The translations under genes and the position numbers were made by a program. From contig NZ_FOAP01000008.1 of NCBI RefSeq assembly GCF_900109545.1, positions 186,001 through 250,000 of the forward strand: a stretch of 64,000 bases of DNA, in the 5' to 3' direction. Positions 1-64,000 of this stretch are shown one piece after another; positions within the stretch are counted from its first letter, which is position 1, and each line of letters begins with the position of its first letter. This stretch comes from Stigmatella aurantiaca. GTDB lineage: Bacteria > Myxococcota > Myxococcia > Myxococcales > Myxococcaceae. The notes below the pieces were generated by a model. It saw only the letters and a list, made by a program, of their open reading frames with translations. It made no database searches and was not told where the DNA came from.

Positions 1-678
1 CTGCCAGCGGAGGAGCGGTGGACCCCGCCGCGGCTCGCCCAATGGAGCGTCCACCGGAAGGCGTGCGTTCCCACGGCACCGGTGGAGTGGACGGCGGTGT
101 TTCCGCCGGGCACGGCGACGGTGCCCTCGCGCCTGACGGAGGTGCTCCCGGTGGCGCCACCGGAGCCCGTGCCGCCAGTTCCCCGCGCCAGCGCTGGTGG
201 GTGGCGAGGCGCGGTGATGGCCGCCGGGGTGCTCCTGGTGGCCGGAAGCGTGGGCGTCCTGGCGAACCCCTGGGGCCGCCATGTCGCGCGGCAGTACACC
301 CAGGCCCTGGCGCTGCTCGAAAGTCCTCCGCCCATGGAGGACGCGCTTCCGCCCGGGGAGGCCGGGGCCCAGGAGCCCGCCCGGACGCCCGCCCCGGCCG
401 GTGTCGGCTCCTCGTCCTTCGCCGTGCGCCGGTTTCCCTCCCGTCCCCCCGCTCCCCCGGTCCCTCCGGAGGTACCTGGGTACGTGACCATCGAGTCACG
501 GCAGGCAGGCGCGGCGCTCTCCATCGGTGGCATCTCGCTGGGGGCCGCGCCCCTGCGCCGTCACAAGGTGTCACCGGGCGCATACACGGTGGAGGCGGTG
601 CTTCCTGATGGGCGCAGGCAGCAGAAGACGTTTCAGGTCGCCCCTGGCACGGATGCCCAGCTTTTGCTGGAGTGGTGA
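1..678 (+). CDS. C-terminal part of a single-pass membrane protein with a PEGA-like domain (5' end outside window)
   Basis: The frame is open from base 1 and stops at 676-678, so the start lies upstream. A GTG at 82 could start a shorter form but has no clear ribosome site. The visible 225 residues contain a Pro-rich stretch, one hydrophobic segment (AAGVLLVAGSVGVLA, near residue 80), another Pro-rich linker, and a C-terminal beta-rich domain from GYVTIESRQAG to the end that resembles PEGA domains, including the spacing of small Gly/Pro turns. In myxobacteria such tails commonly end Ser/Thr receptor kinases, with the kinase inside and the PEGA domain outside. The kinase part is not in view, so that role is inference. 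It ends 10 bases before the next gene, a sensor kinase. Confidence 0.6.
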   Translation: MPAEERWTPPRLAQWSVHRKACVPTAPVEWTAVFPPGTATVPSRLTEVLPVAPPEPVPPVPRASAGGWRGAVMAAGVLLVAGSVGVLANPWGRHVARQYTQALALLESPPPMEDALPPGEAGAQEPARTPAPAGVGSSSFAVRRFPSRPPAPPVPPEVPGYVTIESRQAGAALSIGGISLGAAPLRRHKVSPGAYTVEAVLPDGRRQQKTFQVAPGTDAQLLLEW

Positions 679-688
679 GCCGAGCGTC

Positions 689-1972
689 ATGCCTTCCACC
701 CCAACGGCCTCGGGCCCCGGTCCGGGTCCGGAGTGGAAAATCCTGGTCTTCGCGGCCCTCATGCCGCTGTTGACCGTCCTGGATTTTCTCACCCTGTCCC
801 GCTTCATCCCCAGCGCCTTCGTGCTGCGGGTGGTGTGGGGCCTCGTGCTGGCCTTCTTCGCGTTCTGGCTGCCGCGCGCTTCCGAGAAGAGACGCGTCTG
901 GTTCGTGCTGGGCAATGCCGCGTGGAACGCGGTCTCCTATCTGCTGCTCGTCTTCCTCACGGGGGCGCTGGAGAGTCCCTACGTCTACCTGGTGTTCACG
1001 CTTCCCCTGGTGGTGGCGTTCGCGTTTCCGGAGGAGCGGAACGTGACGACCGTGTGTGGGGTGATCTGCTTCGTGGGCACCGGGTGGCAGGTATGGGTGA
1101 CGGAGACCTCCTTTTCCCAGGGCTCCGCTTGGCTGTCGCTGATCGCCCTGTCCACGTTCCTCGGGGAGTACGGCTCCTCACGGTTCCGCAAGGAGCTCGA
1201 GGTACGGAACGAGGTGCGGGTGGAGCGCACCCGCCGCGAGGCGGCGGAGAAGTTCGCCCGGGCGGTCCGCCACCAGACCCAGTCCGAGAAGCTCGCCACC
1301 GTGGGGCGGCTGGCCGCCAACGTGATGCATGAAATCAACAACCCGCTGGCGTTCGTGCGCTCCAACCTGCACTTCCTCCAGAAGGAGCTGCTCGCCTTGC
1401 CCCTGCCTTCCGAAGTTCGCGGAGAGTTCGAGGAGGTGCTCACGGAGACGCGCACGGGCCTGGACCGCATCCAGCAGATCGTCGCGGACCTGAGGGGCTT
1501 CTCCCGCATGGACGTGGAGGAGCCGAGCCCCTGCCTGCTCGCGGACGTGGTGGACAACGCCGTGCGGCTGGCGGGGGTGCGGCTCAAGCACGTGGCCCAC
1601 GTGAAGGTGGAGGTGCCCAGGGAGCTGCCCTCGGTCTTCGCCGTCTCCCGCCGCTTGGTCCAGGTGCTGCTCAACCTGCTCGTCAACGCGGGGGATGCGA
1701 TCGAGGAGTCCGGCCGCGAGGGAGGAACGATTCTCGTGCGCGGCGAGGTGCAGGACGCTCACGTGGTGCTGACGGTGGAGGACGACGGCCCCGGCTTTCC
1801 GCCGGAGGTGCTGCCCCGCCTGTTCGAGACGTTCTTCACCACGAAGGGCCCCGAGAAGGGGACGGGGCTGGGCCTGGTCATCTCACGCGAGCTGCTGGCG
1901 GAGTTTGGCGCGACCCTCTCCGCCGAGAACCGGGCGGAGGGTGGGGCGCGCCTGCGCATCGTGTTTCCCTGA
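689..1972 (+). CDS. membrane sensor histidine kinase
   Basis: The protein has 427 residues. The N-terminal 190 residues hold about six hydrophobic segments (first near WKILVFAALMPLLTVLDF) and no recognisable extracytoplasmic sensor domain. A short coiled linker rich in Arg and Glu leads to the dimerisation domain with the phosphoacceptor His214 in VMHEINNPLAF. The HATPase domain follows with an N box (NLLVNAGDAIEE), G1 (DDGPGFPPE) and G2 (GTGLGLVISRELL). ATG 689 was chosen because it gives an intact first membrane segment; the frame is open further upstream inside the preceding gene. No receiver domain or cognate regulator sits next to it, so it is an orphan kinase as is common in myxobacteria. 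The signal is unknown. Confidence 0.9.
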   Translation: MPSTPTASGPGPGPEWKILVFAALMPLLTVLDFLTLSRFIPSAFVLRVVWGLVLAFFAFWLPRASEKRRVWFVLGNAAWNAVSYLLLVFLTGALESPYVYLVFTLPLVVAFAFPEERNVTTVCGVICFVGTGWQVWVTETSFSQGSAWLSLIALSTFLGEYGSSRFRKELEVRNEVRVERTRREAAEKFARAVRHQTQSEKLATVGRLAANVMHEINNPLAFVRSNLHFLQKELLALPLPSEVRGEFEEVLTETRTGLDRIQQIVADLRGFSRMDVEEPSPCLLADVVDNAVRLAGVRLKHVAHVKVEVPRELPSVFAVSRRLVQVLLNLLVNAGDAIEESGREGGTILVRGEVQDAHVVLTVEDDGPGFPPEVLPRLFETFFTTKGPEKGTGLGLVISRELLAEFGATLSAENRAEGGARLRIVFP

Positions 1973-1987
1973 GCACTCCGCGCGCGC

Positions 1988-3055
1988 TCAGGGCGCGTTC
2001 GGATCTCCGCCCACGCCCTTGAACGGGTTGAACGTGTACGCGGTGGAGAAGCCCGCGGACGGGCTGAAGTAGTAGGCCGAGAGCTTGGCCGGATCGATGG
2101 CGATCTCGCCGCGCTGAACGGGCCCGTCGTTCTGGTCATCCCAGCCCCAGGGCGCGTTCGCCGAGTTGGTGGAGCACAGGCTCTTCACGTAGCCGCAGTC
2201 GCCGCTCGTGTCCCCCGCGAACGTCCCATCCGAGGCGAACAGCGAGCCGAGTTGCCGGCGCGCCCAGAGCCCCTCGGGGCCATAGATGTCGATGAGCTTG
2301 TAGCGCACGTCCGAGTCGCTGGCTGACGAGGGCTCCTCGGCGGTAGTGAGCGACGGGAAGTACTTCACGCCGTCTCCGACGATGTCGTAGCCCGGCCAGG
2401 CCTTGAGCCCGTGCCCCTTGGCCTCCTGGGCCGTGATGGGGTGGTTGACGCCCTCGAAGTTGGCGAAGGAGAGCTTGCCGTCCGTCGACTCCGCGCCCGA
2501 GGCCAGGGGGCTGCCATCCGGCACGTAGGAGAAGAAGTCCTTGTGGGCCACGGTGACGGCGCCATCGAGCCTGCCGAACTCGCTGCCATCCCGCGCCACC
2601 ACGAGCATCACGCCCTCGCCGTCGTTCTCATGCTCCGTGTCGAAGATGGAGTCCGCCCAGTCGCGCGGGTGGAAGAACGTGTAGACAATGTACCAGTGCG
2701 AGCTGGTCTCGACGACCGAGTGGTAGACGTGCGCGTTGAGCGCCCGGGAGCTGGTGTTGTCCCAGTTGTTCGTGCCCACCCAGTCCCCGTCGAAGTCGAC
2801 GCGCGAGATGTAGTCGGACCGGCCGGAGAGCGAGTGCGAGCCCGTCACGTCCACGTCCTGGTAGTGCACGGGGGCCCAGCGCTTCGCCAGGGCCGCCCGG
2901 GCCGCCGTGGAGCCCACGCCGTTGGCGAGCGCGCCCTCCAACTCGCCGGTGAGTTCATCCAGCGACTCCGGCCCACAGGCCGCGAGCATCATCAGGGAAG
3001 CGGGAACAAGGGCGCGCGCCATGGCGCCGCGGAACAACGAACGGATGGGGAACAT
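1988..3055 (-). CDS. secreted lipoprotein of unknown function
   Basis: The protein has 355 residues from ATG 3055, which gives a basic N-terminus, a hydrophobic core and a lipobox LMMLAAC with Cys27. An upstream ATG at 3097 would put 14 extra residues before the signal peptide and is less likely. After a short linker the body begins KRWAPVHYQDVD and contains aromatic and acidic blocks such as HWYIVYTFFHPRDWAD and a late CGY...C pair that could form a disulfide. The layout loosely recalls VPS62-like or NPP1-like secreted proteins, but I cannot place it in a family. It is convergent with the sensor kinase (15-base gap). It lies downstream of the PLP enzyme gene, separated from it by an AT-rich inverted repeat. 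Confidence 0.75.
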   Translation of the reverse strand: MFPIRSLFRGAMARALVPASLMMLAACGPESLDELTGELEGALANGVGSTAARAALAKRWAPVHYQDVDVTGSHSLSGRSDYISRVDFDGDWVGTNNWDNTSSRALNAHVYHSVVETSSHWYIVYTFFHPRDWADSIFDTEHENDGEGVMLVVARDGSEFGRLDGAVTVAHKDFFSYVPDGSPLASGAESTDGKLSFANFEGVNHPITAQEAKGHGLKAWPGYDIVGDGVKYFPSLTTAEEPSSASDSDVRYKLIDIYGPEGLWARRQLGSLFASDGTFAGDTSGDCGYVKSLCSTNSANAPWGWDDQNDGPVQRGEIAIDPAKLSAYYFSPSAGFSTAYTFNPFKGVGGDPNAP

Positions 3056-3098
3056 CGGGGGGCCCTGCCTTTCGGGAGGGCCACTAAACAATATCAAG

Positions 3099-3137
3099 AA
3101 ATAGAGGTTAAGCGGATTTTATGCGTAACCTCTATTT
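3099..3137. repeat. 12-bp perfect inverted repeat in an AT-rich gap
   Basis: The arms AAATAGAGGTTA (3099-3110) and TAACCTCTATTT (3126-3137) are exact complements around a 15-base centre. A second small hairpin, ACCTG-AAAGA-CAGGT, lies at 3139-3153 and touches the stop codon of the PLP enzyme gene. The stretch is much richer in A and T than its surroundings. On the minus strand the large stem lies between the PLP enzyme and the lipoprotein, so it may be a terminator or an operator for the lipoprotein. The T-rich arm is followed by CTTG rather than a clean U run. Confidence 0.6.
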
Positions 3138-3152
3138 TACCTGAAAGACAGG

Positions 3153-4310
3153 TCAGCGTTGCAGGGCCTGACGCACGTCGGCAATCAGGTCATTCACGTT
3201 CTCGATGCCGATGGAGAAGCGCACGAGCTGCGCGTTGATGCCCAGCTTCTGGCGCAGCTCGGGCGGCACGCTCGCGTGCGTCGTCTGCTCGGGGTGGTTG
3301 GCCAGGGACTCCACGCCGCCCAGGCTCTCGGCCAGCGCGATGAGGCGCAGGTTCTGGAGGAACCGCGTCACGCCTGCCATGTCCCGCTTGAGGTAGACGG
3401 ACACCACGCCGGCAAAGCCACTCATCTGCTTGCGCGCCAGCGCGTGCTGGGGGTGGGACTCGAGGCCCGGGTAGATGACGCTCTGGAAGTCCCCGCTGTC
3501 CTCCAGGGACCGGGCGAACGCCAGCGCGTTGGTGTTGTGGCGCTCCATGCGCAGCGCGAGCGTCTTGATGCTGCGCAGCAGCATGAAGCACTCGAAGGGC
3601 GAGTTGACCGCGCCGCCGGCGAACTGCACGAAGCGCAGCTTCTCCGCCAGCTCGTCGTCGTTGGTCATCAGCGCGCCACCGATGAGGTCGCTGTGGCCCC
3701 CGATGTACTTGGTGGTGCTGTGGATGACGAGGTCCGCGCCCAGCGAGAGCGGCTGCTGGAAGATGGGCGAGGTGAACGTGTTGTCGACGACGACCTTGGC
3801 CCCGGCCTTCTTGGCGATGGCGCAGATGCCCGCGATGTCGACGATGCGCAGCAGCGGGTTGGTGGGCGTCTCCACCCAGATGAGCTGGGTCTTGTTGTCC
3901 ACGGCGGCGGCCACGGCGTTCAGGTCGCGCAGGTCCAGGAAGTCGAACTGGAAGCCGTAGCGCGCGAACAGCTTGCGGAACAGCCGCCCGGTGCCGCCAT
4001 ACACGTCCTCGGAGACGATGACGCGGGCGCCCGGCTCCAGCACCTGCATGATGGCCTGCTCGGCGGCGAGCCCCGAAGCGTAGGACAGGGCGTGTTTGGC
4101 GCGCTCCAGCGCCGCGAGCGACGTCTCCAGGGCCGCGCGGGTGGGGTTGCCGCCGCGCGAATAGTCATACGTGAGGGGCTGGCCCGGGGCGGGCTGAACG
4201 TACGTGGACGTCTGGTAGATGGGCGTCATGATGGCCCCGTGCTTGGGGTCGGGCTCGACGCCCGCATGCACGCAGATGGTCTCCAGACTCTGAGTGTCCT
4301 TCACGCTCAT
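3153..4310 (-). CDS. PLP-dependent transsulfuration enzyme (cystathionine gamma-synthase/gamma-lyase family)
   Basis: The 385-residue protein matches the usual length of the Cys/Met metabolism PLP family. The PLP-binding Lys is K201 in HSTTKYIGGHSD. Other family marks are the Tyr/Arg phosphate contacts in YDYSRGGNPTR, the SGLAAEQA turn that holds the cofactor, the Asp that contacts the pyridine nitrogen in VVVDNTF, and the C-terminal substrate Arg in LVRFSIGIEN. The enzyme would either join Cys with an activated homoserine to make cystathionine or cleave cystathionine to Cys in the cytoplasm. Sequence alone does not separate the two, so no symbol is given. There is no operon partner; the neighbour on the same strand lies 96 bases upstream. 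Confidence 0.9.
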   Translation of the reverse strand: MSVKDTQSLETICVHAGVEPDPKHGAIMTPIYQTSTYVQPAPGQPLTYDYSRGGNPTRAALETSLAALERAKHALSYASGLAAEQAIMQVLEPGARVIVSEDVYGGTGRLFRKLFARYGFQFDFLDLRDLNAVAAAVDNKTQLIWVETPTNPLLRIVDIAGICAIAKKAGAKVVVDNTFTSPIFQQPLSLGADLVIHSTTKYIGGHSDLIGGALMTNDDELAEKLRFVQFAGGAVNSPFECFMLLRSIKTLALRMERHNTNALAFARSLEDSGDFQSVIYPGLESHPQHALARKQMSGFAGVVSVYLKRDMAGVTRFLQNLRLIALAESLGGVESLANHPEQTTHASVPPELRQKLGINAQLVRFSIGIENVNDLIADVRQALQR

Positions 4311-4406
4311 GGATTGCCTTCTGTGGGGAAAGGGAAAGGGCCCGGCAAGCTACTGCCCAGGGGGAAGGAAATCCAGCCCGGGCCCCAGGAGGCCGGGGGC
4401 TGTGGC

Positions 4407-6095
4407 TCAGAAGGGCGCAGGGCACTCCAGGTGGAGGCGCTCGCCCGTGTGTGGGTGGATGACCGTCAACACCTCGGCATGGAGCAGCAGGCGCGGGCCG
4501 GGGCTGCCCCCGTAGAGCTGGTCCCCGGCAATGGGAGCCCCGAGCCCGAGCGGGTGTGCGGCATGGACGCGCAGTTGGTGTGGCAGGCCCGTGAGCGGCA
4601 GGAGCGCCACCCAGGTCCGGGGGCCCTCCCTGCGCACGGCACGCCACTCCGTGAGGGCGCGCTTGCCCCGGACCGGATCGACGATGTGGCGGGGGCGGTC
4701 CTCCGGGTTGGCGCGGAGCGGCAATTCCACGGAACCGTGGTCCGCGGGGACGAGGCCTTCGAGGCAGGCGGCGTACCACTTGCTGGCCTCTTTGCGCGCG
4801 AACTGCCGCTGGAGGGCCACGTGGGTGTCCGCGTCCTTGGCGGCGAGCAGCAGCCCGGAGCAGTCGCTTTCCAGGGGATGGACGATGAACGGCTCGGGGC
4901 CTTCCGGGGTCCGTTGCCGGAGGCGGACGAGCACCGAGTCCCGTTGCGGCGAGTGCCGGCCGGGGACGGACAGGAGGCCATAGGGCTTGTCGACGACGAG
5001 CAGCCAGGGATCCTCGTAGACGATCCGCAGCGCCTCGTCCTTGCCCGGAGCCTCCTCAGGAGGAGGGGCGGGCTCGGCCAGGAGCCCCTGCAGCATGTAC
5101 GGCAACACCTCGCCGCACTTGCTGCGGCAGGCGGGGTAGTACAGGCCCGCGTGCCGCTCTCCGGTGAGGGGAGGCGCGCCCCACCAGAACTCGGCGAGGG
5201 CCAGGGGCTTCAGGTGGTGGCGGTACGCCTGCGCGAGGAGCTTGGGCGCGGCGCAGTCTCCCGCGCCTCCCGGGGGCGGCTCGGGCGCGAACAGCGCGCC
5301 CAGGGGCTGGGTTTCACCCCGGGCATTCGGAATGACATAGGTGTAGGCCATCTGCTGCCAGAGCTGCCGGGAGCGCTCGGCGCGGTGCTGTTCGAGCCCC
5401 GCGCGGCGCGCGTCGAGCGCCCGGAGTGCCGAGGCCAGCACCTCGCGCTCCTCCTGGTGCACCGCCTCCAGCCGCCGGCGCTCGGCGGCATCGGCCCGGC
5501 TTTCCTGTCCGAGGGCATGCAGCGCGGCCTGCCGTTCTTCCTCTCCCACGCCTTCGGCCAGGCGCTGGCGCTCGCCGTGCCGGCGGCGGCGGTTGGCCTC
5601 ATGGCGCTCCTGAAGTTGGGCGGCGGCGGCCTCGTGGCGGGCGGTCAACTCCGCGAGGCGGGCCCGCAGCGCCACGGGCTCGGCGCCGTGGACCAGCTCC
5701 GCATGGACGCTGTCCAGGGCGCGCAGCTCGGCCTCTCCCGCGGGCCAGAAGGCATCGCGCACGGCCACGTCAAAGAGCGGCGGCGCGAAGCCCTCGATGT
5801 GCCAGCGGCCATCGAGCATGCCCGAGAACCCGCAGAGGTAGCCGATGCGGCCATCCGGTGCCTCGACGGCCAGCACCCCGAACATCTTGCCCCGCCCCGG
5901 CTCGTCGAGGTCTTCGAGCCGCAGCCCGGGGGCAAGGTCTCCCCCGCGAAGGCGCGCCTGGAGCGCCTCGGCGGCGCGGCGTGCCAGGGGATGCGGAGGC
6001 CCCGGGGCAAACGGGTTCGCCAGCCTCCCGGGTAGCTCCTCCGGGGCCGGCTGGGGATCGAAGTAGGTGACGGCTGGGACGGGGGACTCACTCAC
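4407..6095 (-). CDS. long RluA-family pseudouridine synthase-like protein with altered catalytic motif
   Basis: The protein has 562 residues. The N-terminal 130 residues contain GYLCGFSGMLDG, a mark of the long RluA-like subfamily. Next come a charged Arg/Glu/Ala-rich coiled region (about 140-245), a block with CAAPKLLAQAYR and AEFWWG, a Cys pair in YYPACRSKCGE, and finally the RluA catalytic fold beginning VYEDPWLLVVDKPYGLLSVPG. The signature normally reads HRLDxxTSG, but here it reads HPLESDCSG, with Glu in the position of the catalytic Asp and Pro for Arg. The later TGLPHQLRVH and GDQLYGG motifs remain. Uridine isomerisation may therefore be lost or slow. It stands alone, 23 bases from the end of the next minus-strand pair. 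Confidence 0.85.
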   Translation of the reverse strand: MSESPVPAVTYFDPQPAPEELPGRLANPFAPGPPHPLARRAAEALQARLRGGDLAPGLRLEDLDEPGRGKMFGVLAVEAPDGRIGYLCGFSGMLDGRWHIEGFAPPLFDVAVRDAFWPAGEAELRALDSVHAELVHGAEPVALRARLAELTARHEAAAAQLQERHEANRRRRHGERQRLAEGVGEEERQAALHALGQESRADAAERRRLEAVHQEEREVLASALRALDARRAGLEQHRAERSRQLWQQMAYTYVIPNARGETQPLGALFAPEPPPGGAGDCAAPKLLAQAYRHHLKPLALAEFWWGAPPLTGERHAGLYYPACRSKCGEVLPYMLQGLLAEPAPPPEEAPGKDEALRIVYEDPWLLVVDKPYGLLSVPGRHSPQRDSVLVRLRQRTPEGPEPFIVHPLESDCSGLLLAAKDADTHVALQRQFARKEASKWYAACLEGLVPADHGSVELPLRANPEDRPRHIVDPVRGKRALTEWRAVRREGPRTWVALLPLTGLPHQLRVHAAHPLGLGAPIAGDQLYGGSPGPRLLLHAEVLTVIHPHTGERLHLECPAPF

Positions 6096-6118
6096 GCGGG
6101 GGGCGGCAGCTTACCGGA

Positions 6119-6760
6119 TCAGAGGCAGCCCAGCTCCATGGCCCGGAGGACCGCCCGGGTGCGGTCCCGGACGCCCAACTTGGCGAGGATGTTGGACGTC
6201 TGGTTCTTCACCGTCCCCTCGGCGGTTCCCAGCACGGTGGCGATCTCCCGGTTGCTCAGGCCGCGGGCGATGAGGCGCATGACTTCCAGCTCCCGGCGGG
6301 TGAGCCCCTCCGGCAGGGGGGCGTGGGGAAACTCCTGGGGCAGCTCCGAGAAGCCCCGCTGCACGCGCTCGGCGACCCCGGGCGGCAGCAGCGTCTCGCC
6401 GTTGGCGACCCGGCGGATGGCGTCGGCGAGCTGGTCGCGCGTCACGTCCTTGAGGAGGAAGCCTTTGACGCCCGCGCGCAGCGCCTCCACCACGGCCGAG
6501 TCCTCGTCGAAGGTGGTGAGCAGCACCACGCGGCGCTCCGGGTTCAGGCGGCGCATCTCGCGCAGGGCCTCCAGCCCGTTCATGCGCGGCATCCGCACGT
6601 CCATCAGGACGATGTCCGGGGACAGCTCCTGCACGCGCTTCACGGCCTCCTCGCCGTCGGAGGCCTCGCCCACGACGCGCAGGTCCGGGGTGAACTCCAG
6701 CAGGCTGCGGATGCCCTCGCGGATGAGGGCGTGGTCATCGACCAAGACGATGGTGATCAT
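6119..6760 (-). CDS. NarL/FixJ-type response regulator
   Basis: The 213-residue protein has a receiver domain with acidic pocket VDDH, phosphoacceptor Asp54 in VLMDVRMPRM, and Lys in FLLKDV. A C-terminal LuxR-type helix-turn-helix follows (LTRRELEVMRLIARGLSN, then REIATVLGTAEGTVKNQ). It is a transcription factor expected to be phosphorylated by the histidine kinase encoded just upstream. The start overlaps the kinase stop by four bases (ATGA), so the two are translationally coupled. The target genes are not evident here. Confidence 0.95.
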   Translation of the reverse strand: MITIVLVDDHALIREGIRSLLEFTPDLRVVGEASDGEEAVKRVQELSPDIVLMDVRMPRMNGLEALREMRRLNPERRVVLLTTFDEDSAVVEALRAGVKGFLLKDVTRDQLADAIRRVANGETLLPPGVAERVQRGFSELPQEFPHAPLPEGLTRRELEVMRLIARGLSNREIATVLGTAEGTVKNQTSNILAKLGVRDRTRAVLRAMELGCL

Positions 6761-7935
6761 CCTTCACCTCCTCGGGCGGGCAGCCAGGCCACCAGCTCCA
6801 TGCCCTGGCCTCCCGCGGGGCGCAATTCCACCCTGCCGCCCAGCTGGGCGAAGCGCTCCTGCATGCCCGTGAGCCCCGTCCCGGGCTTGAGCGTGGCGGC
6901 GCCCTTTCCATCGTCCCGGGCGTGGACCTGGATGCCGCCCTCGTCCGTGGTGATGACGTCGATCCACAGGTTCTTCGCGGAGGCGTGGCGCAGCGTGTTG
7001 GTAATGACTTCCTGGACACAGCGGAACACGGACTGGGCCGCCACGGGATCCGGGATGGAGAGCTTGTCGGGAACCTGGAGGTGGACGTCGAGCCCGGGCA
7101 CGCCCTGGGCGAGCGCTTGCAGCGACGGCCCGAGCTGCGAGGGCCCATCGCGCATGGCGGACACCACCTCGCGGACCTCGCCCAGGAGGGTCCGGGCCAC
7201 CTTGTGGGCGCGCCGGACATGCTCCTCGCCCGGGCCGGTGACGGTGTGCGAGGCGGCCTCCAGGTTGAGCGAGAGCGCGGTGAGGTGGTGCCCCAGCGAG
7301 TCATGCAGCTCGCGGGAGATGCGCAGCCGCTCCTGCTCGCGCTCGCGGTCGGCGAGCAGCACCTGGGCGGCCTTGAGCTCCGTGTGCAGCCGGGCCAGCT
7401 CGCGGCGCCCCTCGGCCTCGCGCTGCTGGAGGCGCGCCACCATGGTGGTGAAGCCCATGAAGCCCGTGAAGATGGCGGCCATCGGCACCGCGCTCTCCAG
7501 GGGAAGGATGACGAAGTAGACGGCGGCGGTCAGCACGGCCATGCCCACCACCCACTGGGTGGCCCGCCGCGAGGGCAGGAGGGAGGGGGCCTGCGCGGCG
7601 ACGATGCACAGGAGCACGCCCTCGGAGCCGTCATGGCCGGTGGCCAGAACGCCCATCGCCGCCGCGGTCTGCAAGCCCAGCAGCCAGATGGCTCCGGGGC
7701 CCTTGCGCCGCGCGTTGAGCCAGAACGCCACGCCGAAGGTGAGGAAGCAGAGCAGCCAGAGCTGGAGCGCGGGCTCCGTCCGGCTCGCGGGTTCGAAGAG
7801 CAATTCTCCGAGGGGAGAGTAGCCAGCGGCGGCCCACATCAGGATTCCGGCCAGGAAGAGACGCAGGGAGGACGGTGTGACGGAACGCCTTTCACTAACA
7901 GGGGAGGGCGCCGGAGGCCATGTGCCGGAAGTCAC
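6757..7935 (-). CDS. DesK/NarX-type sensor histidine kinase
   Basis: The 392-residue protein has four to six hydrophobic segments in the first 165 residues, then a coiled segment (residues 168-205) and a HisKA_3 domain with phosphoacceptor His211 in SRELHDSLGHHL. The HATPase domain is short and contains ARDDGKG and GTGLTGMQERF, as expected for this kinase class. It would autophosphorylate and pass phosphate to the regulator encoded immediately downstream. The large membrane part and lack of a periplasmic domain suggest that the signal comes from the membrane itself, which is inference. The alpha/beta hydrolase gene lies 12 bases away on the downstream side of its start and reads in the same direction, so transcription may come from there. 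Confidence 0.93.
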   Translation of the reverse strand: MTSGTWPPAPSPVSERRSVTPSSLRLFLAGILMWAAAGYSPLGELLFEPASRTEPALQLWLLCFLTFGVAFWLNARRKGPGAIWLLGLQTAAAMGVLATGHDGSEGVLLCIVAAQAPSLLPSRRATQWVVGMAVLTAAVYFVILPLESAVPMAAIFTGFMGFTTMVARLQQREAEGRRELARLHTELKAAQVLLADREREQERLRISRELHDSLGHHLTALSLNLEAASHTVTGPGEEHVRRAHKVARTLLGEVREVVSAMRDGPSQLGPSLQALAQGVPGLDVHLQVPDKLSIPDPVAAQSVFRCVQEVITNTLRHASAKNLWIDVITTDEGGIQVHARDDGKGAATLKPGTGLTGMQERFAQLGGRVELRPAGGQGMELVAWLPARGGEG

Positions 7936-7947
7936 GGGGCAACGGTA

Positions 7948-8847
7948 TCACGGCCCCCGGGGCGCCGCCCCCGTGTGTGCCAGGAGGGCCTGGGCCAGGG
8001 GCTCGAAGAAGGCGGGGTTGAGGGCATGCCCCATCCCGTCGATGACGAGCCGCTTCCCCGCCGGGGCTGCCCGGGCCGCGGCCTCGGCGTGCGCGGGCAC
8101 GAAGATCGGATCCTCCGAGCCTTGGATGAACAGGCACGGGGCCGTGACGTGCCGCAGCGCTTCCAGTTGGTTCTTGTCCGGGATGCGCTCACAGGCACGC
8201 CGGTGGTGGTCTCCGGCGAGGGCGTCATCCCCCCGCGCCTCCGCGAGCCGCTGGAGGCCGCGCCAGTACTCCGCGTCGAACGGCGCCCGGCTCCCATTGG
8301 CGAGCCGCCAGCTCTCCACTGCTAGCTCCAGCGGCGACAGCCCCGGGGGGATTTTCGAGAGCGCTTCGAGCCAGTCCTGCCGGGGCGGTGGGAGCCCGGA
8401 TATGGGCGCCTCGCTCCCCATGAAGGTGTGGAGCAGCGTGGCGTAGTCCGGCGTGGACATCATGCTGGTCAGTGAAGCGACGGTCCCGGGGTGCCGGGTG
8501 GCCAGCCGCAGCGCCAGAAAGCCGCCCATGGAGAGGCCCACCCAGTGCACCTTGCCGAGGCCCAGGTGGGCCCGCAGCCCCAGCACGTCCCGCTCGAGGT
8601 CATCCAGGCTGTAGGGCGTCTGGTCGAAGCTGGCGATATGGGACGAGCGTCCCGTGTCGCGGTAGTCGAAGCGGATGACGCGGCGGCCTCCGCGGACGAG
8701 CAACTCCAGCCAGGGCTCCGGCCAGAACGAGGCACCGCAGCCATTGCCCATCAGCAACAGGAGGGGAGGGGCGTCGGGCGAGCCTCTGTCGTCGTACCAG
8801 AGGTCTGTGTCACCGATGCGAAGGAGCTGGCCGGAGGGGGCGTTCAT
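7948..8847 (-). CDS. alpha/beta hydrolase
   Basis: The 299-residue protein has the alpha/beta-hydrolase fold order: oxyanion strand LLLLMGNGCGASFW, nucleophile elbow GLSMGG with Ser106, a cap region of about 100 residues, the acid in QGSEDPIF, and the general base in DGMGHALN. This arrangement suits a cytoplasmic esterase or peroxidase-like hydrolase. The substrate cannot be deduced. The start overlaps the stop of the upstream EEP-family gene by four bases, and the two-component kinase follows 12 bases downstream, so four minus-strand genes from 10151 to 6119 may form one transcript. Confidence 0.9.
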   Translation of the reverse strand: MNAPSGQLLRIGDTDLWYDDRGSPDAPPLLLLMGNGCGASFWPEPWLELLVRGGRRVIRFDYRDTGRSSHIASFDQTPYSLDDLERDVLGLRAHLGLGKVHWVGLSMGGFLALRLATRHPGTVASLTSMMSTPDYATLLHTFMGSEAPISGLPPPRQDWLEALSKIPPGLSPLELAVESWRLANGSRAPFDAEYWRGLQRLAEARGDDALAGDHHRRACERIPDKNQLEALRHVTAPCLFIQGSEDPIFVPAHAEAAARAAPAGKRLVIDGMGHALNPAFFEPLAQALLAHTGAAPRGP

Positions 8848-10151
8848 GGGGAGGAGGCGGGCTTGAAGCGGACGTCGACCCAGTAGTTGGCATCTTTATA
8901 GGAACTGGACGGGAAGCCACCGCTCGACGTGTAGAGGAAGACGCCGTTGCCCCCCACGCTGGCGCTGCCGGGCGCCGTGAGGTTGCCGCTGACCACCGCG
9001 TTCGTCAGTCCCGAGACGTCCCGGGCGAACTGCCCGTTCGAGGTGAAGTACGAGACCACGTAGATGGTTCCCGCGGTGACGGGGATGGGCGTGGGGAGCG
9101 GCGCCTCCTGCCAGCCCGGGATGCGCCCATCCTTCACCGGAACCTGGGCCAGGAGCGTGCCCGTGTTGCTCCACAGGTGGGCGACATAGCCATTGGCATT
9201 GCCCGTGCCCCGGTAGAACCGGAGGGCCTCGATGGTGCCACTGGCGTTGCTGCGGAACCGGACGCCCACTTCCACGGCGCGTGTGTCGTCGCCCTGGACG
9301 GCGGTGCCCGGGACGCGGTCTCCAAAGAGGGTCTGGCTCCACGGCAGGATGACGGTGGCGGTGACCGGACGGTGATCAGATTGGGAAGAGGCGTTCACCA
9401 CGCCGGCGGTCAGCGGGGAGGTCCACGCGGAGCCGAGCAGGACATAGTCGATGCGCTTGGTGGGGAAGCTGGCCGGAATGGTGTAGCCGCTGCCCGAGCC
9501 GCCGCGCGCCCAGGCGTCGGTGAACTGCTGGAGCAGGCTTGTGATGCTGGACTCGGAGGGACTGGCGTTGAGGTCTCCGCCGAGCAACGCCCAGGGCTTC
9601 CCAGCGAGGGCGGCCTTGATGTCCTCGGCCTGCTGGACGCGCTCCGGGGCGCCGGTGGTGCCGAAGTGGGTGACGGCCACGGGGATGAGGCGGGAGGGCT
9701 CCAGCTCCACCTCGAAGAGGGCGAGGACCCGCTGCTCGGCGGCGGAGCGCAGCGGAACGCGCTGGGCGGAGCGGATGGGGTAGCGCGACAGGAGCGCCAG
9801 TCCGTACTGGCCCGAGTCGTAATTGGTCAGTGAGGGAATGAAGGCATAGAACATGCCCGTGAGCTGACCCAGCCGGGCCGCCTGATCCACCTTGTTGGAC
9901 CGCACGGTGAGGACATCCACCTCCTGGAGCGCCACCAGGTCGGGCGCCTGCGCTTTGATGACGTTCGCGACGGTCTCCAGGCTGCTGAGCTCCCCGTGCT
10001 TGATGTTGTAGGTCATGAACCGCAGGCCCCCTCCGGGGGTGAGGGCCTGCGGCTGCTCACCCACTTGAGGATCCGGCTCGGTGGCTTCGGGCGGTGCACA
10101 GTGGGTGAGGGTGGTCATGAGGGTAAGCAGGAGCAGGGGACGGAGGGACAT
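8844..10151 (-). CDS. secreted endonuclease/exonuclease/phosphatase-family protein with C-terminal DUF4082-like domain
   Basis: The protein has 435 residues. The N-terminus MSLRPLLLLTLMTTLTHC is a lipoprotein signal with Cys18. Residues about 42-270 form an EEP fold: FMTYNIKHGE, the metal-binding Glu in LVALQEVD, catalytic GGDLNASPSE, IDYVLLG and the terminal SDHRPVTA. After it, about residues 275-432 resemble DUF4082, a beta-sandwich found attached to secreted proteins (FYRGTGNANGYVAHLW, ASVGGNGVFLY). The enzyme could be a nuclease, sphingomyelinase or phosphatase; the motif set does not decide. It is expected on the cell surface, possibly attacking prey DNA or lipids, which is inference. 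It is divergent from the Cys-rich lipoprotein gene with 62 bases between starts. Confidence 0.88.
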   Translation of the reverse strand: MSLRPLLLLTLMTTLTHCAPPEATEPDPQVGEQPQALTPGGGLRFMTYNIKHGELSSLETVANVIKAQAPDLVALQEVDVLTVRSNKVDQAARLGQLTGMFYAFIPSLTNYDSGQYGLALLSRYPIRSAQRVPLRSAAEQRVLALFEVELEPSRLIPVAVTHFGTTGAPERVQQAEDIKAALAGKPWALLGGDLNASPSESSITSLLQQFTDAWARGGSGSGYTIPASFPTKRIDYVLLGSAWTSPLTAGVVNASSQSDHRPVTATVILPWSQTLFGDRVPGTAVQGDDTRAVEVGVRFRSNASGTIEALRFYRGTGNANGYVAHLWSNTGTLLAQVPVKDGRIPGWQEAPLPTPIPVTAGTIYVVSYFTSNGQFARDVSGLTNAVVSGNLTAPGSASVGGNGVFLYTSSGGFPSSSYKDANYWVDVRFKPASSP

Positions 10152-10213
10152 GGCGGGGAACTCCGGGAGGCAACAATAGGCCGGGTGGGGGCGAGGTGGG
10201 TTAGACTGTGCTC

Positions 10214-12412
10214 ATGTATCGAGCCTGTGTGTTGGGGCTGTTTCTGAGTCTCGTGGCGTGCAAGGAGAAGGCTCCCGGGGAAGGGGCCATCCGGGTCTCC
10301 GTGAAGTACGGAACTTACGTGCCCGCCTGCCTCCGTGTCTCCGCCCGGGATGCGCAGGGCCATGAGGCCAGGACGGACATCCCCCGGGAGAAGTTCCAGA
10401 ACCCGGAGGCCCGGGAGGTCCGCGTCGCGGTGTTCCGCAAGCCGGAGTGGGACCGGGAGCTGTCGCTGGAGGTGTCCTCGTACCGGGCCGCCTCGGGGCA
10501 GGAGTGCGCGGGAGACCTCGTGGAGAAGCGCACCTCGGCGGCCCCCATTCCGGTACCGAGGGGAGAGTTCGCCATCTTCGATGCCGTGCTCGAAGCGCAG
10601 GACCAGGATGGTGACTCCTTCATCGCGTTGCCGGGGCTGGCCCAGGCGGATTGTGATGATGTGCGCAAGGATGTGTACCCGGGCGCTCCCGAGCAGTGCA
10701 GCGTCAACGTGGACTTCGACTGTGACGGCCTCAAAGGCTGTCAGGACGCGAAGTGCGTGGACAAGGCGTGTGACGATGGCAACGCCTGCACGACGGGAGA
10801 CCAGTGCAACGGCGCGCTCTGCCAGGGACAGGCGGTGCAATGCCAGAAGCCCACCGGCGTCTGTTTCACGGGCGCGGTGTGCAACCCCACCACGGGACAG
10901 TGCGACAACGTCCTGGCCCCCCCGGAGACGGTCTGTAATGACCAAGACCCCTGCACCGTGAATGACACCTGCGGGCCGCAAGGCCAGTGCTCGGGCCAGA
11001 GCAAGTCCTGCAACGCGCCGCCGACGGCGTGCTTCGAAGCCTCGGGGACGTGCGACGCCGTCAGCGGCGAGTGCCGGTATCCCTCCAAGCCCGCCGCCAC
11101 GGAATGCAGTGATGAAGACGCCTGTACGGTGAACGACCAGTGCAATGGCAACGGCATGTGCGGCGGACTGGCGACGCCCTGCCAGCCCTCCAGCACTTGC
11201 TTCCGAATCACCAGCGGTTGTGTGGCGCTCGGCAATTGCACCGAGGCCGTGGATCCGGCCAAGGTGAATACGGCCTGTCAGAAGGGCAATGGGCAGAGCG
11301 GCGTGTGCCGCGTCTCTGACGGAGCGTGCAGCTCCTTCCCCTACGTTCCGAGCAATTTTGATCCGGACACGATTCCTGACGCCAATATCGGCACTCTGAC
11401 GACTTCCGGTGCCGTCACCTTCGATTCAACGCCAGGCGCCATGAATCCCTGGGAGCCGCCTGGCCGCGTGACAGCCTCTCCCCCCATCACTGTCATTGCT
11501 CAGGCCAACGGTGCTCCGGATGCAGTGGTGCTCGCGGTGCGAAGCGTGAACTTGGGCGGAGACCTGAAACTCGTGGGGACGCGCCCCGTCATCCTGGCGG
11601 TGTACGGAGACGCCACGCTGAATCACCACATCCTGGCGAACAGTGTGTTGGGAGCATCCTCGGGCCCAGGCAGCAATCAGGCTTGTGGTGCCCGGCAAGG
11701 CGTGGATGGGACGTTGTCGGGGGAGGGAGGTGGGGGCGGTGGAGGGGGTGGCGCAACTGCGGGGGCTTCCGGCGGAAAGGGGTATTCCAGTGGGGCCACC
11801 GGGGGGGGCGCCGGAAGTCAGAGTCCCAGCGTCCGTGTTCCCCTTGTTGGCGGGTGCCCCGGCGGAAAAGGTGGCGGCACGGGAGGCCTTGGGGGGACAG
11901 GAGGCGGAGCGATTCAGATCTCTGTCTCAGGCACCCTCACGGTGGGGAAGAAGGTTACCGCCAGCGGCGGGGCGGGGGTTGGCGGGAATGCCAGCACCAG
12001 TGCCGCAGGAGGCGGCGGTGGAGGGGGGAGCGGCGGCCAGGTCACTTTGGAGGCCTTACGGCTGGTCCTCTCAAACTCAGCCCAACTGACCGCCAACGGC
12101 GGCGGTGGGGGCGAAGGGGGCGGCACATATCAAGGCGGTAAAGACGGTGATGATGGCTATACGTCCTCAGGCGATCCAGCCATGGGGGGACAAGGAAAAG
12201 CCTTGTTGGGGGGAAATGGCGGTACAGGAGGAGCGAGCGCAGGTCCGCTCCCCGTGGAAGGTTCCGTCGGAACCAATGATGCCATTGGTGGGGGGGGGGG
12301 GGGGGGGGGGGGCGGCGCGGTAGGATTCATCCACCTGAGGGCCGTGCGGCCCTGCGAAATCCACACCTCCAGCGTCCGCAGCCCCGAGCCTGTCCTGCAG
12401 TGCCCTCTGTAG
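10214..12412 (+). CDS. mosaic lipoprotein: MopE-like metal motif, Cys-rich repeats, Gly-rich tail
   Basis: The protein has 732 residues from ATG 10214 (a GTG at 10208 adds two residues). The signal peptide ends at LSLVAC. An Asp/Cys motif of the MopE type follows, with DQDGDSF, ADCDD, YPGAPEQC and DFDCDG. At least three Cys-rich units then follow the pattern CxDxDxCTxxDxC, for example CNDQDPCTVNDTC and CSDEDACTVNDQC. A beta-rich middle leads into a long Gly-rich region (about residues 500-700). A run of 23 G bases (12290-12312) encodes part of that region; loss of one G would bring a TAG at 12321-12323 into frame, and gain of one would extend the tail past 12412. It is a surface or secreted protein of unknown partner and is convergent with the transglutaminase gene. 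Confidence 0.82.
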   Translation: MYRACVLGLFLSLVACKEKAPGEGAIRVSVKYGTYVPACLRVSARDAQGHEARTDIPREKFQNPEAREVRVAVFRKPEWDRELSLEVSSYRAASGQECAGDLVEKRTSAAPIPVPRGEFAIFDAVLEAQDQDGDSFIALPGLAQADCDDVRKDVYPGAPEQCSVNVDFDCDGLKGCQDAKCVDKACDDGNACTTGDQCNGALCQGQAVQCQKPTGVCFTGAVCNPTTGQCDNVLAPPETVCNDQDPCTVNDTCGPQGQCSGQSKSCNAPPTACFEASGTCDAVSGECRYPSKPAATECSDEDACTVNDQCNGNGMCGGLATPCQPSSTCFRITSGCVALGNCTEAVDPAKVNTACQKGNGQSGVCRVSDGACSSFPYVPSNFDPDTIPDANIGTLTTSGAVTFDSTPGAMNPWEPPGRVTASPPITVIAQANGAPDAVVLAVRSVNLGGDLKLVGTRPVILAVYGDATLNHHILANSVLGASSGPGSNQACGARQGVDGTLSGEGGGGGGGGGATAGASGGKGYSSGATGGGAGSQSPSVRVPLVGGCPGGKGGGTGGLGGTGGGAIQISVSGTLTVGKKVTASGGAGVGGNASTSAAGGGGGGGSGGQVTLEALRLVLSNSAQLTANGGGGGEGGGTYQGGKDGDDGYTSSGDPAMGGQGKALLGGNGGTGGASAGPLPVEGSVGTNDAIGGGGGGGGGGAVGFIHLRAVRPCEIHTSSVRSPEPVLQCPL
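12290..12312. repeat. homopolymeric run of 23 G within a coding region
   Basis: A single G at 12290 is followed by 22 more, read in frame as Gly codons. Such tracts slip during replication. The published length could also be an assembly or sequencing error, since polymerase and base callers slip here too. The reading frame is intact at the length given. Confidence 0.9.
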
Positions 12413-12421
12413 TCCGGAGGG

Positions 12422-13942
12422 CTACGGCTTCACGGGGGTGGAAGGCTTGTCCTTCACTTCCATCACCTTGAGCTGGCCGATGAGCGGCGTGATCTCCGCG
12501 TTGCCCTCGCGGCCCACGCCGAAGTGCGTCGCGTCCGCCACGGGCTGGTTGAACGTCGGGTCCATCTGCGTCCACTCGCCCACGTAGGCTTCGATCCACT
12601 CATGCCAGTAGAACGCGGGCACCCCGTCCTCGTTCACCATGTAGACCACCCCATCCACCCGCCGCGCCGGAATCCCCGCCGCGCGCAGCAGCGCCACCGC
12701 CAGGAGCGAGTGCTCCGTGCAGTCGCCCTTTTTCTGCCGCAGCACGTCCGTGGCCCGGTCCGCGCTCACCCCGTAGTCCTTCGCCAGGTTCGTGGCCACC
12801 CAGGTGACGATCTTCTTCGACGCCGCGTACGCGTCCTTCTCCGTGCCCACCAGCGTCTTGGCCAGCTTGCGGATCTCTGCGTTGTCGCTCTCGACGATGA
12901 TGGTGGCCTTGAGGTTCTCGCCCCCGTCGGGGTCCGCCACCGGCAGCGGCTTGAGGTTCGCGGGCTTCGGGAAGTCCGACAGCAGCGTCACCTCCACGCG
13001 CCCCTCCGGCAGCTTCACGTACTTCTGCCGGTAGCTGTCCTGCTGGAACTTCTCCGGCAGCCCCGTCATCACCAGCACCGCCCGGCCCGGCACCGCCCGC
13101 GCCTCGACGGGCAGCTTCTTGGGCAGCACGATGCGCGTGAGCCCGAACACCTCCACCACGTCCAGCCGCTTGGCCACCGCCTCGGTCTCGGCCCGCGCCT
13201 TCATCGTCTGGCCGAAGTCCACCTCCACCATCTCCCCGTCCTCGGTGAAGTAGGCCGTCACCGGCACCTTCTCCTTCTCGGAGATGGTCTGCGCCCGGCT
13301 CAGCCGCACCTTCACCCCGCGAACCATCCGCTCCTCGGCGGGCTCCGTCGTGGTGGTGACCTTGTAGCCTTGGAGGTCCGTCCCATCCGTGACGATGCCC
13401 TCCACCGCCGCCTTGCGGAAGATGGCCACGCGCGCCTGGTCCGCGTCCTCGGTCTTCTCGGCGCTGGCCGCCACCGTCAGCACCTCGTCGGGCTGGCCGG
13501 GCCGCTTGCGCACCACCTTCATGCCGCCCGGCGTGTTGGTGGCTTCCAGCCGCTGCGTGCCGCCATCCCCGCGCTGGTCCACCACGAACGAGAGCATCCG
13601 TCCCCCGGGCTTCGCCTCGTACACGCGCTCCTCGCGGTGCACGCGCTCGGAGAGCTTCGTGCCCACGGTGGCCTTGAAGACCAGCTCGGAGACGGCCCGC
13701 ACCTGGTCCTTGCGCCCGGGCACCAGCGCCACGTCCGTGAAGAAGTACCCGACCTTCTTGTCCATCAGGTACAGCCCCAGCCACTCGCCCCCCTTGGGGC
13801 GGGGCACCTGGAGCACATCCGAGACGGTTTGAGGGGCCGCCGCGCGGGAGGCGGAAGCGGGTGCCTGGGCCAGCACCGGGGCCGCGCTCAGCAGCGCGGC
13901 GGTGAGCAGCCAGAGGGCGTGGGAACGGGAGCGGGTCATCAC
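12422..13942 (-). CDS. secreted transglutaminase-like (transglutaminase-core) protein
   Basis: The protein has 506 residues with a signal peptide (HALWLLTAALLSAAPVLA). The first 330 residues are beta-rich and resemble the N-terminal part of secreted transglutaminase-core proteins. The catalytic domain lies near the C-terminus: Cys in KKGDCTEHSLL, His in YWHEWIEAYV and Asp in QMDPTFNQ form the Cys-His-Asp triad. This fold can act as protease, peptidoglycan hydrolase or cross-linking enzyme, and the substrate is not evident. Codon choice is typical of the region. It is convergent with the Gly-rich lipoprotein, only nine bases from its stop, and lies 37 bases downstream of the GNAT gene on the same strand. 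Confidence 0.88.
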   Translation of the reverse strand: MMTRSRSHALWLLTAALLSAAPVLAQAPASASRAAAPQTVSDVLQVPRPKGGEWLGLYLMDKKVGYFFTDVALVPGRKDQVRAVSELVFKATVGTKLSERVHREERVYEAKPGGRMLSFVVDQRGDGGTQRLEATNTPGGMKVVRKRPGQPDEVLTVAASAEKTEDADQARVAIFRKAAVEGIVTDGTDLQGYKVTTTTEPAEERMVRGVKVRLSRAQTISEKEKVPVTAYFTEDGEMVEVDFGQTMKARAETEAVAKRLDVVEVFGLTRIVLPKKLPVEARAVPGRAVLVMTGLPEKFQQDSYRQKYVKLPEGRVEVTLLSDFPKPANLKPLPVADPDGGENLKATIIVESDNAEIRKLAKTLVGTEKDAYAASKKIVTWVATNLAKDYGVSADRATDVLRQKKGDCTEHSLLAVALLRAAGIPARRVDGVVYMVNEDGVPAFYWHEWIEAYVGEWTQMDPTFNQPVADATHFGVGREGNAEITPLIGQLKVMEVKDKPSTPVKP

Positions 13943-13979
13943 TCCCTCTTAACGGATGTGCGGCGGTTTTGTTCGCGGA

Positions 13980-14453
13980 TTAGAGCCGCTTGGCCAGGAC
14001 GATCAGGTCGTCCCCGACCTTGTAGAAGTCCCGGAACCGGGACTCTTCCTTGTACTTCATGGAGGCGTAGAAGCCGCGCGTGGGGCCATAGGCCTCCGTG
14101 GCGCTCGTCTCTACGCGGATGATGCGGGCCCCGCGCCGCCGCATGTCCCCTTCCATGCCGGAGATCAACGAGGCGCCCACGCCCTGGCCCCGCACCGTGG
14201 GGTCCGAGGCAATCCAATACAAGTCGTACGTCCCCTCGGTCATCGGCGTGGCCCCGTAGCACACGTAGCCCACGATGCCCCCGGTGCCGTCCCGGTCCGC
14301 CACGAGGATGGTGTAGTCGGGGTTATTCGGCGTGAGCGCGAGGTCCACCAGCTCGATGGCGCACTGGACCTCTTCCGGCGAGAACGTTTCGATTCGGCGG
14401 ATCAGCGCGGCGAGCGGTTCCCGGTCCTTTGCTTCGATGGGACGGATTTCCAT
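13980..14453 (-). CDS. GNAT-family acetyltransferase
   Basis: The 157-residue protein begins at ATG 14453, which has a good ribosome site (AAGGA, seven bases upstream). It begins MEIRPIEAKDREPL, typical of GNAT proteins. The acetyl-CoA loop appears as VRGQGVGASL and is followed by EGDMRRRGARIIRVET. The substrate is unknown. The first 131 bases lie inside the 3' end of the ATP-grasp gene in a different frame. Because the two are so tightly linked, the acetyltransferase probably modifies the product of the ligase or protects against it; this is inference. Confidence 0.85.
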   Translation of the reverse strand: MEIRPIEAKDREPLAALIRRIETFSPEEVQCAIELVDLALTPNNPDYTILVADRDGTGGIVGYVCYGATPMTEGTYDLYWIASDPTVRGQGVGASLISGMEGDMRRRGARIIRVETSATEAYGPTRGFYASMKYKEESRFRDFYKVGDDLIVLAKRL

Positions 14454-15447
14454 GGGTCCTTTCCAGGGCGATCTCCACCAGGCGGTTGGCCAGGGCGGGA
14501 TAGTCGATGCCGGCCGCCGCGGCGGCCTTGGCGAATCCCGCACCGGGGTGGAGATCGCAGTTGGGGTTGATGTCGATGACGTACGGCACGCCATCGGAGG
14601 AGACGCGCAGGTCTACGCGCCCGTAGTCCTGGCAGTCCAGCGCCGAGAAGGCTCCCACGGCGGTCTGAATCAGCCGCTCCTCGAGCGCGGTGTCCTCCAG
14701 CCGGCACAGCGCGGAGGTGCTGTCACGGCACTCGGGCGATTCTGTTTCCCACTTGGCTTTGTAGGAGACGATGTTGGGCCGGTTCTCGAAAGCCTGGCCG
14801 AAGTGGATCTCCGTCAGAGGAAGCGCCCGGCGCGGCGCGTTGCCCAGCAGCGGCACATAGATTTCCCGGCCCTGGATGAACTGCTCCACGAGGGCGGGCT
14901 GGTGGAAGGTGCTCAACACGGCGCTGGCCGCCCGGGCCAGCTCCGCCGGCGTGTGCACCACCGAGTCGAAGTCCACGCCCATGCTGGCGTCCTCGTGCGC
15001 GGGCTTGACGATGAGCGGGTAGGGCAGGTCCACCGCCTTCACGTCCTCCAGCCGCTGCACCACCGCGAAGGCCGGGGTGGAGATTCCCCGGGCGCGCAGC
15101 AGCTCCTTGGCCTTGGGCTTGTGCAGCGCCAGGCCCAGCGAGAGGGCAGACGAGCCGGTGTAGGGCAGCCCGAGCATGTCCAGCAGGCCCGGGACGATGA
15201 TTTCTCCCCGGCTGTCGGCCGCCAGGGACTCGCACAGGTTGATGACCAGGTCCGGCTGCAGCTGGCGCAGGGTGTCCACGAAATCCAGCCGGTTTCCCTC
15301 GACGGCGAGCGGCTCGGCGTGTGTGGTGCCCCGGGTCAGCGCCTCGCACAGAAAGGCGGCCACGCGCATCACATCCTCACGGGCCTCCCTTCCTGGGTCT
15401 TCCTCGAGAAGGTCGTGGTCGCGGTTATGCAGGATGACGATGTGCAT
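14323..15447 (-). CDS. ATP-grasp ligase related to D-alanine--D-alanine ligase
   Basis: The 374-residue protein starts at ATG 15447 (MHIVILHNRDHDLLEEDPG). The frame stays open far upstream but that part is antisense to the HD gene and is not coding. ATP-grasp features are PLIVKPAHEDASMG (ATP loop), EQFIQGREIYVPLLG, and the metal site in GRVDLRVSSDG followed by DINPNCDLHPGAG. It resembles D-Ala-D-Ala ligases but is diverged from the cell-wall Ddl enzymes; the amino-acid substrates are unknown. The conserved fold ends near VEIALER. The last 40 or so residues are read from the start of the GNAT gene in another frame, a 131-base overlap. It is divergent from the HD hydrolase gene. Confidence 0.85.
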   Translation of the reverse strand: MHIVILHNRDHDLLEEDPGREAREDVMRVAAFLCEALTRGTTHAEPLAVEGNRLDFVDTLRQLQPDLVINLCESLAADSRGEIIVPGLLDMLGLPYTGSSALSLGLALHKPKAKELLRARGISTPAFAVVQRLEDVKAVDLPYPLIVKPAHEDASMGVDFDSVVHTPAELARAASAVLSTFHQPALVEQFIQGREIYVPLLGNAPRRALPLTEIHFGQAFENRPNIVSYKAKWETESPECRDSTSALCRLEDTALEERLIQTAVGAFSALDCQDYGRVDLRVSSDGVPYVIDINPNCDLHPGAGFAKAAAAAGIDYPALANRLVEIALERTHGNPSHRSKGPGTARRADPPNRNVLAGRGPVRHRAGGPRAHAE

Positions 15448-15552
15448 TCGTATTGGGACAGGAGGGTTAGCACGTCCCCCCGGACGATCCCAGTCCATGG
15501 CCGTGCCGATTGACTGCCTGCTTAGGGTATCCAGGAGTATGGAAAGGGAACC

Positions 15553-16845
15553 ATGCGGATTCGCGACCCCATTCACGGCACCATCTCCGTGAGCGGCCCG
15601 GAAAAGGCCATCATCGACAGCCGCCACTACCAGCGGCTGCGCCACGTACGCCAACTGGGCTTCGGGGACCTGGCATTCCCCGGCGCCACCCACACCCGGC
15701 ACGCCCATTCGCTCGGGGCCATGCACGTGGCGTCCCGGCTGTTCGGCGCCGTGGCGGAGCGCTCGGAGCTGCCCGAGGACGTGCGCTCCCGGTTCCACAC
15801 CGCCGTCCGGCTGGCCGTGCTGTGTCATGACCTGGGCCACATGCCCCTGTCCCACGCCTCCGAGCGCATCGCCCCGCCCCGGGCCACGCTGCGGCTGCCG
15901 GCCTGGCTGGACGCCACCGCCGAGGGGCCCCAGGCCACCCACGAAGATTTCACCGCCAAGATTCTGCTCGACAGCTCGCTCACGCCCCTCATCGAGAAGC
16001 ACTTCGGGCCGCTGGGCATCCGGGCGGATGCGGTGGTGGGGCTCATCACCGGTGCCCGGTCCCCCAAGGATCCGGGCTTCACCCACCAGGGGGTGGACTG
16101 GACGCCGCTGCTGCGCGCCATCGTCTCCGGGGAGCTGGACGCGGACCGGATGGACTACCTGCTGCGTGACTCCTTCTATACGGGGGTCAACTACGGCCGG
16201 TACGACTTCGATTGGATCATCTCCAACCTGAACCCGGCGGTGAAGGACGGGCGGGCCTACCTGGCGCTGAGCCGGGCGGCGGCGTTCGCCTTCGAGGACT
16301 TCCTGCTCAGCCGCTACCACATGTTCGTGTCGGTCTATTACCACCACACCTCGGTGAACTTCGACCACATGCTGCAGCGCTACTACGAGGAGGCGCCGGG
16401 GGAGTTCGAGATTCCGGCGGATCCGGAGGAGTTCCTGCTCAGCGACGACGCGGCGCTCTGGTACACGCTGCGCCGCTCGAAGAACCGGTGGGCCGAGCGC
16501 ATCTCCACGCGGCGGGGCTTCAAGCTGCTGGCGCAGTTCACCGAGCGCGACGCGGGCTATGACATGGACGTGCTGCGCAGCGCGCTGGTGGCGGGCCAGT
16601 TCGAGCACTACATCGTCGAGTCCCGGGGCGTGCTCTCCAAGTACTTCGCGGAGGGCGAGCGTGGCCCCAGCCTCTTCATCATGGATGTGTCCACGGGGCG
16701 GCTCACCGAGGTGGCGCGCTACACGCCGCTCTACCAGCGCTACAGCGGCTCGGTGCGGCTCACGCGCATCTACGTGCGGCCCGATCAGGTGGAGCCGGCG
16801 CGCACCTTGATGGGACGGCTCCTGGGACAGGGGGATGAGTCATGA
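15553..16845 (+). CDS. HD-domain phosphohydrolase (dGTPase-like)
   Basis: The 430-residue protein starts at ATG 15553 with an AAGGGA site before it. The HD metal site is visible as TRHAHSLGAMH and CHDLGHMPLSH, with a later Asp in DADRMDYLLRDS. This order (H...HD...D) and the N-terminal IRDPIHGTI are typical of the dNTPase-like HD proteins such as SAMHD1 and YwfO relatives. It would hydrolyse nucleotides or related phosphoesters in the cytoplasm; the exact substrate is uncertain. The stop overlaps the next gene, a NUDIX-MBL fusion, by four bases, so the two are co-translated and both act on phosphate or thioester substrates. Confidence 0.9.
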   Translation: MRIRDPIHGTISVSGPEKAIIDSRHYQRLRHVRQLGFGDLAFPGATHTRHAHSLGAMHVASRLFGAVAERSELPEDVRSRFHTAVRLAVLCHDLGHMPLSHASERIAPPRATLRLPAWLDATAEGPQATHEDFTAKILLDSSLTPLIEKHFGPLGIRADAVVGLITGARSPKDPGFTHQGVDWTPLLRAIVSGELDADRMDYLLRDSFYTGVNYGRYDFDWIISNLNPAVKDGRAYLALSRAAAFAFEDFLLSRYHMFVSVYYHHTSVNFDHMLQRYYEEAPGEFEIPADPEEFLLSDDAALWYTLRRSKNRWAERISTRRGFKLLAQFTERDAGYDMDVLRSALVAGQFEHYIVESRGVLSKYFAEGERGPSLFIMDVSTGRLTEVARYTPLYQRYSGSVRLTRIYVRPDQVEPARTLMGRLLGQGDES

Positions 16846-18356
16846 GCGAGGCGATTCGAGGCATGCCCCCCCCGCCGCCGCCGGCCCGTCCGCGCCCGGC
16901 GGCCGTGGTGACGCTGTACCGGAGGGTGGGCGCGCGGCTGGAGGTGTTCTGGGTCAAGCGCGAGAAGGCGCTGAGCTTCGCGGGCGGCTTCTACGCGTTC
17001 CCGGGCGGGAAGGTGGACGCGGCGGATGCGGCGGTGCCGGTGCGGGGCGCCTCGGGAGACGAGGCCGCCGCACGCGTGGCCGCCGCCCGGGAGCTGTTCG
17101 AGGAGACAGGGGTGCTGGTGGCCGAAGGCGCGGAGGCGGTGCCCGCGGAGCGGCTGAAGCAGTGGCGCCAGGAGCTGCTGTCGGGCCAGCGCCCCTGGGG
17201 GGAGCTGCTGGCGCGGGAGGGGCTGGGGCTCCGGGCGGAGGACTTCGTCCCGGCGGGCCGGTGGATCACCCCCGCGTTCATGCCCATCCGCTTCGATGCC
17301 CGGTTCTTCGCGGTGGAGATGCCGCCCCACGCCCAGGCGGAGATGTGGCCGGGGGAGTTCACCGAGGCGGCCTGGGTGGCGCCCGCCGAGGCCCTGGCCC
17401 GCTGGGAGCAGGGCACGGCCCTGCTGCACACCCCCAACCTCTACGCGCTGAAGGTCCTGAATCAGCCGGGCCCGATGGAGGCGATGGCCGAGCGCCTGGC
17501 CTCCCCCCCGCACTGCTCGGAGTTCGTCACCCGGCGCATCGAGTTCCAGCAGGGCGTCCGGGTGGTGGCCCTGGAGACGCCCACGTTGCCGCCCGCCACG
17601 CACACCAACACGTACGTGCTGGGCAATGGCGAGCTGCTCATCGTAGACCCGGGGGCGGGGGACTCCCGCGAGTACGGCAAGCTGCTGGAGCTGATGGCCT
17701 CGATGAAGGAGGAGGGGCTGCGCCCCGTGGCCGTCTTCCTCACCCACCACCATGGGGACCACATTGGCGGGGCCCGGGCGGTGAAGGAGGCGCTGGGCAT
17801 TCCCCTGTGGTGCCACGCGCGCACGGCGGACCACCTGGACTTCGCCGCGGACCGGCTGCTGGAGGAGGGCGAGGTGCTGGAGCTGGCGGGCACTCCGCCC
17901 CAGCGCTGGCGCGTGTTGCACACGCCGGGGCATGCCCGGGGGCACCTCACCCTGGTGGATGAGCGGAGCCATGCCGCGGTGGTGGGGGACATGGTGGCCG
18001 GCGTGGGCACCATCGTCATCGATCCGCCCGAGGGAAACATGCGCGACTACCTGGCGCAGCTCGCGCGGCTCCGGGACTGGCCGGTCACCACGCTGTATCC
18101 CGCGCACGGTGTCCCCATCCCCGATGGGCCGGGCAAGCTTCAGGAGTACATCGATCACCGCGCGGCGCGCGAGGCCCGCATCCTGGAGGCCGTGCCCGCC
18201 TCCGGCGTCTCCCTGTCCCAAGTGGTGGAGCGCGCCTACGCGGACACGCCCCCCTTCCTGTTCCCGGTGGCCGAGCGCAGCGCGCTGGCCTCTCTGGAGA
18301 AGCTCACGGACGAGGGGAAGGTCCGGGTGGAGGCGGGGCAGTACTACCGGGTGTAG
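16842..18356 (+). CDS. NUDIX hydrolase fused to a metallo-beta-lactamase-fold hydrolase
   Basis: The 504-residue protein has two enzymes in one chain. Residues about 15-220 form a NUDIX domain with a box that begins FPGGKVDAAD and continues AARELFEETGVLV, split by a short insertion. Residues about 240-430 form an MBL fold with the zinc motif FLTHHHGDHIGG, later His in HTPGHARGH and Asp in VVGDMVAG. A C-terminal helical tail (about 440-504) resembles the winged helix seen on LACTB2-like MBL proteins. It may process nucleotide-linked or CoA-linked metabolites or RNA ends. It overlaps the HD gene by four bases and converges on ppk2. Confidence 0.9.
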   Translation: MSEAIRGMPPPPPPARPRPAAVVTLYRRVGARLEVFWVKREKALSFAGGFYAFPGGKVDAADAAVPVRGASGDEAAARVAAARELFEETGVLVAEGAEAVPAERLKQWRQELLSGQRPWGELLAREGLGLRAEDFVPAGRWITPAFMPIRFDARFFAVEMPPHAQAEMWPGEFTEAAWVAPAEALARWEQGTALLHTPNLYALKVLNQPGPMEAMAERLASPPHCSEFVTRRIEFQQGVRVVALETPTLPPATHTNTYVLGNGELLIVDPGAGDSREYGKLLELMASMKEEGLRPVAVFLTHHHGDHIGGARAVKEALGIPLWCHARTADHLDFAADRLLEEGEVLELAGTPPQRWRVLHTPGHARGHLTLVDERSHAAVVGDMVAGVGTIVIDPPEGNMRDYLAQLARLRDWPVTTLYPAHGVPIPDGPGKLQEYIDHRAAREARILEAVPASGVSLSQVVERAYADTPPFLFPVAERSALASLEKLTDEGKVRVEAGQYYRV

Positions 18357-18368
18357 CGCGCCCGGCGC

Positions 18369-19208
18369 TCACTTCTTCTGGCGGTACTGGGCGAGCTCTT
18401 CCTTCTTGGCCTCGCCCACCGCGTCGAGCTGGGCCTGCCAGGCCTTGCGGTAGGGGCGCAGGGCCTCGGCGATGGCGCGCGCCAACACGAGGTTGCGGTA
18501 CCACTTGGCGTCCGCCGGTACGAGGGTCCACGGCGCCGCCTTGGTCGACGTGCGGGACAGGGCGTCCTCGTACGCCTCCGTGTAGTCCTCCCAGTGGTCG
18601 CGGTCCTTCCAGTCCCCGGGGCTGATCTTCCAGGCCTTTCTCGCGTCCTGCTCGCGCTTGAGCAGCCGCTTCTCCTGCTCCTCGAAGCTGATGTGGAGGA
18701 AGAACTTGAGGACGAGGGTGCCGTGCTCGGCCAGCAGCTCCTCGAAGTCGCGGATGTGGCCGAAGCGCTCCTTCCAGACCGGCTTGGGCACCAGCTTGTT
18801 CACGCGCGCCACGAGCACGTCCTCGTAGTGCGAGCGGTTGAAGATGGCGAACTCGCCCTTTCGGGGCGCATGGCGGTGAACGCGCCAGAGGAAGTCGTGG
18901 TCGAGCTCTTCCTGGGTGGGCGCGCCGAAGGACGTCACGTGGACGCCCCGAGGGTTGAGGCAGCCCACCACGTGGTTGATCGCCCCGTCCTTGCCCGCCG
19001 TGTCCCGGCCTTGCAGGACGACCAGCACGGAGTTCTGCCGCGCGCCCCAGAGCAGGTCCTGCAGGTCGAAGAGCTCTTCGCAGAGCGCTCCGAACTCCGC
19101 CTGGACCTTCTTCTCGGTCAGCCCCTTGGGGGGCTGCTCCGGGTAATCCGACAGCCGGACCTTCTGGCCCGGCTTGTTCAACGTGAGAGCGGTCATGACC
19201 CGTGGCAT
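18369..19208 (-). CDS. ppk2: PPK2-family polyphosphate:nucleotide phosphotransferase
   Basis: The 279-residue protein (267 from the second ATG at 19196) has the PPK2 P-loop QGRDTAGKDG with Lys73 and Asp74, the Walker B/lid segment NRSHYEDVLVARV, and the late WKISPGDWKDRDHWEDY region. The family uses polyphosphate to phosphorylate AMP, ADP or other nucleoside phosphates; single-domain members of this size act mainly on AMP or ADP. It lies 47 bases downstream of the RpoH-like sigma gene on the same strand, so it may be expressed with the heat-shock regulator. Linkage of polyphosphate and stress is well known in bacteria. Confidence 0.92.
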   Translation of the reverse strand: MPRVMTALTLNKPGQKVRLSDYPEQPPKGLTEKKVQAEFGALCEELFDLQDLLWGARQNSVLVVLQGRDTAGKDGAINHVVGCLNPRGVHVTSFGAPTQEELDHDFLWRVHRHAPRKGEFAIFNRSHYEDVLVARVNKLVPKPVWKERFGHIRDFEELLAEHGTLVLKFFLHISFEEQEKRLLKREQDARKAWKISPGDWKDRDHWEDYTEAYEDALSRTSTKAAPWTLVPADAKWYRNLVLARAIAEALRPYRKAWQAQLDAVGEAKKEELAQYRQKK

Positions 19209-19255
19209 ACCCCGCCCTTCGCAGGGGATGAACGGGTCTTCCCGGCGCGTGTGCG

Positions 19256-20137
19256 CTAGCCCACCATCGCGGCCTGGCCCTCGCCGACCTCGGCCATCAG
19301 GGAGGCCAGCTCGGCCTTGAGCTTGTCCTTGGCGCGGATCTCCAGCTGGCGGGCGCGCTCGCGCGAGAAGCCGAAGTGCTCGCCCAGCTCGCTCAGCGTC
19401 ATCTCCGTGTCGCTCATCACGCGCTTCTCGATGATGAAGCGCTCGCGCGGGTCCAGCCGCTGCAGGGCCTGCTGGATGCGGTTGCGAGCCAGGTCCGCCT
19501 CCTGGCGGTCGGCGACCTCATCGGCCTGGGAGACGGCGTCGGAGGCCACGAAGTCCATGTGCGTCGCGTCGCCGTCCTCGCCCATGGGGGCGTCCAGGGA
19601 CAGGTCCCGCCCGCCCATGCGCTGCTCCATCTCGCGCACTTCCGAGGCCTTCACGTTGAGCTTGCGGGCGATCTCCTCGGCGTTGACGATGTTGCCGTCC
19701 GTGTTGCCGAGCTTCTCCAGCTCGCGGCGGGTGCGCGCCAGGGCGAAGAACAGCCGGCGCTGCGCCTGGGTGGTGCCCAGCTTCACCAGCGACCAGTTCT
19801 TGAGGACGTAGCCCTGGATGTAGGCGCGGATCCACCACACCGCGTAGGAGATGAGGCGGATGCCCTTGTCCGGATCGAACTTCTGCACGGCCTTCATCAG
19901 GCCGATGTTCGCCTCCTGGATGAGGTCGCTCATGCGCAGGCCGTACGAGCGGTACTCGTAGGCGACCTTCACCACGAAGCGCAGGTTGCTCGTCACCAGC
20001 CGGTGGCCCGCCTGGAGATCTCCCTGACGGAAGCTCCGAGCCAGTGCCTGCTCCTCCTGCTGGGTCAGCAGCGGGTACTGGTTGATCTCCGAGAGGTAGG
20101 TCGAGAGGGAGTCGGTCGAGGTGAGAGAGGCCTGCAT
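19256..20137 (-). CDS. rpoH: RpoH-type (sigma-32-like) RNA polymerase sigma factor
   Basis: The 293-residue protein starts at ATG 20137, which follows GGAG and lies about 50 bases below a sigma-54-type promoter. An open frame extends upstream to 20293 but would include the promoter and is rejected. Region 2 contains [33 protein letters not shown] and [15 protein letters not shown]; region C carries [10 protein letters not shown], matching the RpoH box; region 4 carries [12 protein letters not shown] and [18 protein letters not shown]. It should direct heat-shock or stress genes. In Myxococcus xanthus several such paralogues (SigB, SigC) act in development, so its role may be developmental. 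The downstream gene is ppk2. Confidence 0.93.
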
Positions 20138-20197
20138 GGTGTCTCCTAGGGGGTGGAGGACGCTTGGAACCGCTGCGACTGCACGCAGGATCTGTTT

Positions 20198-20213
20198 AGC
20201 AAGGGGGGTGCCA
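20198..20213 (-). promoter_or_regulatory. sigma-54 (-24/-12) promoter for the RpoH-like gene
   Basis: On the minus strand TGGCAC is followed by five bases and TTGCT, with exactly ten bases between the invariant GG and GC. Transcription would start near 20187, giving a leader of about 50 bases before ATG 20137. Confidence 0.6.
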
Positions 20214-20261
20214 ACGCCTCTGAAACGACGTTTCCCCATGAATACAGGCACTTGCGTTGGC
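20210..20261. promoter_or_regulatory. possible enhancer-binding-protein site upstream of the sigma-54 promoter
   Basis: An 8-bp inverted repeat GCCAACGC (20210-20217) / GCGTTGGC (20254-20261) surrounds a perfect palindrome GAAACG-A-CGTTTC at 20222-20234. These sit 35 to 75 bases above the predicted start of transcription. Sigma-54 promoters need an upstream activator, so a role as activator site is reasonable but unproven. Confidence 0.35.
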
Positions 20262-20344
20262 GAGGCACCATGATTAGGGGTGGAAACCGGCACTTCTTAC
20301 AGGGGCCTGGACTGGAGATTCTCGGGTGCTTACTGGCAATCGGT

Positions 20345-21055
20345 TCAGAACCGGCCCGAGAGCCCGCCCAGTACCCCTCCCCTGGGCAGGGCAGCGAGCG
20401 AGGGGACGAGCGAGATGCCGGCCTGGGGGCTGGAGCGCCTCACGCCCGGAAACCAGGTGACGAAGTGGGACAATTCGTACCCCAGGATGGCCCCCACCAC
20501 GGGGCCCGCGCTCAGCCCGACGATGAGCGCCTCCTCGCTCCCGCTGGCCAGGCCGCCCAACAGCCCCGCGCCCGCGCCCGCCACGGTGCCAATGAGGGTG
20601 GGCCAGAACTGCCCGCGTCCGTGCAGCAGCTTGCCCGCGCCGGACACCCCCAGGGGCACCCCGAGCAGGGCCCCCGCGCCGCCCACCATGATGAGGGGGA
20701 CAACGCAGTCCAGGCTGTCGTCGTTGTTGCAGGCGTTGGAGATGAGGCTGGCGCCCACCAGGACGCTCACGGCCCCGATGCCCGCTCCGCTCACCGCCCC
20801 CGCGAGCAGCTCCAGCATGACCCGGCCCGCGACGAGGCCGGGGCCGTGCGGCGGCTCCGGCTCCAGCCTGCGGGGAAACAGGGCCGCGGCGGGGGGCGGC
20901 GGGGCCTCGGGCTCCTCGGGGGCGGAGACGAGCGGGGGAGGCGTCAGCTCCTCCAGCTCCGCCGGGGCGGACGGGGCAGGGGCATCGGTGGGCTGGGCGA
21001 GCCCCACGCACGGGGCCAGCAGGGCCAGGCCCAGGGCAAGTCTCAGCAGGAACAT
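20345..21055 (-). CDS. hypothetical membrane protein with signal peptide and Gly-rich helices
   Basis: The 236-residue protein begins with a signal peptide (LALGLALLAPCVGLAQ), continues with a Pro/Glu-rich linker to residue 75, and then has several small-residue hydrophobic segments rich in Gly and Ala (for example AGAVSGAGIGAVSVLVGAS and LIGTVAGAGAGLLGGLASG). One CNNDDSLDC loop may form a disulfide. This layout suggests an envelope protein with glycine-zipper-like helices. No family is recognised. It lies 75 bases downstream of the FTR1 permease on the same strand and 207 bases from the sigma factor gene. Confidence 0.7.
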   Translation of the reverse strand: MFLLRLALGLALLAPCVGLAQPTDAPAPSAPAELEELTPPPLVSAPEEPEAPPPPAAALFPRRLEPEPPHGPGLVAGRVMLELLAGAVSGAGIGAVSVLVGASLISNACNNDDSLDCVVPLIMVGGAGALLGVPLGVSGAGKLLHGRGQFWPTLIGTVAGAGAGLLGGLASGSEEALIVGLSAGPVVGAILGYELSHFVTWFPGVRRSSPQAGISLVPSLAALPRGGVLGGLSGRF

Positions 21056-21130
21056 GGGGGCCCAGCCTAGCGGGCTTTGCCCCTGCCGGTTCAGGGCTTC
21101 CGGGGGAGCCCGGGTGCTTTCCGCGCCCCG

Positions 21131-22987
21131 TCAGCCCTGGGGGGAGGCCCCGGCCAGCCGCGCGGTCCGGCTCCGGCGGATGAGGAACAGCACCAGGGGG
21201 CAGAGCGCCAGCACGAGCTGCGGCATGAACGACACCGCGTCCGGGTAGATGCCCAGCAGCTCCACGGTCACGAAGGGGATGGGCGCCAGCGGCAGCAGGG
21301 CGATCTCCTGCAGCGCGTGCAGCCCCTTGCCCAGCAGCATCACCGCGGTGGCGACGAGCACCCCCGTGGAGGCCTTGAAGAGCGTCTTCATGGGCAGCTT
21401 GTAGCCCACGCGGTGCACGAAGAAGACCAGGGCCACGAGCGCCACGAGGCCCGCGGCGGTGCCCCAGGCCACGCCCGAGGCCGAGTCGAGCGCCAGGCCC
21501 TGGAGGAACAGCGCCGTCTCGAAGCTCTCGCGCAGCACCGCGGTGAAGGCGATGGTGAACACGCCCACCGCGCTGCCCCGGCCGAGCGCCCCCTGCATCT
21601 TCTGGCGCAGCTCGCCCATGAAGTGGCTCACGTTGGCGCGCGCGTTGAGCCACAGCGCCGCGTACAGGAGCATGGCCACGGCGATGAGCGCCGCCACGCC
21701 CTCGAGCAGCTCGCGGTTGGCCCCCGCGAGCAGGTGCTGGCCAAAGAGGAACGCCAGCGCGCCCACGGCCAGCGCGGACACCCACCCGGCGTGGACGACG
21801 CGGGCATGGCGCGTGGCCTCCATCTTGCGCAGCGCGGCCAGCAGGGCCGTGACGATGATGGTGGCCTCGAAGCCCTCGCGCAGCAGGATGAACAGGGTGA
21901 GCCACACGACGGAGAGGAAGCCCGCCGTGGTGCCGCTGCCCCGCCGCGCCTGGTCCAGCAGCGACAGCAACTCCCGCCCCTCGTCCTGCAGGTGCGGGCT
22001 GCGCTGCTCGGCGGCGAGCCGTGCGTGCATGAAGGCCTCCTCCAGGCGCCGCACCAGCTCCGGGTCCCTCGCGCTCAGCTTCACCTCCACGGGCTCCAGG
22101 CCGGTGAGGTACGCATCGAGCAGCGCGTTGCGCGCGCCCAGGAAGTCCCCGGCGGCGCCCTTGCGCAGCGCGTTCTCCACCTCGCCCCGCGCCGTCAACA
22201 GCGAGCGCTCCTCGTCCGCGTCCGGCAGCTTCCGCCGCAGGCAGGCCAGGTGCTGCTCGCCGTGCTCCGCCACCAGCTCCGGGTCCGTGGCGGTGGCCAG
22301 GCGCTCCAGCGAGGCGCGCGGGGGCACGCCCTCGCACGGCGGCTGGCGTAGGGTGAAGAGGAAGAAGGCCAGCGACCAGCGCTCCTCCTCGGAGAGCGTG
22401 GGGTAGCCCGGCATCGCCGTGCCGGGAACGCCGAAGCTGGTGGTGTTGAAGGCCTTGTAGGGGGTGAGCCCCGCCATCGTCTCCGGATCATGGAAGTTGG
22501 CCGGCTGCGGCTCCATCGTCTGGGCGATGGCCACCTGGGCGCGTCCGTCCACGCCGTGGCAGGAGGCGCAGGCCACCTGGAACAGGCGCTCGCCCTCGGC
22601 GAGATCCGGCACCCGGCGCGGGCTGCGGGCCAGGCCCCCCGCGAGCACCAGGTCCTCCACGAGCGCGCCGCAGTCGCGGCTCACGCCCTCCGGATCCGTG
22701 CCTTGATCCACGCGCGCCTTCACCGCCTGGAGCCGGGGCAGGAAGCCCTGCCCGGCGGGGCCCAGCTCCTGCGCGGCCCCCATCGCCTCGGCGATGAAGC
22801 TCTTCTGCTCCGTCAGCTCGAACGCGGACTGGGATTCGACGGCGGCCGGGTAGTCGGCTTCCAGGTACTGGAGGATGCCCACCAGCCGGTGCCACGTGCG
22901 CCCCTCGTCCGCGGCCTCCCCGGCATGGACCGCCGCGGGAAGTGCGATGAGCAGGAACAACCCCAGGGCGATGGAGGCGCGATTCAC
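21131..22987 (-). CDS. FTR1-family iron permease with N-terminal cytochrome c domain
   Basis: The 618-residue form begins at GTG 22987 and gives a clean signal peptide (NRASIALGLFLLIALPAAVHA). A TTG at 23023 could add 12 residues but lies within a repeated element. A helical periplasmic part precedes a cytochrome c domain with haem motif CASCH (residues 140-144) and a likely axial Met in GTAMPGYPT. The C-terminal membrane domain has two REGFE/RESFE-type Glu motifs that bind iron in FTR1 permeases, and about seven helices. It would oxidise or handle ferrous iron at the membrane surface and move it inward. It lies downstream of thyA-folA on the same strand, separated by 91 bases with repeats. 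Confidence 0.9.
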   Translation of the reverse strand: MNRASIALGLFLLIALPAAVHAGEAADEGRTWHRLVGILQYLEADYPAAVESQSAFELTEQKSFIAEAMGAAQELGPAGQGFLPRLQAVKARVDQGTDPEGVSRDCGALVEDLVLAGGLARSPRRVPDLAEGERLFQVACASCHGVDGRAQVAIAQTMEPQPANFHDPETMAGLTPYKAFNTTSFGVPGTAMPGYPTLSEEERWSLAFFLFTLRQPPCEGVPPRASLERLATATDPELVAEHGEQHLACLRRKLPDADEERSLLTARGEVENALRKGAAGDFLGARNALLDAYLTGLEPVEVKLSARDPELVRRLEEAFMHARLAAEQRSPHLQDEGRELLSLLDQARRGSGTTAGFLSVVWLTLFILLREGFEATIIVTALLAALRKMEATRHARVVHAGWVSALAVGALAFLFGQHLLAGANRELLEGVAALIAVAMLLYAALWLNARANVSHFMGELRQKMQGALGRGSAVGVFTIAFTAVLRESFETALFLQGLALDSASGVAWGTAAGLVALVALVFFVHRVGYKLPMKTLFKASTGVLVATAVMLLGKGLHALQEIALLPLAPIPFVTVELLGIYPDAVSFMPQLVLALCPLVLFLIRRSRTARLAGASPQG

Positions 22988-23017
22988 ACCCTCGCTTGTA
23001 CCAGCCAGAGGTGTTTC

Positions 23018-23045
23018 ACTCAATTCTGCGAGTCAGACTCAATTC
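23018..23045. repeat. 9-bp direct repeat with central palindrome upstream of the iron permease
   Basis: ACTCAATTC occurs at 23018-23026 and 23037-23045, 19 bases apart. Between them GAGTC-A-GACTC (23030-23040) is an inverted repeat. The spacing is nearly two helical turns, as for a regulator binding side by side. It does not match the Fur box. Confidence 0.45.
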
Positions 23046-23078
23046 CAGACGGAAAAGCCACTCCGCGCGCCTGTCTGC

Positions 23079-23561
23079 TCACCGCTCGTAGATAAGGAAG
23101 GCGTGGGGAAGCCCCGCTTCGCCCTCCGCCGGATGGTGCTCCTCGGTGGCGAGCCGCCAGCCCGAGAGGTCCACCTCGGGGAACCAGGTATCGCCCGGGA
23201 AGTCCCGTTCGATGCGGGTGAGGTAGAGCCGGTTCCACAGCCCTTGCGTCTGCGCGTAGAGGTCCGCGCCCCCGGCGATGAAGGCCTCACTGTCGCCGGA
23301 AGCCCGCGCGAGCGCCTCCTCCACCGAGTGGACCACCTGGATGCCCGGGGGCGCGTAGTCCCGCTGGCGCGTCACCACCACGAGGGTGCGGCCCGGCAGC
23401 GGCCGGCCGATGGACTCGTAGGTCTTCCGGCCCAGGATGAGGGTGTGCCCCATCGTGAGCCTCTTGAAGCGGGCGAGGTCCGCGGGCAGGCGCCAGGGCA
23501 GCTGGTTGTTCGCGCCAATCACCCGGTTGGCGGCCATGGCGGCGATGGCGGACAGCGTCAT
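23079..23561 (-). CDS. folA: dihydrofolate reductase
   Basis: The 160-residue protein is of normal length. [20 protein letters not shown] opens the fold; [13 protein letters not shown] carries the active-site acidic residue position and Trp of the Met20 loop; [15 protein letters not shown] binds cofactor; [10 protein letters not shown] is the second NADPH loop. It reduces dihydrofolate to tetrahydrofolate with NADPH in the cytoplasm. Its start overlaps the thyA stop by four bases, so the enzyme that makes dihydrofolate and the one that regenerates tetrahydrofolate are made together. Confidence 0.95.
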
Positions 23562-24352
23562 ACGGCCACGGGGGCCTTGATGGCGGGGTGGGGCTCGTAG
23601 TCCTGGAGCGTGAAGTCCTCGTACCGGAAGGCGAAGAGGTCCTTCACCTCGGGGTTGAGCACCATGCGGGGCAGGGGGCGCGGCTCGCGGGCGAGCTGCG
23701 TGCGCGCCTGCTCCACGTGGTTGAGGTACAGGTGCGCATCGCCCAGCGTGTGGATGAACTCGTGGGGGATGAGCCCCGTGGCCTGCGCCACCATCATCGT
23801 CAGCAGCGAGTAGGAGGCGATGTTGAAGGGCAGCCCCAGGAAGAGGTCCGCGCTGCGCTGGTAGAGCTGGCAGGACAGGCGCCCGTTGGCCACGTAGAAC
23901 TGGAAGAGCACGTGGCAGGGCGGCAGTTTCATGGCGGGCAGGTCCGCCACGTTCCATGCGCTGACGATGTGGCGCCGCGACTCGGGGCTCTTGCGCAGCC
24001 CCTCCACGAGCACCCGCATCTGATCGATGGACTGGCCCTGGGGCCCGGACCAGGAGCGCCACTGGTGGCCGTACACGGGGCCGAGGTTGCCCTCGGCGTC
24101 GGCCCACTCGTCCCAGATGGTGACGCCCGCGGCCTGGAGCGAGCGCACGCTGGTGTCGCCCCGCAGCATCCACAGCAGCTCGTGGATGATGGACTTCACG
24201 TGGAGCTTCTTGGTGGTGACGAGCGGAAAGCCCTGGGAGAGATCAAACCGGAGCTGGGGCCCGAACACGCTGAGCGTTCCAGTCCCCGTACGGTCCCCCC
24301 GCCTCGTTCCTTCCTTCAGGACGCGGTCCAGCAGGTCCAGGTATTGCCTCAT
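23558..24352 (-). CDS. thyA: thymidylate synthase
   Basis: The 264-residue protein matches the bacterial ThyA length. The catalytic Cys146 lies in [12 protein letters not shown]; the phosphate Arg residues appear in [11 protein letters not shown] and [28 protein letters not shown] and [12 protein letters not shown] complete the dUMP site. It methylates dUMP with methylene-tetrahydrofolate to give dTMP and dihydrofolate. It is the first gene of a thyA-folA pair and is divergent from the cobalamin adenosyltransferase gene, with 65 bases between starts. Confidence 0.97.
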
Positions 24353-24417
24353 GCTCTTTTGTAGGCATGGGTAGGTGTGAGCGCAAGAAACCGTCCGGCG
24401 GAGGTAGAAGGGCGCCC

Positions 24418-24978
24418 ATGAAGATCTACACGAAGAGCGGTGACACGGGAGAGACGGGGCTGTTTGGGGGCGGGCGGGTTCCCAAGGACGACGAGCGGGT
24501 GGATGCGTACGGCGAGGTGGACGAGCTGAACGCGACGCTGGGCCTGGCGCGCGGCTTCTCCCCGCCGGCGGACCTGGATGGGCTGCTGCAGCGGCTCCAG
24601 GAGCAGCTCTTCACCGTGGGCGCGGTGCTGGCGACGCCCACGGGCACCAAGGCCTCCTCCTATATCCCGGTGCTCCAGGCGGCGTGGGTCGAGGCCATGG
24701 AGGCGGCCATCGACGCGTTCGAGGCGGAGCTGCCGAAGATGACGCACTTCATCCTGCCGGGGGGCAGCCAGGCGTCGGGCGCGCTGCACCTGGCGCGCAC
24801 GGTGTGCCGCCGGGCCGAGCGGCGGGTCATCCCCCTGGTGCGCGAGGGGAAGGTGGCCACGGACGTGGTGACGTTCCTCAACCGCCTGTCGGACCTGCTC
24901 TTCGTCATGGCCCGGGTGGCCAACCACCGGGCAGGCGTCGCAGATGTGAAGTGGATACCGGAGAAGCCCACGAAATAG
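24418..24978 (+). CDS. PduO-type cob(I)alamin adenosyltransferase
   Basis: The 186-residue protein starts at ATG 24418 ([18 protein letters not shown]), the standard N-terminus of PduO-type ATRs where ATP binds. The frame is open upstream to 24367 but the longer N-terminus is unlike the family. Helix motifs [15 protein letters not shown] and [11 protein letters not shown] are the other ATP and cobalamin contacts, and [14 protein letters not shown] is the last conserved helix. It transfers adenosyl to cob(I)alamin to give coenzyme B12. It is followed 36 bases later by queG, another cobalamin-dependent enzyme, so their pairing is meaningful. Confidence 0.93.
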
Positions 24979-25014
24979 CTTTTCGGGAGGACGGGGAGGG
25001 TAGAAAGGGGTGTC

Positions 25015-26034
25015 TTGAGTTCCTTACCGGCCATCGGGTTGCGCCAGCTCGCCGAAGCCGTGGGCTTCGACCTGGTGGGCTTCGCGCGCGCGGAGCCCAT
25101 CCCCGCCGAGGTGCTCTGCTCGTGGGTGGAGGCCGGCTACGCCGCGGACATGGACTGGATGGGAGAGCGGGCCGCGGAACGGCTCGATGTCCGCCTGCTC
25201 CTGCCGGGGGCGAAGACGGTGGTGGCCTTCGCCAACAACTACTACCGGGATGACCCGGAGGCCGTGGACTCGCCCATCGCCCGGTATGCCCGGGGGCGCG
25301 ACTACCACTCGACGCTGAAGGACCGGATGAAGGCCTTCCGCAAGGCGCTCCAGGAGACGTACCCCGGCATTGGCACCTACGGCGGCGTGGACAGCGGCCC
25401 CATCATGGAGAAGGTGTGGGCGGCGCGCGCGGGGCTGGGCTACGTGGGGAAGAACGGCTGCTTCATCACCGAGCGCTACGGCTCGTGGGTGCTGCTGGCC
25501 ACGGTCATCCTCGACCGGGAGGTGGATGCCTACGGCGAGGGGCCCGCCGCGGACCGGTGTGGCTCGTGCCGCAAGTGCCTCATGTCCTGTCCCTCCGGGG
25601 CGCTGGTGGGCAACGGGCGCGTGGATGCGCGCGCCTGCCTGTCCTACCAGACCATCGAGAACCGGGCCCACGAGGTGCCCGAGTCCTTCCGCGTCATGAT
25701 GGACAACCTCGTCTTCGGCTGTGACATCTGCCAGGACGTGTGCCCCCTCAACCGCAAGCCCGTCTTCGCCGGGCACGCGCGCTTCGCGCCCCGGGCCGTC
25801 GCGGGCCTGGGGGTAATGGAGCTGGCGGGCCTCACCCCCGAGCAGTACGCGCAGTTCATCCCTGGCACGGCGCTCGCGCGGGCGCGCTACGACGGGCTGC
25901 GCCGCAACGCCATCTACGCGCTGGGGGCCGCCCGGCAGGAGGAGGCCCGGGCGCTGCTGGAGAAGCTCAGCGAGGAGCCGAGCGAGCCGGTGCGAAGCGC
26001 CGCCCAGTGGGCGCTCCGGCAACTGGCCCAGTGA
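25015..26034 (+). CDS. queG: epoxyqueuosine reductase
   Basis: The 339-residue protein appears to start at TTG 25015, behind GGAGGG; no ATG or GTG lies nearby that keeps the N-terminal fold. Two [4Fe-4S] sites are visible: CGSCRKCLMSCP and CDICQDVCPLNRK. The N-terminal half is the cobalamin-binding nitroreductase-like fold, with RYARGRDYHSTLKDR and YVGKNGCFIT. The C-terminal 60 residues resemble HEAT-like helices. QueG reduces epoxyqueuosine to queuosine in tRNA, using cobalamin, which fits the upstream adenosyltransferase gene. It is convergent with the next gene, nine bases away. Confidence 0.95.
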   Translation: MSSLPAIGLRQLAEAVGFDLVGFARAEPIPAEVLCSWVEAGYAADMDWMGERAAERLDVRLLLPGAKTVVAFANNYYRDDPEAVDSPIARYARGRDYHSTLKDRMKAFRKALQETYPGIGTYGGVDSGPIMEKVWAARAGLGYVGKNGCFITERYGSWVLLATVILDREVDAYGEGPAADRCGSCRKCLMSCPSGALVGNGRVDARACLSYQTIENRAHEVPESFRVMMDNLVFGCDICQDVCPLNRKPVFAGHARFAPRAVAGLGVMELAGLTPEQYAQFIPGTALARARYDGLRRNAIYALGAARQEEARALLEKLSEEPSEPVRSAAQWALRQLAQ

Positions 26035-26043
26035 GGGGCAGGC

Positions 26044-26568
26044 TCAGTCCCACTCGGACAGGTCCTTCTTCTTGGGCGCCGGGGGCTCCTTGGGCGCCTC
26101 GGGGCGCTTGGGCTCGGCCTTGGGCGGCGGCGCCGGGGCGGGCGGGTCGGCCTCCTCGCTCAGGGGCTCCAGGGCCTCGTCCTCGGGCTCGGGGGCCTTC
26201 GGGGTGGCTTCGGAGGCGCGGTAGACGCCCTTGCGTCCGGTGGGGGCGGCGTCCTCGTTCAAGTCCGAGGCGGGGGCGGACCGTTCCGGAGGCTCCTCCG
26301 GCAGCGGGGGCGGAGAGGACACCCGGGAGGGCTCGATGTCGTGCTGCTGCAGGGAGAAGTGCCGCTCCTTGCAGTCGCCAAACGTGGTCTCGCACTTATG
26401 CAGGCACGTTCCGAGCTTCTTGTAGGTGCGCGAGCTGCCGCCGAACTCGATGGTGCAGTCTTCCTTGCAGACGGTGTGGTCCTCTTTGCAGCGGATGGCC
26501 GCGCCGGACTTCTGGGCGGCGGCGGGTCCAGCGAGCAGCACGAGGATCAGCGGGAGAAGGGGGCGCAT
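26044..26568 (-). CDS. small secreted Cys-rich protein with Pro/Glu-rich tail
   Basis: The 174-residue protein from ATG 26568 has a signal peptide (LLPLILVLLAGPAAAQ) and then about 50 residues with six Cys (CKEDHTVCKEDC, then CLHKCETTFGDC), regularly spaced as if to form disulfides. The remaining 100 residues are Pro/Glu/Ala rich, low-complexity, and end with a charged stretch. The frame is open upstream to 26784 but overlaps the leader of the YihY gene. No family is recognised. It is likely exported to the periplasm or beyond. Confidence 0.72.
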   Translation of the reverse strand: MRPLLPLILVLLAGPAAAQKSGAAIRCKEDHTVCKEDCTIEFGGSSRTYKKLGTCLHKCETTFGDCKERHFSLQQHDIEPSRVSSPPPLPEEPPERSAPASDLNEDAAPTGRKGVYRASEATPKAPEPEDEALEPLSEEADPPAPAPPPKAEPKRPEAPKEPPAPKKKDLSEWD

Positions 26569-26701
26569 GACGGCCCCTGAATCTAGCAGCCTTTGAAAAG
26601 CCCTCTGGAGAAAGGCGGCGGAAAGCGAGGGCTTGGCTGCCCGTCTGCTGCACGAAGGCTTACCCGTCCCCACCTTCATGGCCCTGTTGGAGGGAGGGTG
26701 G

Positions 26702-27751
26702 ATGCGACTGTTCAAGCTCAAACACCTCTCGTGGCGTGAGTTCGGCCGGCGGTTCATCAAGGAGTTCGAGGAGGACACGGTCACCGACTGCGCCGCGCAG
26801 CTCTCGTACTACTTCCTCTTCTCTCTCTTTCCGTTCCTGTTCTTCCTCGTCACGCTGGCGGCGTATCTGCCCTTTGCCCACGGGACGGCGGAGGCCATGG
26901 TGGAGCGCATCGCCCCGCTGGTGCCGGGGGATGCGTTCTCGCTCATCAACGCGCACCTGAGCGCGCTGGTGAGCCAGCCCCGGCCCAAGCTGCTGACGTT
27001 GGGCCTCGTGGTGGCGCTCTGGTCGGCCTCGCGTGGGGTGGATGCGCTGCGCAAGGCGCTCAACCTCGCCTACGACGTGCCGGAGTCCCGGCCCCTGTGG
27101 AAGACGCAGGGCGTGGCCATGCTGATGACGCTGGTGGGCACGCTGCTGCTGCCCCTGTCCTTCACGGTGTTCCTGCTGGGGGGCAAGGTGGGCCAGTGGA
27201 TCGCCGGGAAGCTGCAGCTCATCGACGAGTTCCACGTCGTCTGGTCCTGGCTGCGCTGGCCGTTCACCGCCTCGCTGGTGATGCTGATGCTGGCGCTCTG
27301 CTACTACGTGCTGCCGGACGTGAAGCAGCGCTTCAAGTACATCACCCCGGGCTCCCTGCTGGGCACGGGGCTGTGGCTGGTGAGCACCTGGGGCTTCACC
27401 CAGTACGTGGACACGTTCGGCAACTACAACGTGACGTACGGCTCCATCGGCGGCGTGGTGGTGCTGCTGACGTGGCTCTACATCAGCGGCCTCATCTTCA
27501 TCGTCGGCGGGGAGGTGAACGCCATCCTGGAGCATGCCTCGCGGGATGTGCGCTCGAAGGCCAAGGGCGCCCGGGCGCCCGGAGAGCCCTCCCCGCTCGA
27601 GCCGCCCCTCAAGACGCCCGGGGCGGCCAAGAGCGCCAGCAGCGCGCGCAAGACGCGCTACGCCTTCTGGCGCTGGAAGCGGCGCGTGGCCCGGGGGCTG
27701 CCCCCCGAGGCCGATGGGCCCGCGGATCCGCACGGGCCCACCGTGCACTGA
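26702..27751 (+). CDS. YihY/BrkB-family inner-membrane protein
   Basis: The 349-residue protein starts at ATG 26702 directly behind GGAGGG. ATGs at 26633 and 26678 are in frame but lack such a site. It has six hydrophobic segments; family marks are TDCAAQLSYYFLFSLFP, LWSASRGVDALRKALN, RWPFTASLVMLMLALCYY, PGSLLGTGLWLVSTWGF and YGSIGGVVVLLTWLYISG. The family was once called RNase BN in error and its role is unknown; it may move lipids or solutes. The C-terminal 70 residues are basic and Pro-rich. It converges on the M48 protease gene, with 12 bases between. Confidence 0.92.
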   Translation: MRLFKLKHLSWREFGRRFIKEFEEDTVTDCAAQLSYYFLFSLFPFLFFLVTLAAYLPFAHGTAEAMVERIAPLVPGDAFSLINAHLSALVSQPRPKLLTLGLVVALWSASRGVDALRKALNLAYDVPESRPLWKTQGVAMLMTLVGTLLLPLSFTVFLLGGKVGQWIAGKLQLIDEFHVVWSWLRWPFTASLVMLMLALCYYVLPDVKQRFKYITPGSLLGTGLWLVSTWGFTQYVDTFGNYNVTYGSIGGVVVLLTWLYISGLIFIVGGEVNAILEHASRDVRSKAKGARAPGEPSPLEPPLKTPGAAKSASSARKTRYAFWRWKRRVARGLPPEADGPADPHGPTVH

Positions 27752-27763
27752 CGGCCCCTGCGC

Positions 27764-28588
27764 TTACGGGCCCTTCAGGCGCTGCTTGATGGGGCCGATG
27801 CGGTCGGCGCCCACGTTCGTGCCGCTCAGCCGGTTCTGGCTGATGTACTGCTGGAGGTGCGAGATGCGGTCGGCGCTGGTGGGGTGCGTGCTCAGCCACT
27901 TGAGCACGCCGGGCGTCTTGCCCTCTTGCTGCCGCAGCTTGTCGAAGAAGGTGATGAGGCCCTTGGGGTCATAGCCCGTGGCGGACGTGTAGCGCGCGCC
28001 GTACTCGTCGGCCTCCGTCTCCTCGCTGCGGCCGTGCGCCAGCTGCGCGCCCGTGCCGGCCAGCTGCGCGGCGATCTGCGCCGCCATGCCCGGGTTCTTG
28101 CCCAGGGCCAGCTCGCTCAGCGCCTGGAGGCCGTAGGCGTTCACCATGGCGCGGGCCGAGTGGCGGCCCACCACGTGGCCCGCCTCGTGCGCCAGCACCC
28201 CGGCGAGCTCCGCCTCGTTGTCCGCCGCGAGGATGAGCCCCGTGTAGACGTAGAGGTAGCCGCCGGGCGTGGCGAAGGCGTTCACCATCTTCGGATCATT
28301 GATGACGAAGACCTGCCACTTCACCCCGGAGCGGTCCTTGTTGGCCGCCCGGAGAATGGGGGTGGCCACGCTGTTCACGTACTGCGTGACGGCCGCGTCC
28401 TGGACGTACTGGATTTTCTCTTCCTGTTCGAGCTGCTGCTTCACCTGGGCGCCGAGCTGTTCCTCCTGCTCGTCCGAGATGAGGGTGCGCGCGACGGCCT
28501 TCTCCGCCTTGATGCGCTGTGTGGCGCAGCCCGTGGCGAATCCCGCCACGACCGTCAGACCCAGAACCACCGAGAGGATTCGCTGCAT
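27764..28588 (-). CDS. M48-family metalloprotease lipoprotein
   Basis: The 274-residue protein starts at ATG 28588 and has a lipobox ending ATGC (Cys21). The zinc motif is HEAGH (His134, Glu135, His138) in LAHEAGHVVGRHS; the third ligand is the Glu in RSEETEADEYG. This is the Oma1/BepA-like group of periplasmic proteases, which degrade or assist misfolded outer-membrane proteins. The usual TPR tail of BepA is absent. It lies 179 bases downstream of the superoxide dismutase on the same strand. Its periplasmic placement is inferred from the lipid anchor. Confidence 0.93.
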   Translation of the reverse strand: MQRILSVVLGLTVVAGFATGCATQRIKAEKAVARTLISDEQEEQLGAQVKQQLEQEEKIQYVQDAAVTQYVNSVATPILRAANKDRSGVKWQVFVINDPKMVNAFATPGGYLYVYTGLILAADNEAELAGVLAHEAGHVVGRHSARAMVNAYGLQALSELALGKNPGMAAQIAAQLAGTGAQLAHGRSEETEADEYGARYTSATGYDPKGLITFFDKLRQQEGKTPGVLKWLSTHPTSADRISHLQQYISQNRLSGTNVGADRIGPIKQRLKGP

Positions 28589-28767
28589 AGGTACGCGTCT
28601 TCCTTTCCGGCCCGCTTCAACGCGAGGGGGGGGAGACTCGTAGCCACATGTTGGCGGCACGGCAAGCGCCAGGTGCGGGGGCTGGCCGCCATTGCACACG
28701 GCCTTCAAGCACCTCTCCCCTGTGAAGGAGAGAGGGCACAGGGCCTCGTGGGGCACCTGGGGACGGC

Positions 28768-29367
28768 TTACTTCACGTTGAGGCGGGCCTCGGCGGCCTC
28801 GTAGTCCACGTTGGAGAAGTACGCATCCACGTACTTGGCGCGCTCGTTGGCCTTGTAGTCCGGCACGAAGGCGTGCTCCCACGCGTCCAGGACGAGGATG
28901 GGGATGAAGCCGGCGATGTTGTTGGTCTCGTGCAGGGTGATCCAGTGGTTGGAGAGCCACCCGTTGCGCGGATCCTGGAAGGTGACGGCCCAGCCGATGC
29001 CCGGCATGGTGGCCACGGCCTTGAAGTCCGTCAGCCAGTTCTCGAACGAGCCGAAGCTCGCCTCGGCCGCCTTCTTGAACCGCTCGCCCGGCGGGGTGCC
29101 ACCCGGCTTCATGTTGCCGAAGTAGTACTCGTGCAGGACCATGCCGTTGTACTCGAAGCCCAGCCGGCGCGTCAGCTCCGCGTAGACGGGGTTGGTGCCG
29201 GCCGCCTCGCCCTTGGCGGCCAGGCCCGACAGGGTCTCGGTGAGCTTGTTGGCGCGGTTGACATAGCCCTCGTAGAGCTTGAAGTGCGTCTCGAGGACCG
29301 CATCGCTGATGCCCTTGAGACCCTTGAGCTCGGGGAACTTCAGCGGCGTGTACTTCTTCTCGGCCAT
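28768..29367 (-). CDS. iron/manganese superoxide dismutase (divergent)
   Basis: The 199-residue protein shows the four metal ligands His28 (ETHFKLYEGYV), His79 (NGMVLHEYYFG), Asp161 and His165 (DAWEHAFVPDY). The usual HHxxYV pair after the first ligand is replaced by KLYEGYV, and the usual NxxxHxxFW helix by NGMVLHEYYF, so it belongs to a diverged branch of the family. It has no signal peptide and should act in the cytoplasm, converting superoxide to peroxide and oxygen. Metal choice cannot be read. A weak hairpin lies in the 179 bases after the stop. Confidence 0.9.
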   Translation of the reverse strand: MAEKKYTPLKFPELKGLKGISDAVLETHFKLYEGYVNRANKLTETLSGLAAKGEAAGTNPVYAELTRRLGFEYNGMVLHEYYFGNMKPGGTPPGERFKKAAEASFGSFENWLTDFKAVATMPGIGWAVTFQDPRNGWLSNHWITLHETNNIAGFIPILVLDAWEHAFVPDYKANERAKYVDAYFSNVDYEAAEARLNVK

Positions 29368-29517
29368 ACTGCCTCCAGATGGAGTGAAAGGATTGAAACG
29401 GCGCCCCCCACATAGAAGAAGCGCGGGCTTTTGGCCCGTGGAACTTCACGCGGGTGTATGCGCTTCAACAAGTAAGCCGTGCAGGCTCCCATCGCACGAT
29501 GTTATGGGCCGGAGCCC

Positions 29518-30363
29518 ATGCCTGAGCTCCCAGAGGTAGAGATTGCCCGGCGGAACCTGGTGCGTTGGCTGGACGCGCACCGCGTGGTGAAGGCCGAGGC
29601 GGACGACACCCGGATTTTCCGGGGGGCGGAGCGGGCGGCCTTTGCCCGGTTGAAGGGGCGGGTGGAGTCCCTGGAGCGCCGGGGCAAGTACCTGCTGTTC
29701 ACCTTCGAGGCGGGCCGTGGGCTGCTGGCCCACCTGGGGATGACGGGCAAGTTCGTCCGGCGCGCGAAGGGGCAGCTCCAGCCCCACAGCCGGGCCCGCT
29801 TCCACCTGGAGGACGGCGCCGTCCTCCACTTCGCGGACCCCCGTCTCTTCGGGCGGATGGAGCCTGTCCTGGCCGCCCAGCTCCCGGGGCTGGCCGCCAT
29901 CCAGTCCCTGGGGAGGGACCCGCTCGTGGACGGCCTGACGGGGCCGCAGCTGGCCGAGGCGGTGGGGCCCTCGAAGCAGGCCTTGAAGGTGGCGCTGATG
30001 GACCAGGGGCGCCTGGCGGGCCTGGGCAACATCCACGCGGCCGAGGCGCTCTTCCGGGCGGGCCTGCACCCGGCGCGCGTGCCCGGCAGCCTCACCCCGG
30101 AGGAGTGGAAGCGCCTGGCGCGGGCCATCCACGCCACCATCGCCTTCGGCCTGAAGGAGCAGGAGGGGGAAGAACCGGTTTACCTGGAGGACCGGGGGGC
30201 GGTGAACCTCTTCCGGGTGTATGGCCGCGCGGGGGAGCCCTGCTCGAAGTGCAAGGCCCCGGTGGAGTCCTTCACCCAGGCGGGCCGCACCACGCACGTC
30301 TGTCCCCAGTGCCAGCCGTTGGGGGCGCAACGCCCGGGGCCGAAGCGGGCGCCAGGGCGTTGA
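29518..30363 (+). CDS. mutM: formamidopyrimidine-DNA glycosylase
   Basis: The 281-residue protein starts at ATG 29518, which leaves the catalytic Pro as residue 2 in MPELPEVE. Catalytic Lys lies in RRGKYLLF; LGMTGKF is the DNA minor-groove loop; GNIHAAEALFRAG is the H2TH motif; and the C-terminal zinc finger has C-x2-C and C-x2-C in CSKCKAP and HVCPQC. It excises 8-oxoguanine and formamidopyrimidines from DNA. The gene is monocistronic, divergent from sod by 150 bases, and both protect against oxidative damage. Confidence 0.95.
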   Translation: MPELPEVEIARRNLVRWLDAHRVVKAEADDTRIFRGAERAAFARLKGRVESLERRGKYLLFTFEAGRGLLAHLGMTGKFVRRAKGQLQPHSRARFHLEDGAVLHFADPRLFGRMEPVLAAQLPGLAAIQSLGRDPLVDGLTGPQLAEAVGPSKQALKVALMDQGRLAGLGNIHAAEALFRAGLHPARVPGSLTPEEWKRLARAIHATIAFGLKEQEGEEPVYLEDRGAVNLFRVYGRAGEPCSKCKAPVESFTQAGRTTHVCPQCQPLGAQRPGPKRAPGR

Positions 30364-30470
30364 CGGCTGGGAAGGGGCGTGTGGTTGGCGTTGACACCCC
30401 TCCCCCCCGTGGCTTAACTCGCCCGCCCTCTCGAATCGACTGCCCCGAGAGCATTTGGAGATACGTGCCC

Positions 30471-32327
30471 ATGTCCAACGTCCTGCTGGCGGCGCTGCTC
30501 GTCGCCTCCGCCACGGCCACCGCCCAGACGTCCCAGCCGGTGCCCGAGAGCGGGACGCCCGCAGCCCCTCCGTCCGCGTCTCCGGCGACGGCTGCCCCCG
30601 CGTCCGTTCCGCCCGCCCCCGCCGCCGAAGCCGCCGCCGCCTCGCCGCTGTCTCCCGAGGCCGAGGCCGAGCTGGCCCGCCGGTTGGAGGCGGCCAAGGC
30701 CGAGATGCGTGAGGAGATCCGCGCGCAGATCGCCACCCAGTCGCTGGCCAACGCCTCCGAGTCCAACTGGCAGGCGGAGTTCACCGAGGAGCGGCGCAAG
30801 CTCGAGGTCTTCACCCTGGACGGGTACCTGCGCCTGCGGCCGAACCTCTTCTACAAGTTCGACCTGGGCCAGGCCCCGGGCCGCCGGCTGTTCCCCTTCA
30901 CCTCGCCGCGCTCCCCTGCGGAGAACACCCAGGCGGGCACCAACATGCGGGTGCGGCTGGAGCCCACCTTCAACGTCTCCGAGGAGGTGCGCATCAAGCT
31001 CCAGGTGGACGCGCTGGACAACATCCTCCTGGGCTCCACGCCGGACAGCTCCTTCACGGGCAGCGACCGGGACATCTACACGATTTTCTCCGAGAGCCAG
31101 CAGCCGCCCGCCTCGGCCATCAACGCCTTCAAGGACTCCATCTCCGTCAAGCGCGCCTACGGCGAGGTGTCCACGCCGGTGGGCATGCTGCGCTTTGGCC
31201 GCATGGGCAGCCACTGGGGCCTGGGCATGCTGCGCAACGACGGCAACTGCGTGGACTGCGACTTCGGCGACAACGTGGACCGCATCCAGTTCGTCACCGA
31301 GCCGTTCGCCGGCTTCTACGTGACGCCGATGGTCGACTTCAACTCGGAGGGCGTCTCCAGCGAGGTGCGCAACGCCGAGCGCGAGCCGGTGGACCTGACG
31401 AATGCGGACGACAGCCACAGCTACGTGCTGGCCATTGCCCGGCGGGACACCGACCAGCAGGTGCGCGCCAAGCTGGAGAACAACCAGGGCGTGCTCAACT
31501 ACGGCCTGCACTTCACCTACCGCTCGCAGCGCTGGGAGGCCACGGGCTACGAGGGCGGCAACTTCCAGGGCAACGCCCCCACCACCGGGGGCTTCATTCC
31601 CCGGGACGCCAAGCTGTACGTGCCGGACCTGTGGCTGCGCTACGAGGAGCGCCTGTGGCGGCTCGAGGTGGAGCTCGCCCTCATGTACGGCAGCATCGGC
31701 AACCGCGCCCTGACGCTGGAGGGCTCGGTGGACCCGGCGCAGAACCAGGACCTGCGCATCCTCCAGTTCGGTGGCGTGGCCCAGGGCGAGTACCGGCTGC
31801 TCAACTCCAAGCTGAAGCTGGGCATGGAGTTCGGCATCGCCTCGGGTGACAAGGCCGCGGGCTTCGGCAACTACCCGCGCCGCCGCACCACCAACGCGGA
31901 CAACGAGCAGCTCGACGGGCCGCAGTACACCTGCGCCGTGGGCGGCTGCAGCGACGATGCCATCCGCAACTTCCGCTTCAACCGCGCCTACCGCGTGGAC
32001 CTCATCCTGTGGCGCGAGCTCATCGGCGGCCTCACCGACGCGGTCTACGTCAAGCCCTCGCTGAAGTACTCCATCGCCGACGGCTTCGAGGTGTACGGCG
32101 CCGTCATCTACTCGCAGGCGCTCTACGCGGAGTCCACGCCGTCGCGGACCAGCAAGAGCCTGGGCGTGGAGGTGGACGTGGGGGCGCGCTTCGAGACGGA
32201 GGACGGCTTCATCGCGGGCATCGACTGGGGCATCCTCTTCCCCATGAGCGGCCTGCAGGATGCGGGCATCCCCCTGGACTTCGAGACCGCGCAGGCGGTG
32301 CGTGGCACGCTGGGCATCCGCTTCTAG
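30471..32327 (+). CDS. outer-membrane protein, TIGR04551-like family
   Basis: The 618-residue protein starts at ATG 30471 and has a signal peptide (LLAALLVASATATAQ), an Ala/Pro-rich linker and a short coiled segment (EAEAELARRLEAAK). From residue 110 it has alternating aromatic/hydrophilic strands typical of a beta-barrel, such as LRLRPNLFYKFDLG and YGEVSTPVGMLRFGRMG, and ends in a terminal aromatic (GIRF). It matches the TIGR04551 family, known from delta-proteobacteria and predicted to be porin-like, with unknown cargo. The frame extends upstream into mutM, but that part is not coding. It precedes the lptM-lysA set by ten bases. Confidence 0.8.
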   Translation: MSNVLLAALLVASATATAQTSQPVPESGTPAAPPSASPATAAPASVPPAPAAEAAAASPLSPEAEAELARRLEAAKAEMREEIRAQIATQSLANASESNWQAEFTEERRKLEVFTLDGYLRLRPNLFYKFDLGQAPGRRLFPFTSPRSPAENTQAGTNMRVRLEPTFNVSEEVRIKLQVDALDNILLGSTPDSSFTGSDRDIYTIFSESQQPPASAINAFKDSISVKRAYGEVSTPVGMLRFGRMGSHWGLGMLRNDGNCVDCDFGDNVDRIQFVTEPFAGFYVTPMVDFNSEGVSSEVRNAEREPVDLTNADDSHSYVLAIARRDTDQQVRAKLENNQGVLNYGLHFTYRSQRWEATGYEGGNFQGNAPTTGGFIPRDAKLYVPDLWLRYEERLWRLEVELALMYGSIGNRALTLEGSVDPAQNQDLRILQFGGVAQGEYRLLNSKLKLGMEFGIASGDKAAGFGNYPRRRTTNADNEQLDGPQYTCAVGGCSDDAIRNFRFNRAYRVDLILWRELIGGLTDAVYVKPSLKYSIADGFEVYGAVIYSQALYAESTPSRTSKSLGVEVDVGARFETEDGFIAGIDWGILFPMSGLQDAGIPLDFETAQAVRGTLGIRF

Positions 32328-32337
32328 GAACTCCGCC

Positions 32338-32544
32338 ATGCACCTGACCCAGCCTCGCAGGGCCCTCCTCACCGCGGCGGCCCTGCTCCTCGTGGCCAGC
32401 GGCGTGGCCTGTGGCATCAAGGGCTCGCCGCGGCCCCCCGAGCCGCCCCCGCCGGCCACGCCGGAGACGCAGCCGCCAGAGAGCGGGCCCCGGGGCCCGC
32501 TGGAGCCGTCCGGGGCGGGCCTCCCGCCGGATGCGGGCCCGTGA
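32338..32544 (+). CDS. LptM-like small lipoprotein
   Basis: The 68-residue protein has a basic N-terminus, a hydrophobic stretch, and a lipobox in ASGVACGIKGSPRPP. The GIKG motif after the Cys is the mark of the LptM (YifL) family, which helps LptD mature in the outer membrane. In E. coli this gene sits beside dapF, and in many proteobacteria it lies next to lysA. Here its stop overlaps the lysA GTG start by four bases. The rest is a Pro-rich tail with no further domain. Confidence 0.78.
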   Translation: MHLTQPRRALLTAAALLLVASGVACGIKGSPRPPEPPPPATPETQPPESGPRGPLEPSGAGLPPDAGP

Positions 32545-33782
32545 GCGCCTTTCCCTACCGGAAGGGCACCCTCCACGCGGAGTCCGTCCCGCTGAGGGCC
32601 ATCGCCGAGGCGGTGGGCACCCCCACCTACGTCTACTCCCAGGCGGCCCTCACGGAGCACTTCCAGGTGCTGGACGAGGCCTTCGGGGAGTACCCCCACC
32701 TCATCTGCTACTCGGTGAAGGCCAACAGCACGCTGGCCGTGCTGGGGCTGTTCGCGGGGCTGGGCAGTGGCTTCGACATCGTCTCCGGCGGGGAGCTGGC
32801 CCGGGTGCGGCAGGCCCGCGGGGACATGGCCAAGACGGTGTTCGCCGGGGTGGGCAAGACGCGGGAGGAGATGGCCCGGGCGCTCGCGGCCGGCATCCTC
32901 CTGTTCAACGTGGAGAGCGCCGAGGAGCTGGAGCTGCTCGACGCGGTGGGGCGGGAGGCCGGGCGCCGCGCCCCCTTCGCCCTGCGCGTCAACCCGGACG
33001 TGGATGCGCGCACCCACCGCCACATCTCCACGGGGCTGAAGACCTCCAAGTTCGGCGTGCCCTTCGAGGAGGCGGTGGCGCTCTACGCCCGCGCCCGGAA
33101 GATGAAGGGCGTGCGCGCGCTCGGCGTGGACTGCCACATCGGCTCGCAGCTCACCCGCACGGCGCCCATGAAGGCGGCGCTGTCGAAGGTGGCCGGGCTC
33201 TACGCGCAGCTCCAGGCCCAGGGCCATGCCCTGGAGTACCTGGACATCGGCGGCGGCCTGGGCATCACCTACACGGAGGAGACGCCCCCCTCGCCCCAGG
33301 AGTACGCCCGCACCGTGCTGGCGGCGGTGAAGGGCACCGGCGCCCGCCTGCTCCTGGAGCCGGGCCGGTCGCTGGTGGGCAATGCCGGGGTGCTGCTCAC
33401 CCGGGTGCTGTACCGCAAGCAGACCCCCGCGAAGACCTTCGTGGTGGTGGACGCAGGTATGAATGATCTGCTCCGCCCGGCGCTTTACGAGGCGCACCAC
33501 GGGCTGCAACCCGTGGTGAAGACGCGGGGCAAGGCCGTGGAGGTGGATGTGGTGGGCCCGGTGTGCGAGTCCACCGACGTGCTGGCCCCGGGGCGGGCGC
33601 TGGTCCTGCCCAGGCAGGGCGGCCTCTACGCGGTGATGAGCGCGGGCGCGTATGGCATGAGCATGGCATCTACCTACAACTCGCGGCCCCGGCCGGCCGA
33701 GGTGCTGGTGGACGGGACGGCCTGGCGGGTGGTGCGCGAGCGCGAGCGGGAAGAGGACCTCTGGCGCGGCGAGCGGGCCTGA
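32541..33782 (+). CDS. lysA: diaminopimelate decarboxylase
   Basis: The 413-residue protein starts at GTG 32541. The PLP Lys is K60 in YSVKANSTL; glycine-rich phosphate loop GSGFDIVSGGEL; HIGSQLT is the substrate loop; LLEPGRSLVGNAG contributes to PLP binding; and the partner-subunit Cys is in VCESTD. It removes CO2 from meso-diaminopimelate to yield lysine. It is the second gene of a run that continues with dapA and dapB, so diaminopimelate synthesis and use are co-located. Confidence 0.97.
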   Translation: MSAFPYRKGTLHAESVPLRAIAEAVGTPTYVYSQAALTEHFQVLDEAFGEYPHLICYSVKANSTLAVLGLFAGLGSGFDIVSGGELARVRQARGDMAKTVFAGVGKTREEMARALAAGILLFNVESAEELELLDAVGREAGRRAPFALRVNPDVDARTHRHISTGLKTSKFGVPFEEAVALYARARKMKGVRALGVDCHIGSQLTRTAPMKAALSKVAGLYAQLQAQGHALEYLDIGGGLGITYTEETPPSPQEYARTVLAAVKGTGARLLLEPGRSLVGNAGVLLTRVLYRKQTPAKTFVVVDAGMNDLLRPALYEAHHGLQPVVKTRGKAVEVDVVGPVCESTDVLAPGRALVLPRQGGLYAVMSAGAYGMSMASTYNSRPRPAEVLVDGTAWRVVREREREEDLWRGERA

Positions 33783-33799
33783 ACGTATAAGCGGCGGAC

Positions 33800-34681
33800 A
33801 TGAAGACTTTCGAAGGCTCCATGACTGCGCTGGCCACCCCCTTCCGGGACGGCCGGCTCGATGAGGACGCCTACCGGGCCCTCATCGAGCGCCAGGCCGC
33901 GGGGGGCACGAGCGGCATCGTGCCCATGGGCACCACGGGCGAGGCCGCGACGATGGCCCCCGAGGAGCGCTGGCGCGCGGTGCGGGTGGCGGTGGAGGCC
34001 TCCCGCGGGCGGATGAGGGTGATGGGCGGCGCGGGCTCCTTCAGCACCCAGGAGACGGTGGAGTCGGTGAAGCACGTGCGCGAGGCGGGGGCCGACGCGG
34101 CGCTCATCGTCACGCCCTACTACAACAAGCCCACGCAGGCGGGCCTGGTGGAGCACTTCCGCGCCATCGCCCGCGCGCACCCGGGCTTCCCACTCATCGC
34201 CTACAACGTGCCGGGGCGCACCGGCGTGGACATGCTGCCGGAGGCCGTGGCGAAGCTGGCGGACCTGCCCGAGGTGGTGGCCCTCAAGGAGGCCACGGGC
34301 AGCCTGCCGCGCGCGGTGGACCTGGTGGAGGCGTGTGGCGAGCGCCTCTCGCTCTTGTCGGGCGATGACTTCACGGTGCTGCCCTTCATCGCCTGTGGCG
34401 GCAAGGGCGTCATCTCCGTGTCCTCCAACGTGGCCCCCCGGATGATGGCGGACCTGGTGGCGGCGGCGCGGGCGGGGAACCTGGCGGAGGCCCGGGCGCT
34501 CCAGGTGAAGATGAACAGCCTGCACAAGCTGCTCTTCGCCGAGTCCAACCCCATCCCGGTGAAGTGGGCGCTGCACCTGATGGGCGTCTTCGGCCCGGAG
34601 ATCCGCCTGCCCCTGACCCCCCTGTCCGAGCCCCATGCTTCCCGGCTGCGTGAGGAACTGGTTCGGCTGAACCTGCGGTAA
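33800..34681 (+). CDS. dapA: 4-hydroxy-tetrahydrodipicolinate synthase
   Basis: The 293-residue protein has the Schiff-base Lys163 in [10 protein letters not shown], Tyr135 in AYNVPGRTG, and Thr/Ser triad residues in GTTGEAATM. It condenses pyruvate with aspartate semialdehyde in the cytoplasm, the first step committed to lysine and peptidoglycan diaminopimelate. It follows lysA by 17 bases, with a weak ribosome site. There is no Lys-binding extension. The next gene, dapB, follows after 46 bases that contain a C-then-G-rich stretch. Confidence 0.97.
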
Positions 34682-34727
34682 AACCCCCACCCGGCCCGGG
34701 GGGGCGCTGGAAACGAAGGTAGGACGC

Positions 34728-35540
34728 ATGCTGCGCACAGTCATCACCGGAGTCACCGGCCGCATGGGCAGCACGCTGTTGCGGCTCGCGCGGAGCTCGC
34801 GGGAGTTCACCCTCGTGGGCGCCACGGCGCGCCAGGGCAGCCCGGTGGTGGGGCTCGATGCGGCGCTGGCGGCCCGCATGGGCGAGCCGCTCGGGCTGGC
34901 GGTGGTGGACGACCTGGACCGCGCGCTGGATGCGGGCGCGCAGGTGGTCATCGACTTCACCAGCGCGGAGGCGAGCGTGGCGCACGCCCGGCAGTGTGCC
35001 GCCAAGGGCGTGGCCATGGTGATCGGCTCCACGGGGTTCAACGCCGAGACGCGCAACCGGATTGTCGAGAGCGCCCGCGCCATCCCCGTGGTGCTGGCGC
35101 CCAACACCTCGGTGGGCGTCAACGTCGTCATCCAGATGGCGGCGGAGCTGGCCCGGGTGCTCGGCCAGGGCTTCGACGTGGAGGTGCTGGAGGCGCACCA
35201 CCGCATGAAGAAGGACTCGCCCTCGGGCACCGCGCTGCGGCTGGCGGAGGTGCTGGCCTCCACGCTGGGGCGCGAGAGCGAGGACCTGACCTTCGCGCGC
35301 CGGGGCTGGATTGGCCCGCGCTCGGAGCGGGAGATCGGCGTGCAGACGCTCCGGGGCGGCGACGTGGTGGGCGAGCACACCGTCTTCTTCTTCGGAGAGG
35401 GAGAGCGCATCGAGCTGACCCACCGGGCCACCAGCCGGGACCAGTTCGGCAAGGGCGCGCTGCGGGCGGCGGAGTGGGTGGCGCGCCAGCGCCCGGGGCT
35501 CTATGACATGGCCAACGTGCTTGGCCTCCAGAGGACATGA
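34728..35540 (+). CDS. dapB: 4-hydroxy-tetrahydrodipicolinate reductase
   Basis: The 270-residue protein has the dinucleotide loop [10 protein letters not shown], the catalytic His/Lys in [16 protein letters not shown], and C-terminal [13 protein letters not shown]. It reduces the dapA product with NAD(P)H. A GGTAGG site precedes the start. Its stop overlaps the start of the following FAH-family gene by four bases, so the operon continues past the lysine genes. Confidence 0.97.
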
Positions 35541-36310
35541 TGACTGCCACCCGCTACTGCCGCTTTCTCCACGAGGGCCGTGCCCACCATGGCCGCATCG
35601 AGGGCCAGGAGGTGGTGGTGCTCACCGCCGCGCCCTGGGCCGGGGGCAAGGAGACGGGGCTGCGGCGCTCGCTGTCCTCGCTCGCGCTGCTGGTGCCCTC
35701 CGAGGCCTCGAAGGTCGTCTGCATCGGGCAGAACTACCGCAAGCACGCCGAGGAGATGGGCAAGCCCGTCCCCCCCGAGCCGCTCCTGTTCATCAAGCCC
35801 TCCACGGCGCTCAACGGGCCGCGCTCGCCCATCCGCCTGCCCAAGGCCAGCCAGGAGGTGCACTACGAGGCGGAGCTGGGCCTGGTCATCGGCGAGCGGC
35901 TGAAGAACGCGGACGAGGCCACCGCGGCGCGCGCCATCTGGGGGCTCACCTGCATCAACGACGTCACGGCGCGCGACATCCAGCGCCGGGAAATCCAGCA
36001 CACCCGCGCCAAGAGCTACGACACCTTCGCCTGCGCGGGGCCCTGGGCCGTGACGGGGCTGTCGCCCGCGGACCTGCGCATCCTCTGCCGCGTGAATGGC
36101 CAGGTGCGCCAGGACAGCCGCACCTCCGACATGGTCTTCAGCCCCGCCCAGCTGGTGTCCTTCATCTCCCACATCATGACGCTCCTGCCTGGTGACCTGG
36201 TAAGCACGGGCACCCCGTCCGGGGTGGGCGCGCTGGCGGCCGGCGACACCGTGGAGGTGGAGCTGGAGGGAATCGGAACCCTGGCCAATCCGGTTGAGAT
36301 GGAGCCGTGA
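35537..36310 (+). CDS. fumarylacetoacetate-hydrolase-family protein
   Basis: The 257-residue protein has a short N-terminal region and the FAH domain with [14 protein letters not shown], metal ligands in [10 protein letters not shown] and NDVTARDIQ, and the closing STGTPSGVG. Such small members act as acylpyruvate hydrolases or oxaloacetate decarboxylases rather than true fumarylacetoacetase. Its place between dapB and folK, with four-base overlaps on both sides, suggests clean-up of a keto-acid such as the oxaloacetate or pyruvate by-products of nearby steps, which is inference. Confidence 0.9.
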
Positions 36311-36834
36311 GCACCAACGTCTATGTGGGACTGGGGTCCAACGAAGGAGACCGCGAAGGCCGCCTCGTGGCGGCCCTGGAGGCGCTCTCGCGCATCGACG
36401 CGGTCTCCGTGATGCGCCACTCCTCGCTGTTCGAGAGCGCGCCGGTGGGCCCCTCCCAGCCTCCCTTCCTCAACGCGGTGGTGGCGCTGGACTGCGAGCT
36501 GCCCCCGCAGCGGCTGCTGACCATCCTCCAGCGCATCGAGCATGATCTCGGCCGCCGCCGCGACGGGACGCGCTGGGGCCCCCGTCCCATTGATCTCGAC
36601 ATCCTCCTGTGGGGGAGCGAGGTGGTGGCGGACGCGAACCTCCAGGTGCCCCACCTGGAGCTGCACAAGCGCCGCTTCGCCCTGGAGCCCCTGGTGGAGC
36701 TGGCCCCCGAGTTGAAGCACCCCGTGCTGGGCGTGACGGTGAGCGAGCTGCTCATCCGCCTTGCCCCGCAGGATGTCCGCCGGTGCTCGGCCACGCAGTG
36801 GCCCGAGGCCCGCTTCCTGGAACACGACTCATGA
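36307..36834 (+). CDS. folK: 2-amino-4-hydroxy-6-hydroxymethyldihydropteridine pyrophosphokinase
   Basis: The 175-residue protein starts at GTG 36307. The HPPK signature is complete: VGLGSNEGDREGRL near the N-terminus and RRRDGTRWGPRPIDLD with the magnesium-binding Asp pair. It transfers pyrophosphate from ATP to the pterin in folate synthesis. There is no FolB or FolP domain attached. The stop overlaps the start of the TPR protein gene by a few bases. Confidence 0.95.
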   Translation: MSTNVYVGLGSNEGDREGRLVAALEALSRIDAVSVMRHSSLFESAPVGPSQPPFLNAVVALDCELPPQRLLTILQRIEHDLGRRRDGTRWGPRPIDLDILLWGSEVVADANLQVPHLELHKRRFALEPLVELAPELKHPVLGVTVSELLIRLAPQDVRRCSATQWPEARFLEHDS

Positions 36835-38225
36835 TGCTTGCCCTGACCTTCGCCACCGCGGCCCTGCTGGGCGCGGATCCCTCCAACCTGCCGCCCAACC
36901 ACCCGCCCGTCCCGCCGGGGGTGAGTGCCTCGCCCGCGGCCCCTGGGGGCGCGCTGCCCCAGGGGCATCCTCCCTTCGCGGGGGGCGGCGACACGCCGGC
37001 GCCCGCGGCCCCGGGCTCGCTGCCCGCGGGACACCCGCCCATGTCGGAGACGGGGCGCGCGCCGCCTTCGGCCGAGGAGCTGCTCAAGCAGCTCGACTCG
37101 ACCGAGGGGCTGCGCACGCGGGAGAAGACCTTCGAGATCGCCTCGTCGCTGGGCAAGCTCTACTACGCGAACGGGCGCACCGCGGACTCGGTGATGTACT
37201 TCCTCCAGGCCGAGGAGAAGGCCGTGAAGACGCGCGCGCTCTACCTGGAGCAGCGCAAGAAGCTCGGCAAGAAGCCCGTGCCCAGCGCGGAGGAGGCCCA
37301 GTGCGGCTTCGCCGCGAACGCGTCCGTGGAGGACATGGGCAAGGTGGCCGAGGAGCGCGCGAAGAAGGGTGACGCCGCGGGGGCCGCGGCCTGCGCGAGG
37401 GCCGCGCTGGCGCCGGTCATCGAGGTGGAGGTGCTGCGTGCCAACGCGCTCTACCTCTCCGGGGACATGCAGGGCGCGCTCACCGTGTACGGGCGGGTGC
37501 TGGAGGTCGTCCCCTCTCACGAGGAGGCGCTCTTCTCCCGCTCGGCGGTGCTGTACGAGACGAAGGGCGAGGACGTGAAGGCGCTGCAGACGGCGCACGA
37601 GGGCTTCCAGGCCTTCGTGGCGATGCACCCGGACTCGCCCCGGGCGGACCTGGCCAAGCAACTGGGCCAGTTCGCCGAGGACACGGCGAAGGCCGGAGGC
37701 CGTCAGAAGTGGAAGCAGGCCCGCGCGGAGGACCGGCGCGTCCGCCTGTCGCAGCCGCTGCCGCCGCAGCGGCCCATGGAGGCCATGCCGCCGGCCCAGG
37801 CGGCCGCGGGCTCGGGCGGCATGCCCACGCTGACGCCGGAGATGGTGGACGCCATCCAGAACACCGAGCGCACGCCGGAGCTGGAGGCGGGCCTGGCCAA
37901 GCTGGTGGAGGAGGGCGAGGAGCACCTGGCGCGGGGCCGCTATGACGAGGCGCTGGCCGCCTACCGCCGCGTGGTGCCCTTCCAGCCGGAGAACGGGCGC
38001 GCCAAGGCGGGCATGGCCTGGGCGATGGTGGGCCTGGGCCGGCCCATGGCCGACCGCATCTGGGGCGTCGCCGTGAGCTCGGACGCGGCGGCGGTGGAGA
38101 AGCTGGGCGACACCCTGCAAGCGCGCGGCGACGAGCGGGGCGCCAAGGCGCTGTGGACCAAGCTGCTGAACTCCGCGCCCGACTACCCGAACAAGGCGAA
38201 CCTGCAAGCCAAGGCCAACCCCTGA
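36831..38225 (+). CDS. tetratricopeptide-repeat protein with signal-like N-terminus
   Basis: The 464-residue protein starts at ATG 36831 (MMLALTFATAALLGA), which overlaps the folK stop. A Pro/Gly-rich segment (residues 15-80) holds four copies of a PPxHPPxxxG-like unit. TPR-like helices follow (for example EIASSLGKLYYANGRTADSV, then LRANALYLSGDMQGALTVY and GRYDEALAAYRRVVPFQ). It probably scaffolds other proteins in the periplasm or at the membrane. The first in-frame codons upstream (36609) are antisense-like readings within folK and are not used. Confidence 0.82.
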   Translation: MMLALTFATAALLGADPSNLPPNHPPVPPGVSASPAAPGGALPQGHPPFAGGGDTPAPAAPGSLPAGHPPMSETGRAPPSAEELLKQLDSTEGLRTREKTFEIASSLGKLYYANGRTADSVMYFLQAEEKAVKTRALYLEQRKKLGKKPVPSAEEAQCGFAANASVEDMGKVAEERAKKGDAAGAAACARAALAPVIEVEVLRANALYLSGDMQGALTVYGRVLEVVPSHEEALFSRSAVLYETKGEDVKALQTAHEGFQAFVAMHPDSPRADLAKQLGQFAEDTAKAGGRQKWKQARAEDRRVRLSQPLPPQRPMEAMPPAQAAAGSGGMPTLTPEMVDAIQNTERTPELEAGLAKLVEEGEEHLARGRYDEALAAYRRVVPFQPENGRAKAGMAWAMVGLGRPMADRIWGVAVSSDAAAVEKLGDTLQARGDERGAKALWTKLLNSAPDYPNKANLQAKANP

Positions 38226-38389
38226 GCCGCGCGGTGCAGGGCAGGCGGCCATTCGAGCCATCCCCGGGCTTGTTCCCCGTCTGACGGGTGGGCGGGCCCA
38301 TGCTTGGACTTCCCGCATGGATTGCCTCCCCAGCCTGTCTTCGCTCGCGTGCCTACTGTCATCTGTAGGAACCGCGAACGAGGGGACAC

Positions 38390-39085
38390 ATGATCCGGAA
38401 GAACTGGAGAACGGCGTTGCTGGTGGCCGCCAGTGGCGCGTTGGTGGCTTTGAGCGGATGCAGCGCGGGGCACGCGAACACGCGCGTGAAGGACGAGTGG
38501 ATGGCCCGGGTGCCCGAGAGTGAACTCGGGGACGTGCGCGAGGCCCAGACCCAGCGGCTTCAGGCGAACGACGCCATTGTCCGGGCCGATGTGGAGATCC
38601 GCGACGCGGAGCGCGCGCTGGAGGTCGTCCGCCGCGAGGAGGGCGCCGCCCGCATGCGCAAGGAGGCCGAGCAGGCCTCGGTGAAGGCCGCCGAGGCCAA
38701 GGGCCAGCGCGACCAGATTGGAGACGCGCAAGCCTCCTTGAAGGCCGCGCAGGGCATGCACGAGGCCGCCAAGGCGCAGGTGGCCTGGCGTGAGCACGTG
38801 GTGGAGATGAAGAAGGGCCAGAAGGAGCTCCGCGAGCGCGAGGCGGAGGTGGCCAACGCCGAGCTCTCCCTGGCCGAGTACCGGGCGCTGAAGAACAGCG
38901 GCGACGTGCGCGCGGATCAGCTCTCCGAGGCCGACTTCAACAAGGCCGTGTCGGAGGCGCGGAGCCGGCTCGCCTCCACCCAGAAGAAGATAGAGAAGAG
39001 CCAGAAGCAGGAGCGCGAGGCACGCGCCCAGTGGGAGAACCTGCGCGACCGGGCCCAGGGCTACGGCGGCAGCGGCCGGGACTAA
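38390..39085 (+). CDS. coiled-coil lipoprotein
   Basis: The 231-residue protein has a lipobox in GALVALSGC (Cys24) and then an almost wholly helical, Glu/Arg/Ala/Lys-rich chain with heptad-like spacing up to residue 220 (for example RREEGAARMRKEAEQASV). It resembles periplasmic spacer or OmpA-interacting lipoproteins in which a long helix spans the envelope. No domain is recognised. It is convergent with the arabinose-5-phosphate isomerase gene, with 39 bases that hold a small hairpin. Confidence 0.78.
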   Translation: MIRKNWRTALLVAASGALVALSGCSAGHANTRVKDEWMARVPESELGDVREAQTQRLQANDAIVRADVEIRDAERALEVVRREEGAARMRKEAEQASVKAAEAKGQRDQIGDAQASLKAAQGMHEAAKAQVAWREHVVEMKKGQKELREREAEVANAELSLAEYRALKNSGDVRADQLSEADFNKAVSEARSRLASTQKKIEKSQKQEREARAQWENLRDRAQGYGGSGRD

Positions 39086-39096
39086 GCGCCCCGTCA

Positions 39097-39119
39097 TGCG
39101 CCCCGGTTCCTGGGGGGCA
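39097..39119. terminator. possible bidirectional terminator
   Basis: TGCGCCCC and GGGGGGCA pair with one mismatch around a seven-base loop, between convergent genes. There is no U run, so the assignment is weak. Confidence 0.35.
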
Positions 39120-39124
39120 AGGCT

Positions 39125-40186
39125 TCACAGGAACCGGGCGGCCAGCAGGTCCTGCACGTCCAGCAGCCCCACGGCCCGTCCGTCCGCATCCACCACGGGG
39201 AGCTGATCCACCCGGGACTCGCGCATCTGCGCGGCGGCGGTGAGCACCAGCGTCTCGGGGCTGACGCACCGGGGGCGCCGGCCCATCACGTCGCGCATGA
39301 GCACGGTGAAGTCCGTGCGGCCCTGCTCCACCAGCCGGCGCAAGTCTCCGTCCGTGAAGATGCCCACCAGCTTGCCGTGGCGGTCCACCACGCTGGTGGC
39401 GCCCGGGCGGCCCGGCGTCTGGGTCATCACCCCCACGGCATCGGACAGCCTCGCGGACTCCTTCACCACCGGGTTGTTGGGGCCCGTGCGCATGACATCG
39501 GCCACCCGCTGCACGGAGCGGCCAATCTTTCCGCCCGGGTGCAGGTGGGCGTACTGCTCCGTGGTGAAGCTGCGCGAGCGCATGAGCGTCATCACCAGGG
39601 CATCGCCCAGGGCATGCAGCGCGGCCGTGGACGTGGTGGGCACCAGGCCCATGGGGCACGCCTCCTCCAGCCGTCCCAGGTCCAGCACGAGGTCCGCGCC
39701 CCGCGCCAGGGGGCTGTCCGCCTCACCCGTCAGGGCGATGACGGGGATCTCCATCCTGCGGAACGAGGGCAGCAGCCGGAGCAACTCCTCGGTGGCGCCG
39801 CTGTTGGACAGGGCGAGGATGACATCGCTCCGGCCCACGCGGCCCAGGTCTCCGTGGACCGCCTCGGCGGGGTGCAGGAAGAAGGAGCGGATGCCGGTGG
39901 AGGCCAGCGTGGCCGAGAGCTTCTGGCCGATGAGCCCCGCCTTGCCCATGCCCGTCACCACGGCCTGGCCCTGGCACGCGCGCAGCAGGGACACCGCCCG
40001 GAGGAACGGGGTGCCCAGCCGTCCGGTCAGCCCCTGGATGGCGCGGGCCTCGGCTTCGAGCACCTCGCGGGCATAGGACAGGAGCACCGTGGCGTCCTCC
40101 TCGGCCAGCCCCGGCGGGAGGCTGCGGGAGGAGGGCAGGGCGCGAAGACGCGGCTTCTTGGCGGTGGAACGGGGGGCGCGGGCCAT
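39125..40186 (-). CDS. kdsD: arabinose-5-phosphate isomerase (SIS plus tandem CBS)
   Basis: The 353-residue protein has a basic N-terminal extension of about 25 residues, a SIS domain (VTGMGKAGLIGQKL, SFFLHPAEAVHGDLG, ALSNSGATEEL, MGLVPTTSTAAL), the linking YAHLHPGGKIGR motif of KdsD/KpsF proteins, and two CBS domains to the C-terminus. It interconverts ribulose 5-phosphate and arabinose 5-phosphate, the first step to KDO in lipopolysaccharide. The neighbouring transaldolase draws on the same pentose phosphate pool; the genes are divergent. Confidence 0.93.
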   Translation of the reverse strand: MARAPRSTAKKPRLRALPSSRSLPPGLAEEDATVLLSYAREVLEAEARAIQGLTGRLGTPFLRAVSLLRACQGQAVVTGMGKAGLIGQKLSATLASTGIRSFFLHPAEAVHGDLGRVGRSDVILALSNSGATEELLRLLPSFRRMEIPVIALTGEADSPLARGADLVLDLGRLEEACPMGLVPTTSTAALHALGDALVMTLMRSRSFTTEQYAHLHPGGKIGRSVQRVADVMRTGPNNPVVKESARLSDAVGVMTQTPGRPGATSVVDRHGKLVGIFTDGDLRRLVEQGRTDFTVLMRDVMGRRPRCVSPETLVLTAAAQMRESRVDQLPVVDADGRAVGLLDVQDLLAARFL

Positions 40187-40327
40187 GGCTCCCCCCCGTT
40201 CTACCCCCGCCCTGGCGGAGGCCGCTACCCTTGACGCAGTGCGAGCCGTCGGTTACGCGCTCGCCCGCCCGGTCCCCGGGCTGAACGGTTCTGCCTGCAC
40301 CCGCAGGCCCCTTTGGGAGAGCACGAG

Positions 40328-40990
40328 ATGAAGTTCTTCATCGATACGGCGGATGTCAGCGAGATTCGCAAGGCGTACGACATGGGGTGCGTGGACGGGG
40401 TGACGACGAACCCGTCGCTCCTGGCCAAGGTGGGCCGTGGGCTGGAGGAGACCATCCGGGAGATCTGCTCCATCGTGGATGGCCCCATCAGCGCCGAGTG
40501 CGTGTCGCTGGAGGCGCCCGAGCTCATCAAGGAGGGGCGCACGCTGGCGAAGATTCACGACAACGTCGTGGTGAAGATTCCGATGGGCACCGAGGGGATG
40601 AAGGCCGTCAAGGCGCTCACCGCCGAGGGCATCCGGACCAACGTGACGCTCGTCTTCTCCGCCAACCAGGCGCTGCTGTGCGCCAAGGCGGGCGCCACCT
40701 ATGTCTCCCCGTTCGTGGGGCGCCTGGATGACATCTCCGAGGACGGCATGGAGCTCATCTCCAACGTCATCGAGATCTACCGCAACTACGACTTCACCAC
40801 GCAGGTGCTGGTGGCCAGCGTGCGCCACCCGGTGCACGTGCTCCAGGCGGCGCGCCTGGGCGCGGATGTGGCCACGCTGCCCTTCAGCGTCATCAACCAG
40901 CTGGCGCAGCACCCGCTCACCGACGCCGGCATCAAGAAGTTCCTGGCGGACTGGGAGAAGGTGCCCAAGAAGGCGCCCTCCGCCCCGTAG
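40328..40990 (+). CDS. fsa: fructose-6-phosphate aldolase / transaldolase (small type)
   Basis: The 220-residue protein from ATG 40328 ([14 protein letters not shown]) fits the small decameric transaldolase group. The Schiff-base Lys83 is in [25 protein letters not shown] is the phosphate-binding strand; [11 protein letters not shown] and LVASVRHP are later conserved strands. It moves dihydroxyacetone units between sugar phosphates or cleaves fructose 6-phosphate; sequence alone cannot separate these. It is followed by a strong terminator that it shares with the convergent lipoprotein gene. Confidence 0.93.
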
Positions 40991-41002
40991 GCCCAAAAAA
41001 GA

Positions 41003-41031
41003 AGCCACCGCCCCTGCTCCGGGCGGTGGCT
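41003..41031. terminator. bidirectional intrinsic terminator
   Basis: An 11-bp perfect stem AGCCACCGCCC / GGGCGGTGGCT closes a seven-base loop. A run of A (40994-40999) precedes it, giving a U run on the minus-strand transcript; on the plus side TCTCAGTTCTTC follows. It lies between two convergent stops. Confidence 0.8.
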
Positions 41032-41054
41032 CTCAGTTCTTCACGGCCCGTGGG

Positions 41055-43352
41055 CTACTGGAACACGGCCTGGAACTGGATGACGGGCGACGACGAGAAG
41101 GTGTGGTTCGCCTGGAGATCGATGATGGACTGCATGGCAGAGCCCGAGGTGGTGGCGCCCACGAGGTTGATCGTGCCTGAGTTGCCGCCCTTCTCCGGGA
41201 AGGAGAACCGGTTGTGGCGCACGCAACGGGTCTTCACCGGAGAGCTCCCCGAGCCGGGCGGGGTGGGCTTGCCGCTGTTGCAGATCTCTCCCAGCAGGAG
41301 GCTTCCGTCGGCCTGGGTAGTGGCCTCCCGGCTCTCGTAGGCAATCTCGAACCCGCCGTAGGCAAAGGCGTTCGCATCCGACTGGATGTTGACGGAGCCC
41401 CGGCTACCGGACTTCTTGACCACTAAACCCGCGCCGTCCGAGGACATGCGGTTGAAGTAGTCGTCGGACCAGTTGAATCGGATCGGAACGGTCTGGTTCA
41501 CCCCGACGGCGTAGGGCGGGCTCGCGGGCAGCCACAGGTGGTTGGCGGTGTCCAGGGACAGCGGGCCCGTGTAGACGATGTGGATGGGGCGCCAGATCTG
41601 CGTGTTGCTGTCCCAGCAGCCGTTGGGGCCGTCCCACACGCCGTTCTTGGTCGCCGGGGCGGAGGGGTTGGCGCAGTCGATGCGCTCGGTATCGATGAAG
41701 AACTCACCCGGGTCCCACTTTCCGTTGTCGTTGCGGTCCACCAGCGGCTCGCCCAGGTCGACGAACCACTCGCCCGGATCCCACTTGCCGTTGAGGATGC
41801 CGTTGGTGCCGGAGCCGTCGTAGAAGTCCTCCTCGCCACCGACGACCGCGATCACCGTGACGGCCATGTCGCGCGCGTTGCGGCCCTGGGGGTCATCCAG
41901 GTCGGCGCCGACGTGCAGCTCCCCGGTCATCGGGGTGACGGCATAGGGGGGGAAGGTGCCGCTGGTGCTGAAGATGGTGGTGGCCACGCCCGTGTCCGCG
42001 GAGGGCGCGCTGCCCGTCTGGGGCTTGGAGTCGACCGGGCTGTTGATCTTCCCGGCCTCCGGATACCACTGGACGGTGGTGGCCAGGCCGACGGGATTGC
42101 CGAAGCGGTCCGACAGGGCGGCCGTGCAGTTGGTGTTGAGGCTGCGGGGAGGGGGGGTGGCGTGCAGCGCACCCAGGTTCTTCCGGACGCAGTCCACTAC
42201 CAGGCCGCGGTCGGACGGCTTGCCGCCCACGATGGGCGTTCCCGGGTGGGAGACGCTCAGCTCACGCGACGAACCAATCGTGGCGGAGACGGTCGCCTTG
42301 ACGATGGCGACACCCACCGTGTTGCCCGCGCGCAGCGTGGTGGAGGCGATGCCCTCCGCGTTGGTCACGGCCTTGTCCGTGGCGTTGGCTTCCGCCGCGC
42401 CGGAGACGGTGAAGCTCAGCTCCACGCCCGGCACGGGCTTCTGCGCGGCGTCGGTGATCTTGAAGTACAGGGGGGTGGTCGTATCCCGGCCCGAGGACTC
42501 GATGCCGATGAGCGCCTTGGTGGTCTTGTCGGTGATGTACGACACGGTGGAGATCGCCGTGAAGGTGAGGCTCGTCTTGAGGCTGCCCTCGGCCAGCGTC
42601 GCGGTGATCTCCGCGGTGCCAGGCCCCATGTTGGCGGCATACAGGGGCACCGAGGCCGTTCCCGAGGTGTTGGTGGTCGCCGTGATGCTGGTGGTTCCCT
42701 CCGCGGGCGCGAACGAGCCGCGGTTGGTCGTGAAGCTGATCTGCTTGCCCGGCACGGGCGCGCTGGTGGTCTTGTTGGTGACGGTGACGCTGACCGGAGT
42801 CTGATCGCCCGTGTTGGCGATCAGCAGGGACTTGCCCGTCGACAGCGTCACGTTGAGGTCGCCGAATTGGGTCGGGGGGCCACCGTCGGTGCCACCATCC
42901 GTCCCGCCGTCGGTGCCGCCATCCGTGCCCCCGTCGCCGGGGTTGGTGCCGCCGTCCGTCGCGGAGACATTCACCGTGGAGGTGACGCTCACGCCCTTCC
43001 ATTCCGCGGTGATGCGCACGGCGCCCGCGCACTTCGGGTCAAAGGACTTGGCGCAGGTGAAGGTGGTGGTGGCCTCGCCATCCTCCAGCGTCAGTACCTC
43101 CTCCTTGGTGCCATTGCCCAGCAGGCCCGCCGGTGCCGTCAGCGTGACTTCACCCGTACCGGCCGTGCCATCGGCGGACTCGGCCACCACGGTCAGTGTG
43201 GTGCTCTGTCCCTGGCCATTGATGTCGCGGGGCCTGGGCGTGAGCGTGAGGGAGTCTTCATTGCCTCCACCTCCGCCGTCGCCTCCACAGGCCGCACCAA
43301 TGACGAGGGCGAGCGCCAGGCAGGCGCCCGCTCTAAAAAGAGAACGTTGCAT
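41055..43352 (-). CDS. lipoprotein with bacterial Ig-like (Big-type) domains
   Basis: The 765-residue protein from ATG 43352 has a lipobox in LVIGAAC and a Gly-rich tether. Its body has repeated Ig-like modules: residues about 35-125 (LTLTPRPRDI), a DGGT repeat linker, then modules with VTVTNKTTSAPVPGKQISF, ITDAAQKPVPGVELSF and TAALSDRFGNPVGL, which is the invasin/intimin type sequence. Two near-identical acidic units, NGKWDPGEWFVD and NGKWDPGEFFID, look like calcium loops. A probable promoter lies 38 bases above the start. A surface adhesin or scaffolding role is inferred. It is divergent from the acyl-CoA dehydrogenase gene. Confidence 0.83.
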   Translation of the reverse strand: MQRSLFRAGACLALALVIGAACGGDGGGGGNEDSLTLTPRPRDINGQGQSTTLTVVAESADGTAGTGEVTLTAPAGLLGNGTKEEVLTLEDGEATTTFTCAKSFDPKCAGAVRITAEWKGVSVTSTVNVSATDGGTNPGDGGTDGGTDGGTDGGTDGGPPTQFGDLNVTLSTGKSLLIANTGDQTPVSVTVTNKTTSAPVPGKQISFTTNRGSFAPAEGTTSITATTNTSGTASVPLYAANMGPGTAEITATLAEGSLKTSLTFTAISTVSYITDKTTKALIGIESSGRDTTTPLYFKITDAAQKPVPGVELSFTVSGAAEANATDKAVTNAEGIASTTLRAGNTVGVAIVKATVSATIGSSRELSVSHPGTPIVGGKPSDRGLVVDCVRKNLGALHATPPPRSLNTNCTAALSDRFGNPVGLATTVQWYPEAGKINSPVDSKPQTGSAPSADTGVATTIFSTSGTFPPYAVTPMTGELHVGADLDDPQGRNARDMAVTVIAVVGGEEDFYDGSGTNGILNGKWDPGEWFVDLGEPLVDRNDNGKWDPGEFFIDTERIDCANPSAPATKNGVWDGPNGCWDSNTQIWRPIHIVYTGPLSLDTANHLWLPASPPYAVGVNQTVPIRFNWSDDYFNRMSSDGAGLVVKKSGSRGSVNIQSDANAFAYGGFEIAYESREATTQADGSLLLGEICNSGKPTPPGSGSSPVKTRCVRHNRFSFPEKGGNSGTINLVGATTSGSAMQSIIDLQANHTFSSSPVIQFQAVFQ
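42879..42935 (-). repeat. 12-bp tandem repeats encoding DGGT
   Basis: Four 12-base units from 42888 to 42935, plus a partial unit (42879-42887), encode Asp-Gly-Gly-Thr in frame. Codons vary at third positions, so the repeat is maintained at protein level as a linker. Similar linkers are common in myxobacterial lipoproteins. Confidence 0.85.
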
Positions 43353-43389
43353 TAAGGATGAACTCCTGATGAAAAACGTAGGGGGCCGA

Positions 43390-43419
43390 ACAGTATTTCG
43401 ACTCTTCACCCTTCGTCAA
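43390..43419 (-). promoter_or_regulatory. sigma-70-type promoter for the Ig-like lipoprotein gene
   Basis: On the minus strand TTGACG (43414-43419) and TACTGT (43390-43395) are 18 bases apart, and ATG 43352 lies 37 bases beyond. The -35 matches five of six consensus bases; the -10 is weak. Confidence 0.4.
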
Positions 43420-43460
43420 AAGCCACAACCTTCCTTTCGCTCTCGAATCCCGAGGAACGC

Positions 43461-44597
43461 ATGGACTTCCAGCTCTCAGATTCTCAACGCGCGCTTCAAG
43501 AGACCGCCCGCAAGTTCTCGCGTGAAGTGGTGCGTCCCAAGTCCGCCCACTACGACGAGACGGCCGAGTTTCCCAAGGAGCTCATCGCCGCCGCGCATGA
43601 GCTGGGGCTCATCAACATGGCCATTCCCCAGGAATACAATGGTCTGGGATTGTCCCACCTCGAGCAGGTCATCGTGTGCGAGGAGTTGAGCTGGGGCGAT
43701 GCCTCGGTGGCCACCACCATCGTGGCCAACGACCTGGCGAACCTGCCCATCATCCTGGCGGGAACGCCGGAGCAGAAGAAGCGCTTCCTGACGCCCTTCA
43801 CCGAGAAGCTGAAGTTCTCCTCGTTCTGCCTCACCGAGCCCTCCGCGGGCTCGGACGTGGCGGGCCTGTCCACCACCGCCCGGCTCGAGGGGGACCACTA
43901 CGTCCTCAACGGCTCCAAGTGCTTCATCACCAACGGCACCTACGCGGAGCAGTACACGGTGTTCGCCACCGTGGACAAAGCCCGGAAGCACAAGGGCATC
44001 AGCTGCTTCGTGGTGGAGGGCCAGCCGAAGGGGCTCACCATCGGCAAGCACGAGAACAAGATGGGCCAGCGCGCCAGCAACACCGTCACCCTCACCTTCG
44101 AGGATGTGCGCGTGCCGGTGGCCAACCGCATCGGCGAGGAGGGTCAGGGCTTCCTCATCGCCATGGAGACCCTGGACAACAGCCGCCCCCTGACGGCCAT
44201 GTTCTCGGTGGGCATCGCCCGCGCCGCGCTCGAGCACAGCCTGGAGTACAGCTCCCAGCGCCAGACGTTCGGCAAGCCCATCCGCGAGCACCAGGGCGTC
44301 CAGTTCATGCTCGCCGACATGGGCATGAACATCCAGGCCGCCCGCCTGCTCACCTACCAGAGCGCATGGCTGCTGGATGAGGGGCAGCGCAACACCCTCG
44401 TCTCCAGCTACGCCAAGTGCTTCGCGGCCGACATGGCCATGAAGGTGACGACCGACGCCGTCCAGGTTTACGGCGGTTACGGGTACATCAAGGAGTACCC
44501 CGTCGAGAAGCTGATGCGCGACGCCAAGCTCATTCAGATTTACGAGGGCACCAGCCAGGTGCAGCGGCTCGTCATCGCGCGGGAACTGTTCAAGTAG
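43461..44597 (+). CDS. acyl-CoA dehydrogenase
   Basis: The 378-residue protein has the standard length and motif order: FCLTEPSAGSDVAGL for FAD and substrate, the FVVEGQPKGL strand, YSSQRQTFGKPI, and QVYGGYGYIKEYPVEKLMRD. The catalytic Glu is in IQIYEGTSQVQ, the position found in short- and medium-chain enzymes. It oxidises acyl-CoA to enoyl-CoA and passes electrons to the flavoprotein encoded next. A 118-base gap with its own promoter separates it from etfB, so it may be transcribed apart. Confidence 0.95.
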   Translation: MDFQLSDSQRALQETARKFSREVVRPKSAHYDETAEFPKELIAAAHELGLINMAIPQEYNGLGLSHLEQVIVCEELSWGDASVATTIVANDLANLPIILAGTPEQKKRFLTPFTEKLKFSSFCLTEPSAGSDVAGLSTTARLEGDHYVLNGSKCFITNGTYAEQYTVFATVDKARKHKGISCFVVEGQPKGLTIGKHENKMGQRASNTVTLTFEDVRVPVANRIGEEGQGFLIAMETLDNSRPLTAMFSVGIARAALEHSLEYSSQRQTFGKPIREHQGVQFMLADMGMNIQAARLLTYQSAWLLDEGQRNTLVSSYAKCFAADMAMKVTTDAVQVYGGYGYIKEYPVEKLMRDAKLIQIYEGTSQVQRLVIARELFK

Positions 44598-44628
44598 AAA
44601 AGTTAATCTCCGTTCCGCGTCGTTTCGC

Positions 44629-44657
44629 TTGCCGGCGCGGGACGTGGGGCCTATTAC
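44629..44657 (+). promoter_or_regulatory. sigma-70-type promoter for etfB-etfA
   Basis: TTGCCG (44629-44634) and TATTAC (44652-44657) are 17 bases apart and lie 58 bases above GTG 44716. Both boxes match four of six consensus bases. Confidence 0.45.
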
Positions 44658-44672
44658 TCCAGGCCGCTCTTA

Positions 44673-44688
44673 TTGATTCACCAATCAA
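44673..44688. promoter_or_regulatory. palindromic operator-like site in the etfB leader
   Basis: TTGATT-CACC-AATCAA is a perfect inverted repeat about 10 bases below the expected transcription start, where a repressor would block elongation. It could also be a leader hairpin. Confidence 0.4.
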
Positions 44689-44715
44689 GAGGCCACCCCA
44701 CAGGAGAGGGACCCC

Positions 44716-45513
44716 GTGAAGATCCTCGTCACCGCCAAGCGCGTGGAAGATCCCGAGTCCAAGATCAAGGTCAAGCCCGATGGCTCGGGCATCGTGCAAG
44801 AGGGCCTGAAGTACAAGATCAACCCCTTCGATGAGATTGGCGTGGAGGAGGGGCTGCGGCTGGCCGCCAAGCACGGCGGTGAGGTGGTGGTCGTCTCCAT
44901 CGGTGGCAAGGAAGTGCAGGAGTCGCTCCGGCACGCGCTGGCCATGGGCGCCCACCGCGCGGTGTGGGTGAACCACGTGGGCCCGGTGGATCAGCTGGGC
45001 ATCGCCGGGCTGCTCCAGAAGGTGGTGGAGAAGGAGAAGCCGGACCTCGTCCTCCTGGGCAAGCAGTCCATCGACGACGACCAGAACCAGGTGGGCCAGT
45101 ACCTGGCCGAGTTCCTGGGCTGGAGCCAGGCCACGTTCGCCTCGAAGGTCGAGTCGCTGGAGAGCGAGCAGGAGAAGAACAAGGCTCCGGCCATCCTGCT
45201 GGGCGCCGATGGCAAGACGGTGCGCGTGGTGCGCGAGGTGGACAACGGGCTGGCGACGCTGGAGTGCACGCTGCCGGCGGTGGTGACCACGGACCTGCGC
45301 CTGAACATGCCGCGCTACGCGAGCCTGCCGGGCATCATGAAGGCCAAGAGCAAGCCCATCGAGGAGCTGACGCCGCAGAAGCTCGGGGTGGACGTCACCC
45401 CGGCCATCCAGGTGCTGAAGCTCTCCTCGCCGCCGCCGCGCAAGGCCGGCATCAAGGTGCCGGACGTGGCGTCGCTGGTGGACAAGCTGCGCAACGAGGC
45501 CAAGGCCGTCTAG
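44716..45513 (+). CDS. etfB: electron transfer flavoprotein beta subunit
   Basis: The 265-residue protein begins at GTG 44716 behind GGAGAGGG. It opens KILVTAKRVEDPESKIKV, and the AMP-binding signature is VVVVSIGGKEVQESLRHALAMGAHRAVWV. LVLLGKQSIDDDQNQVGQYLAEFLG is the conserved strand-turn. EtfB pairs with EtfA to carry electrons from acyl-CoA dehydrogenases to the quinone pool. It is 39 bases upstream of etfA and downstream of an acyl-CoA dehydrogenase gene. Confidence 0.96.
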   Translation: MKILVTAKRVEDPESKIKVKPDGSGIVQEGLKYKINPFDEIGVEEGLRLAAKHGGEVVVVSIGGKEVQESLRHALAMGAHRAVWVNHVGPVDQLGIAGLLQKVVEKEKPDLVLLGKQSIDDDQNQVGQYLAEFLGWSQATFASKVESLESEQEKNKAPAILLGADGKTVRVVREVDNGLATLECTLPAVVTTDLRLNMPRYASLPGIMKAKSKPIEELTPQKLGVDVTPAIQVLKLSSPPPRKAGIKVPDVASLVDKLRNEAKAV

Positions 45514-45552
45514 GCCCGTTTCTTCAACCGCTTCGAGAGACTGGAGTCCCAA

Positions 45553-46518
45553 ATGCCGATCGTTCTCATCGTCGCCGAGCAGCAGCCTGACGGGAACCTG
45601 CGCAAGGCCACCCTCAACGCCATCGCCGCCGGCAGCCAGCTGGCGCAGAAGGCGGGCGCCGAGCTGCACCTGGCGCTGCTGTCCAAGGATCCCTCCAAGC
45701 TGGCCGAGGAGCTCAAGGGCCTGGGCGCCAAGGTGGTGCACACCGCCGCGGCCCCCGAGTTCGAGCACTACCTGGCCGAGGTCTACGCGCCTGCCATCGC
45801 CGCGCTGGCCCAGGAGCTGAAGGCCGACTACGTGGGCGCCGCCTCCACCGCCATGGGCAAGGACCTGCTGCCCCGCGTGGCCGCCCGCCTCAAGGCCGCC
45901 ATGGCCACCGACGTCACCGCCATCAATGGCAGTGGCGCGGACGTCACCTTCACCCGTCCCATGTGGGCCGGCAACGTCTTCGCCGAGGTGAAGCTCACCA
46001 CGCCGGTGAAGGTGCTCAGCCTGCGCGCCACCGAGTTCCCCGCCGCCGCGAGCGGCCAGGGGGCCTCCGAGGTGAAGAGCTTCACCGCGAAGATCGAGCC
46101 GTCCAAGACGAAGTTCGTCGACTTCAAGGAAGTGAAGAGCGCCCGTCCGGAGCTGACCGAGGCCCGGGTGGTGGTGTCCGGTGGCCGTGGCACCAAGGGC
46201 GACTTCAAGGAAATCGAAGCCCTGGCCGACGAGCTGGGCGCCGCGGTGGGTGCCTCGCGCGCGGTGTGCGACGCGGGCTGGGTGCCCAACGACTTGCAGA
46301 TTGGCCAGACGGGCAAGGTGGTCGCCCCGCAGCTCTACATCGCCGCGGGCATCAGCGGTGCCATCCAGCACCTGGCGGGCATGAAGAGCTCGAAGACCAT
46401 CGTGGCCATCAACAAGGACCCGGAGGCCCCCATCTTCCAGGTGGCCGACTACGGCCTCGTGGCGGATCTCTTCAAGGTGCTGCCCGAGCTGCGCCAGGCC
46501 CTCCACGGCCTGAAGTAG
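45553..46518 (+). CDS. etfA: electron transfer flavoprotein alpha subunit
   Basis: The 321-residue protein has an N-terminal domain ([18 protein letters not shown]), and a C-terminal FAD domain with the signature [33 protein letters not shown] and [16 protein letters not shown]. It binds FAD and completes the heterodimer with EtfB. A long stem-loop follows the stop, shared with the convergent Coa1-like gene. Confidence 0.96.
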
Positions 46519-46537
46519 TCCCGGCGCATCCGGGCGG

Positions 46538-46589
46538 AACGCGAAGGGGTGGTGCGAGGCTCTGGGCCCCGCGCCGCCCCTTTCGCGTT
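46538..46589. terminator. bidirectional terminator-like stem-loop
   Basis: AACGCGAAGGGG (46538-46549) pairs with CCCCTTTCGCGTT (46577-46589) with one bulged base, around a GC-rich loop. It lies between convergent stops of etfA and the Coa1-like gene. No U run is present. Confidence 0.5.
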
Positions 46590-46594
46590 GCGGG

Positions 46595-47188
46595 CTACAG
46601 GTCGATCTCGGAGCCGCGCTTGCCCGGCGTCTCCTCGTCCGGGGGCGGGAGGCGCTCTTCCTCGGGCGGCAGGGGCTCCTCGCCCAGGTCCATGGGGGGC
46701 GCCTCCTCGTCCGGGAGTGCCTCCAGTCCCGGGGGCAATTCGTCGTCCATCGGGGGCTCCATCAGCGGGATGGGCTCCCGGCCGGGCACCTCCACCTCGA
46801 GCCGCTCGAAGGTCCAGGTCCCCCCCACCGAGAGGGCTTCGACGCGCAGGGTGCCGCTGGCCTTGGGGCCCTCGACGGGGATGTTGAGGCTGGCGCGGCC
46901 CTCGCCGCTGTCCGTGTTCACCGAGCCGCGCGGAAAGCCGAACTCGATGGGCGTGCCCAGCACCTCCTGCACCTCGGGGTTCTCCGAGACGAGCGCCACG
47001 GCCTGCTGGTAGGCGTCCGAGGACTTGATGGCGCTGGAGATGAAGTAGAGGCCCAGCGCCCCGAAGCAGCCGCACATGAGCACGGGTGTCAAACAGCCAA
47101 CAGGAACGACCCACTTCCAATTGCGGCCCCACCAGCCCTGCCGCGGCGCCATGTTGCCTTCCGGCATCGTGTTCATCACCCCTCCCAT
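46595..47188 (-). CDS. Coa1-like membrane-anchored protein
   Basis: The 197-residue protein starts at ATG 47188, seven bases below GAGGGAGGG; ATG 47176 is a possible second start. One membrane helix (residues 28-52, VGCLTPVLMCGCFGALGLY) is followed by a domain with SDAYQQAVALVSENPEVQEVLG, LNIPVEGPKASGTL and GTWTFERLEVEV, which matches the Coa1 family of cytochrome oxidase assembly factors. The 60-residue tail is Pro/Glu-rich. Coa1 homologues help assemble haem-copper oxidases in mitochondria, but bacterial relatives have no proven role. It is divergent from the PqqD-like gene, 239 bases away. Confidence 0.75.
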   Translation of the reverse strand: MGGVMNTMPEGNMAPRQGWWGRNWKWVVPVGCLTPVLMCGCFGALGLYFISSAIKSSDAYQQAVALVSENPEVQEVLGTPIEFGFPRGSVNTDSGEGRASLNIPVEGPKASGTLRVEALSVGGTWTFERLEVEVPGREPIPLMEPPMDDELPPGLEALPDEEAPPMDLGEEPLPPEEERLPPPDEETPGKRGSEIDL

Positions 47189-47335
47189 CGTCGCCGCCCT
47201 CCCTCGGGGGACCGGGCGCTTTCCCGTCATAGCGGTTTCACGGGCGGGGCCCCAGCCCTCAAAGTAAAGCGGGGGCCGAGTTTCTGGGATTCCGGCCAAG
47301 TCGTTGATCCGGACGTGGACTGGGGGGGCCAGGAG

Positions 47336-47365
47336 TTGGCCGGGGCAAACCTTCGCGGCTAGCAT
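47336..47365 (+). promoter_or_regulatory. possible sigma-70-type promoter for the peptide-modification locus
   Basis: TTGGCC (47336-47341) and TAGCAT (47360-47365) are 18 bases apart, and GTG 47428 starts 62 bases beyond. The match is weak. The rest of the 239-base gap (47189-47427) holds no gene or clear repeat that I can see. Confidence 0.3.
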
Positions 47366-47427
47366 GCTCCCAGATTCCGAGAGGCCGGGAAGCTCCAGGC
47401 CGGGGGGCGGGCCTCCGGGAGATTCAT

Positions 47428-47778
47428 GTGGCTGGATTCGTTTCCGACAAAGATGGAGCGGCAGGGCCTGGGACGCCGGGTCTGGACGCGCTGCGCGCCG
47501 TGCCCCGGCTCCATCCGGAGACGGGGGTACAGCGCGTGGGCGGGCGGTTGCTGGCGGCGGGGCCCGATGAGCACCTGCACACCTTCGAGGATGCGCGGGG
47601 CCAGGTGTCCGAGGTGGCCGAGCGCATCATGGAGCTGGTGGATGGCCGGCGGACGGTGGCGGCCATCGTGGCGGTGCTGTGTGACGAGTTCGAGGTGGAG
47701 CCCCAGGCGTGTGAAGCCGACACGGTCGCCTTCCTGCGGCTCCTCGTGGCGAAGAAGGTGCTGGTGCTCGGGCCGTGA
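47428..47778 (+). CDS. PqqD-like peptide-recognition (RRE) protein
   Basis: The 116-residue protein starts at GTG 47428 after GGGAGA. Residues about 25-114 match the PqqD fold: a beta hairpin (VQRVGGRLLAAGPDEHLHTF), the helix SEVAERIMELVDGRRTVAAI, and the winged-helix end CEADTVAFLRLLVAKKVLVL. This fold binds leader peptides of ribosomally made, modified peptides. The N-terminal 25 residues are extra and low-complexity. It is the first gene of a plus-strand set: 65 bases to the giant lipoprotein, then a small Cys peptide, an HprK-like kinase and an S24/S26-GNAT fusion. No PQQ genes or radical SAM enzyme are in the window. Confidence 0.85.
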   Translation: MAGFVSDKDGAAGPGTPGLDALRAVPRLHPETGVQRVGGRLLAAGPDEHLHTFEDARGQVSEVAERIMELVDGRRTVAAIVAVLCDEFEVEPQACEADTVAFLRLLVAKKVLVLGP

Positions 47779-47843
47779 GGCTCCTTGCGCTGATGTCGCG
47801 AGCGGCGGGCGGAACGCCTGACGCTGGAGAGGGTGGGAGACGA

Positions 47844-50800
47844 ATGCGCCGATCGGTATGGCAATGGCTGTTGATGGGGCTCGCGCTGTGGAGTGCGTCC
47901 GGATGCAGCTGCGGGGAGCCACCGGTGGAGTCGGAGCTGGAGGTGGCCTTCGAGAAGCCCACGGACGGCCAGCGCCTGGTGGTGTCCGACGATGAGGACG
48001 CGGCCCAGGACGGCTTCCAGCACGAGGTGGTGGTGCGCGCCCGGGACACCTCGGACCGGCCCTTGAAGCTCGCGGGCGCGAAGCTGGAGCTGCGCACGCC
48101 CTCCGAGCAGGGGTGGACCGAGGGGCCCACGGCCATCCTCGAAGGGGACACGGCGCGCTTCCCGGCGGTGCTGCTGCAGCCGCGCACCAACGTGCTGCAG
48201 GTGACGGTGGAGGAGGCGGGCTCGCGGCGCACGGCCACCCAGCGCATCAGCGTCACGGTGACGTCGGAGCCGCCGTCGGTGGACCTGTCGAAGCCGGCTG
48301 AGGGCCAGGTGCTGCTGGAGGCGGATGACGCGGATCCGCAGATGCCCGGCTACCAGATGCTCTTCAGCCTGAACGCGGTGGGCCTGGCCGGACGCAAGGG
48401 CACGCTCTACTGCGAGCAGGCGTGTGGGGTGCCCCCCACGGAGTTCACCGTGTCTGGCACGGGGCTCACGCAGGTGCCGGTGACGCTGGCCCAGTCGGCG
48501 TGCGAGTCCCAGGAGGCCCAGTGCTACGCGGTGATTCGCAACGGCGAGGACGAGGTGACCTCCGGCCGCCGCCGCATCCGCCTGGACACGGTGGCGCCGC
48601 GCGTGGAGGTGGCCTCGCCCGTGGGGGCGGTGGCGTCCACGACTTTCCGGGTGGAGGCCACCGTGGGCTGTACCGAGCCCGGGGTGCTGGCCACCCTGTC
48701 CCGGCCGGGCGAGCCGGACCTCTCCTCGCCCGTCATCTCCGGCGGGGTGACGTTCCCCGCCGTCACCGTGCCCGTGGATGGCGAGTACCGCTTCACGCTG
48801 CGCGTCTCGGACGCGGGAGGCAACGTCACCACCCGCGAGGTGCCCATCACGGTGGCCAGCACCGTGCCGGTGCTCAAGCTCGTGGTGCCGGAGACCATCC
48901 CCGTGCCTCCGGTGAATGGCCCGTTGGGCGAAGGCGTGCAGGCCGTGGTTCGGGTCCAGGCGGACACGTTGCCGCCCGGCACGGAGGTGCGGTTCTTCAC
49001 CAGCGTCACCGGCACGTTCGCTCACCCCCAGCGGGCGGTGACGGACGCATCGCGCGGGGCGTCCTTCACGGCGCAGCTCGCGGGCGGGGCCAACTCCGTC
49101 CAGGCCTGCGTGCGCAATGCCGCGGGGCTGGAGCAGTGCCAGGCCCAGGCCATCACGGTCAACACGGGCCTGCCCGTCTGCCGCATCATCTCTCCGGTCA
49201 ACGGCGTTCAGGTCTCCCCCCTGGGGGAGGACACGCTGGTCCGCGTCGAGTCGGGGCCTGGCCCCGTCATCGTGGTGGCGCTGGATGCGCAGGGCCAGGA
49301 GCGCGCGCGGAGCGAGGGCCCTGCGTCCTCGGGCTCGGCCGGGGTGCCGCTCAAGCTGAGCGGTGATGGCGCGTACCAGCTCCAGGCGCTCTGCCCCGGG
49401 GGCGCGGTGAGCCAGGTGCTCGCGCTGGGGGTGGACACCACGCCGCCCGCGCTGGCCTTCCACGTGCGCGGCCTGCCCGACACGGAGACCGTCCTGGGCG
49501 CGGGGCTCAACGACACGTCCCTGGCGCCGGGCATCCAGGTGGCCCTGGAGGTGAACACCGAGCCGTACGCGTCGGTGCTCGTCACCGGGTGCGCCATGGC
49601 CGCGGGCGTGGCGGGCCAGGCCGATGCGCGGGGCACGCTCGTGCTGCGCGACGTGTCCGTGCCGTCCAGCGGGACGTGCGAGCTGAAGGTGGCCTCCACG
49701 GACCTGGCGGGCAACACCACCGAGCGGGGCCAGGCGCTGACGCTGGCCTTCTCCCCGGGCTCGCTCGCCTTCGCGGCGCCCGCCATCGGCCGCTACCTGG
49801 GGGCCATGGATGGCATCGTGCTGCCGGCCGGTGGGCTGAGTGTGCCCGTCACGCTGAGCCTGGAGACCCCGGCGGCGGGCACGCTGCGGCTGCTGCGCGG
49901 CTCCACGGAGATCGCCTCGGTGCCGGTGGCCGCGTCCGACCGGACGAAGGTCTTCAGCTCGGTGGAGCTGGAGGAGGGGGCCAACGTGCTGCGCGCCGAG
50001 CTCATCGGCCCCGGGGGCACGGTGGCCTGCGCCACGGTGCTGCTCCTGGTGGACACGCAGCCGGGCAACATCGCCCTGGAGATTCCCGCCGCCTCGCCCG
50101 CCCCGAGCTACGTCGTCCTCTCCGACGTCACGCCCGAGGAGTCCGGCATCCAGGCGCCGCTCAAGTACGCCGCCAATGGGCGCTCGGCGAACGCCGTCGT
50201 GGACATCTGCGCGAGCGTGGCGCCCAGCCTGGATGCCGCGCCCTGCCGGGATGGCTCGGGGTGGTACACCCTGGCGGCCAACGTGCCGGCCTTCACCCCG
50301 GACTTCACCTATCCCGATGGGCGCTATGCCCTGAAGGCCGTGCTGGATGACGGGGCCATCTCCGTCTCCCAGGCGGTGACCATCACGGTGGACAGCACCG
50401 AGCCGGTGGTGCGGGCCGTGGAGCTGGTGGGGGACAGCAATGGGGACCTGCGGCTGAACGCCGCCGAGCTGCCCTCGGGGCCCGTGCAGCTGCGGCTCAC
50501 CATCGATGGGGTGGAGGATGGGCGGCCCGTCCAGGTCCGCAGCGCCGCCAACCCCGGCATCGTCTATGGCCAGGGCAACGCCAGCGGGGGCCAGGTCCGG
50601 GTGTCCCTGGATGCGATGCCCACGGGCATCGAGGCGGACTACGCGCTCGTCGTCACGGTGACGGATGCGGCGGGCAACCAGAACCGGGTGGCCAACCCCA
50701 CGCCGTTCTACCCGCTCAACACGGCGTCCTTCTTCGCGTTCCGCCTGGACCGCGTGCTGCCCTCGCTGGTGGTGAGCGCGCCCACGCGCGCCGAGTTCGG

Positions 50801-53648
50801 CCTCGCGGATGACAGCTCGTCCGCGGCGGGCTTCCAGCTCCAGGTGACGGCCAACACCAGCGCGGACGTAGGGGACAAGGGCATCCGCATGTCGGTGAGC
50901 CCCGGGGGCGACGCGGTGGAGCTGACCCCGCTGCTGTTGGCGGCCACGCACGAGTTCACCCTGGCGGGCGCGGGGCGCACGGAGCACGCCATCACCGTGG
51001 CGGCCGTGGACACCTCGGGCAACGTGTCGACGGTGGTGCGCACCGTGACCGTGGACCGGGAGGCGCCCACCGTGACGCTGGTGGCCCCGCTGGCGGGCAC
51101 CATCTACAACAACACGGACCTGCCCGTTCAGGTGAGCGTCAGCGGCGGGGACGTGAACACGGTGAGCATCTTCTCCCAGGTGGGGAGCTCGCCGGCCACC
51201 GTGGTCGGCACCCTGCCGGTCACCGCGGGCTCCGCCCAGGGCACGCTTAACTTCCCCAGCGGGGTGCAGACCATCTCGGCCGTGGCCCTGGACACCGCCG
51301 GCAACCGGGGCTCCGATACCCACGAGGGCGTGGACGTGCGGATTCCCGGCTGCGCCATCACCCTCACCACCCCCAGCGCGCCGGTGGCCACGCTGCTCGC
51401 CCTGGATGACCTGGATCCTTCGACGCCGGGCTTGCAGTACCGCCTGGTGGGCGTCACCCCTGCGTGCACGGGCCGCCAGGTGGTCCTCTACCGGGGGACG
51501 TCCTCCACGCCGGTGGACGCCACCCCGGCGAATGGGTCCACGGGCGAGTTCTCCTTCGACGTGACGCTCGAGGACGGTGAGCAGACGCGCCTGACGGTGG
51601 AGGTCTTCAACGCCGCGAATCAGCGCTCCGTCGACTTCGTGGACGTGACGGTGGACATCACGCCCCCCGTCATCACCTCCATCTCCCCGGCGCCCACGGC
51701 GCTCTACTTCGTCGCCAACACCAACGCCTACCTCTTCCCGGTGCCCGCGCCGGACCGCGTGGTGGACCTGGCCGCGGGCGGGGATGCCAACGCGGTGTTC
51801 ACGCTCACCGTGGTCCAGGGCGTGGGCAGCACGGTGCGGGCCTTCTACAAGGGCGAGCCCGTCTCGTCGGAGTTCGGGGTCGCCGCCTCGCCGGAGACCC
51901 TGGAGGTGCCCGTGACGCTGCCGCACGGCACGGACGGCACGCTGGAGGTGCGCGTGGTGGATGCCTCCGGGAACACGGCGCGCCACACCGTGGCCGCCAC
52001 CGTGGACGTGGTGCCCCCGAGCGCGCCCACCGTGACGCTGGCGCTGGTGGCCGGCAAGGAGCGGGCTGCCCAGGTGAAGGTGACCTGGACGGCCAGCGGG
52101 GACGATGGGCTGTCCGGCATGCCCGTGGGGTATGACCTGCGGTGGACGGTCAACGCCCAGCTGCTCAACGGCATCGAGAACGAGGCGTCCTTCTTCAGCG
52201 CGCGGGTGAAGCAGGAGACCGGGGCGCTTCTGCCCGCCACCTCCACGTCCTACACGCTGACGGTGCCGCCCCTGGCCCGCTACTCCATCCAGCTCCGGCC
52301 CCGGGACGAGATCGGCAACTACGCGGCCTTCGCCGTCCAGCCGCCGCTCGACAACTTCTGGCGGCAGATGACGGTGACGAACCCCGGCGTGGCGGGCAAC
52401 AGCTACGCCACGTACATCGCCTCGCGGGGAGACCTGAACGCCGACGGCCGGGAGGACCTGGTGGTGACCGGCCTGCTGGGCACGCCGGGCGCGGCGTACG
52501 TGTACTACGGCTCGAGCGACCCGGTGGCGGTGCCGCCGGTGCGCCAGGACCTGACGGTGCCCGAGACGGACTCCCAGGCCTACGGCAACGACTTCGACAT
52601 CGGCGATGTGGGCAACGGCACCGCGGACCTGGTCCAGGATCTGGTGGTGGGCGTGCGCGGCTGGAGCGTCAACGTCGGCCGGGCCTTCCTCTACTTCGGC
52701 CGCAAGGGCCAGGTGCTGGACACCTCGGCGCCCATCGAGTTCCGCCACGACACCAACATCGGCGGGGCCGCGCTGGGCGGCACCGTGAAGATGATCCAGG
52801 ACATCTCGGGCGATGGGCTCCACGAGGTGCTCCTCAGCTCGCACGGTGAGACTCCCGGAAAGGTCTACCTCTTCTACGGACGCTCGCCGGACGCCTGGCG
52901 CGCCCTGGGCACGGGCTGCACCGCCACCGCGGCCTGCGTCGTGCCCACGAGCAAGTCAGACAAGGTCTTCACGGCCCCCACGGGGATGGTCTTCTTCGGC
53001 CGCTCCCGCGGCTATGCCCGCCTGGGGGACATCACGGGCGATGGCGTCGCGGACTTCACCCTCCCGGCCTCGCACGAGAGGGTGAACTCGCTCTACGTTT
53101 ACTCGGGCGCCACCGTGCGCGCGATGGGCCGCAACGTGTCCACCACGGACGCGCTCCAGGTGCTCCACCAGGGCCCGGATACCGAAGGCAACTCGCAGAA
53201 CGGCTTTGGCACCGAGGCCTTCGGCGGGGTGAACCTGGTGGGGGGCCCGGGGCTGGACCTGGTGGCCTCCGCCGCCACCCAGAACAAGGTCTTCGTGTTC
53301 CGGGATGGGGGACCGTCGGGCTTCACCTCGGCCCCGCTCGTCATCGGCGGCGGCGGCCGGTTCGGCAATGCCCTGGCCCTGGGGGACCTGAATGGGGACG
53401 GGCGCGCCGACATCGCCGTGGGCCAGAACATCCTCGGGATGAACGCCGCGGCCGTCTTCTACAACCAGGGCACGCCCGGGGCCGAGTTCGACACGGCCCA
53501 GGAGAACGGCTTCTGGCAGTCCAAGCTGGCGTCCACGACCTCGTTCGGAATCAGCCTGGCCCTCTTGGACTTCAATGGGGATGGAAAAATGGACCTGGCG
53601 GTCGGCGATAGTCAGTCGAACCCAGCCCGAGTCGTGGTGTATTACTAA
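47844..53648 (+). CDS. giant surface lipoprotein: Ig-like modules and C-terminal seven-blade FG-GAP propeller
   Basis: The 1934-residue protein starts at ATG 47844 after a GGTGGGAGA site and has a lipobox ending in Cys21 (LWSASGCSC). GTG 47775, which overlaps the PqqD-like stop, is in frame but would hide the signal peptide. Residues 35-1500 hold Ig-like modules, often joined by VDxxxPxV linkers, and six copies of a DDxxxxxxGxQ element. From about 1510 to the end are seven FG-GAP-like blades with calcium loops such as GDLNADGREDL and LDFNGDGKMDL, forming an integrin-like beta-propeller. It is likely a calcium-dependent surface adhesin. The downstream peptide gene begins seven bases after its stop. 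Confidence 0.88.
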   Translation: MRRSVWQWLLMGLALWSASGCSCGEPPVESELEVAFEKPTDGQRLVVSDDEDAAQDGFQHEVVVRARDTSDRPLKLAGAKLELRTPSEQGWTEGPTAILEGDTARFPAVLLQPRTNVLQVTVEEAGSRRTATQRISVTVTSEPPSVDLSKPAEGQVLLEADDADPQMPGYQMLFSLNAVGLAGRKGTLYCEQACGVPPTEFTVSGTGLTQVPVTLAQSACESQEAQCYAVIRNGEDEVTSGRRRIRLDTVAPRVEVASPVGAVASTTFRVEATVGCTEPGVLATLSRPGEPDLSSPVISGGVTFPAVTVPVDGEYRFTLRVSDAGGNVTTREVPITVASTVPVLKLVVPETIPVPPVNGPLGEGVQAVVRVQADTLPPGTEVRFFTSVTGTFAHPQRAVTDASRGASFTAQLAGGANSVQACVRNAAGLEQCQAQAITVNTGLPVCRIISPVNGVQVSPLGEDTLVRVESGPGPVIVVALDAQGQERARSEGPASSGSAGVPLKLSGDGAYQLQALCPGGAVSQVLALGVDTTPPALAFHVRGLPDTETVLGAGLNDTSLAPGIQVALEVNTEPYASVLVTGCAMAAGVAGQADARGTLVLRDVSVPSSGTCELKVASTDLAGNTTERGQALTLAFSPGSLAFAAPAIGRYLGAMDGIVLPAGGLSVPVTLSLETPAAGTLRLLRGSTEIASVPVAASDRTKVFSSVELEEGANVLRAELIGPGGTVACATVLLLVDTQPGNIALEIPAASPAPSYVVLSDVTPEESGIQAPLKYAANGRSANAVVDICASVAPSLDAAPCRDGSGWYTLAANVPAFTPDFTYPDGRYALKAVLDDGAISVSQAVTITVDSTEPVVRAVELVGDSNGDLRLNAAELPSGPVQLRLTIDGVEDGRPVQVRSAANPGIVYGQGNASGGQVRVSLDAMPTGIEADYALVVTVTDAAGNQNRVANPTPFYPLNTASFFAFRLDRVLPSLVVSAPTRAEFGLADDSSSAAGFQLQVTANTSADVGDKGIRMSVSPGGDAVELTPLLLAATHEFTLAGAGRTEHAITVAAVDTSGNVSTVVRTVTVDREAPTVTLVAPLAGTIYNNTDLPVQVSVSGGDVNTVSIFSQVGSSPATVVGTLPVTAGSAQGTLNFPSGVQTISAVALDTAGNRGSDTHEGVDVRIPGCAITLTTPSAPVATLLALDDLDPSTPGLQYRLVGVTPACTGRQVVLYRGTSSTPVDATPANGSTGEFSFDVTLEDGEQTRLTVEVFNAANQRSVDFVDVTVDITPPVITSISPAPTALYFVANTNAYLFPVPAPDRVVDLAAGGDANAVFTLTVVQGVGSTVRAFYKGEPVSSEFGVAASPETLEVPVTLPHGTDGTLEVRVVDASGNTARHTVAATVDVVPPSAPTVTLALVAGKERAAQVKVTWTASGDDGLSGMPVGYDLRWTVNAQLLNGIENEASFFSARVKQETGALLPATSTSYTLTVPPLARYSIQLRPRDEIGNYAAFAVQPPLDNFWRQMTVTNPGVAGNSYATYIASRGDLNADGREDLVVTGLLGTPGAAYVYYGSSDPVAVPPVRQDLTVPETDSQAYGNDFDIGDVGNGTADLVQDLVVGVRGWSVNVGRAFLYFGRKGQVLDTSAPIEFRHDTNIGGAALGGTVKMIQDISGDGLHEVLLSSHGETPGKVYLFYGRSPDAWRALGTGCTATAACVVPTSKSDKVFTAPTGMVFFGRSRGYARLGDITGDGVADFTLPASHERVNSLYVYSGATVRAMGRNVSTTDALQVLHQGPDTEGNSQNGFGTEAFGGVNLVGGPGLDLVASAATQNKVFVFRDGGPSGFTSAPLVIGGGGRFGNALALGDLNGDGRADIAVGQNILGMNAAAVFYNQGTPGAEFDTAQENGFWQSKLASTTSFGISLALLDFNGDGKMDLAVGDSQSNPARVVVYY

Positions 53649-53653
53649 GGAGA
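53647..53653 (+). promoter_or_regulatory. ribosome binding site overlapping the stop codon of the giant lipoprotein
   Basis: AAGGAGA at 53647-53653 overlaps the stop TAA (53646-53648) and leads to ATG 53656. The arrangement favours coupled translation of the small peptide. Confidence 0.7.
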
Positions 53654-53655
53654 CC

Positions 53656-53793
53656 ATGGCGACGACGGTGCAGCCGGTGACGGTGGACAAGAAGAAGGCG
53701 TACGCGCCTCCCCAGGTGCGCTCGGAGCGGATTCTCGTTCCGGACCTCTTCACGCCCAGCTGCATCATCGACCCCGAGACGGGGGCCTGCTGA
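53656..53793 (+). CDS. 45-residue Cys-ended peptide, candidate RiPP precursor
   Basis: The peptide starts at ATG 53656 behind AAGGAGA and has a Lys-rich turn DKKKAY followed by YAPPQV (Tyr16, Pro19, Val21), which matches the YxxPx[LV] leader motif recognised by PqqD-like RRE proteins in lasso peptide systems. The next element, SERILVPDLF, is hydrophobic and helix-like. The C-terminal 11 residues begin at Ser35, have Cys36 and Cys45 at the two ends, and contain Asp39, Glu41 and Thr42, so they could form a disulfide or take Ser/Thr modification. The gene lies between the giant lipoprotein and an HprK-like kinase. It is too short for automated gene finders and could be missed; the ribosome site and fit to neighbours support it. 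Confidence 0.7.
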   Translation: MATTVQPVTVDKKKAYAPPQVRSERILVPDLFTPSCIIDPETGAC

Positions 53794-53811
53794 GGGAAGG
53801 CGGGTGCCCGG

Positions 53812-54579
53812 ATGCGGCGGCTGCGGTTCGGGGACTGGGGCGTGGCGGTGGACGAAGCGCTCCTCTCCCAGGTGGGCGCACGGTGCGCGCTGGGGCCGTT
53901 TCTCGCGGAGGCGGGCCCCCCGCACCTGTCGCTCCAGGCAGAGGCCCTGACCGAGGGACAGGGCACGCCCCTGGACCCTCGCCGGCCCTTGGGCCCCCGG
54001 TTCCGCATCGAAGGAGACGTGGTGCGCGTGGAGCCCCCCCAGGCCTCTCTGGACACCGAGCTGGCGCTGCGGGTGGGCCTGCAGCTCGCCACCCTGCGCC
54101 AGGGCGGCCTGCTGCTGCACGGCGCGGGCGTGGCGTTCCAGGCGCAGGCGGTGGTGGCGCTCGGGCCCAGCGGGGCGGGCAAGTCCACCTTCACCCGGCT
54201 GTGTGCCCGCGAGGCCGGGGCCGAGGTGCTCTCGGACGAGGTGGTGGGGCTCTACCCTGGGGCGCGCGTGGAGGGCAGCCCGTTCTGCTCGGACCTGGAC
54301 CTGCCCTCGGCACGGGCGCGGGCGCGGCTGGCCGCGGTGCTCTTCCTGGAGAAGGGCGGTGAGGAGCGGCTGGAGGCGGTGTCCGCGCAGGAGGCCATTC
54401 CGGCGATGATGGCGCAGGTCTTCCGGCCGCTGCCGGGGGAGGCGTCGCAGGGCGAGGTGCTCCAGCGGCTGGTGCGCATCACCGAGGGGGTGGCGCTGCG
54501 CCGTTTCATCTTCCGGAAGGACGCCGCCGCGGCGGGCTTCGTGAGGGACTGGCTTCATGGTTGGCACGCCTCCGGTTGA
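53812..54579 (+). CDS. HprK-like (serine kinase-fold) protein
   Basis: The 255-residue protein has HGAGV (His103), the P-loop LGPSGAGKST (Gly118-Thr126) and the acidic motif LSDEVV (Asp142, Glu143), in the order of HPr kinase/phosphorylase catalytic domains. The N-terminal 95 residues are unlike the HprK sensor domain. It lacks the usual HPr substrate context and PTS genes. Kinases of this shape phosphorylate small peptides in some lasso peptide clusters, such as paeninodin. It starts 18 bases after the peptide stop and overlaps the next gene by 23 bases, so the peptide is a likely substrate, which is inference. Confidence 0.85.
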   Translation: MRRLRFGDWGVAVDEALLSQVGARCALGPFLAEAGPPHLSLQAEALTEGQGTPLDPRRPLGPRFRIEGDVVRVEPPQASLDTELALRVGLQLATLRQGGLLLHGAGVAFQAQAVVALGPSGAGKSTFTRLCAREAGAEVLSDEVVGLYPGARVEGSPFCSDLDLPSARARARLAAVLFLEKGGEERLEAVSAQEAIPAMMAQVFRPLPGEASQGEVLQRLVRITEGVALRRFIFRKDAAAAGFVRDWLHGWHASG

Positions 54580-55531
54580 TCTCGCGGCCTTCGTCGAGGC
54601 CTCGCCCCCGGGGCGGCGGCTCTGGCTGCGCGGGGCGGGCCGGAGCTTGTACCCGCTGCTGCGCAGTGGAGACTCGGTGCAGGTGCTGCGCTGCGGGCCG
54701 GAGGCGCTGTCCCGGGGCGATGTGGCGCTCGTGAGGGTGGGCCGCCGGCTCATCGCGCACGTGGTGGTCTCCACCGGGCCGCTGGTGACCGCGTCGCTCT
54801 TGGGCAAGGGGGACCCGGCGGGGGTTCCGCTGGGGCGGGTGACGGCGCTGCGCCGGGGGTGGTGGATCCTCCCGCTGCCCCGGCTGACGCGGTCTTCGCT
54901 CTTTCTGGGCCAGCGGCTGGCGTCCACGCTGTGGTCCCGTCCCCTGGCCCGGGGCGTGGCCCGGCGGCTGCGGGACTTCGCCTTCTCCGGGTGGTCGCGC
55001 CCCATGCGGACGCGGTGGCTGGGGCGGCTCGAGGTGCGCCTGCTCCGGGCCGAGGACCTGGATGCGCTCCTGGTCTTCGCCGGTGAGCGGCTGCTGGTGT
55101 CCTCGGCCTTCCTGCGCCGGCAGCTCCTGGGCCGGTGGGCGCGGGAAGGGGGCGCGATGGGGGCCGCGGCGGGCGCCTTCGACGCGGCGGGGCGCATGTG
55201 CGGCTTCGCCTTCCTGGACAGCTACCGCGAGGAGGGGCTGGCGCTGGACGGGCTCTGGGTCCGCTCGCTGGTGGTGGCGCCGAGGGCCCGGCGGATGGGG
55301 GTGGCCCATCGGCTCCTGGGCTGCTTGCTGGAGGCGGCGCGGAAGCAGGGCGAGCGGCGCATCTACGCGGACGTCGATGAGGACAACGTCACCTCCGTGA
55401 GGACGTTCCGGCGGCGGGGGTTCCGCTTCGCTTCCCCCGAGCTCATCCGGCGCGTCAATGCCGAGTGGGACGCCTCGGGGGGCAGCAAGCCCCTGGTGGC
55501 GCTGGAGCGCATCGTGGATGGCCATGAGTGA
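54557..55531 (+). CDS. S24/S26-peptidase-like domain fused to GNAT acetyltransferase
   Basis: The 324-residue protein has an N-terminal domain (residues about 20-110) with GRSLYPLLRSGDSV (Ser30), the catalytic Ser motif of S24/S26 peptidases, and the strand RGDVALVRVGRRLIAHVVV where the catalytic Lys would lie in the usual KR position; here Ala67-His68 occupy it, so the peptidase may be inactive or non-canonical. Residues 165-320 form a GNAT domain with LWVRSLVVAPRARRMG and YADVDEDNVTSVRTFRRRGF. Such a fusion in one chain is unusual. It overlaps the HprK-like gene (23 bases) and the transporter gene (8 bases). Leader removal plus acylation of the small peptide would fit, but is inference. Confidence 0.78.
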   Translation: MVGTPPVDLAAFVEASPPGRRLWLRGAGRSLYPLLRSGDSVQVLRCGPEALSRGDVALVRVGRRLIAHVVVSTGPLVTASLLGKGDPAGVPLGRVTALRRGWWILPLPRLTRSSLFLGQRLASTLWSRPLARGVARRLRDFAFSGWSRPMRTRWLGRLEVRLLRAEDLDALLVFAGERLLVSSAFLRRQLLGRWAREGGAMGAAAGAFDAAGRMCGFAFLDSYREEGLALDGLWVRSLVVAPRARRMGVAHRLLGCLLEAARKQGERRIYADVDEDNVTSVRTFRRRGFRFASPELIRRVNAEWDASGGSKPLVALERIVDGHE

Positions 55532-56441
55532 GGGAGCGTCCACGCCGGAACGGCGCGCGCAGCTCCAGGCGGACGGGGCGCTGGTGCTGCTCACCGTGCT
55601 CTGGGGCACCTCCTTCCTGGTGGTGAAGGATGCGCTGGCCTATGCGGACCCGTTCTCGTTCCTCGTGCTGCGGTTCGGGGTAGGGGCCTTGGTGCTGAGC
55701 GCCGTGGTGGGACGGCGGCTGCTCTCCCGGGAGAACCTGAAGCGCGGGGCCCTGCTGTCCCTGGTCCTCTTCAGCGGCTACCTGTTCCAGACGCTGGGGC
55801 TGGCGCACACCTCCCCGGCGCGCTCGGCCTTCATCACCGGGCTGTGCGTCCTCTTCGTCCCACTGTTCTCGCTGGTGCTCTTTCGTCAGGTTCCGCGCCT
55901 CCCCACGCTGGTGGGGGTGGTGCTCTCGGCCGTGGGGCTCTACTTCTTCACCCGCGCGGACACGGCCGCCTCCGAGGCCCTCTCCCCGGGAGATCTGCTC
56001 ACGCTGCTCGGCGCGGTGGGCTACGCCCTCCACATCACCCTGACCGCGAGGGTCGCGCGGAAGGAGGGGGCGGGCGCGCTCGTCGCCGTGCAGCTCTGGG
56101 GGGTGGCGCTGCTGTCGGCGGCGTGCCTGCCCTTCGTGGAATTCCGGGTGGTGGTGTCCGAGGCCCTCATCGGCGCGGTGCTCTTCTGCGGCATCGTCAC
56201 CAGCGCCCTGGCGATCAGCGTTCAGACGTGGGCCCAGGCGCGCACGAGCGCCGTGCGCGCGGCGCTCATCTACGCGCTGGAGCCGGTGTTCGCCTCGCTC
56301 TTCTCGGTGTCGCTGGGGTACGAGACGCTGGGCCCCCGGGAGTGGGTGGGCGGCGGCCTCATCGTGCTGGGCGTGGGGGTGGCGGAGGTGGGCGCCGCCG
56401 TGTGGGACCGCTGGCGCGGCCGGGCCCTGGCCAGGGCCTGA
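55524..56441 (+). CDS. EamA (DMT-superfamily) membrane transporter
   Basis: The 305-residue protein starts at ATG 55524 (ATG 55518 is also possible) and has ten hydrophobic segments in two EamA halves, with LLTVLWGTSFLVVKDAL at the start of the first and GDLLTLLGAVGYALHITL at the start of the second. LIYALEPVFASLFSVSLGYE is the usual conserved end. Family members export metabolites, amino acids or drugs. Its overlap with the GNAT fusion could make it the exporter of the peptide set or an unrelated neighbour; no evidence decides. Confidence 0.9.
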   Translation: MSEGASTPERRAQLQADGALVLLTVLWGTSFLVVKDALAYADPFSFLVLRFGVGALVLSAVVGRRLLSRENLKRGALLSLVLFSGYLFQTLGLAHTSPARSAFITGLCVLFVPLFSLVLFRQVPRLPTLVGVVLSAVGLYFFTRADTAASEALSPGDLLTLLGAVGYALHITLTARVARKEGAGALVAVQLWGVALLSAACLPFVEFRVVVSEALIGAVLFCGIVTSALAISVQTWAQARTSAVRAALIYALEPVFASLFSVSLGYETLGPREWVGGGLIVLGVGVAEVGAAVWDRWRGRALARA

Positions 56442-56528
56442 CGTTTCGCAGGCAGGGCGGACGGGCGGGCGAGCGTGGGGAGAGAAGGGCCCCAACGGCC
56501 CCCGGGCGCGCTATATCCAGGCACCCCC

Positions 56529-57503
56529 ATGAGCGTCGAGCTGCGGAACACCGGCCTTCACTTGACGGGTACCCCGCTGGCGCTGGATGCGATGCGCAAG
56601 ACGCCGCTGTCCTTTGTCAGCCATGGGCACTCGGACCACATCGCGCGCCACGAGCGGACCATCGCCACGGCCGCCACGCTGCGCTTCATGACCCACCGGC
56701 TGGGCCGGGTGAAGGACCCCGTGCCGGTCTCCTACAACCAGCCGTTCGCGCTGGGCCCGCTGTCGCTGGAGCTGCTCTCCGCGGGCCACATCCTGGGCAG
56801 CGCCCAGCTCCGGGTGGTGCGGGGAGACGGGCGGCGCATCGTTTATACGGGGGACCTGAACGTCACGCCCTCGCTCACCGCGGAGCCGGTGCAGGTGGCC
56901 GAGTGCGACACGCTCGTCATCGAGGCCACGTTCGGCCACCCGCGCTACCGCTTCCCGCCGAAGGACGAGGTGCTGGGCGCGGTGGAGACGTGGGTGCGCC
57001 AGCAGCTAGAGCGGGGTGTGGTGCCCGTGCTGCTGGGCTATCCGCTGGGCAAGAGCCAGGAGGCGATGAAGTACCTGTCCGGGCGAGGCTTCCCGCTGGT
57101 GGCGCACACCTCCATTTATGAGGTGACGCGGCTCTACGGTGAGCTGGGCGTGGCCATCGAGCCCGTGCGGTGCTTCGAGGGGACGGTGAATCCTGGCGAG
57201 GTGCTCTTCTTCCCGCCCCACCAGGCCCGCTCCGGGGCCCTGGCGCCCCTGTGGCCGCGCGCCACGGCGGTGCTCACCGGCTGGGCGTTGGACCCGGGCG
57301 CCGCGTACCGCTATGGCGCGCAGGTGGCCTTTCCCCTGTCGGACCACGCGGACTGCCCCTCGCTGGTGAACTACGTGAAGGCCACCGGGGCCCGGGAAGT
57401 CATCACCCACCACGGCTTCGCGGAGGAGCTGGCCCGGCTGCTGCGGGAGGACGGCATCGACGCGCGCACGCTGGGCAAGCCCCAGCAGCTCGCGCTCTTC
57501 TGA
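56529..57503 (+). CDS. metallo-beta-lactamase/beta-CASP-type nuclease-like protein
   Basis: The 324-residue protein starts at ATG 56529. Zinc motifs are VSHGHSDHIARH, AGHILGSAQL, YTGDLNVTPS and, near the C-terminus, PLSDHADCPSL; the order is that of the exonuclease-type MBL proteins associated with RNA 3' processing or DNA ligase operons. The beta-CASP insert is reduced. No ligase lies nearby. It probably cleaves nucleic acid in the cytoplasm. The frame is open upstream to 56475 without a ribosome site. Confidence 0.88.
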   Translation: MSVELRNTGLHLTGTPLALDAMRKTPLSFVSHGHSDHIARHERTIATAATLRFMTHRLGRVKDPVPVSYNQPFALGPLSLELLSAGHILGSAQLRVVRGDGRRIVYTGDLNVTPSLTAEPVQVAECDTLVIEATFGHPRYRFPPKDEVLGAVETWVRQQLERGVVPVLLGYPLGKSQEAMKYLSGRGFPLVAHTSIYEVTRLYGELGVAIEPVRCFEGTVNPGEVLFFPPHQARSGALAPLWPRATAVLTGWALDPGAAYRYGAQVAFPLSDHADCPSLVNYVKATGAREVITHHGFAEELARLLREDGIDARTLGKPQQLALF

Positions 57504-57522
57504 GCCCGCGTCCGAGCCTTTC

Positions 57523-58095
57523 ATGCCCATGCCCCTCACTGGCCACACGGTCCGCGTCCTCGTGGGAGCCGAGCCGAAGCGCGTCCTCACGCGCGAGGTG
57601 CCCGAGGTGCGGGTTTCCCTGGAGGGCGTAATGGGGGACCGCCACGCGGGGCTGACGCGGAAGGCGGACGTACGCACGCCCTGGTTTCCCCGGGGCGCGC
57701 TTGTGCGCAACTCGCGCCAGGTGTCGCTCGTGTCCACGGAGGAGCTGGCGCTCATCGCCGCCGCGCTGGAGGTGCCCCAGGTGCAGGCTTCCTGGCTGGG
57801 AGCGAACCTGGAGCTGTCGGGGGTGCCCCGGCTGACGCGGCTTCCCCCGGGCACGCGCCTGTTCTTCCCGGAGGACGCGGTGCTGATGATGGAGGGGGAG
57901 AACACCCCGTGCCGCAAGGCGGGCCGGGCGCTGGAGCCCTTCTATCCGGAGCGGCAGGCCCTGGCCTCCCGCTTCGTGAAGGCCGCGCACCAGCGGCGCG
58001 GGCTGGTGGGGTGGGTGGAGCGCCCCGGCGTCATCCGGCCGGGAGACGCCGTGCGGGTCCTGCTGCCCCCTCCGGTGACGTACTCCCTGCCGTGA
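57523..58095 (+). CDS. MOSC-domain protein
   Basis: The 190-residue protein has the MOSC fold with EGVMGDRHAGLTRKADVR, LVSTEELALIAAALEV and the sulfur-carrying Cys in MEGENTPCRKAG. Proteins of this kind (YiiM and MOCOS C-terminal domains) handle molybdenum cofactor or sulfur transfer. It is 19 bases after the MBL gene and ends at a strong hairpin shared with the convergent pentapeptide protein. Confidence 0.9.
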   Translation: MPMPLTGHTVRVLVGAEPKRVLTREVPEVRVSLEGVMGDRHAGLTRKADVRTPWFPRGALVRNSRQVSLVSTEELALIAAALEVPQVQASWLGANLELSGVPRLTRLPPGTRLFFPEDAVLMMEGENTPCRKAGRALEPFYPERQALASRFVKAAHQRRGLVGWVERPGVIRPGDAVRVLLPPPVTYSLP

Positions 58096-58096
58096 G

Positions 58097-58122
58097 CCTC
58101 CCCGCTGTTCCCAGCGGGGAGG
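58097..58122. terminator. bidirectional terminator-like hairpin
   Basis: An 11-bp perfect stem CCTCCCCGCTG / CAGCGGGGAGG closes a TTCC loop between convergent stops. No U run follows on either strand, so termination strength is uncertain. Confidence 0.55.
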
Positions 58123-58134
58123 GGAGGGCCCGCC

Positions 58135-59595
58135 TCAGTCGATGCGGGACTGGACGATGAGCTTTTCCTTGCCGCACACATCGCAGCGCAGGTGCACGAA
58201 CAGGTCGTCGTCGCTGTCCTCGGGCACCTGTCCCTCGGGCACGCCGAGCTCCGTCTTGGCCAGCGCCGCCACCTTGACGGGGATGTCCTGGGCCCGGAGC
58301 GCCTGCACGTACGTCATCTCCCGGTCATGGCACTCGCGCGTCTCGGGGCCGGTGAGCCACTGCGGCTCCATGCCCTCGGGCAGCCGGCTCAGCAGCTCCA
58401 GGTTGGACACCGACTCGGCCAGGTACGCCAGGCGCCGCAGCCGGGCCTCGTCCGGCAGGGCGGCGAACACCTGGAAGCCCTCGAAGAGCGCGTTGCGGTC
58501 CTCGCCCGTGGCGAGCTGCGCCAGCTCCAGCGCCGCGTCGGCCGACTCCAGCGCCTCGTCCCAGTTGTTCTCCGGGGTGAAGCCCGCCTCCATCAGCGCG
58601 GTGTAGAGCTGCGTGGCCGCCAGGCGCCGCCGGACCTCCTGCACGTGCTCCACCACCTCGTGCGTCAGCCGCAGCTCCAGCAGGGCGCCGGCCACCCGCG
58701 GGTCGATGGAGCCCGTCAGGTCATCCACCTCCACCTCGGCGCGCAGCGCGTCCTTGAGCACCTTGGCCGCCGAGAAGCGCGAGAGCGGCAGCACGCCCAC
58801 CTCGCGCAGGTACATGGCCGCCACGGCCGAGTCCTTGCCGCCCAGCCGCAGCGCCTTCTGCGCCCGCTCCACCGCGCCCGGGTCCGCCGAGGGCTTCTTG
58901 TTCTCCAGCCGCGTCTTCACCGCCTCGCGGTACATGCCCTCCAGCGACGAGCCCGGGGGCAGGCGCTGGGGCAGCAGCGGGCGCAGGCCCGGCACGTCCA
59001 GCACCCACGGGGGCGGCGCCGGCAGCCGCTTCAAGGCCCGGAAGAGCAGAGAACCCGGAGGGTCCTGGGGCTTGAAGGGGGGCAGCTCCTCCGCGGCGGG
59101 GCCGGCCACGGCGGCCGCGGCGGCCCCCAGGGCCTTCTCCCGCTGCTCGCGCGTGAAGGCGGTGATGCCCTGGGCGGGGGGCGGGGGCGGGGGCGGGGCC
59201 TCCTCGCCGTCCAGACCCTGCACCCGGTCCATGTCCACCTCGTCCATCTCCAGGTCGTCCAGCCCCCGGGCGCCGGTGAAGTCACAGCGCAGCAGCTTCA
59301 GCCGCTCGAAGGTGGCCCCCTCGAGGTTGGCGCCGCGGAAGTCACAGTCCTGGAGCCGGCCGCCGTGGAAGTAGGCGTTGGACAGGTCCGCGTCGCGGAA
59401 GTTCATCTTGGAGAGGTCGCAGCGCTCCCACTCGGAGCCCACGAGCTCTAGGCCCGACAGGTCCGCGTTGGCGGAGAACAGCTGCGTGAAGGTGGCGCCC
59501 GTGTGGTCGGTAGAGACCTGACCGGACTTACGGAGTTTGTTCCACTCCGCTGAACCACTTTGGAGGAGCTTCTCGATACTGGGAGCCTTCGGCAT
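58135..59595 (-). CDS. pentapeptide-repeat protein with C-terminal CxxC
   Basis: The 486-residue protein starts at ATG 59595. Residues about 30-110 hold roughly fourteen pentapeptide repeats of the A(D/N)LxX type (ANADLSGLELVG, FRDADLSNAYFHG, FRGANLEGATFE). A Pro-rich linker precedes a helical part with several TPR-like helices (LAATQLYTALMEAG, ALELAQLATGEDRNALF). The last 20 residues contain HLRCDVCGKEK, perhaps half of a zinc site. The function is unknown; some pentapeptide proteins mimic DNA to block gyrase, but this one lacks the long coil needed. It is divergent from the next gene with only 45 bases between starts. Confidence 0.8.
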   Translation of the reverse strand: MPKAPSIEKLLQSGSAEWNKLRKSGQVSTDHTGATFTQLFSANADLSGLELVGSEWERCDLSKMNFRDADLSNAYFHGGRLQDCDFRGANLEGATFERLKLLRCDFTGARGLDDLEMDEVDMDRVQGLDGEEAPPPPPPPAQGITAFTREQREKALGAAAAAVAGPAAEELPPFKPQDPPGSLLFRALKRLPAPPPWVLDVPGLRPLLPQRLPPGSSLEGMYREAVKTRLENKKPSADPGAVERAQKALRLGGKDSAVAAMYLREVGVLPLSRFSAAKVLKDALRAEVEVDDLTGSIDPRVAGALLELRLTHEVVEHVQEVRRRLAATQLYTALMEAGFTPENNWDEALESADAALELAQLATGEDRNALFEGFQVFAALPDEARLRRLAYLAESVSNLELLSRLPEGMEPQWLTGPETRECHDREMTYVQALRAQDIPVKVAALAKTELGVPEGQVPEDSDDDLFVHLRCDVCGKEKLIVQSRID

Positions 59596-59640
59596 GGACC
59601 GGTCATTATTCGTGTGCTCTGGTCCAGCCGCCAAGAACAA

Positions 59641-60606
59641 ATGATCGAGTACCGAATCGAAGAAGACAGTGTGGGGATGCGGCTGGACAAGTACCTCCGC
59701 AAACGCCTGGCCAACATGCCCACCAGTCATCTGTTCAAGATGATCCGGGTCAAGAAGGTCCGGGTCAACGGAAAGCGGGCCCAGCCCGAGCAGCTCCTGG
59801 CCGCCGGGGACGTCATCGCCATCCGGGGCGATGAGAAGCAGCTGCTCGGCCAGGACCAGGGCGCCGAGCGCCTGCCACCCCCCCCGCCCCCCGTGGACCC
59901 GTCCGAGCTGGTCATCCTCCTGGAGGACGACTGGATGATGGCCGTGGACAAGCCCAGCGGCATGGCGGTGCACACCGGCAGCGGAATTACGGGGGGCACC
60001 CTGGTGGACTATGTGCGCGCCTACCTGGGCCCCAAGGCGGTGCGAAATGACTTCACCGCCTCACCCGCGCACCGGCTGGACCGGGAGACCTCCGGCGTCA
60101 TCCTGGTCGCCAAGCGGCGCCCGGCGATGGTCCACTTCACCGAGGTGTTCACCGAAGGCCTGTCCCGGAAGCGCTACCTCACCCTGGTGAAGGGCAAGAT
60201 GCCCAAGGACTCCGGGGTGATTGACCTGCCCCTCTCGGAGCACCAGCAGACGGCCGAGTCCAAGGCGCGCCGGGGGGTGAACATGCAGGAGGCGCTCACC
60301 CGGTGGAAGGTCATCCGCCAGTCGAGCGAGGTGGCGCTCCTCTCCTGCTCCATCGAGACCGGGCGCACCCATCAGATAAGAAGACACTTGGCCGCGGTGG
60401 GCCACCCCGTGGCCGGTGACCGCAAATATGGTGACTTTGCCTTCAACCGGGATGTGCGGGCCCGGTGGGGGCTGAAACGTCTGTTCCTGCACGCTGAGCG
60501 CATCGAATTTCCGCACCCCCAGCATGGCGGGAAGGTGTCGGTGGAGGCGAAGGTGCCTCCGGAGCTGAAGGACATCCTCAAACGCGCTGCGCTAGAACCT
60601 TCATGA
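59641..60606 (+). CDS. RluA-family pseudouridine synthase with S4 domain
   Basis: The 321-residue protein starts at ATG 59641 and has an N-terminal S4 RNA-binding domain (MRLDKYLRKRLANMPTSHLF, RVKKVRVNGKRA), a Pro-rich hinge, and the catalytic domain with an intact signature HRLDRETSG. IETGRTHQIRRHL and GDRKYGDFAFN are other conserved sites. It converts uridine to pseudouridine in rRNA, probably as RluC or RluD; the target is uncertain. The stop overlaps the penicillin-binding protein gene by four bases. Confidence 0.93.
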   Translation: MIEYRIEEDSVGMRLDKYLRKRLANMPTSHLFKMIRVKKVRVNGKRAQPEQLLAAGDVIAIRGDEKQLLGQDQGAERLPPPPPPVDPSELVILLEDDWMMAVDKPSGMAVHTGSGITGGTLVDYVRAYLGPKAVRNDFTASPAHRLDRETSGVILVAKRRPAMVHFTEVFTEGLSRKRYLTLVKGKMPKDSGVIDLPLSEHQQTAESKARRGVNMQEALTRWKVIRQSSEVALLSCSIETGRTHQIRRHLAAVGHPVAGDRKYGDFAFNRDVRARWGLKRLFLHAERIEFPHPQHGGKVSVEAKVPPELKDILKRAALEPS

Positions 60607-63239
60607 GCACTCCCAACTCGAACATCGACCGCAGCCGCTCCCAACTGGTTCTCGACGGGGTGAAGAAGGGCCGCTGGTGGCACTTCCCCCTCAAGCTCGC
60701 CGGATGGCTCTTCCTGACGGGGGCCACCGCGGGCGTGGTGGGCCTGGTGGGGCTGTACTACATCTACACCCCCGGGCTGCCCGCCATCCCGCGCGTGGAG
60801 CAGTACTGGCCGCCCATCGTCACCGAAGTCTATACGGACGACGCGGTGCTGGCCGGCGAGTTCTACAACCAGCGGCGCAAGGTGGTGCCCTACGAGCGCA
60901 TCCCCAAGCGGCTGGTGCAGGCGTTCATCGCCAGCGAGGACTCCAGCTTCTTCGACCACATGGGCGTGGACGTGCTGGGCACCGCGCGCGCGGGCTTCAA
61001 AACCATCACCTCCAAGCTGGGGCTGCGCAGCGGCGGCGTGCAGGGTGGCTCCACGCTGACGCAGCAGACGGCGAAGGCGGTGCTCATCGGCGCCGAGGGC
61101 TACAAGGACGCCACCGCCAAGACGCTCAAGCGCAAGATTCGCGAGGCGCTGCTCGCCCGGCGCCTGGAGGCGGCGCTGACGAAGGAGGAGATCCTCTACC
61201 TCTACCTGAACAACGTCTTCCTCGGGCACCACAGCTACGGGGTGCAGAGCGCCGCGGAGAACTACTACCGCAAGGACGTGCGGGATTTGACGCTGGGGGA
61301 GATGACCCTCATCGCGGGCCTGCCGCAGGCCCCCAGCCGCTACTCGCCCTTCCTCAAGCCCGAGGCGGCCAAGAACCGCCGCTCCTACGTGCTGCGCCGC
61401 ATGCTGGACGAGGGGATGATTACCCAGGCGGAGCACGACGAGGCCAAGGCGGAGCCCGTGAAGGTGTACCCCGTGGAGGACGTGTTCCACGAGTTCGCCC
61501 CGTACTTCGTGGAGCAGGCGCGCCGCGACATCGTCGAGCGCTACGGCAACCCGGTGCTCCTGGAGCAGGGGCTGAAGGTCTTCGCCACCATGGACAGCGA
61601 GCGCCAGCGCGCCGCCCAGGAGGCGGTGCTCGAGGGGCTGCTGTCGCTGGACAAGCGCCAGGGCTGGCGCGGCCCGCTGGGCAACCTGCCCCCCGGCAAG
61701 GAGCGCGACGCGTTCATCGCGCGCGGCAAGAAGGCCATGGGCAACGAGGAGCTGGTGCTCAACCGGCTCTACGTGGCGCTGGTGACGCGGCTGGACGACG
61801 ACGGCAAGGGCGCCGACATCCAGGTGGGGCCGCACAAGGCGCGGCTGCCGCTCCTGGGCATGCGCTGGGCGCGCAAGGTGAACCCCGAGTCGTACTACGC
61901 GCCGGGCGGCATGATTTCCCACGTGAAGCGGGCCGTCGCCGAGGGCGACCTGGTGGTCGTCCGCCACGTGACGAAGAAGGACCTCACGGACGACAAGGAG
62001 CAGTGGGACAAGAAGCTCGCCGAGGCCATCCCCGATGACACGGTGAAGCCTGCGGAGGGTGCGGACCCCGCGGCGCCGCCCGTGCGGATCCCCAACGGGC
62101 CGAAGCTCTTCCGGCTGGAGCAGCAGCCCGAGCCCCAGAGCGCGCTCGTCTCCATCGACCCCCACCGCCAGTACCTCACGGCCATGGTGGGCGGCTACGA
62201 CTTCGACGACAACGAGTTCAACCGCGCCTTCCAGGCGTGCCGCCAGCCGGGCAGCTCCTTCAAGCCGCTGGTGTACGCGGCGGCCATCGAGAAGCTCAAC
62301 TGGACCGAGGCCACCATCATCGTGGACTCGCCCATCGTGGAGCACGACCCGGACAACAAGGTGTCCTGGAAGCCGGAGAACTTCTCCGAGGAGTTCCAGG
62401 GCGACGTGGTGCTGCGCACCGCGCTCGTCAACTCCATGAACATCCCCGCGGTGAAGACCTTCGGCGCGGTGGGCACCAAGAACATGTCCGACTGGTCCCG
62501 GCTGCTCGGGCTCTCCACTCCGATGAACATGGACTTCTCGGCGGCGCTCGGCTCCTCGTGCGTCTACCCGTATGACTTGGCGCAGGTGTACGCGACCTTC
62601 AACCGCTACGGCCGCAAGAAGCCCACGTACTTCATCCGGAAGATTGAAGACCGGTTCGGGCGCACGCTGGAGGACCACACCGCGTTCGACGACCCCTGGG
62701 CACCGCTCCAGGACCGGGTGGCGGCCGGCTACGCGCGCCTCTTCGAGCCCGGCGAGCAGGTGATGTCGCCGGAGACGGGCTTCATCATCACGCACCTGAT
62801 GCGCGGCGTGGTGCAGGAGGGCACGGGCGGCCCCGCCTCGCGCCTGGGCAAGCCGGCCGCGGGCAAGACGGGCACCACCAACGACTCGTTCGATGCGTGG
62901 TTCTCCGCCTTCACCCGGGACCTGGTGACGGTGGCGTGGGTGGGGTACGACTTGAACCCGCACCCGCTCAACCGCTACGAGACGGGCGGCCGCGCGGCGC
63001 TGCCCATCTGGCTGGACTACATGAAGAAGGCGCTCGCGGGCCGGCCCCAGCCGGAGTTCTACCCGTGGCCCTCCATGGAGCTGGTGCGGCTGCCCATCGA
63101 CGAGAAGACGGGCAAGATTGCCTCCAACAGCTCCAAGAACACGGAGCTCATGTTCTTCAAGAAGGGCACCCAGCCCAAGGAAGCCACCCCCGAGAAGGGC
63201 CAGGTCAACGTCAACGACTTCCTGATGGGCCAGCAGTGA
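60603..63239 (+). CDS. class A penicillin-binding protein (bifunctional)
   Basis: The 878-residue protein has one membrane helix (WLFLTGATAGVVGLVGLYYI), a GT51 transglycosylase domain with the catalytic Glu in ASEDSSFFDHMGVD, GGSTLTQQTAK and NNVFLGHHSYGVQSAAENYY, and a transpeptidase domain with SSFK (in QPGSSFKPLVY), SMN (residues in LVNSMNIPAVK) and KTG (AAGKTGTTND). It polymerises and cross-links peptidoglycan on the outer face of the membrane, like PBP1A. It overlaps the pseudouridine synthase stop by four bases. An OB-like insert separates the two domains. Confidence 0.96.
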   Translation: MSTPNSNIDRSRSQLVLDGVKKGRWWHFPLKLAGWLFLTGATAGVVGLVGLYYIYTPGLPAIPRVEQYWPPIVTEVYTDDAVLAGEFYNQRRKVVPYERIPKRLVQAFIASEDSSFFDHMGVDVLGTARAGFKTITSKLGLRSGGVQGGSTLTQQTAKAVLIGAEGYKDATAKTLKRKIREALLARRLEAALTKEEILYLYLNNVFLGHHSYGVQSAAENYYRKDVRDLTLGEMTLIAGLPQAPSRYSPFLKPEAAKNRRSYVLRRMLDEGMITQAEHDEAKAEPVKVYPVEDVFHEFAPYFVEQARRDIVERYGNPVLLEQGLKVFATMDSERQRAAQEAVLEGLLSLDKRQGWRGPLGNLPPGKERDAFIARGKKAMGNEELVLNRLYVALVTRLDDDGKGADIQVGPHKARLPLLGMRWARKVNPESYYAPGGMISHVKRAVAEGDLVVVRHVTKKDLTDDKEQWDKKLAEAIPDDTVKPAEGADPAAPPVRIPNGPKLFRLEQQPEPQSALVSIDPHRQYLTAMVGGYDFDDNEFNRAFQACRQPGSSFKPLVYAAAIEKLNWTEATIIVDSPIVEHDPDNKVSWKPENFSEEFQGDVVLRTALVNSMNIPAVKTFGAVGTKNMSDWSRLLGLSTPMNMDFSAALGSSCVYPYDLAQVYATFNRYGRKKPTYFIRKIEDRFGRTLEDHTAFDDPWAPLQDRVAAGYARLFEPGEQVMSPETGFIITHLMRGVVQEGTGGPASRLGKPAAGKTGTTNDSFDAWFSAFTRDLVTVAWVGYDLNPHPLNRYETGGRAALPIWLDYMKKALAGRPQPEFYPWPSMELVRLPIDEKTGKIASNSSKNTELMFFKKGTQPKEATPEKGQVNVNDFLMGQQ

Positions 63240-63389
63240 GCCTTTGGCTCACCGCGTCAGTCTGTTGCATGACAAGAACTTCGCTGGATTAACAGTTCTG
63301 TTCACTGTGGCCGTGTTTTCCTGTATTGGGGGGCCTCCCGGGTTGAGTTGTCTCAGCCCTGGAATCCCCCCTTCTTTTCAGGCACGGAC
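63240..63389. other. gap before the GH16 gene
   Basis: This 150-base gap is less GC-rich than the rest and includes AACAG-TT-CTGTT and ACAGT-N7-ACTGT around 63293-63309, overlapping short inverted repeats that might bind a regulator. No promoter can be assigned with confidence. Confidence 0.3.
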
Positions 63390-64000
63390 ATGTCCCGAAA
63401 GACCTTTTCCTCGAAGTTCCTGGCGGCCTGCTGTGTGACGGCCCTCACCGGGTGCGCGCCGGACGCGCCCGAGACCGACGTGAGCAGCGCGGCCCCCGAG
63501 GCGGTGGGGCAGACGCAGGGCGAGCTCGACTACAGCCCCGGCTCGGGTTGGAGCCTGGCGTGGTCGGATGAGTTCGAAGGCTCCAGCCTGAACGGGAACA
63601 ACTGGACCACGCTCAACAGCGACTTCGATCCGGTCACCGGCAACTGCAACTTCGGCACGGGCGAAATCGAGTACCCCCGCAGCCAGAACATCTCGGTGAG
63701 CGGCGGCAAGCTCATTCTCAAGGCCGAGCGCACGGCCCCGACGACCGTGTCCGACACGCGCTGTGGCAGCCACCAGCGCACGCTCTTCTCGGGCCGTCTG
63801 CACACCAAGGGCAAGGTGGAGCGGCGCTACGGCAAGATTGTCGCGAGCATCAAGATTCCCTCCGGCTACGGCATGTGGCCGGCGTTCTGGACGCTGGGCG
63901 CCAACGTGCAGCAGGTGGGCTGGCCCTCCAGCGGTGAGATCGACATCCTTGAGTGGCACTCGAACGAGCCCACGTGGATGAAGTCCGCCGTGCACTGGTA
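63390..64000 (+). CDS. GH16-family glycoside hydrolase lipoprotein (3' end outside window)
   Basis: The frame runs from ATG 63390 to the window edge without a stop, giving 203 residues so far. The signal peptide has a lipobox in ALTGCAP. The GH16 fold follows with WSLAWSDEFEG, IEYPRSQNISVSGG, RYGKIVASIKIPSGYGMW, and the catalytic motif GEIDILEW with the two Glu that act as nucleophile and acid/base. It cleaves beta-1,3- or beta-1,4-linked glucans such as laminarin or lichenan and would work outside the cell, in keeping with a predatory lifestyle. It stands alone, 150 bases past the penicillin-binding protein gene. Confidence 0.9.
   Translation, partial: MSRKTFSSKFLAACCVTALTGCAPDAPETDVSSAAPEAVGQTQGELDYSPGSGWSLAWSDEFEGSSLNGNNWTTLNSDFDPVTGNCNFGTGEIEYPRSQNISVSGGKLILKAERTAPTTVSDTRCGSHQRTLFSGRLHTKGKVERRYGKIVASIKIPSGYGMWPAFWTLGANVQQVGWPSSGEIDILEWHSNEPTWMKSAVHW

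Follow-up and report, generated by a model that had tools for sequence, protein, structure and literature searches.

Lipoprotein gene and flanking genes

The window, by which we mean the whole stretch of 64,000 nucleotides analyzed here, contains a predicted lipoprotein gene with an uninterrupted run of 23 G near its 3' end. The features of this locus are collected in Table 1. The lipobox, LVAC at residues 15-18, was judged by eye, and its Cys follows a short hydrophobic signal. The match to Pfam PF11617 (MopE) reaches 23.8 bits, below the curated cut-off of 27. The Gly-rich domain was modelled with AlphaFold from a three-row alignment; the low-confidence model (mean pLDDT 46.8, pTM 0.53) places short strands after some of the Gly runs. 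Both flanking genes are carried on the opposite strand, which makes the lipoprotein gene a single-gene unit. Since no downstream gene follows it in the same direction, a frameshift late in the gene would not be polar.

The mature lipoprotein is predicted to start Cys-Lys and to have Gly at position +7; the aligned relatives carry Arg at +2. For M. xanthus, PMC3222651 gives Lys at +2 in 8 of 12 inner-membrane lipoproteins and Ala at +7 in 7 of 10 matrix lipoproteins. A surface location, which the first-pass annotation of this DNA had assumed, is doubtful for the window's protein, which with Lys at +2 and Gly at +7 shows no clear surface signal.

Table 1. Features of the lipoprotein locus (positions in the window)
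Feature	Position	Strand	Basis
Divergent gene, endonuclease/exonuclease/phosphatase family with DUF4082	8844..10151	-	92.6% identical to G003 copy
Lipoprotein gene, 734 aa	10208..12412	+	Signal peptide, lipobox LVAC (Cys18), MopE-like motif, Cys-rich middle, Gly-rich C-terminal domain
Signal peptide and lipobox to Cys18; +2 is Lys	10208..10261	+	Translation; A17 and C18 invariant in 8 aligned sequences
Gly-rich repeat region, about residues 507-703	11726..12316	+	Alignment, translation; low-confidence AlphaFold model
Ten Gly codons enclosing the tract	12287..12316	+	Mixed codons for 7-10 Gly in each of 9 related copies
Homopolymer of 23 G	12290..12312	+	Window sequence and genome-wide run search
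Conserved C-terminal tail, 31 residues, with Cys716 and Cys732	12317..12409	+	Invariant columns in 8 sequences
TAG that would stop translation if the tract lost one G (or gained two)	12321..12323	+	Reading frames
Convergent transglutaminase-like gene	12422..13942	-	97.6% identical to G003 copy

Sequence and rarity of the poly-G tract

The tract is preceded by T and followed by C. Its first nucleotide is a first codon position of the ORF, so the tract lies in frame; it occupies nucleotides 2083-2105 of 2205, 94% along the gene. The codons read GGT, seven GGG, GGC, GGC and then GCG, giving ten Gly (residues 694-703) and an Ala, with the 23 G encoding the seven GGG and the first two bases of one GGC. 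The length, position, frame, Gly-rich setting and lipoprotein context described in the first-pass annotation are all borne out by the sequence.

The next longest G run in the window is 8. A search of the whole genome (9,365,767 bases) found two runs of at least 14 G or C, this one of 23 G and another of 17 G. G runs of at least 9 number 64 on either strand, and the lengths read for 30 of them are 9 (21 runs), 10 (six runs), and 12, 13 and 23 (one run each). With an extension ratio of about 0.28 per base, taken from the window's own G runs, these 64 lead to an expectation of 0.11 runs of at least 14 and about 1e-6 runs of at least 23, compared with the two of at least 14 observed. The length of the 23-G tract is thus far above what composition would give by chance, and slippage or error must be involved; a homopolymer longer than chance is also one mark of a contingency locus. 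The three other runs of at least 4 Gly within the gene, which serve as an internal control, are in mixed codons. GGG makes up 31 of the 128 Gly codons of the gene outside the tract and 28% of the Gly codons in 39 window ORFs picked by codon-position GC. A tandem repeat of a longer unit at the tract was considered and rejected, as no array was found at score 50.

Across the family, 32 of 96 genomes contain some run of at least 14 G, several of these runs lying at contig ends of fragmented assemblies. The frequency is 1 of 27 and 1 of 16 genomes in the two best-sampled genera and 4 of 7 in the window's genus. The earlier remark that such a tract is rare in myxobacteria therefore holds in part, better for the best-sampled genera than for the window's own genus, whereas its judgment that the length is unusual agrees with the count of two such runs in 9.37 Mb where about 0.1 would be expected. 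Tract contexts were read at 22 loci, namely L011, 15 of the 30 loci listed as L045-L074, and 6 of 20 further loci; the other 14 of those 20, mostly contig ends of fragmented genomes, lie outside this reading, and no count given here draws on an order-wide list of such runs.

Consequences of a change in tract length

The reading frames predict three outcomes of slippage. With 22 G (or 25), three more residues (AAR) would be added before the TAG listed in Table 1; the product is 704 aa with 22 G. With 24 G (or 21), translation would continue into an unrelated tail with a stop ending at 12471, overlapping the 3' end of the convergent gene; the product is 754 aa with 24 G. With 20 or 26 G, one glycine would be lost or gained and nothing else would change. 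Both one-base shifts had been proposed in the earlier annotation, to the TAG on loss of a G and past the normal stop into the convergent gene on gain of one, and the frames confirm them. By reading frames, then, a change in tract length would alter the product, as at a contingency locus. The tract lies late in the ORF, however, and not in a promoter or early in the coding region. This is too late for on/off switching, which leaves the C-terminal subtype as the only kind of contingency locus that it could be. The tail that would be affected is conserved; its residues invariant in 8 sequences after the A-V-G of the run include C716, I718, S725, P726, C732 and P733.

The glycine run in related genomes

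We compared the gene with six other genomes of the genus, which we take to be Hyalangium. Copies are present in five of the six, with several copies each in G004 and G006, those of G006 lying side by side; the remaining genome, G005, has a weak N-terminal match only. Nine related copies from the five genomes reach the Gly run, and all nine keep it in frame as 7 to 10 Gly in mixed codons with a longest G run of 2 to 5. It precedes a conserved V-G or M-G and a strand-like stretch. A pure G-tract was not found at the same place in any of the nine (none has more than 5 G in a row), and of the 35 matches to the gene family that were listed for the genus, none has an internal stop or lies in another frame. 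Conservation of the Gly run argues that it probably has a structural role in the lipoprotein. The relatives' copies in the alignment, seven of the nine, are just 47-68% identical, too far apart to date the tract.

Divergence of the lipoprotein gene

The lipoprotein is only 62.3% identical to its copy in G003, taken as the closest genome, compared with the much higher identities of the two flanking proteins (Table 1). At the DNA level, identity to G003 is 91-99% outside the gene and mostly 48-85% inside it where the sequences align. The drop is abrupt at either end of the gene, and G003 also lacks some 300 bases here. Of 46 window ORFs chosen by a codon-position rule, all but one have a counterpart in the corresponding 80-kb stretch of G003, and among these 45 the lipoprotein ranks lowest in similarity, its best piece standing at 59% compared with 74% for the next ORF. 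At 40313-40990 of the window, a 226-aa ORF is without a match in that stretch of G003, where about 700 bases of DNA are missing. Copies from four genomes are 62-68% identical pairwise, whatever the kinship.

Silent sites have diverged as well. Fourfold silent differences from G003 are 0.55 in the lipoprotein gene (0.41 without Gly), as against 0.06 and 0.14 in its neighbors. Fast protein evolution alone is insufficient to explain such silent divergence, and positive selection as its only source was rejected on this ground; exchange of old alleles would fit. From this pattern of divergence in four genomes, alleles have probably been exchanged at the lipoprotein gene, which makes it a candidate for variable recognition in myxobacteria. 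TraA and SitA, polymorphic recognition or toxin proteins of myxobacteria (PMC6372800, PMC5562445), are likewise envelope proteins described as having alleles that differ far more than the genome. The likeness is one of allele divergence; no immunity partner was seen for the window's lipoprotein.

Other in-frame tracts in lipoprotein-type genes

The second long tract of the genome, of 17 G (L011 1501-1517; G000:C14:110888-110904), belongs to a different lipoprotein, one with a weak, below-cut-off match to DPBB_1, and lies in the Gly linker immediately behind its lipobox. The same site is in mixed codons in G001, G002 and G003; it reads GGC/GGG/GGC in G003, whose protein is 95% identical, and is a long GGC array in G002. 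The Gly run at the 17-G site is also longer than that of the nearest relative. The contrast between the 17-G tract and these mixed codons, together with the GGC array of G002, suggests that Gly runs in genes of this type lengthen through slippage in steps of one or three bases.

In G007 a run of 20 G (L045 1502-1521) directly follows a lipobox-like Cys (LSGC) and lies in frame in an open frame of 598 codons. A slip in this tract would cut the protein right behind the signal peptide. The 23-G, 17-G and 20-G tracts all keep the frame open, a small sample of three for which the chance expectation is 1 in 27.

Origin of the poly-G tract

We favor, with moderate confidence, the explanation that the 23-G tract is a homopolymer that grew by slippage within an older structural Gly run, and that its mutability is a by-product and not an evolved switch. 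The ancestral state would have been a structural run of 7 to 10 Gly in mixed codons. The contrast with the relatives suggests that replication slippage in this lineage lengthened the run and homogenized its codons to pure G. Selection on the protein would keep the frame, and for this reason the observed tract length would leave the conserved tail in frame. Changes of three G would add or remove one glycine, and shifts of 1 or 2 G would cut the last 31 residues or swap them for an unrelated tail of about 50 residues; rare C-terminal variants would thus arise as a by-product of the mutable tract. The evidence for growth by slippage is the mixed-codon Gly run in nine of nine related copies, the same contrast at the 17-G tract, and the conserved tail. 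Mismatch repair looks present in the genome, with three MutS-type matches, so a repair defect is neither needed nor shown. The tract may be unstable, judging from sequence and from one genome per species. If it is real and mutable, structural Gly runs in GC-rich bacteria can turn into unstable poly-G tracts, and such conversion, if true, would give contingency loci a simple way to arise.

A sequencing or assembly artefact, in which mixed Gly codons were misread as pure G or the assembler collapsed a tract of very different length, appears unlikely. The assembly is a draft of 61 contigs, and the doubt raised in the first-pass annotation on this point was apt. According to PMC9187656, Illumina reads that cross a G-tract can finish in spurious poly-G, and tract lengths in databases can err. 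A published Hyalangium genome is described as an Illumina/SPAdes assembly (PMC10959286) and another has SPAdes-style contig names, so the window's assembly may be of the same kind. A misread that preserves the frame would also account for the in-frame state of both tracts of the genome. GGC arrays of at least 5, however, are about as frequent here (44 overlapping matches, one array of ten) as in the relatives (45, 55, 45, 64, 57 and 38), and on this ground a general misreading of GGC as GGG in the assembly was rejected. The tract lies inside a contig of 375 kb with homologous in-frame sequence on both sides, and misreading alone would not yield the longer Gly run found at the 17-G site. Single- or few-contig assemblies of the family contain runs of 30-45 G or C, among them runs of 41 G in G008 and G009 and of 33 and 30 in G040, where the chromosome is one large contig; long tracts therefore do exist in these bacteria. 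A crude artefact is thus made less likely, and the exact count is unproven. We conclude that the tract is probably real and that its length may be off by one or a few bases.

That the tract is a C-terminal contingency locus, in which slippage would switch between the two-Cys tail, a truncated form and a foreign tail of 50 residues and in which this variability is selected, we regard as improbable. The tract is far longer than chance, the three frames give products of similar length (704, 734 and 754 aa), and the gene is hyper-divergent, a trait that recognition loci can show. A precedent is described in H. canadensis, where eight genes carry poly-G of at least 10 near the 3' end with ranges of length in the reads (PMC2823697). 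The contingency locus proposed in the first-pass annotation is nevertheless not supported: the tract is absent from all nine related copies, the 35 matches listed include neither an internal stop nor a copy in another frame, and no polar effect is expected. The C-terminal tail is strongly conserved, two such tracts in a whole genome do not make up a set of switches, and the Lys at +2 leaves the surface location doubtful. A fuller version, in which the lipoprotein is an allele-exchanging recognition or adhesion protein whose tail is switched by the 23-G tract on top of allelic diversity, would amount to C-terminal phase variation in a myxobacterium; we give it little credence. Least probable of all would be arrival of a tract without any role by recent allele exchange from a lineage that already carried it. 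The sharp fall of DNA identity at both ends of the gene and the excess of fourfold silent differences over the neighbors would agree with such an origin, but no tract-bearing donor was found in the genus among the nine related copies. Exchange is also compatible with the slippage explanation and does not exclude it.

Comparison with known systems

The tract shares with the 3'-end poly-G tracts of Helicobacter canadensis a position late in the ORF, frame-specific short tails and unaffected initiation (PMC2823697). The H. canadensis tracts are of at least 10 G (10-14 in the rows that we consulted) and vary in reads, whereas the tract described here has 23 G in one draft genome and is not conserved. 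The Campylobacter phasome likewise consists of coding-strand poly-G tracts inside ORFs, but these are given as typically 9-10 G, rarely 13-15, in many genes per genome (PMC6321876), in contrast to tracts of 23 and 17 G, two in 9.4 Mb, both in Gly runs. The G-tract switch of the Bifidobacterium breve pilus also lies in an envelope-protein gene, and its length in databases is similarly uncertain. That tract connects the signal-coding and anchor-coding parts of the gene and recurs in related species (PMC9187656); here the last 31 residues alone are affected. Gly is the commonest residue in myxobacterial low-complexity regions, and GGC the usual bacterial codon (PMC6821194), in contrast to the pure GGG of this one run. 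Our literature searches on phase variation in myxobacteria or Myxococcus turned up no homopolymer switch.

C-tracts upstream of another lipoprotein family

Intergenic C-tracts were observed in two other genera at loci L158-L163, with 41, 41, 14, 33, 30 and 45 C (genomes G008, G009, G012, G040 twice, and G041). They lie directly 3' of a palindromic box, CTGAAC-4-GTACAG (CTGCAC in G041), and the site also occurs at the start of contig G038:C40. The box was compared by eye with the published standard LexA site of M. xanthus, CTRHAMRYBYGTTCAGS, and rejected as such a site because it misfits at inner positions. A sigma-70 scan found nothing. In the one copy scanned, a terminator-like hairpin follows the C-tract.

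In four of the six loci the C-tract is followed by two small genes, the first of which encodes a lipoprotein (CGHARP...); the lipoprotein seems frame-broken in L160 and seems to be missing in L161. A Pfam search with this lipoprotein gave no match. Its family (query L159:3398-3886(-)) is found in 44 of the 96 family genomes, with up to 24 matches per genome, several of them with internal stops. Many runs of at least 14 G are found where contigs of fragmented assemblies end (G005, G038, G043, G044, G051, G080-G086 and others), and G011:C163 ends 63 bases beyond the start of the C-tract lipoprotein gene that it carries, short of the position of the relatives' tract. Homopolymer tracts of this kind seem to be places where assemblies break or contain errors.

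The C-tract looks like a leader or promoter homopolymer, and it appears to be a better candidate for phase variation than the 23-G tract of the window. C-tract leaders offer a directly testable candidate switch in this group.

Follow-up and report, generated by a model that had tools for sequence, protein, structure and literature searches.

Linear polyphosphorylated peptides (LPPs) are encoded by lppAKBSDN of Paenibacillus alginolyticus and were described in 2026 (PMC13381572). The LPP pathway consists of a SipW-like peptidase, a discrete RRE, an HprK-like kinase, an NTP transferase and an MsbA-like exporter (PMC13381572). The LPP leader follows the consensus YxxPxVLxHQxIxFETxxS, in which Tyr-16 and Pro-13 bind the RRE and are held by Asp70 and Asn33; the S29/H68/D93 triad of LppS is required, cleavage occurs after residue -1, and Ser3 is phosphorylated (PMC13381572). 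LPPs are stated to be restricted to Bacillota, their distribution is very patchy, and their role is unknown (PMC13381572).

The locus described here belongs to Stigmatella aurantiaca and lies in a window of 64,000 nucleotides (the whole stretch of DNA that was analysed) from a 9.37-Mb myxobacterial genome assembled into 61 contigs. We propose, with a probability of about 0.6, that it encodes a RiPP pathway of LPP-like, linear-phosphopeptide type that is coupled to a giant lipoprotein on the cell surface. The five ORFs of the set all lie on the + strand with spacings of 65, 7, 18 and -23 bases, as a previous sequence-only reading of the window had claimed (Table 1). The overlap that it reported between the EamA gene and the fusion gene is also found, either from the start given in Table 1 or from an earlier in-frame ATG at 55458. 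A small Coa1/TIM21-like membrane protein (PF08695, E 5e-15) is encoded in reverse orientation (46595-47188, - strand) between the etfA and RRE genes, a location kept in close relatives. A promoter and terminator scan of the locus gave no signal above chance. A literature search of incomplete coverage found no account of the Stigmatella locus.

Table 1. Positions of the genes and sequence features of the locus, numbered from the first nucleotide of the window
Feature	Position	Strand	Remarks
RRE (PqqD/PF05402 fold), 116 aa, putative leader-binding protein	47428-47778	+	GTG start, GGGAG upstream
Giant lipoprotein, 1934 aa	47844-53648	+	Lipobox SGC near N-terminus; Ig-like domains (Big_13); C-terminal beta-propeller repeats (FG-GAP, FG-GAP_3)
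Putative precursor peptide MATTVQPVTVDKKKAYAPPQVRSERILVPDLFTPSCIIDPETGAC, 45 aa	53656-53793	+	Preceded by AAGGAGACC
Leader motif Y16-A-P-P19-Q-V21 (YxxPxV), RRE-binding type	53701-53718	+	Tyr/Pro invariant in peptide alignment
Ser35, candidate phosphosite (position 20 from Tyr16)	53758-53760	+	Inferred
Ser23, alternative candidate phosphosite (position 8 from Tyr16)	53722-53724	+	Inferred
HprK-like kinase, 255 aa	53812-54579	+	P-loop GPSGAGKST at residues 118-126, His103, Asp142-Glu143
S26-GNAT fusion	54557-55531	+	Overlaps kinase gene by 23 bases
S24/S26-type peptidase half, proposed leader peptidase	54557-54994	+	Ser30-His68-Asp86
GNAT acetyltransferase half, lineage-specific	55025-55531	+	PF00583, 48.8 bits
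EamA-type membrane transporter	55518-56441	+	PF00892, 115 bits

The sequence-only reading held that the set matches no described class, a statement that is outdated given the close match to the LPPs of Bacillota (PMC13381572). Both systems encode a discrete RRE together with the precursor, and the RRE contains the Tyr-binding Asp (D70 in LppB). Both possess an HprK-like kinase, recognized here by its modelled fold, P-loop, His and Asp-Glu residues, and an SpI-like leader peptidase with a Ser-His-Asp triad, which is a prediction from sequence in our case. The precursor is short in both and carries a YxxPx[V/I/L] leader, and neither system contains a cyclase. A second, paralogous set of genes in Myxococcota (set 2) displays one additional likeness of its own, in that its Tyr-to-Ser distance equals that from Tyr-16 to the phosphorylated Ser3 of LPPs, whereas the window's set (set 1) places Ser at position 20 instead of 19. 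The Myxococcota leaders lack the HQxIxFETxxS segment of LPPs, and set 2 shares just the Y/P/V positions and the position-19 Ser. Furthermore, the Myxococcota sets are adjoined by a giant exported Ig/beta-propeller protein, their peptidase is fused to a GNAT domain in some lineages, and they are syntenic across the phylum, unlike the patchy LPPs of Bacillota. We do not class the locus as an LPP locus, since searches for the complete leader consensus, for the NTP transferase and for the exporter were negative; neither the family matches obtained at the locus nor the neighbour maps include an LPP-type NTP transferase or an MsbA-like exporter.

Other known systems resemble the locus in fewer respects. 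Paeninodin-type lasso peptide clusters share the discrete RRE, a [Y/W]xxP leader and an HprK-like kinase, but the present locus has no B2 transglutaminase-like protease or macrolactam cyclase, its leaders are mostly of the Y type, and its peptidase is of the S26 type. The HPr-rel-A system (TIGR04352/TIGR04353) likewise combines an HprK-related kinase with a PqqD-like protein, yet the kinase of the window reaches 22.7 of the 200 bits required by TIGR04352, and TIGR04353 is unmatched by the window's RRE. PQQ biosynthesis (PqqA/PqqD) uses the same precursor-binding PqqD fold, but the RRE scores 35 bits against the PqqD equivalog model, below the cut-off of 46, and no PqqE, other pqq gene or radical SAM gene is found among the neighbours. 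The NCBIfam families HPr-rel-A, SynChlorMet, GeoRSP and WgkC were all rejected with scores far below their cut-offs.

The RRE matches PF05402 with 47.5 bits (cut-off 23.4) in a Pfam search and is the sole PqqD-family protein found in the host genome. Its nearest solved relatives in a PDB comparison are PqqD (5sxy) and lasso B1 (5v1u) rather than LppB (9x8z). Asp98 of the RRE aligns with the Tyr-binding Asp70 of LppB, and this Asp is retained in the RREs of 60 of the 61 Y-type loci, where the Y or W type of the peptide was judged by eye at some loci and set to Y elsewhere, including a few loci without an identified peptide. The equivalent of LppB Asn33 is Ser in most set-1 RREs and is retained as Asn in set 2. 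Three W-type leaders were found, and the Asp is changed to Glu in the RRE of two of them (Fisher p 0.004, few events), a sequence pattern that fits leader-RRE co-variation and comes from very few events. A contig scan with a tighter RRE alignment yielded 20 loci, all of them myxobacterial.

The sequence-only reading regarded a Cys peptide as the substrate of the pathway. Comparative sequence evidence supports the peptide as the putative substrate of a RiPP-like pathway, namely the conserved YxxPx[VIL] motif, the Tyr-binding Asp of the RRE at Y-type loci and the co-occurrence of RRE and kinase. The peptide profile matches 37 of 147 genomes, and Tyr16 and Pro19 are invariant in an alignment of 22 homologous peptides. 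Substitution rates in the leader (pN 0.04-0.27, pS 0.35-0.78) indicate purifying selection. Given the homologs in these 37 genomes and a leader pN far below pS, the ORF, as judged by its conservation, does not exist by chance. The leader of set 1 follows the consensus YxxPxVRSExILVPDLFxPS, and the conserved leader precedes a highly variable, often Cys-rich C-terminal part. Position 20 from the Tyr is Ser or Thr in 18 of 35 set-1 peptides; conservation of a hydroxyl is highest at position 8, with Ser or Thr in 33 of 35, and this position falls within the likely RRE-binding stretch. The description as a Cys peptide stands to the extent that the core commonly contains Cys, but Cys is missing in the homologous peptides L095, L198 and L200, and Cys chemistry was therefore dropped as the defining modification. 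Some Cys-less peptides (L198:5504-5701, L200:5548-5724, L095:6399-6524) end in Tyr/Gly/Arg/Pro-rich stretches, such as EYGPYRRPPRR, whose composition suggests a different core chemistry beneath the same leader. A second gene for a YxxP-containing, Cys-rich peptide is located at L106:4308-4490 in genome G137, with no RRE in the stretch read. The peptides of genera g4 and g26 (L052, L057, L088, L089, L091, L092 and L104) contain a lipobox-like LLAC[S/T] or LTGCT motif, upstream of which no signal-peptide-like stretch is found.

Family matches of the kinase are all below threshold. Its predicted model (pLDDT 95.3) adopts a PEPCK/HprK fold and matches PEPCK and HprK/P structures, and His103, the P-loop and Asp142-Glu143 are invariant in 35 aligned kinases. 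The kinase is HprK-like by fold and invariant residues, and its activity is predicted. The S26 half of the window's fusion protein gives, on its own, a sub-threshold family match; of 22 aligned homologs of the fusion, however, 8 match Peptidase_S24, and every one retains Ser30, His68 and Asp86. By analogy with the LPP pathway, this half, to which the sequence-only reading assigned no role, is most likely the leader peptidase. The model of the GNAT half shows a GNAT fold, and its best structural matches include N-alpha-acetyltransferases; the fold matches of the fusion model are all GNAT, and the peptidase half is uninformed by that comparison. The acetyltransferase had been put forward as a modifying enzyme, but it was rejected as a core enzyme because the GNAT half is absent or unrecognisable in several orthologs, and it is also missing from the second set. 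Nothing supports the exporter role once given to the EamA protein, whose gene comes after the set in many relatives and is kept merely as a frequent neighbour; its membership in the pathway is uncertain.

Families across Myxococcota share the gene order etfBA, RRE, giant lipoprotein, YxxP peptide, kinase and S26. Gene maps, drawn with a simple codon-usage gene caller on assemblies that are fragmentary in places, place RRE, giant, peptide, kinase and S26 genes next to flanking etf genes within the window's own family. The RRE-giant-peptide order is also observed in other families of the order (L207 represents one more family of the same order as the window) and in other classes of the phylum, for example at L198, L200, L205 and L206; in some maps no peptide or kinase was identified. 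Of 65 giant/propeller genes, 55 have a YxxP-plus-Cys ORF directly 3', compared with 9 of 679 other genes; these counts describe this locus family and not all large propeller proteins, as the loci were gathered via RRE or kinase homology. One of the nine control ORFs is the terminal part of a giant gene. A permissive pattern detects a lipobox in 41 of 44 giants. Thus, the giant lipoprotein, which the sequence-only reading saw as an oddity inside the set, forms with the RRE and the peptide its most constant part.

The small genes mostly do not occur apart in relatives, since an RRE lies within 12 kb at 32 of 37 peptide loci and a kinase within 12 kb at 30 of 37. The co-occurrence that the sequence-only reading had asked about extends across genomes for the RRE and kinase genes, even when they are unlinked (78 genomes with both, 11 with neither, 7 discordant; Fisher p 3e-9, uncorrected for relatedness). 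Such counts over related genomes are non-independent, and the Fisher values in this study are descriptive. In genera g4 and g26, the kinase gene lies apart from the set and the peptides no longer keep the Ser register; the RRE, giant gene and peptide are still together. Neither set is represented by an RRE, a kinase or a peptide in four nearly complete genomes of genus g7 of the family (G073-G076), which appear to have lost the entire module. Overall, the set is genuine and of old origin. At L097:10355-12494 in family f2, a YxxP peptide gene comes after a giant gene coding for 3023 aa, and a radical-SAM-like protein (MLTVTHKCQLACAHCYQ) is encoded about 860 bases further along; other modifying enzymes may thus join the set.

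The second set is found in many relatives between hisS and miaA, as we take the flanking genes to be from their N-terminal sequences and established knowledge rather than a family search. It comprises an S26 peptidase, an RRE, a small lipoprotein, a ~1000-aa secreted protein, a YxxP peptide and a kinase. The secreted protein contains Ig-like stretches and a BamB/PQQ-like propeller. Within the order, 56 of 145 genomes contain the set-2 peptide, which is nearly invariant in two genera (YxxPAI[L/V]WEQPFVALAQ[I/L]SxCxIPGESEC); in 13 of 14 set-2 peptides, Tyr at position 1 is accompanied by Ser or Thr at position 19. The genome of the window carries the first set only.

How could these components act together? 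By analogy with the LPP experiments, the RRE would bind the YxxPx[VIL] motif of the 45-aa peptide and present the peptide to the kinase and the S26 domain. The HprK-like kinase would then phosphorylate a Ser or Thr near the leader/core junction, and the S26 domain would remove the leader in an RRE-dependent manner. In the lineage of the window, the fused GNAT domain may acetylate the freshly exposed N-terminus. The core would stay linear because no cyclase is present, and it would presumably be exported. A giant exported protein constantly encoded beside the peptide suggests, through this linkage, that the peptide works with that protein; the short, usually Cys-containing core may act on or with the neighbouring Ig/beta-propeller lipoprotein, for example as a ligand or modifier. 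The RiPP-like pathway and its peptide substrate are what we retain of the earlier proposal, which missed the LPP match and whose views of the lipoprotein, the acetyltransferase and the EamA exporter we abandon.

The constant linkage of the peptide to the lipoprotein gene can be read in other ways. The peptide could be a cytosolic adaptor, that is, a phosphorylated regulatory subunit for the RRE and kinase that controls the expression, sorting or quality control of the lipoprotein, with nothing exported. The strictness of the linkage is compatible with this role, neither set has a dedicated exporter, and the near-invariant set-2 core across two genera looks like that of a housekeeping component rather than a secreted weapon. 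However, a peptidase with an intact triad belongs to both sets, and the variable, often Cys-rich C-terminus of set 1 behind a conserved leader is the expected leader/core division, and we regard the adaptor as unlikely. The presence of a small peptide and a large propeller protein in both sets (FG-GAP in set 1, BamB/PQQ-like in set 2) also raises the idea that the core is processed into a peptide-derived cofactor or cross-link of the beta-propeller protein, comparable to PQQ or built-in quinone cofactors. This idea is decidedly improbable, as the window's set contains no redox or radical SAM enzyme, the set-2 propeller matches are BamB-like repeats with no PQQ binding, and the cores differ between the two sets.

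Neighbouring genes may also stay together with no common function, as the flanking etf, MBL and MOSC genes, apparently unrelated, appear to do in close relatives, where they are syntenic as well. Such an account is very improbable given that the RRE, giant and peptide genes remain joined where the flanks change, that a second grouping of these five kinds of gene exists at hisS/miaA, and that the RRE and kinase are lost together. The RRE, the YxxP leader and the HprK-like kinase also occur in paeninodin-type clusters (PMC13381572), and the locus could in principle form a lasso peptide with its B2 protease and cyclase encoded elsewhere. No B2 or cyclase gene is found at the locus or in any mapped neighbourhood, the one marginal Transglut_core3 match (PF13471) in the genome is remote from any RRE, and the peptidase that is present is of a different type, S26; hence, we give the lasso pathway the lowest standing among these explanations.

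The LPP-like pathway coupled to a giant lipoprotein remains our preferred reading. A wider proposal, which we advance tentatively and at less than even odds, is that Myxococcota possess ancient, largely syntenic RRE-dependent phosphopeptides in two parallel forms, one linked to etf and the other to hisS/miaA, and that each serves a giant Ig/beta-propeller lipoprotein of the cell surface as its dedicated ligand or modifier; these RiPPs would have a cell-surface function and not act as secreted weapons. Machinery of LPP-like composition is syntenic throughout Myxococcota and exists there as two parallel copies. Each copy is tied to a single exported multi-domain protein, and this tie provides a genetic clue to the target of such phosphopeptides. 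Laboratory genetics are available for Myxococcus and Stigmatella, so the role of the peptide can be tested by gene removal.

Follow-up and report, generated by a model that had tools for sequence, protein, structure and literature searches.

Is the 45-codon frame at 53656-53793 (forward strand) of this Stigmatella aurantiaca DNA a gene, and if so, what becomes of its product? The window analyzed here is the whole stretch of 64,000 nucleotides. The frame translates to MATTVQPVTVDKKKAYAPPQVRSERILVPDLFTPSCIIDPETGAC, followed by a stop codon. A sequence-only reading had described the product as a leader/core precursor, and the residues it listed (YAPPQV at 16-21, Thr33, Ser35, Cys36, Asp39, Glu41, Thr42 and Cys45) are those of the translation. 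The ribosome site is likewise in place: an AAGGAG runs over the TAA that closes the preceding gene, and 3 nt separate it from the ATG. The start of an HprK-like kinase gene lies 18 nt downstream of the frame's end. The frame, the proposed parts of its product and its neighbors are as follows.

47428 to 47778, forward strand: PqqD-family protein, a candidate discrete RRE (PF05402, 47.5 bits against a cut-off of 23.4)
47775 to 53648, forward strand: giant FG-GAP/Ig open reading frame of 1,957 aa (1,934 aa from the likelier ATG at 47844), with Ig-like domains and C-terminal FG-GAP repeats; predicted lipoprotein
53656 to 53793, forward strand: precursor peptide of 45 aa, with proposed leader 1-32 and proposed core 33-45
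53701 to 53718, forward strand: YAPPQV, residues 16-21, the proposed RRE-binding motif, its Y and P unchanged in all 16 aligned rows
53752 to 53790, forward strand: proposed core TPSCIIDPETGAC, residues 33-45, with Ser35 as core Ser3 and Cys36 and Cys45 paired (from the spacing to Tyr and cysteine parity; inferred boundary)
53812 to 54579, forward strand: HprK-like P-loop kinase of 255 aa (model, fold matches and invariant motifs)
54557 to 55531, forward strand: protein with an S24/S26-peptidase-like N-terminal domain (invariant triad S30, H68, D86) and a C-terminal GNAT domain (PF00583, 48.8 bits)
55524 to 56441, forward strand: EamA-family transporter (PF00892, 115.7 bits) of uncertain membership, overlapping the preceding gene by 8 nt

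The short motif alone is frequent by chance. A bare [YW]xxPx[hydrophobic] pattern occurs in 190 of 3640 short ORFs (35-80 aa) of the fetched loci, about 5%, and by itself is weak evidence; the frame is nonetheless conserved in place. At E<=0.1 the peptide query (P0001) matches 19 of the order's 145 genomes, its own genome counted, and the regions of the 18 others were fetched. In 16 of these, a homologous frame is flanked by the FG-GAP gene on one side and the HprK gene on the other; the other two (L035 in G122 and L040 in G068) are weak matches with neither FG-GAP gene nor cassette and were set aside as chance. Two apparent paralogs in the same genome were dismissed likewise, L002 being out of frame over other ORFs and L003 carrying two internal stops. 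NCBIfam holds no family for the window peptide or for the ten other peptides searched, and at E<=0.01 a profile of the peptide reaches 21 of the phylum's 195 genomes, spread over 9 of 90 genera.

Rather than lacking conservation, the frame is kept in place in relatives (16 of 18 regions), with dN well below dS. Against the homologs in L023, L024 and L025, dN is 0.030, 0.040 and 0.040 and dS is 0.208, 0.208 and 0.132, respectively; against L026 the values are 0.099 and 1.08. All replacements relative to L023-L025 fall within residues 4-17 and none within 18-45. A regulatory or non-functional frame, for instance one that couples translation of the HprK gene, might be read from the stop 18 nt upstream of the HprK start and from the chance frequency of the motif, but conservation at the level of residues, dN below dS and the invariant Y, P, C, D and P columns across 16 aligned peptide rows leave this reading scarcely credible. 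The 45-codon frame is confirmed as a genuine gene under purifying selection.

The anatomy of the product was examined in 32 peptides from the phylum, with positions counted from the motif Tyr. Lys or Arg occupies -3 in 29 of 32 and -2 in 29 of 32, Pro is found at +3 in all 32, Val, Ile or Leu at +5 in 30, and Lys or Arg at +6 in 23. Ser or Thr stands at +7 (Ser23 in the window) in 26 of 32 peptides, a hydrophobic pair follows near +15/+16, and +19, which is core 3, is Ser or Thr in 16. Across genera, the leader is more conserved than the tail. The YxxP motif and the two tail cysteines, whose conservation the sequence-only reading had proposed to check by aligning small frames, are kept in relatives.

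The precursor assignment is supported by an RRE-type YxxP leader beside PqqD and HprK-like genes; the cleavage site proposed earlier, after residue 34, was moved to after Phe32. The new position follows from the distances in lasso-type leaders, where Tyr, Pro and Leu stand at -17, -14 and -12 (Duan et al., 2023; PMC10368454). With Tyr16 set at -17, the core becomes TPSCIIDPETGAC, Thr33 is core residue 1 instead of Thr(-2), and Ser35 is core Ser3; a Thr(-2) appears only if the core starts at 35, and under Tyr(-17) that residue is Leu31. Since Tyr lies at -16 in LPP precursors, which shifts the cut by one, the boundary can be placed to within about two residues, and the window core would span residues 33-45.

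Cysteines mark the tail. From +15 onward they number two, four, six or eight in 30 of 32 peptides; the exceptions are L104, with three, and L106, with none. Among the 13 peptides with more than two, 12 have an even number. Cysteine makes up 105 of 771 core residues (from +15) and 3 of 956 leader residues. The 32 rows are kin, so that any p-value on this parity would be rough. An even number of cysteines suggests disulfides formed in an oxidizing compartment. By inspection, the window peptide has no signal sequence. A hypervariable kin-recognition tag is disfavored, as the window peptide shares its tail, residue for residue, with those of L023, L024 and L025.

The gene order PqqD/FG-GAP/peptide/HprK/S26(-GNAT) is kept in 16 of the 18 fetched P0001-match regions. 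The PqqD-family protein is the single PF05402 match in the whole genome. Its D98 and F102 are invariant in 17 of 17 sequences, have a spacing like that of D70 and F74 of LppB (from the available text of PMC13381572), and align with the D and F of TbiB1. By the PF05402 score and these pocket residues, the cassette has a candidate for the discrete RRE of LPP RiPPs.

The kinase was modeled with AlphaFold at a pLDDT of 93.7. Foldseek returned PEPCK and HprK/P entries (2qmh, 1kkm and 1ko7), and the comparison with PEPCK gave Z 13.7 and rmsd 4.5 over 234 aligned residues. H103, the P-loop GxSGAGKST and S141-D142-E143 are invariant in 17 of 17 sequences. Fold and motifs place here the HprK-like kinase with P-loop that is a feature of LPP, its activity being predicted. 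The best NCBIfam match is HprK_rel_A (TIGR04352), with the window kinase likewise adjoining a PqqD-type protein, but it scores 22.7 bits against a cut-off of 200.

In the next protein, the N-terminal third bears the triad and the C-terminal half is GNAT. S30, H68 and D86 are invariant in 24 of 24 rows, and they align with the GDSM, HR and GDN of more typical S24/S26 proteins from a second type of cassette described below; they can also be set against S29, H68 and D93 of LppS (PMC13381572, available text). Of the 24 rows, 13 match PF00717, and the window protein is one of those that do not. Pfam recognizes nothing in its S26 part, for which phmmer against PDB sequences likewise gave only chance-level matches. 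A SipW-like peptidase with Ser/His/Asp, a further LPP feature, is proposed from sequence for a row that lies below detection. In the fold search of the S26-GNAT model, GNAT folds filled the lists, RimI/Ard1-like and with Z about 16; the GNAT part appears to resemble RimI/Ard1 N-terminal acetyltransferases, though GNAT folds are much alike.

The giant ORF overlaps the PqqD gene when taken from 47775, and matches FG-GAP (65.8 bits) and Big_13 (49.4 bits) in Pfam. Its N terminus has a hydrophobic stretch ending in SASGC, which we take to be a plausible lipobox. Of 35 such N termini, a lipobox regular expression recognized 21 but missed that of the window, so the lipoprotein call was made by eye. 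The FG-GAP gene is present in 16 of the 18 fetched regions, and the four further giant proteins scanned with Pfam (L089, L101, L104 and L105) all proved to have FG-GAP repeats. It is gene order that suggests a partnership between this protein and the peptide. The EamA gene is syntenic in 16 of 18 regions, at times more than 1 kb away. The sequence-only reading is supported on the precursor and its YxxP leader; it had passed over the S24/S26-like peptidase candidate, the giant lipoprotein and the cysteine parity.

A literature search for such a cassette found only the LPP and Bsf papers nearby; in the searched text of the RRE-Finder and structure-based RRE papers, the terms 'kinase', 'HPr' and 'S24' do not occur. 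According to the available portion of the LPP paper (Popov et al., 2026; PMC13381572), LPP systems combine an RRE, an HprK kinase and a SipW-like peptidase and are reported to be restricted to Bacillota. LppK phosphorylates core Ser3 and does not accept Thr, LppS is a Ser/His/Asp SipW-like peptidase whose cleavage requires the RRE, and in the structure the RRE holds the leader strand. The precursor motif is YxxPxVLxHQxIxFETxxS, with Tyr at -16 (PMC13381572).

Judged by the same portion, the window cassette shares with LPP the discrete RRE, the HprK-like kinase, a candidate S26B/SipW-like Ser/His/Asp leader peptidase, the YxxPxV leader, a variable tail and the absence of a cyclase. It differs in belonging to Myxococcota rather than Bacillota and in its peptidase-GNAT fusion, constant FG-GAP lipoprotein gene and paired-cysteine cores. 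Window-type peptides read YxxPxV[RK][ST]E where LPP has its longer motif; the window precursor has YxxPxV and a Ser/Thr near the border, whereas LxHQxIxFET was not seen in it. An NTP transferase and an MsbA-like transporter belong to LPP, and neither turned up when the eight proteins encoded from 46595 to 57503 were scanned with Pfam; PF14907 matches sit on other contigs of the genome. The cassette looks like a myxobacterial LPP-like variant of a kinase/RRE peptide system, and is not filed as an LPP member because no NTP transferase or MsbA-like transporter was found in it. Three elements are new in this reading: a beta-propeller lipoprotein as a constant neighbor, cysteines that come in pairs, and a peptidase fused to GNAT. 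On contig C31 (G000, 61056-65889; L129 and L130), away from the cassette, two NTP_transf_5 genes lie 4 kb apart.

Bsf, as far as the available text describes it, has a leader defined by Tyr(-17), Pro(-14) and Leu(-12) (PMC10368454). It resembles the window cassette in pairing an RRE with an HprK-like kinase, BsfK, which acts on core Ser3 and accepts Thr, in a hydrophobic residue at -2, and in an FG-GAP repeat protein gene at the cluster border, which its authors presume not to be involved. Unlike the window cassette, Bsf owns a lasso cyclase, a cysteine peptidase B2, an ABC transporter and a nucleotidyltransferase. Paeninodin-type lasso peptides, as covered in the available text of PMC13381572 and PMC10368454, also have an RRE and an HprK-like kinase, but differ in their cyclase and B2, WxxP leader and phosphorylated C-terminal Ser.

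A rival reading is a true lasso peptide whose macrolactam synthetase is encoded elsewhere and whose ring would close between the core N terminus and Asp39 or Glu41. The YxxPxV leader, an AsnB-like protein on another contig, and the two acids, which a core beginning at 33 would have as residues 7 and 9, agree with it. However, PF00733 matches lie on C11, C2 and C29 and none on the window's contig C8, which bears out the earlier remark that no macrolactam synthetase is present at the locus; PF13471, the B2 domain, has two weak genome matches, neither in the cassette. Moreover, core residue 1 would be Thr, and relatives keep paired cysteines rather than a ring acid at 7-9. With cyclase and B2 absent from the cassette, the lasso reading was rejected as highly improbable. 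Elsewhere in the window, a weak transglutaminase-core PF13471 match (20.5 bits) lies at 12590-12760 on the reverse strand (L128), in a 508-residue open frame.

The frame probably encodes a RiPP-like precursor that is processed by PqqD, the kinase and the S26-GNAT protein and acts with the propeller lipoprotein. Conservation, purifying selection, gene order, active-site residues and cysteine parity lead us to infer the following chemistry. PqqD would bind the leader via Tyr16, Pro19 and Val21 and hand the peptide to the HprK-like kinase, which would phosphorylate a hydroxyl residue where the tail begins; Ser35, core Ser3, is the likeliest. RRE binding is perhaps not strictly required, as Ala exchanges of Tyr(-17), Pro(-14) and Leu(-12) did not stop phosphorylation in Bsf (PMC10368454, available text). 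The S24/S26-like Ser/His/Asp domain would then cut off the leader, most likely after Phe32, and the GNAT joined to it may acylate the N terminus of the core thus exposed. Signal-peptidase-like enzymes do not usually cut after Phe, which counts against this site. The core (about TPSCIIDPETGAC) would be exported, its two cysteines forming a disulfide, and would either work together with the giant beta-propeller lipoprotein encoded in the operon or act on it.

Core 3 is Ser or Thr in only half of the peptides (16 of 32), which counts against phosphorylation there, and is Thr in the relatives L032-L034. The +7 Ser/Thr (Ser23), being more conserved (26 versus 16 of 32), could be the true kinase site. 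In that case phosphorylation of Ser23, or of some other residue in the leader, might serve as a switch, with an unphosphorylated tail being released; this is very unlikely, given that the leader strand is RRE-bound in the LPP structure and that the characterized LppK and BsfK act on core Ser3 (available text of PMC13381572 and PMC10368454).

It is also conceivable that the peptide is not modified at all, but is a small exported cystine peptide or an accessory subunit of the FG-GAP lipoprotein, with PqqD as a chaperone and the kinase as a regulator only. The adjoining beta-propeller gene, the even cysteine count and the identical tail among close species would suit such a peptide. It is an unlikely reading in view of a leader that fits the RRE motif and varies less from genus to genus than the tail does, the invariant P-loop, His and SDE motifs of the kinase, and the lack, by inspection, of a signal sequence.

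The kinase offers a second route into the phylum. Its profile matches 127 of 195 genomes, mostly remotely, and 40 match regions were fetched, picked from more than 100 listed places. A candidate YxxP peptide is found in 25 of the 40 (L087-L091, L095, L096, L098, L101, L102, L104-L112, L118 and L122-L126); L116 is a doubtful 26th, and none is found in L092-L094, L097, L099, L100, L103, L113-L115, L117 and L119-L121, which counts against the precursor reading. In a strict test, the start of a YxxP ORF had to lie within -25 to +60 nt of the stop of the giant gene that follows PqqD. This holds in 13 of 16 HprK-found loci, and in 10 of 12 when the four also found by the peptide profile (L102, L105, L106 and L107) are left out, against 49 of 668 other ORFs above 300 codons. 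L105 and L109 miss the test by a peptide start 31-34 nt inside the giant gene, and in L104 the peptide is further downstream. Over all loci the count is 29 of 32, of which 16 (window included) are circular, stemming from the peptide itself or a search with it; L029 stands outside, having no single giant ORF over the length limit behind its PqqD.

Eight loci (L110, L111, L112 and L122-L126) contain the second type of cassette, which follows the same logic. Its peptide, Y.PPA[IV][LV]WEQ.FV.LA, lies just before or over the HprK start, with a gene of about 1,030 codons (longer in L123) upstream. An S24/S26-like match occurs in 7 of the 8 loci and a weak PqqD match in 6; one of the S24 peptidases passes the PF00717 cut-off (44.5 bits). 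The large protein of L110, the single one scanned, ends in a C-terminal PQQ_2/BamB beta-propeller.

Some loci have features of their own. The cassette in L110 is flanked by hisS and miaA-like genes, and in L087 an ABC-2 membrane protein gene (3147-3932) lies directly 5' of PqqD, a possible exporter in that lineage. In L116, PqqD forms the C-terminal end of an 863 aa ORF (5616-8207), which is followed by a Gly/Cys-rich YEPP peptide candidate (9281-9478) overlapping an ORF with an HprK-like domain. L115 (about 7640-10343) has a 543 aa radical SAM ORF beside an HprK-like match, an FGE-sulfatase/VWA protein and a TonB receptor.

A wider reading, offered tentatively as one possibility, is a phylum-wide two-part surface system that joins a RiPP pathway (RRE, HprK kinase and S26-type peptidase) to a giant lipoprotein with a C-terminal propeller. 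The phosphorylated, disulfide-paired peptide would be a ligand dedicated to this lipoprotein or a part built into it, the core would change along with the type of propeller (FG-GAP or PQQ/BamB), and the FG-GAP gene beside Bsf would reflect the same partnership. Systems of RRE, HprK-like kinase and SipW-like peptidase were first described in 2026, in Bacillota only and with roles unknown. If the reading is true, a syntenic myxobacterial version with a constant protein partner would provide a concrete hypothesis for the function of these peptides, and the FG-GAP gene by the Bsf cluster would turn from a presumed bystander into a candidate partner.
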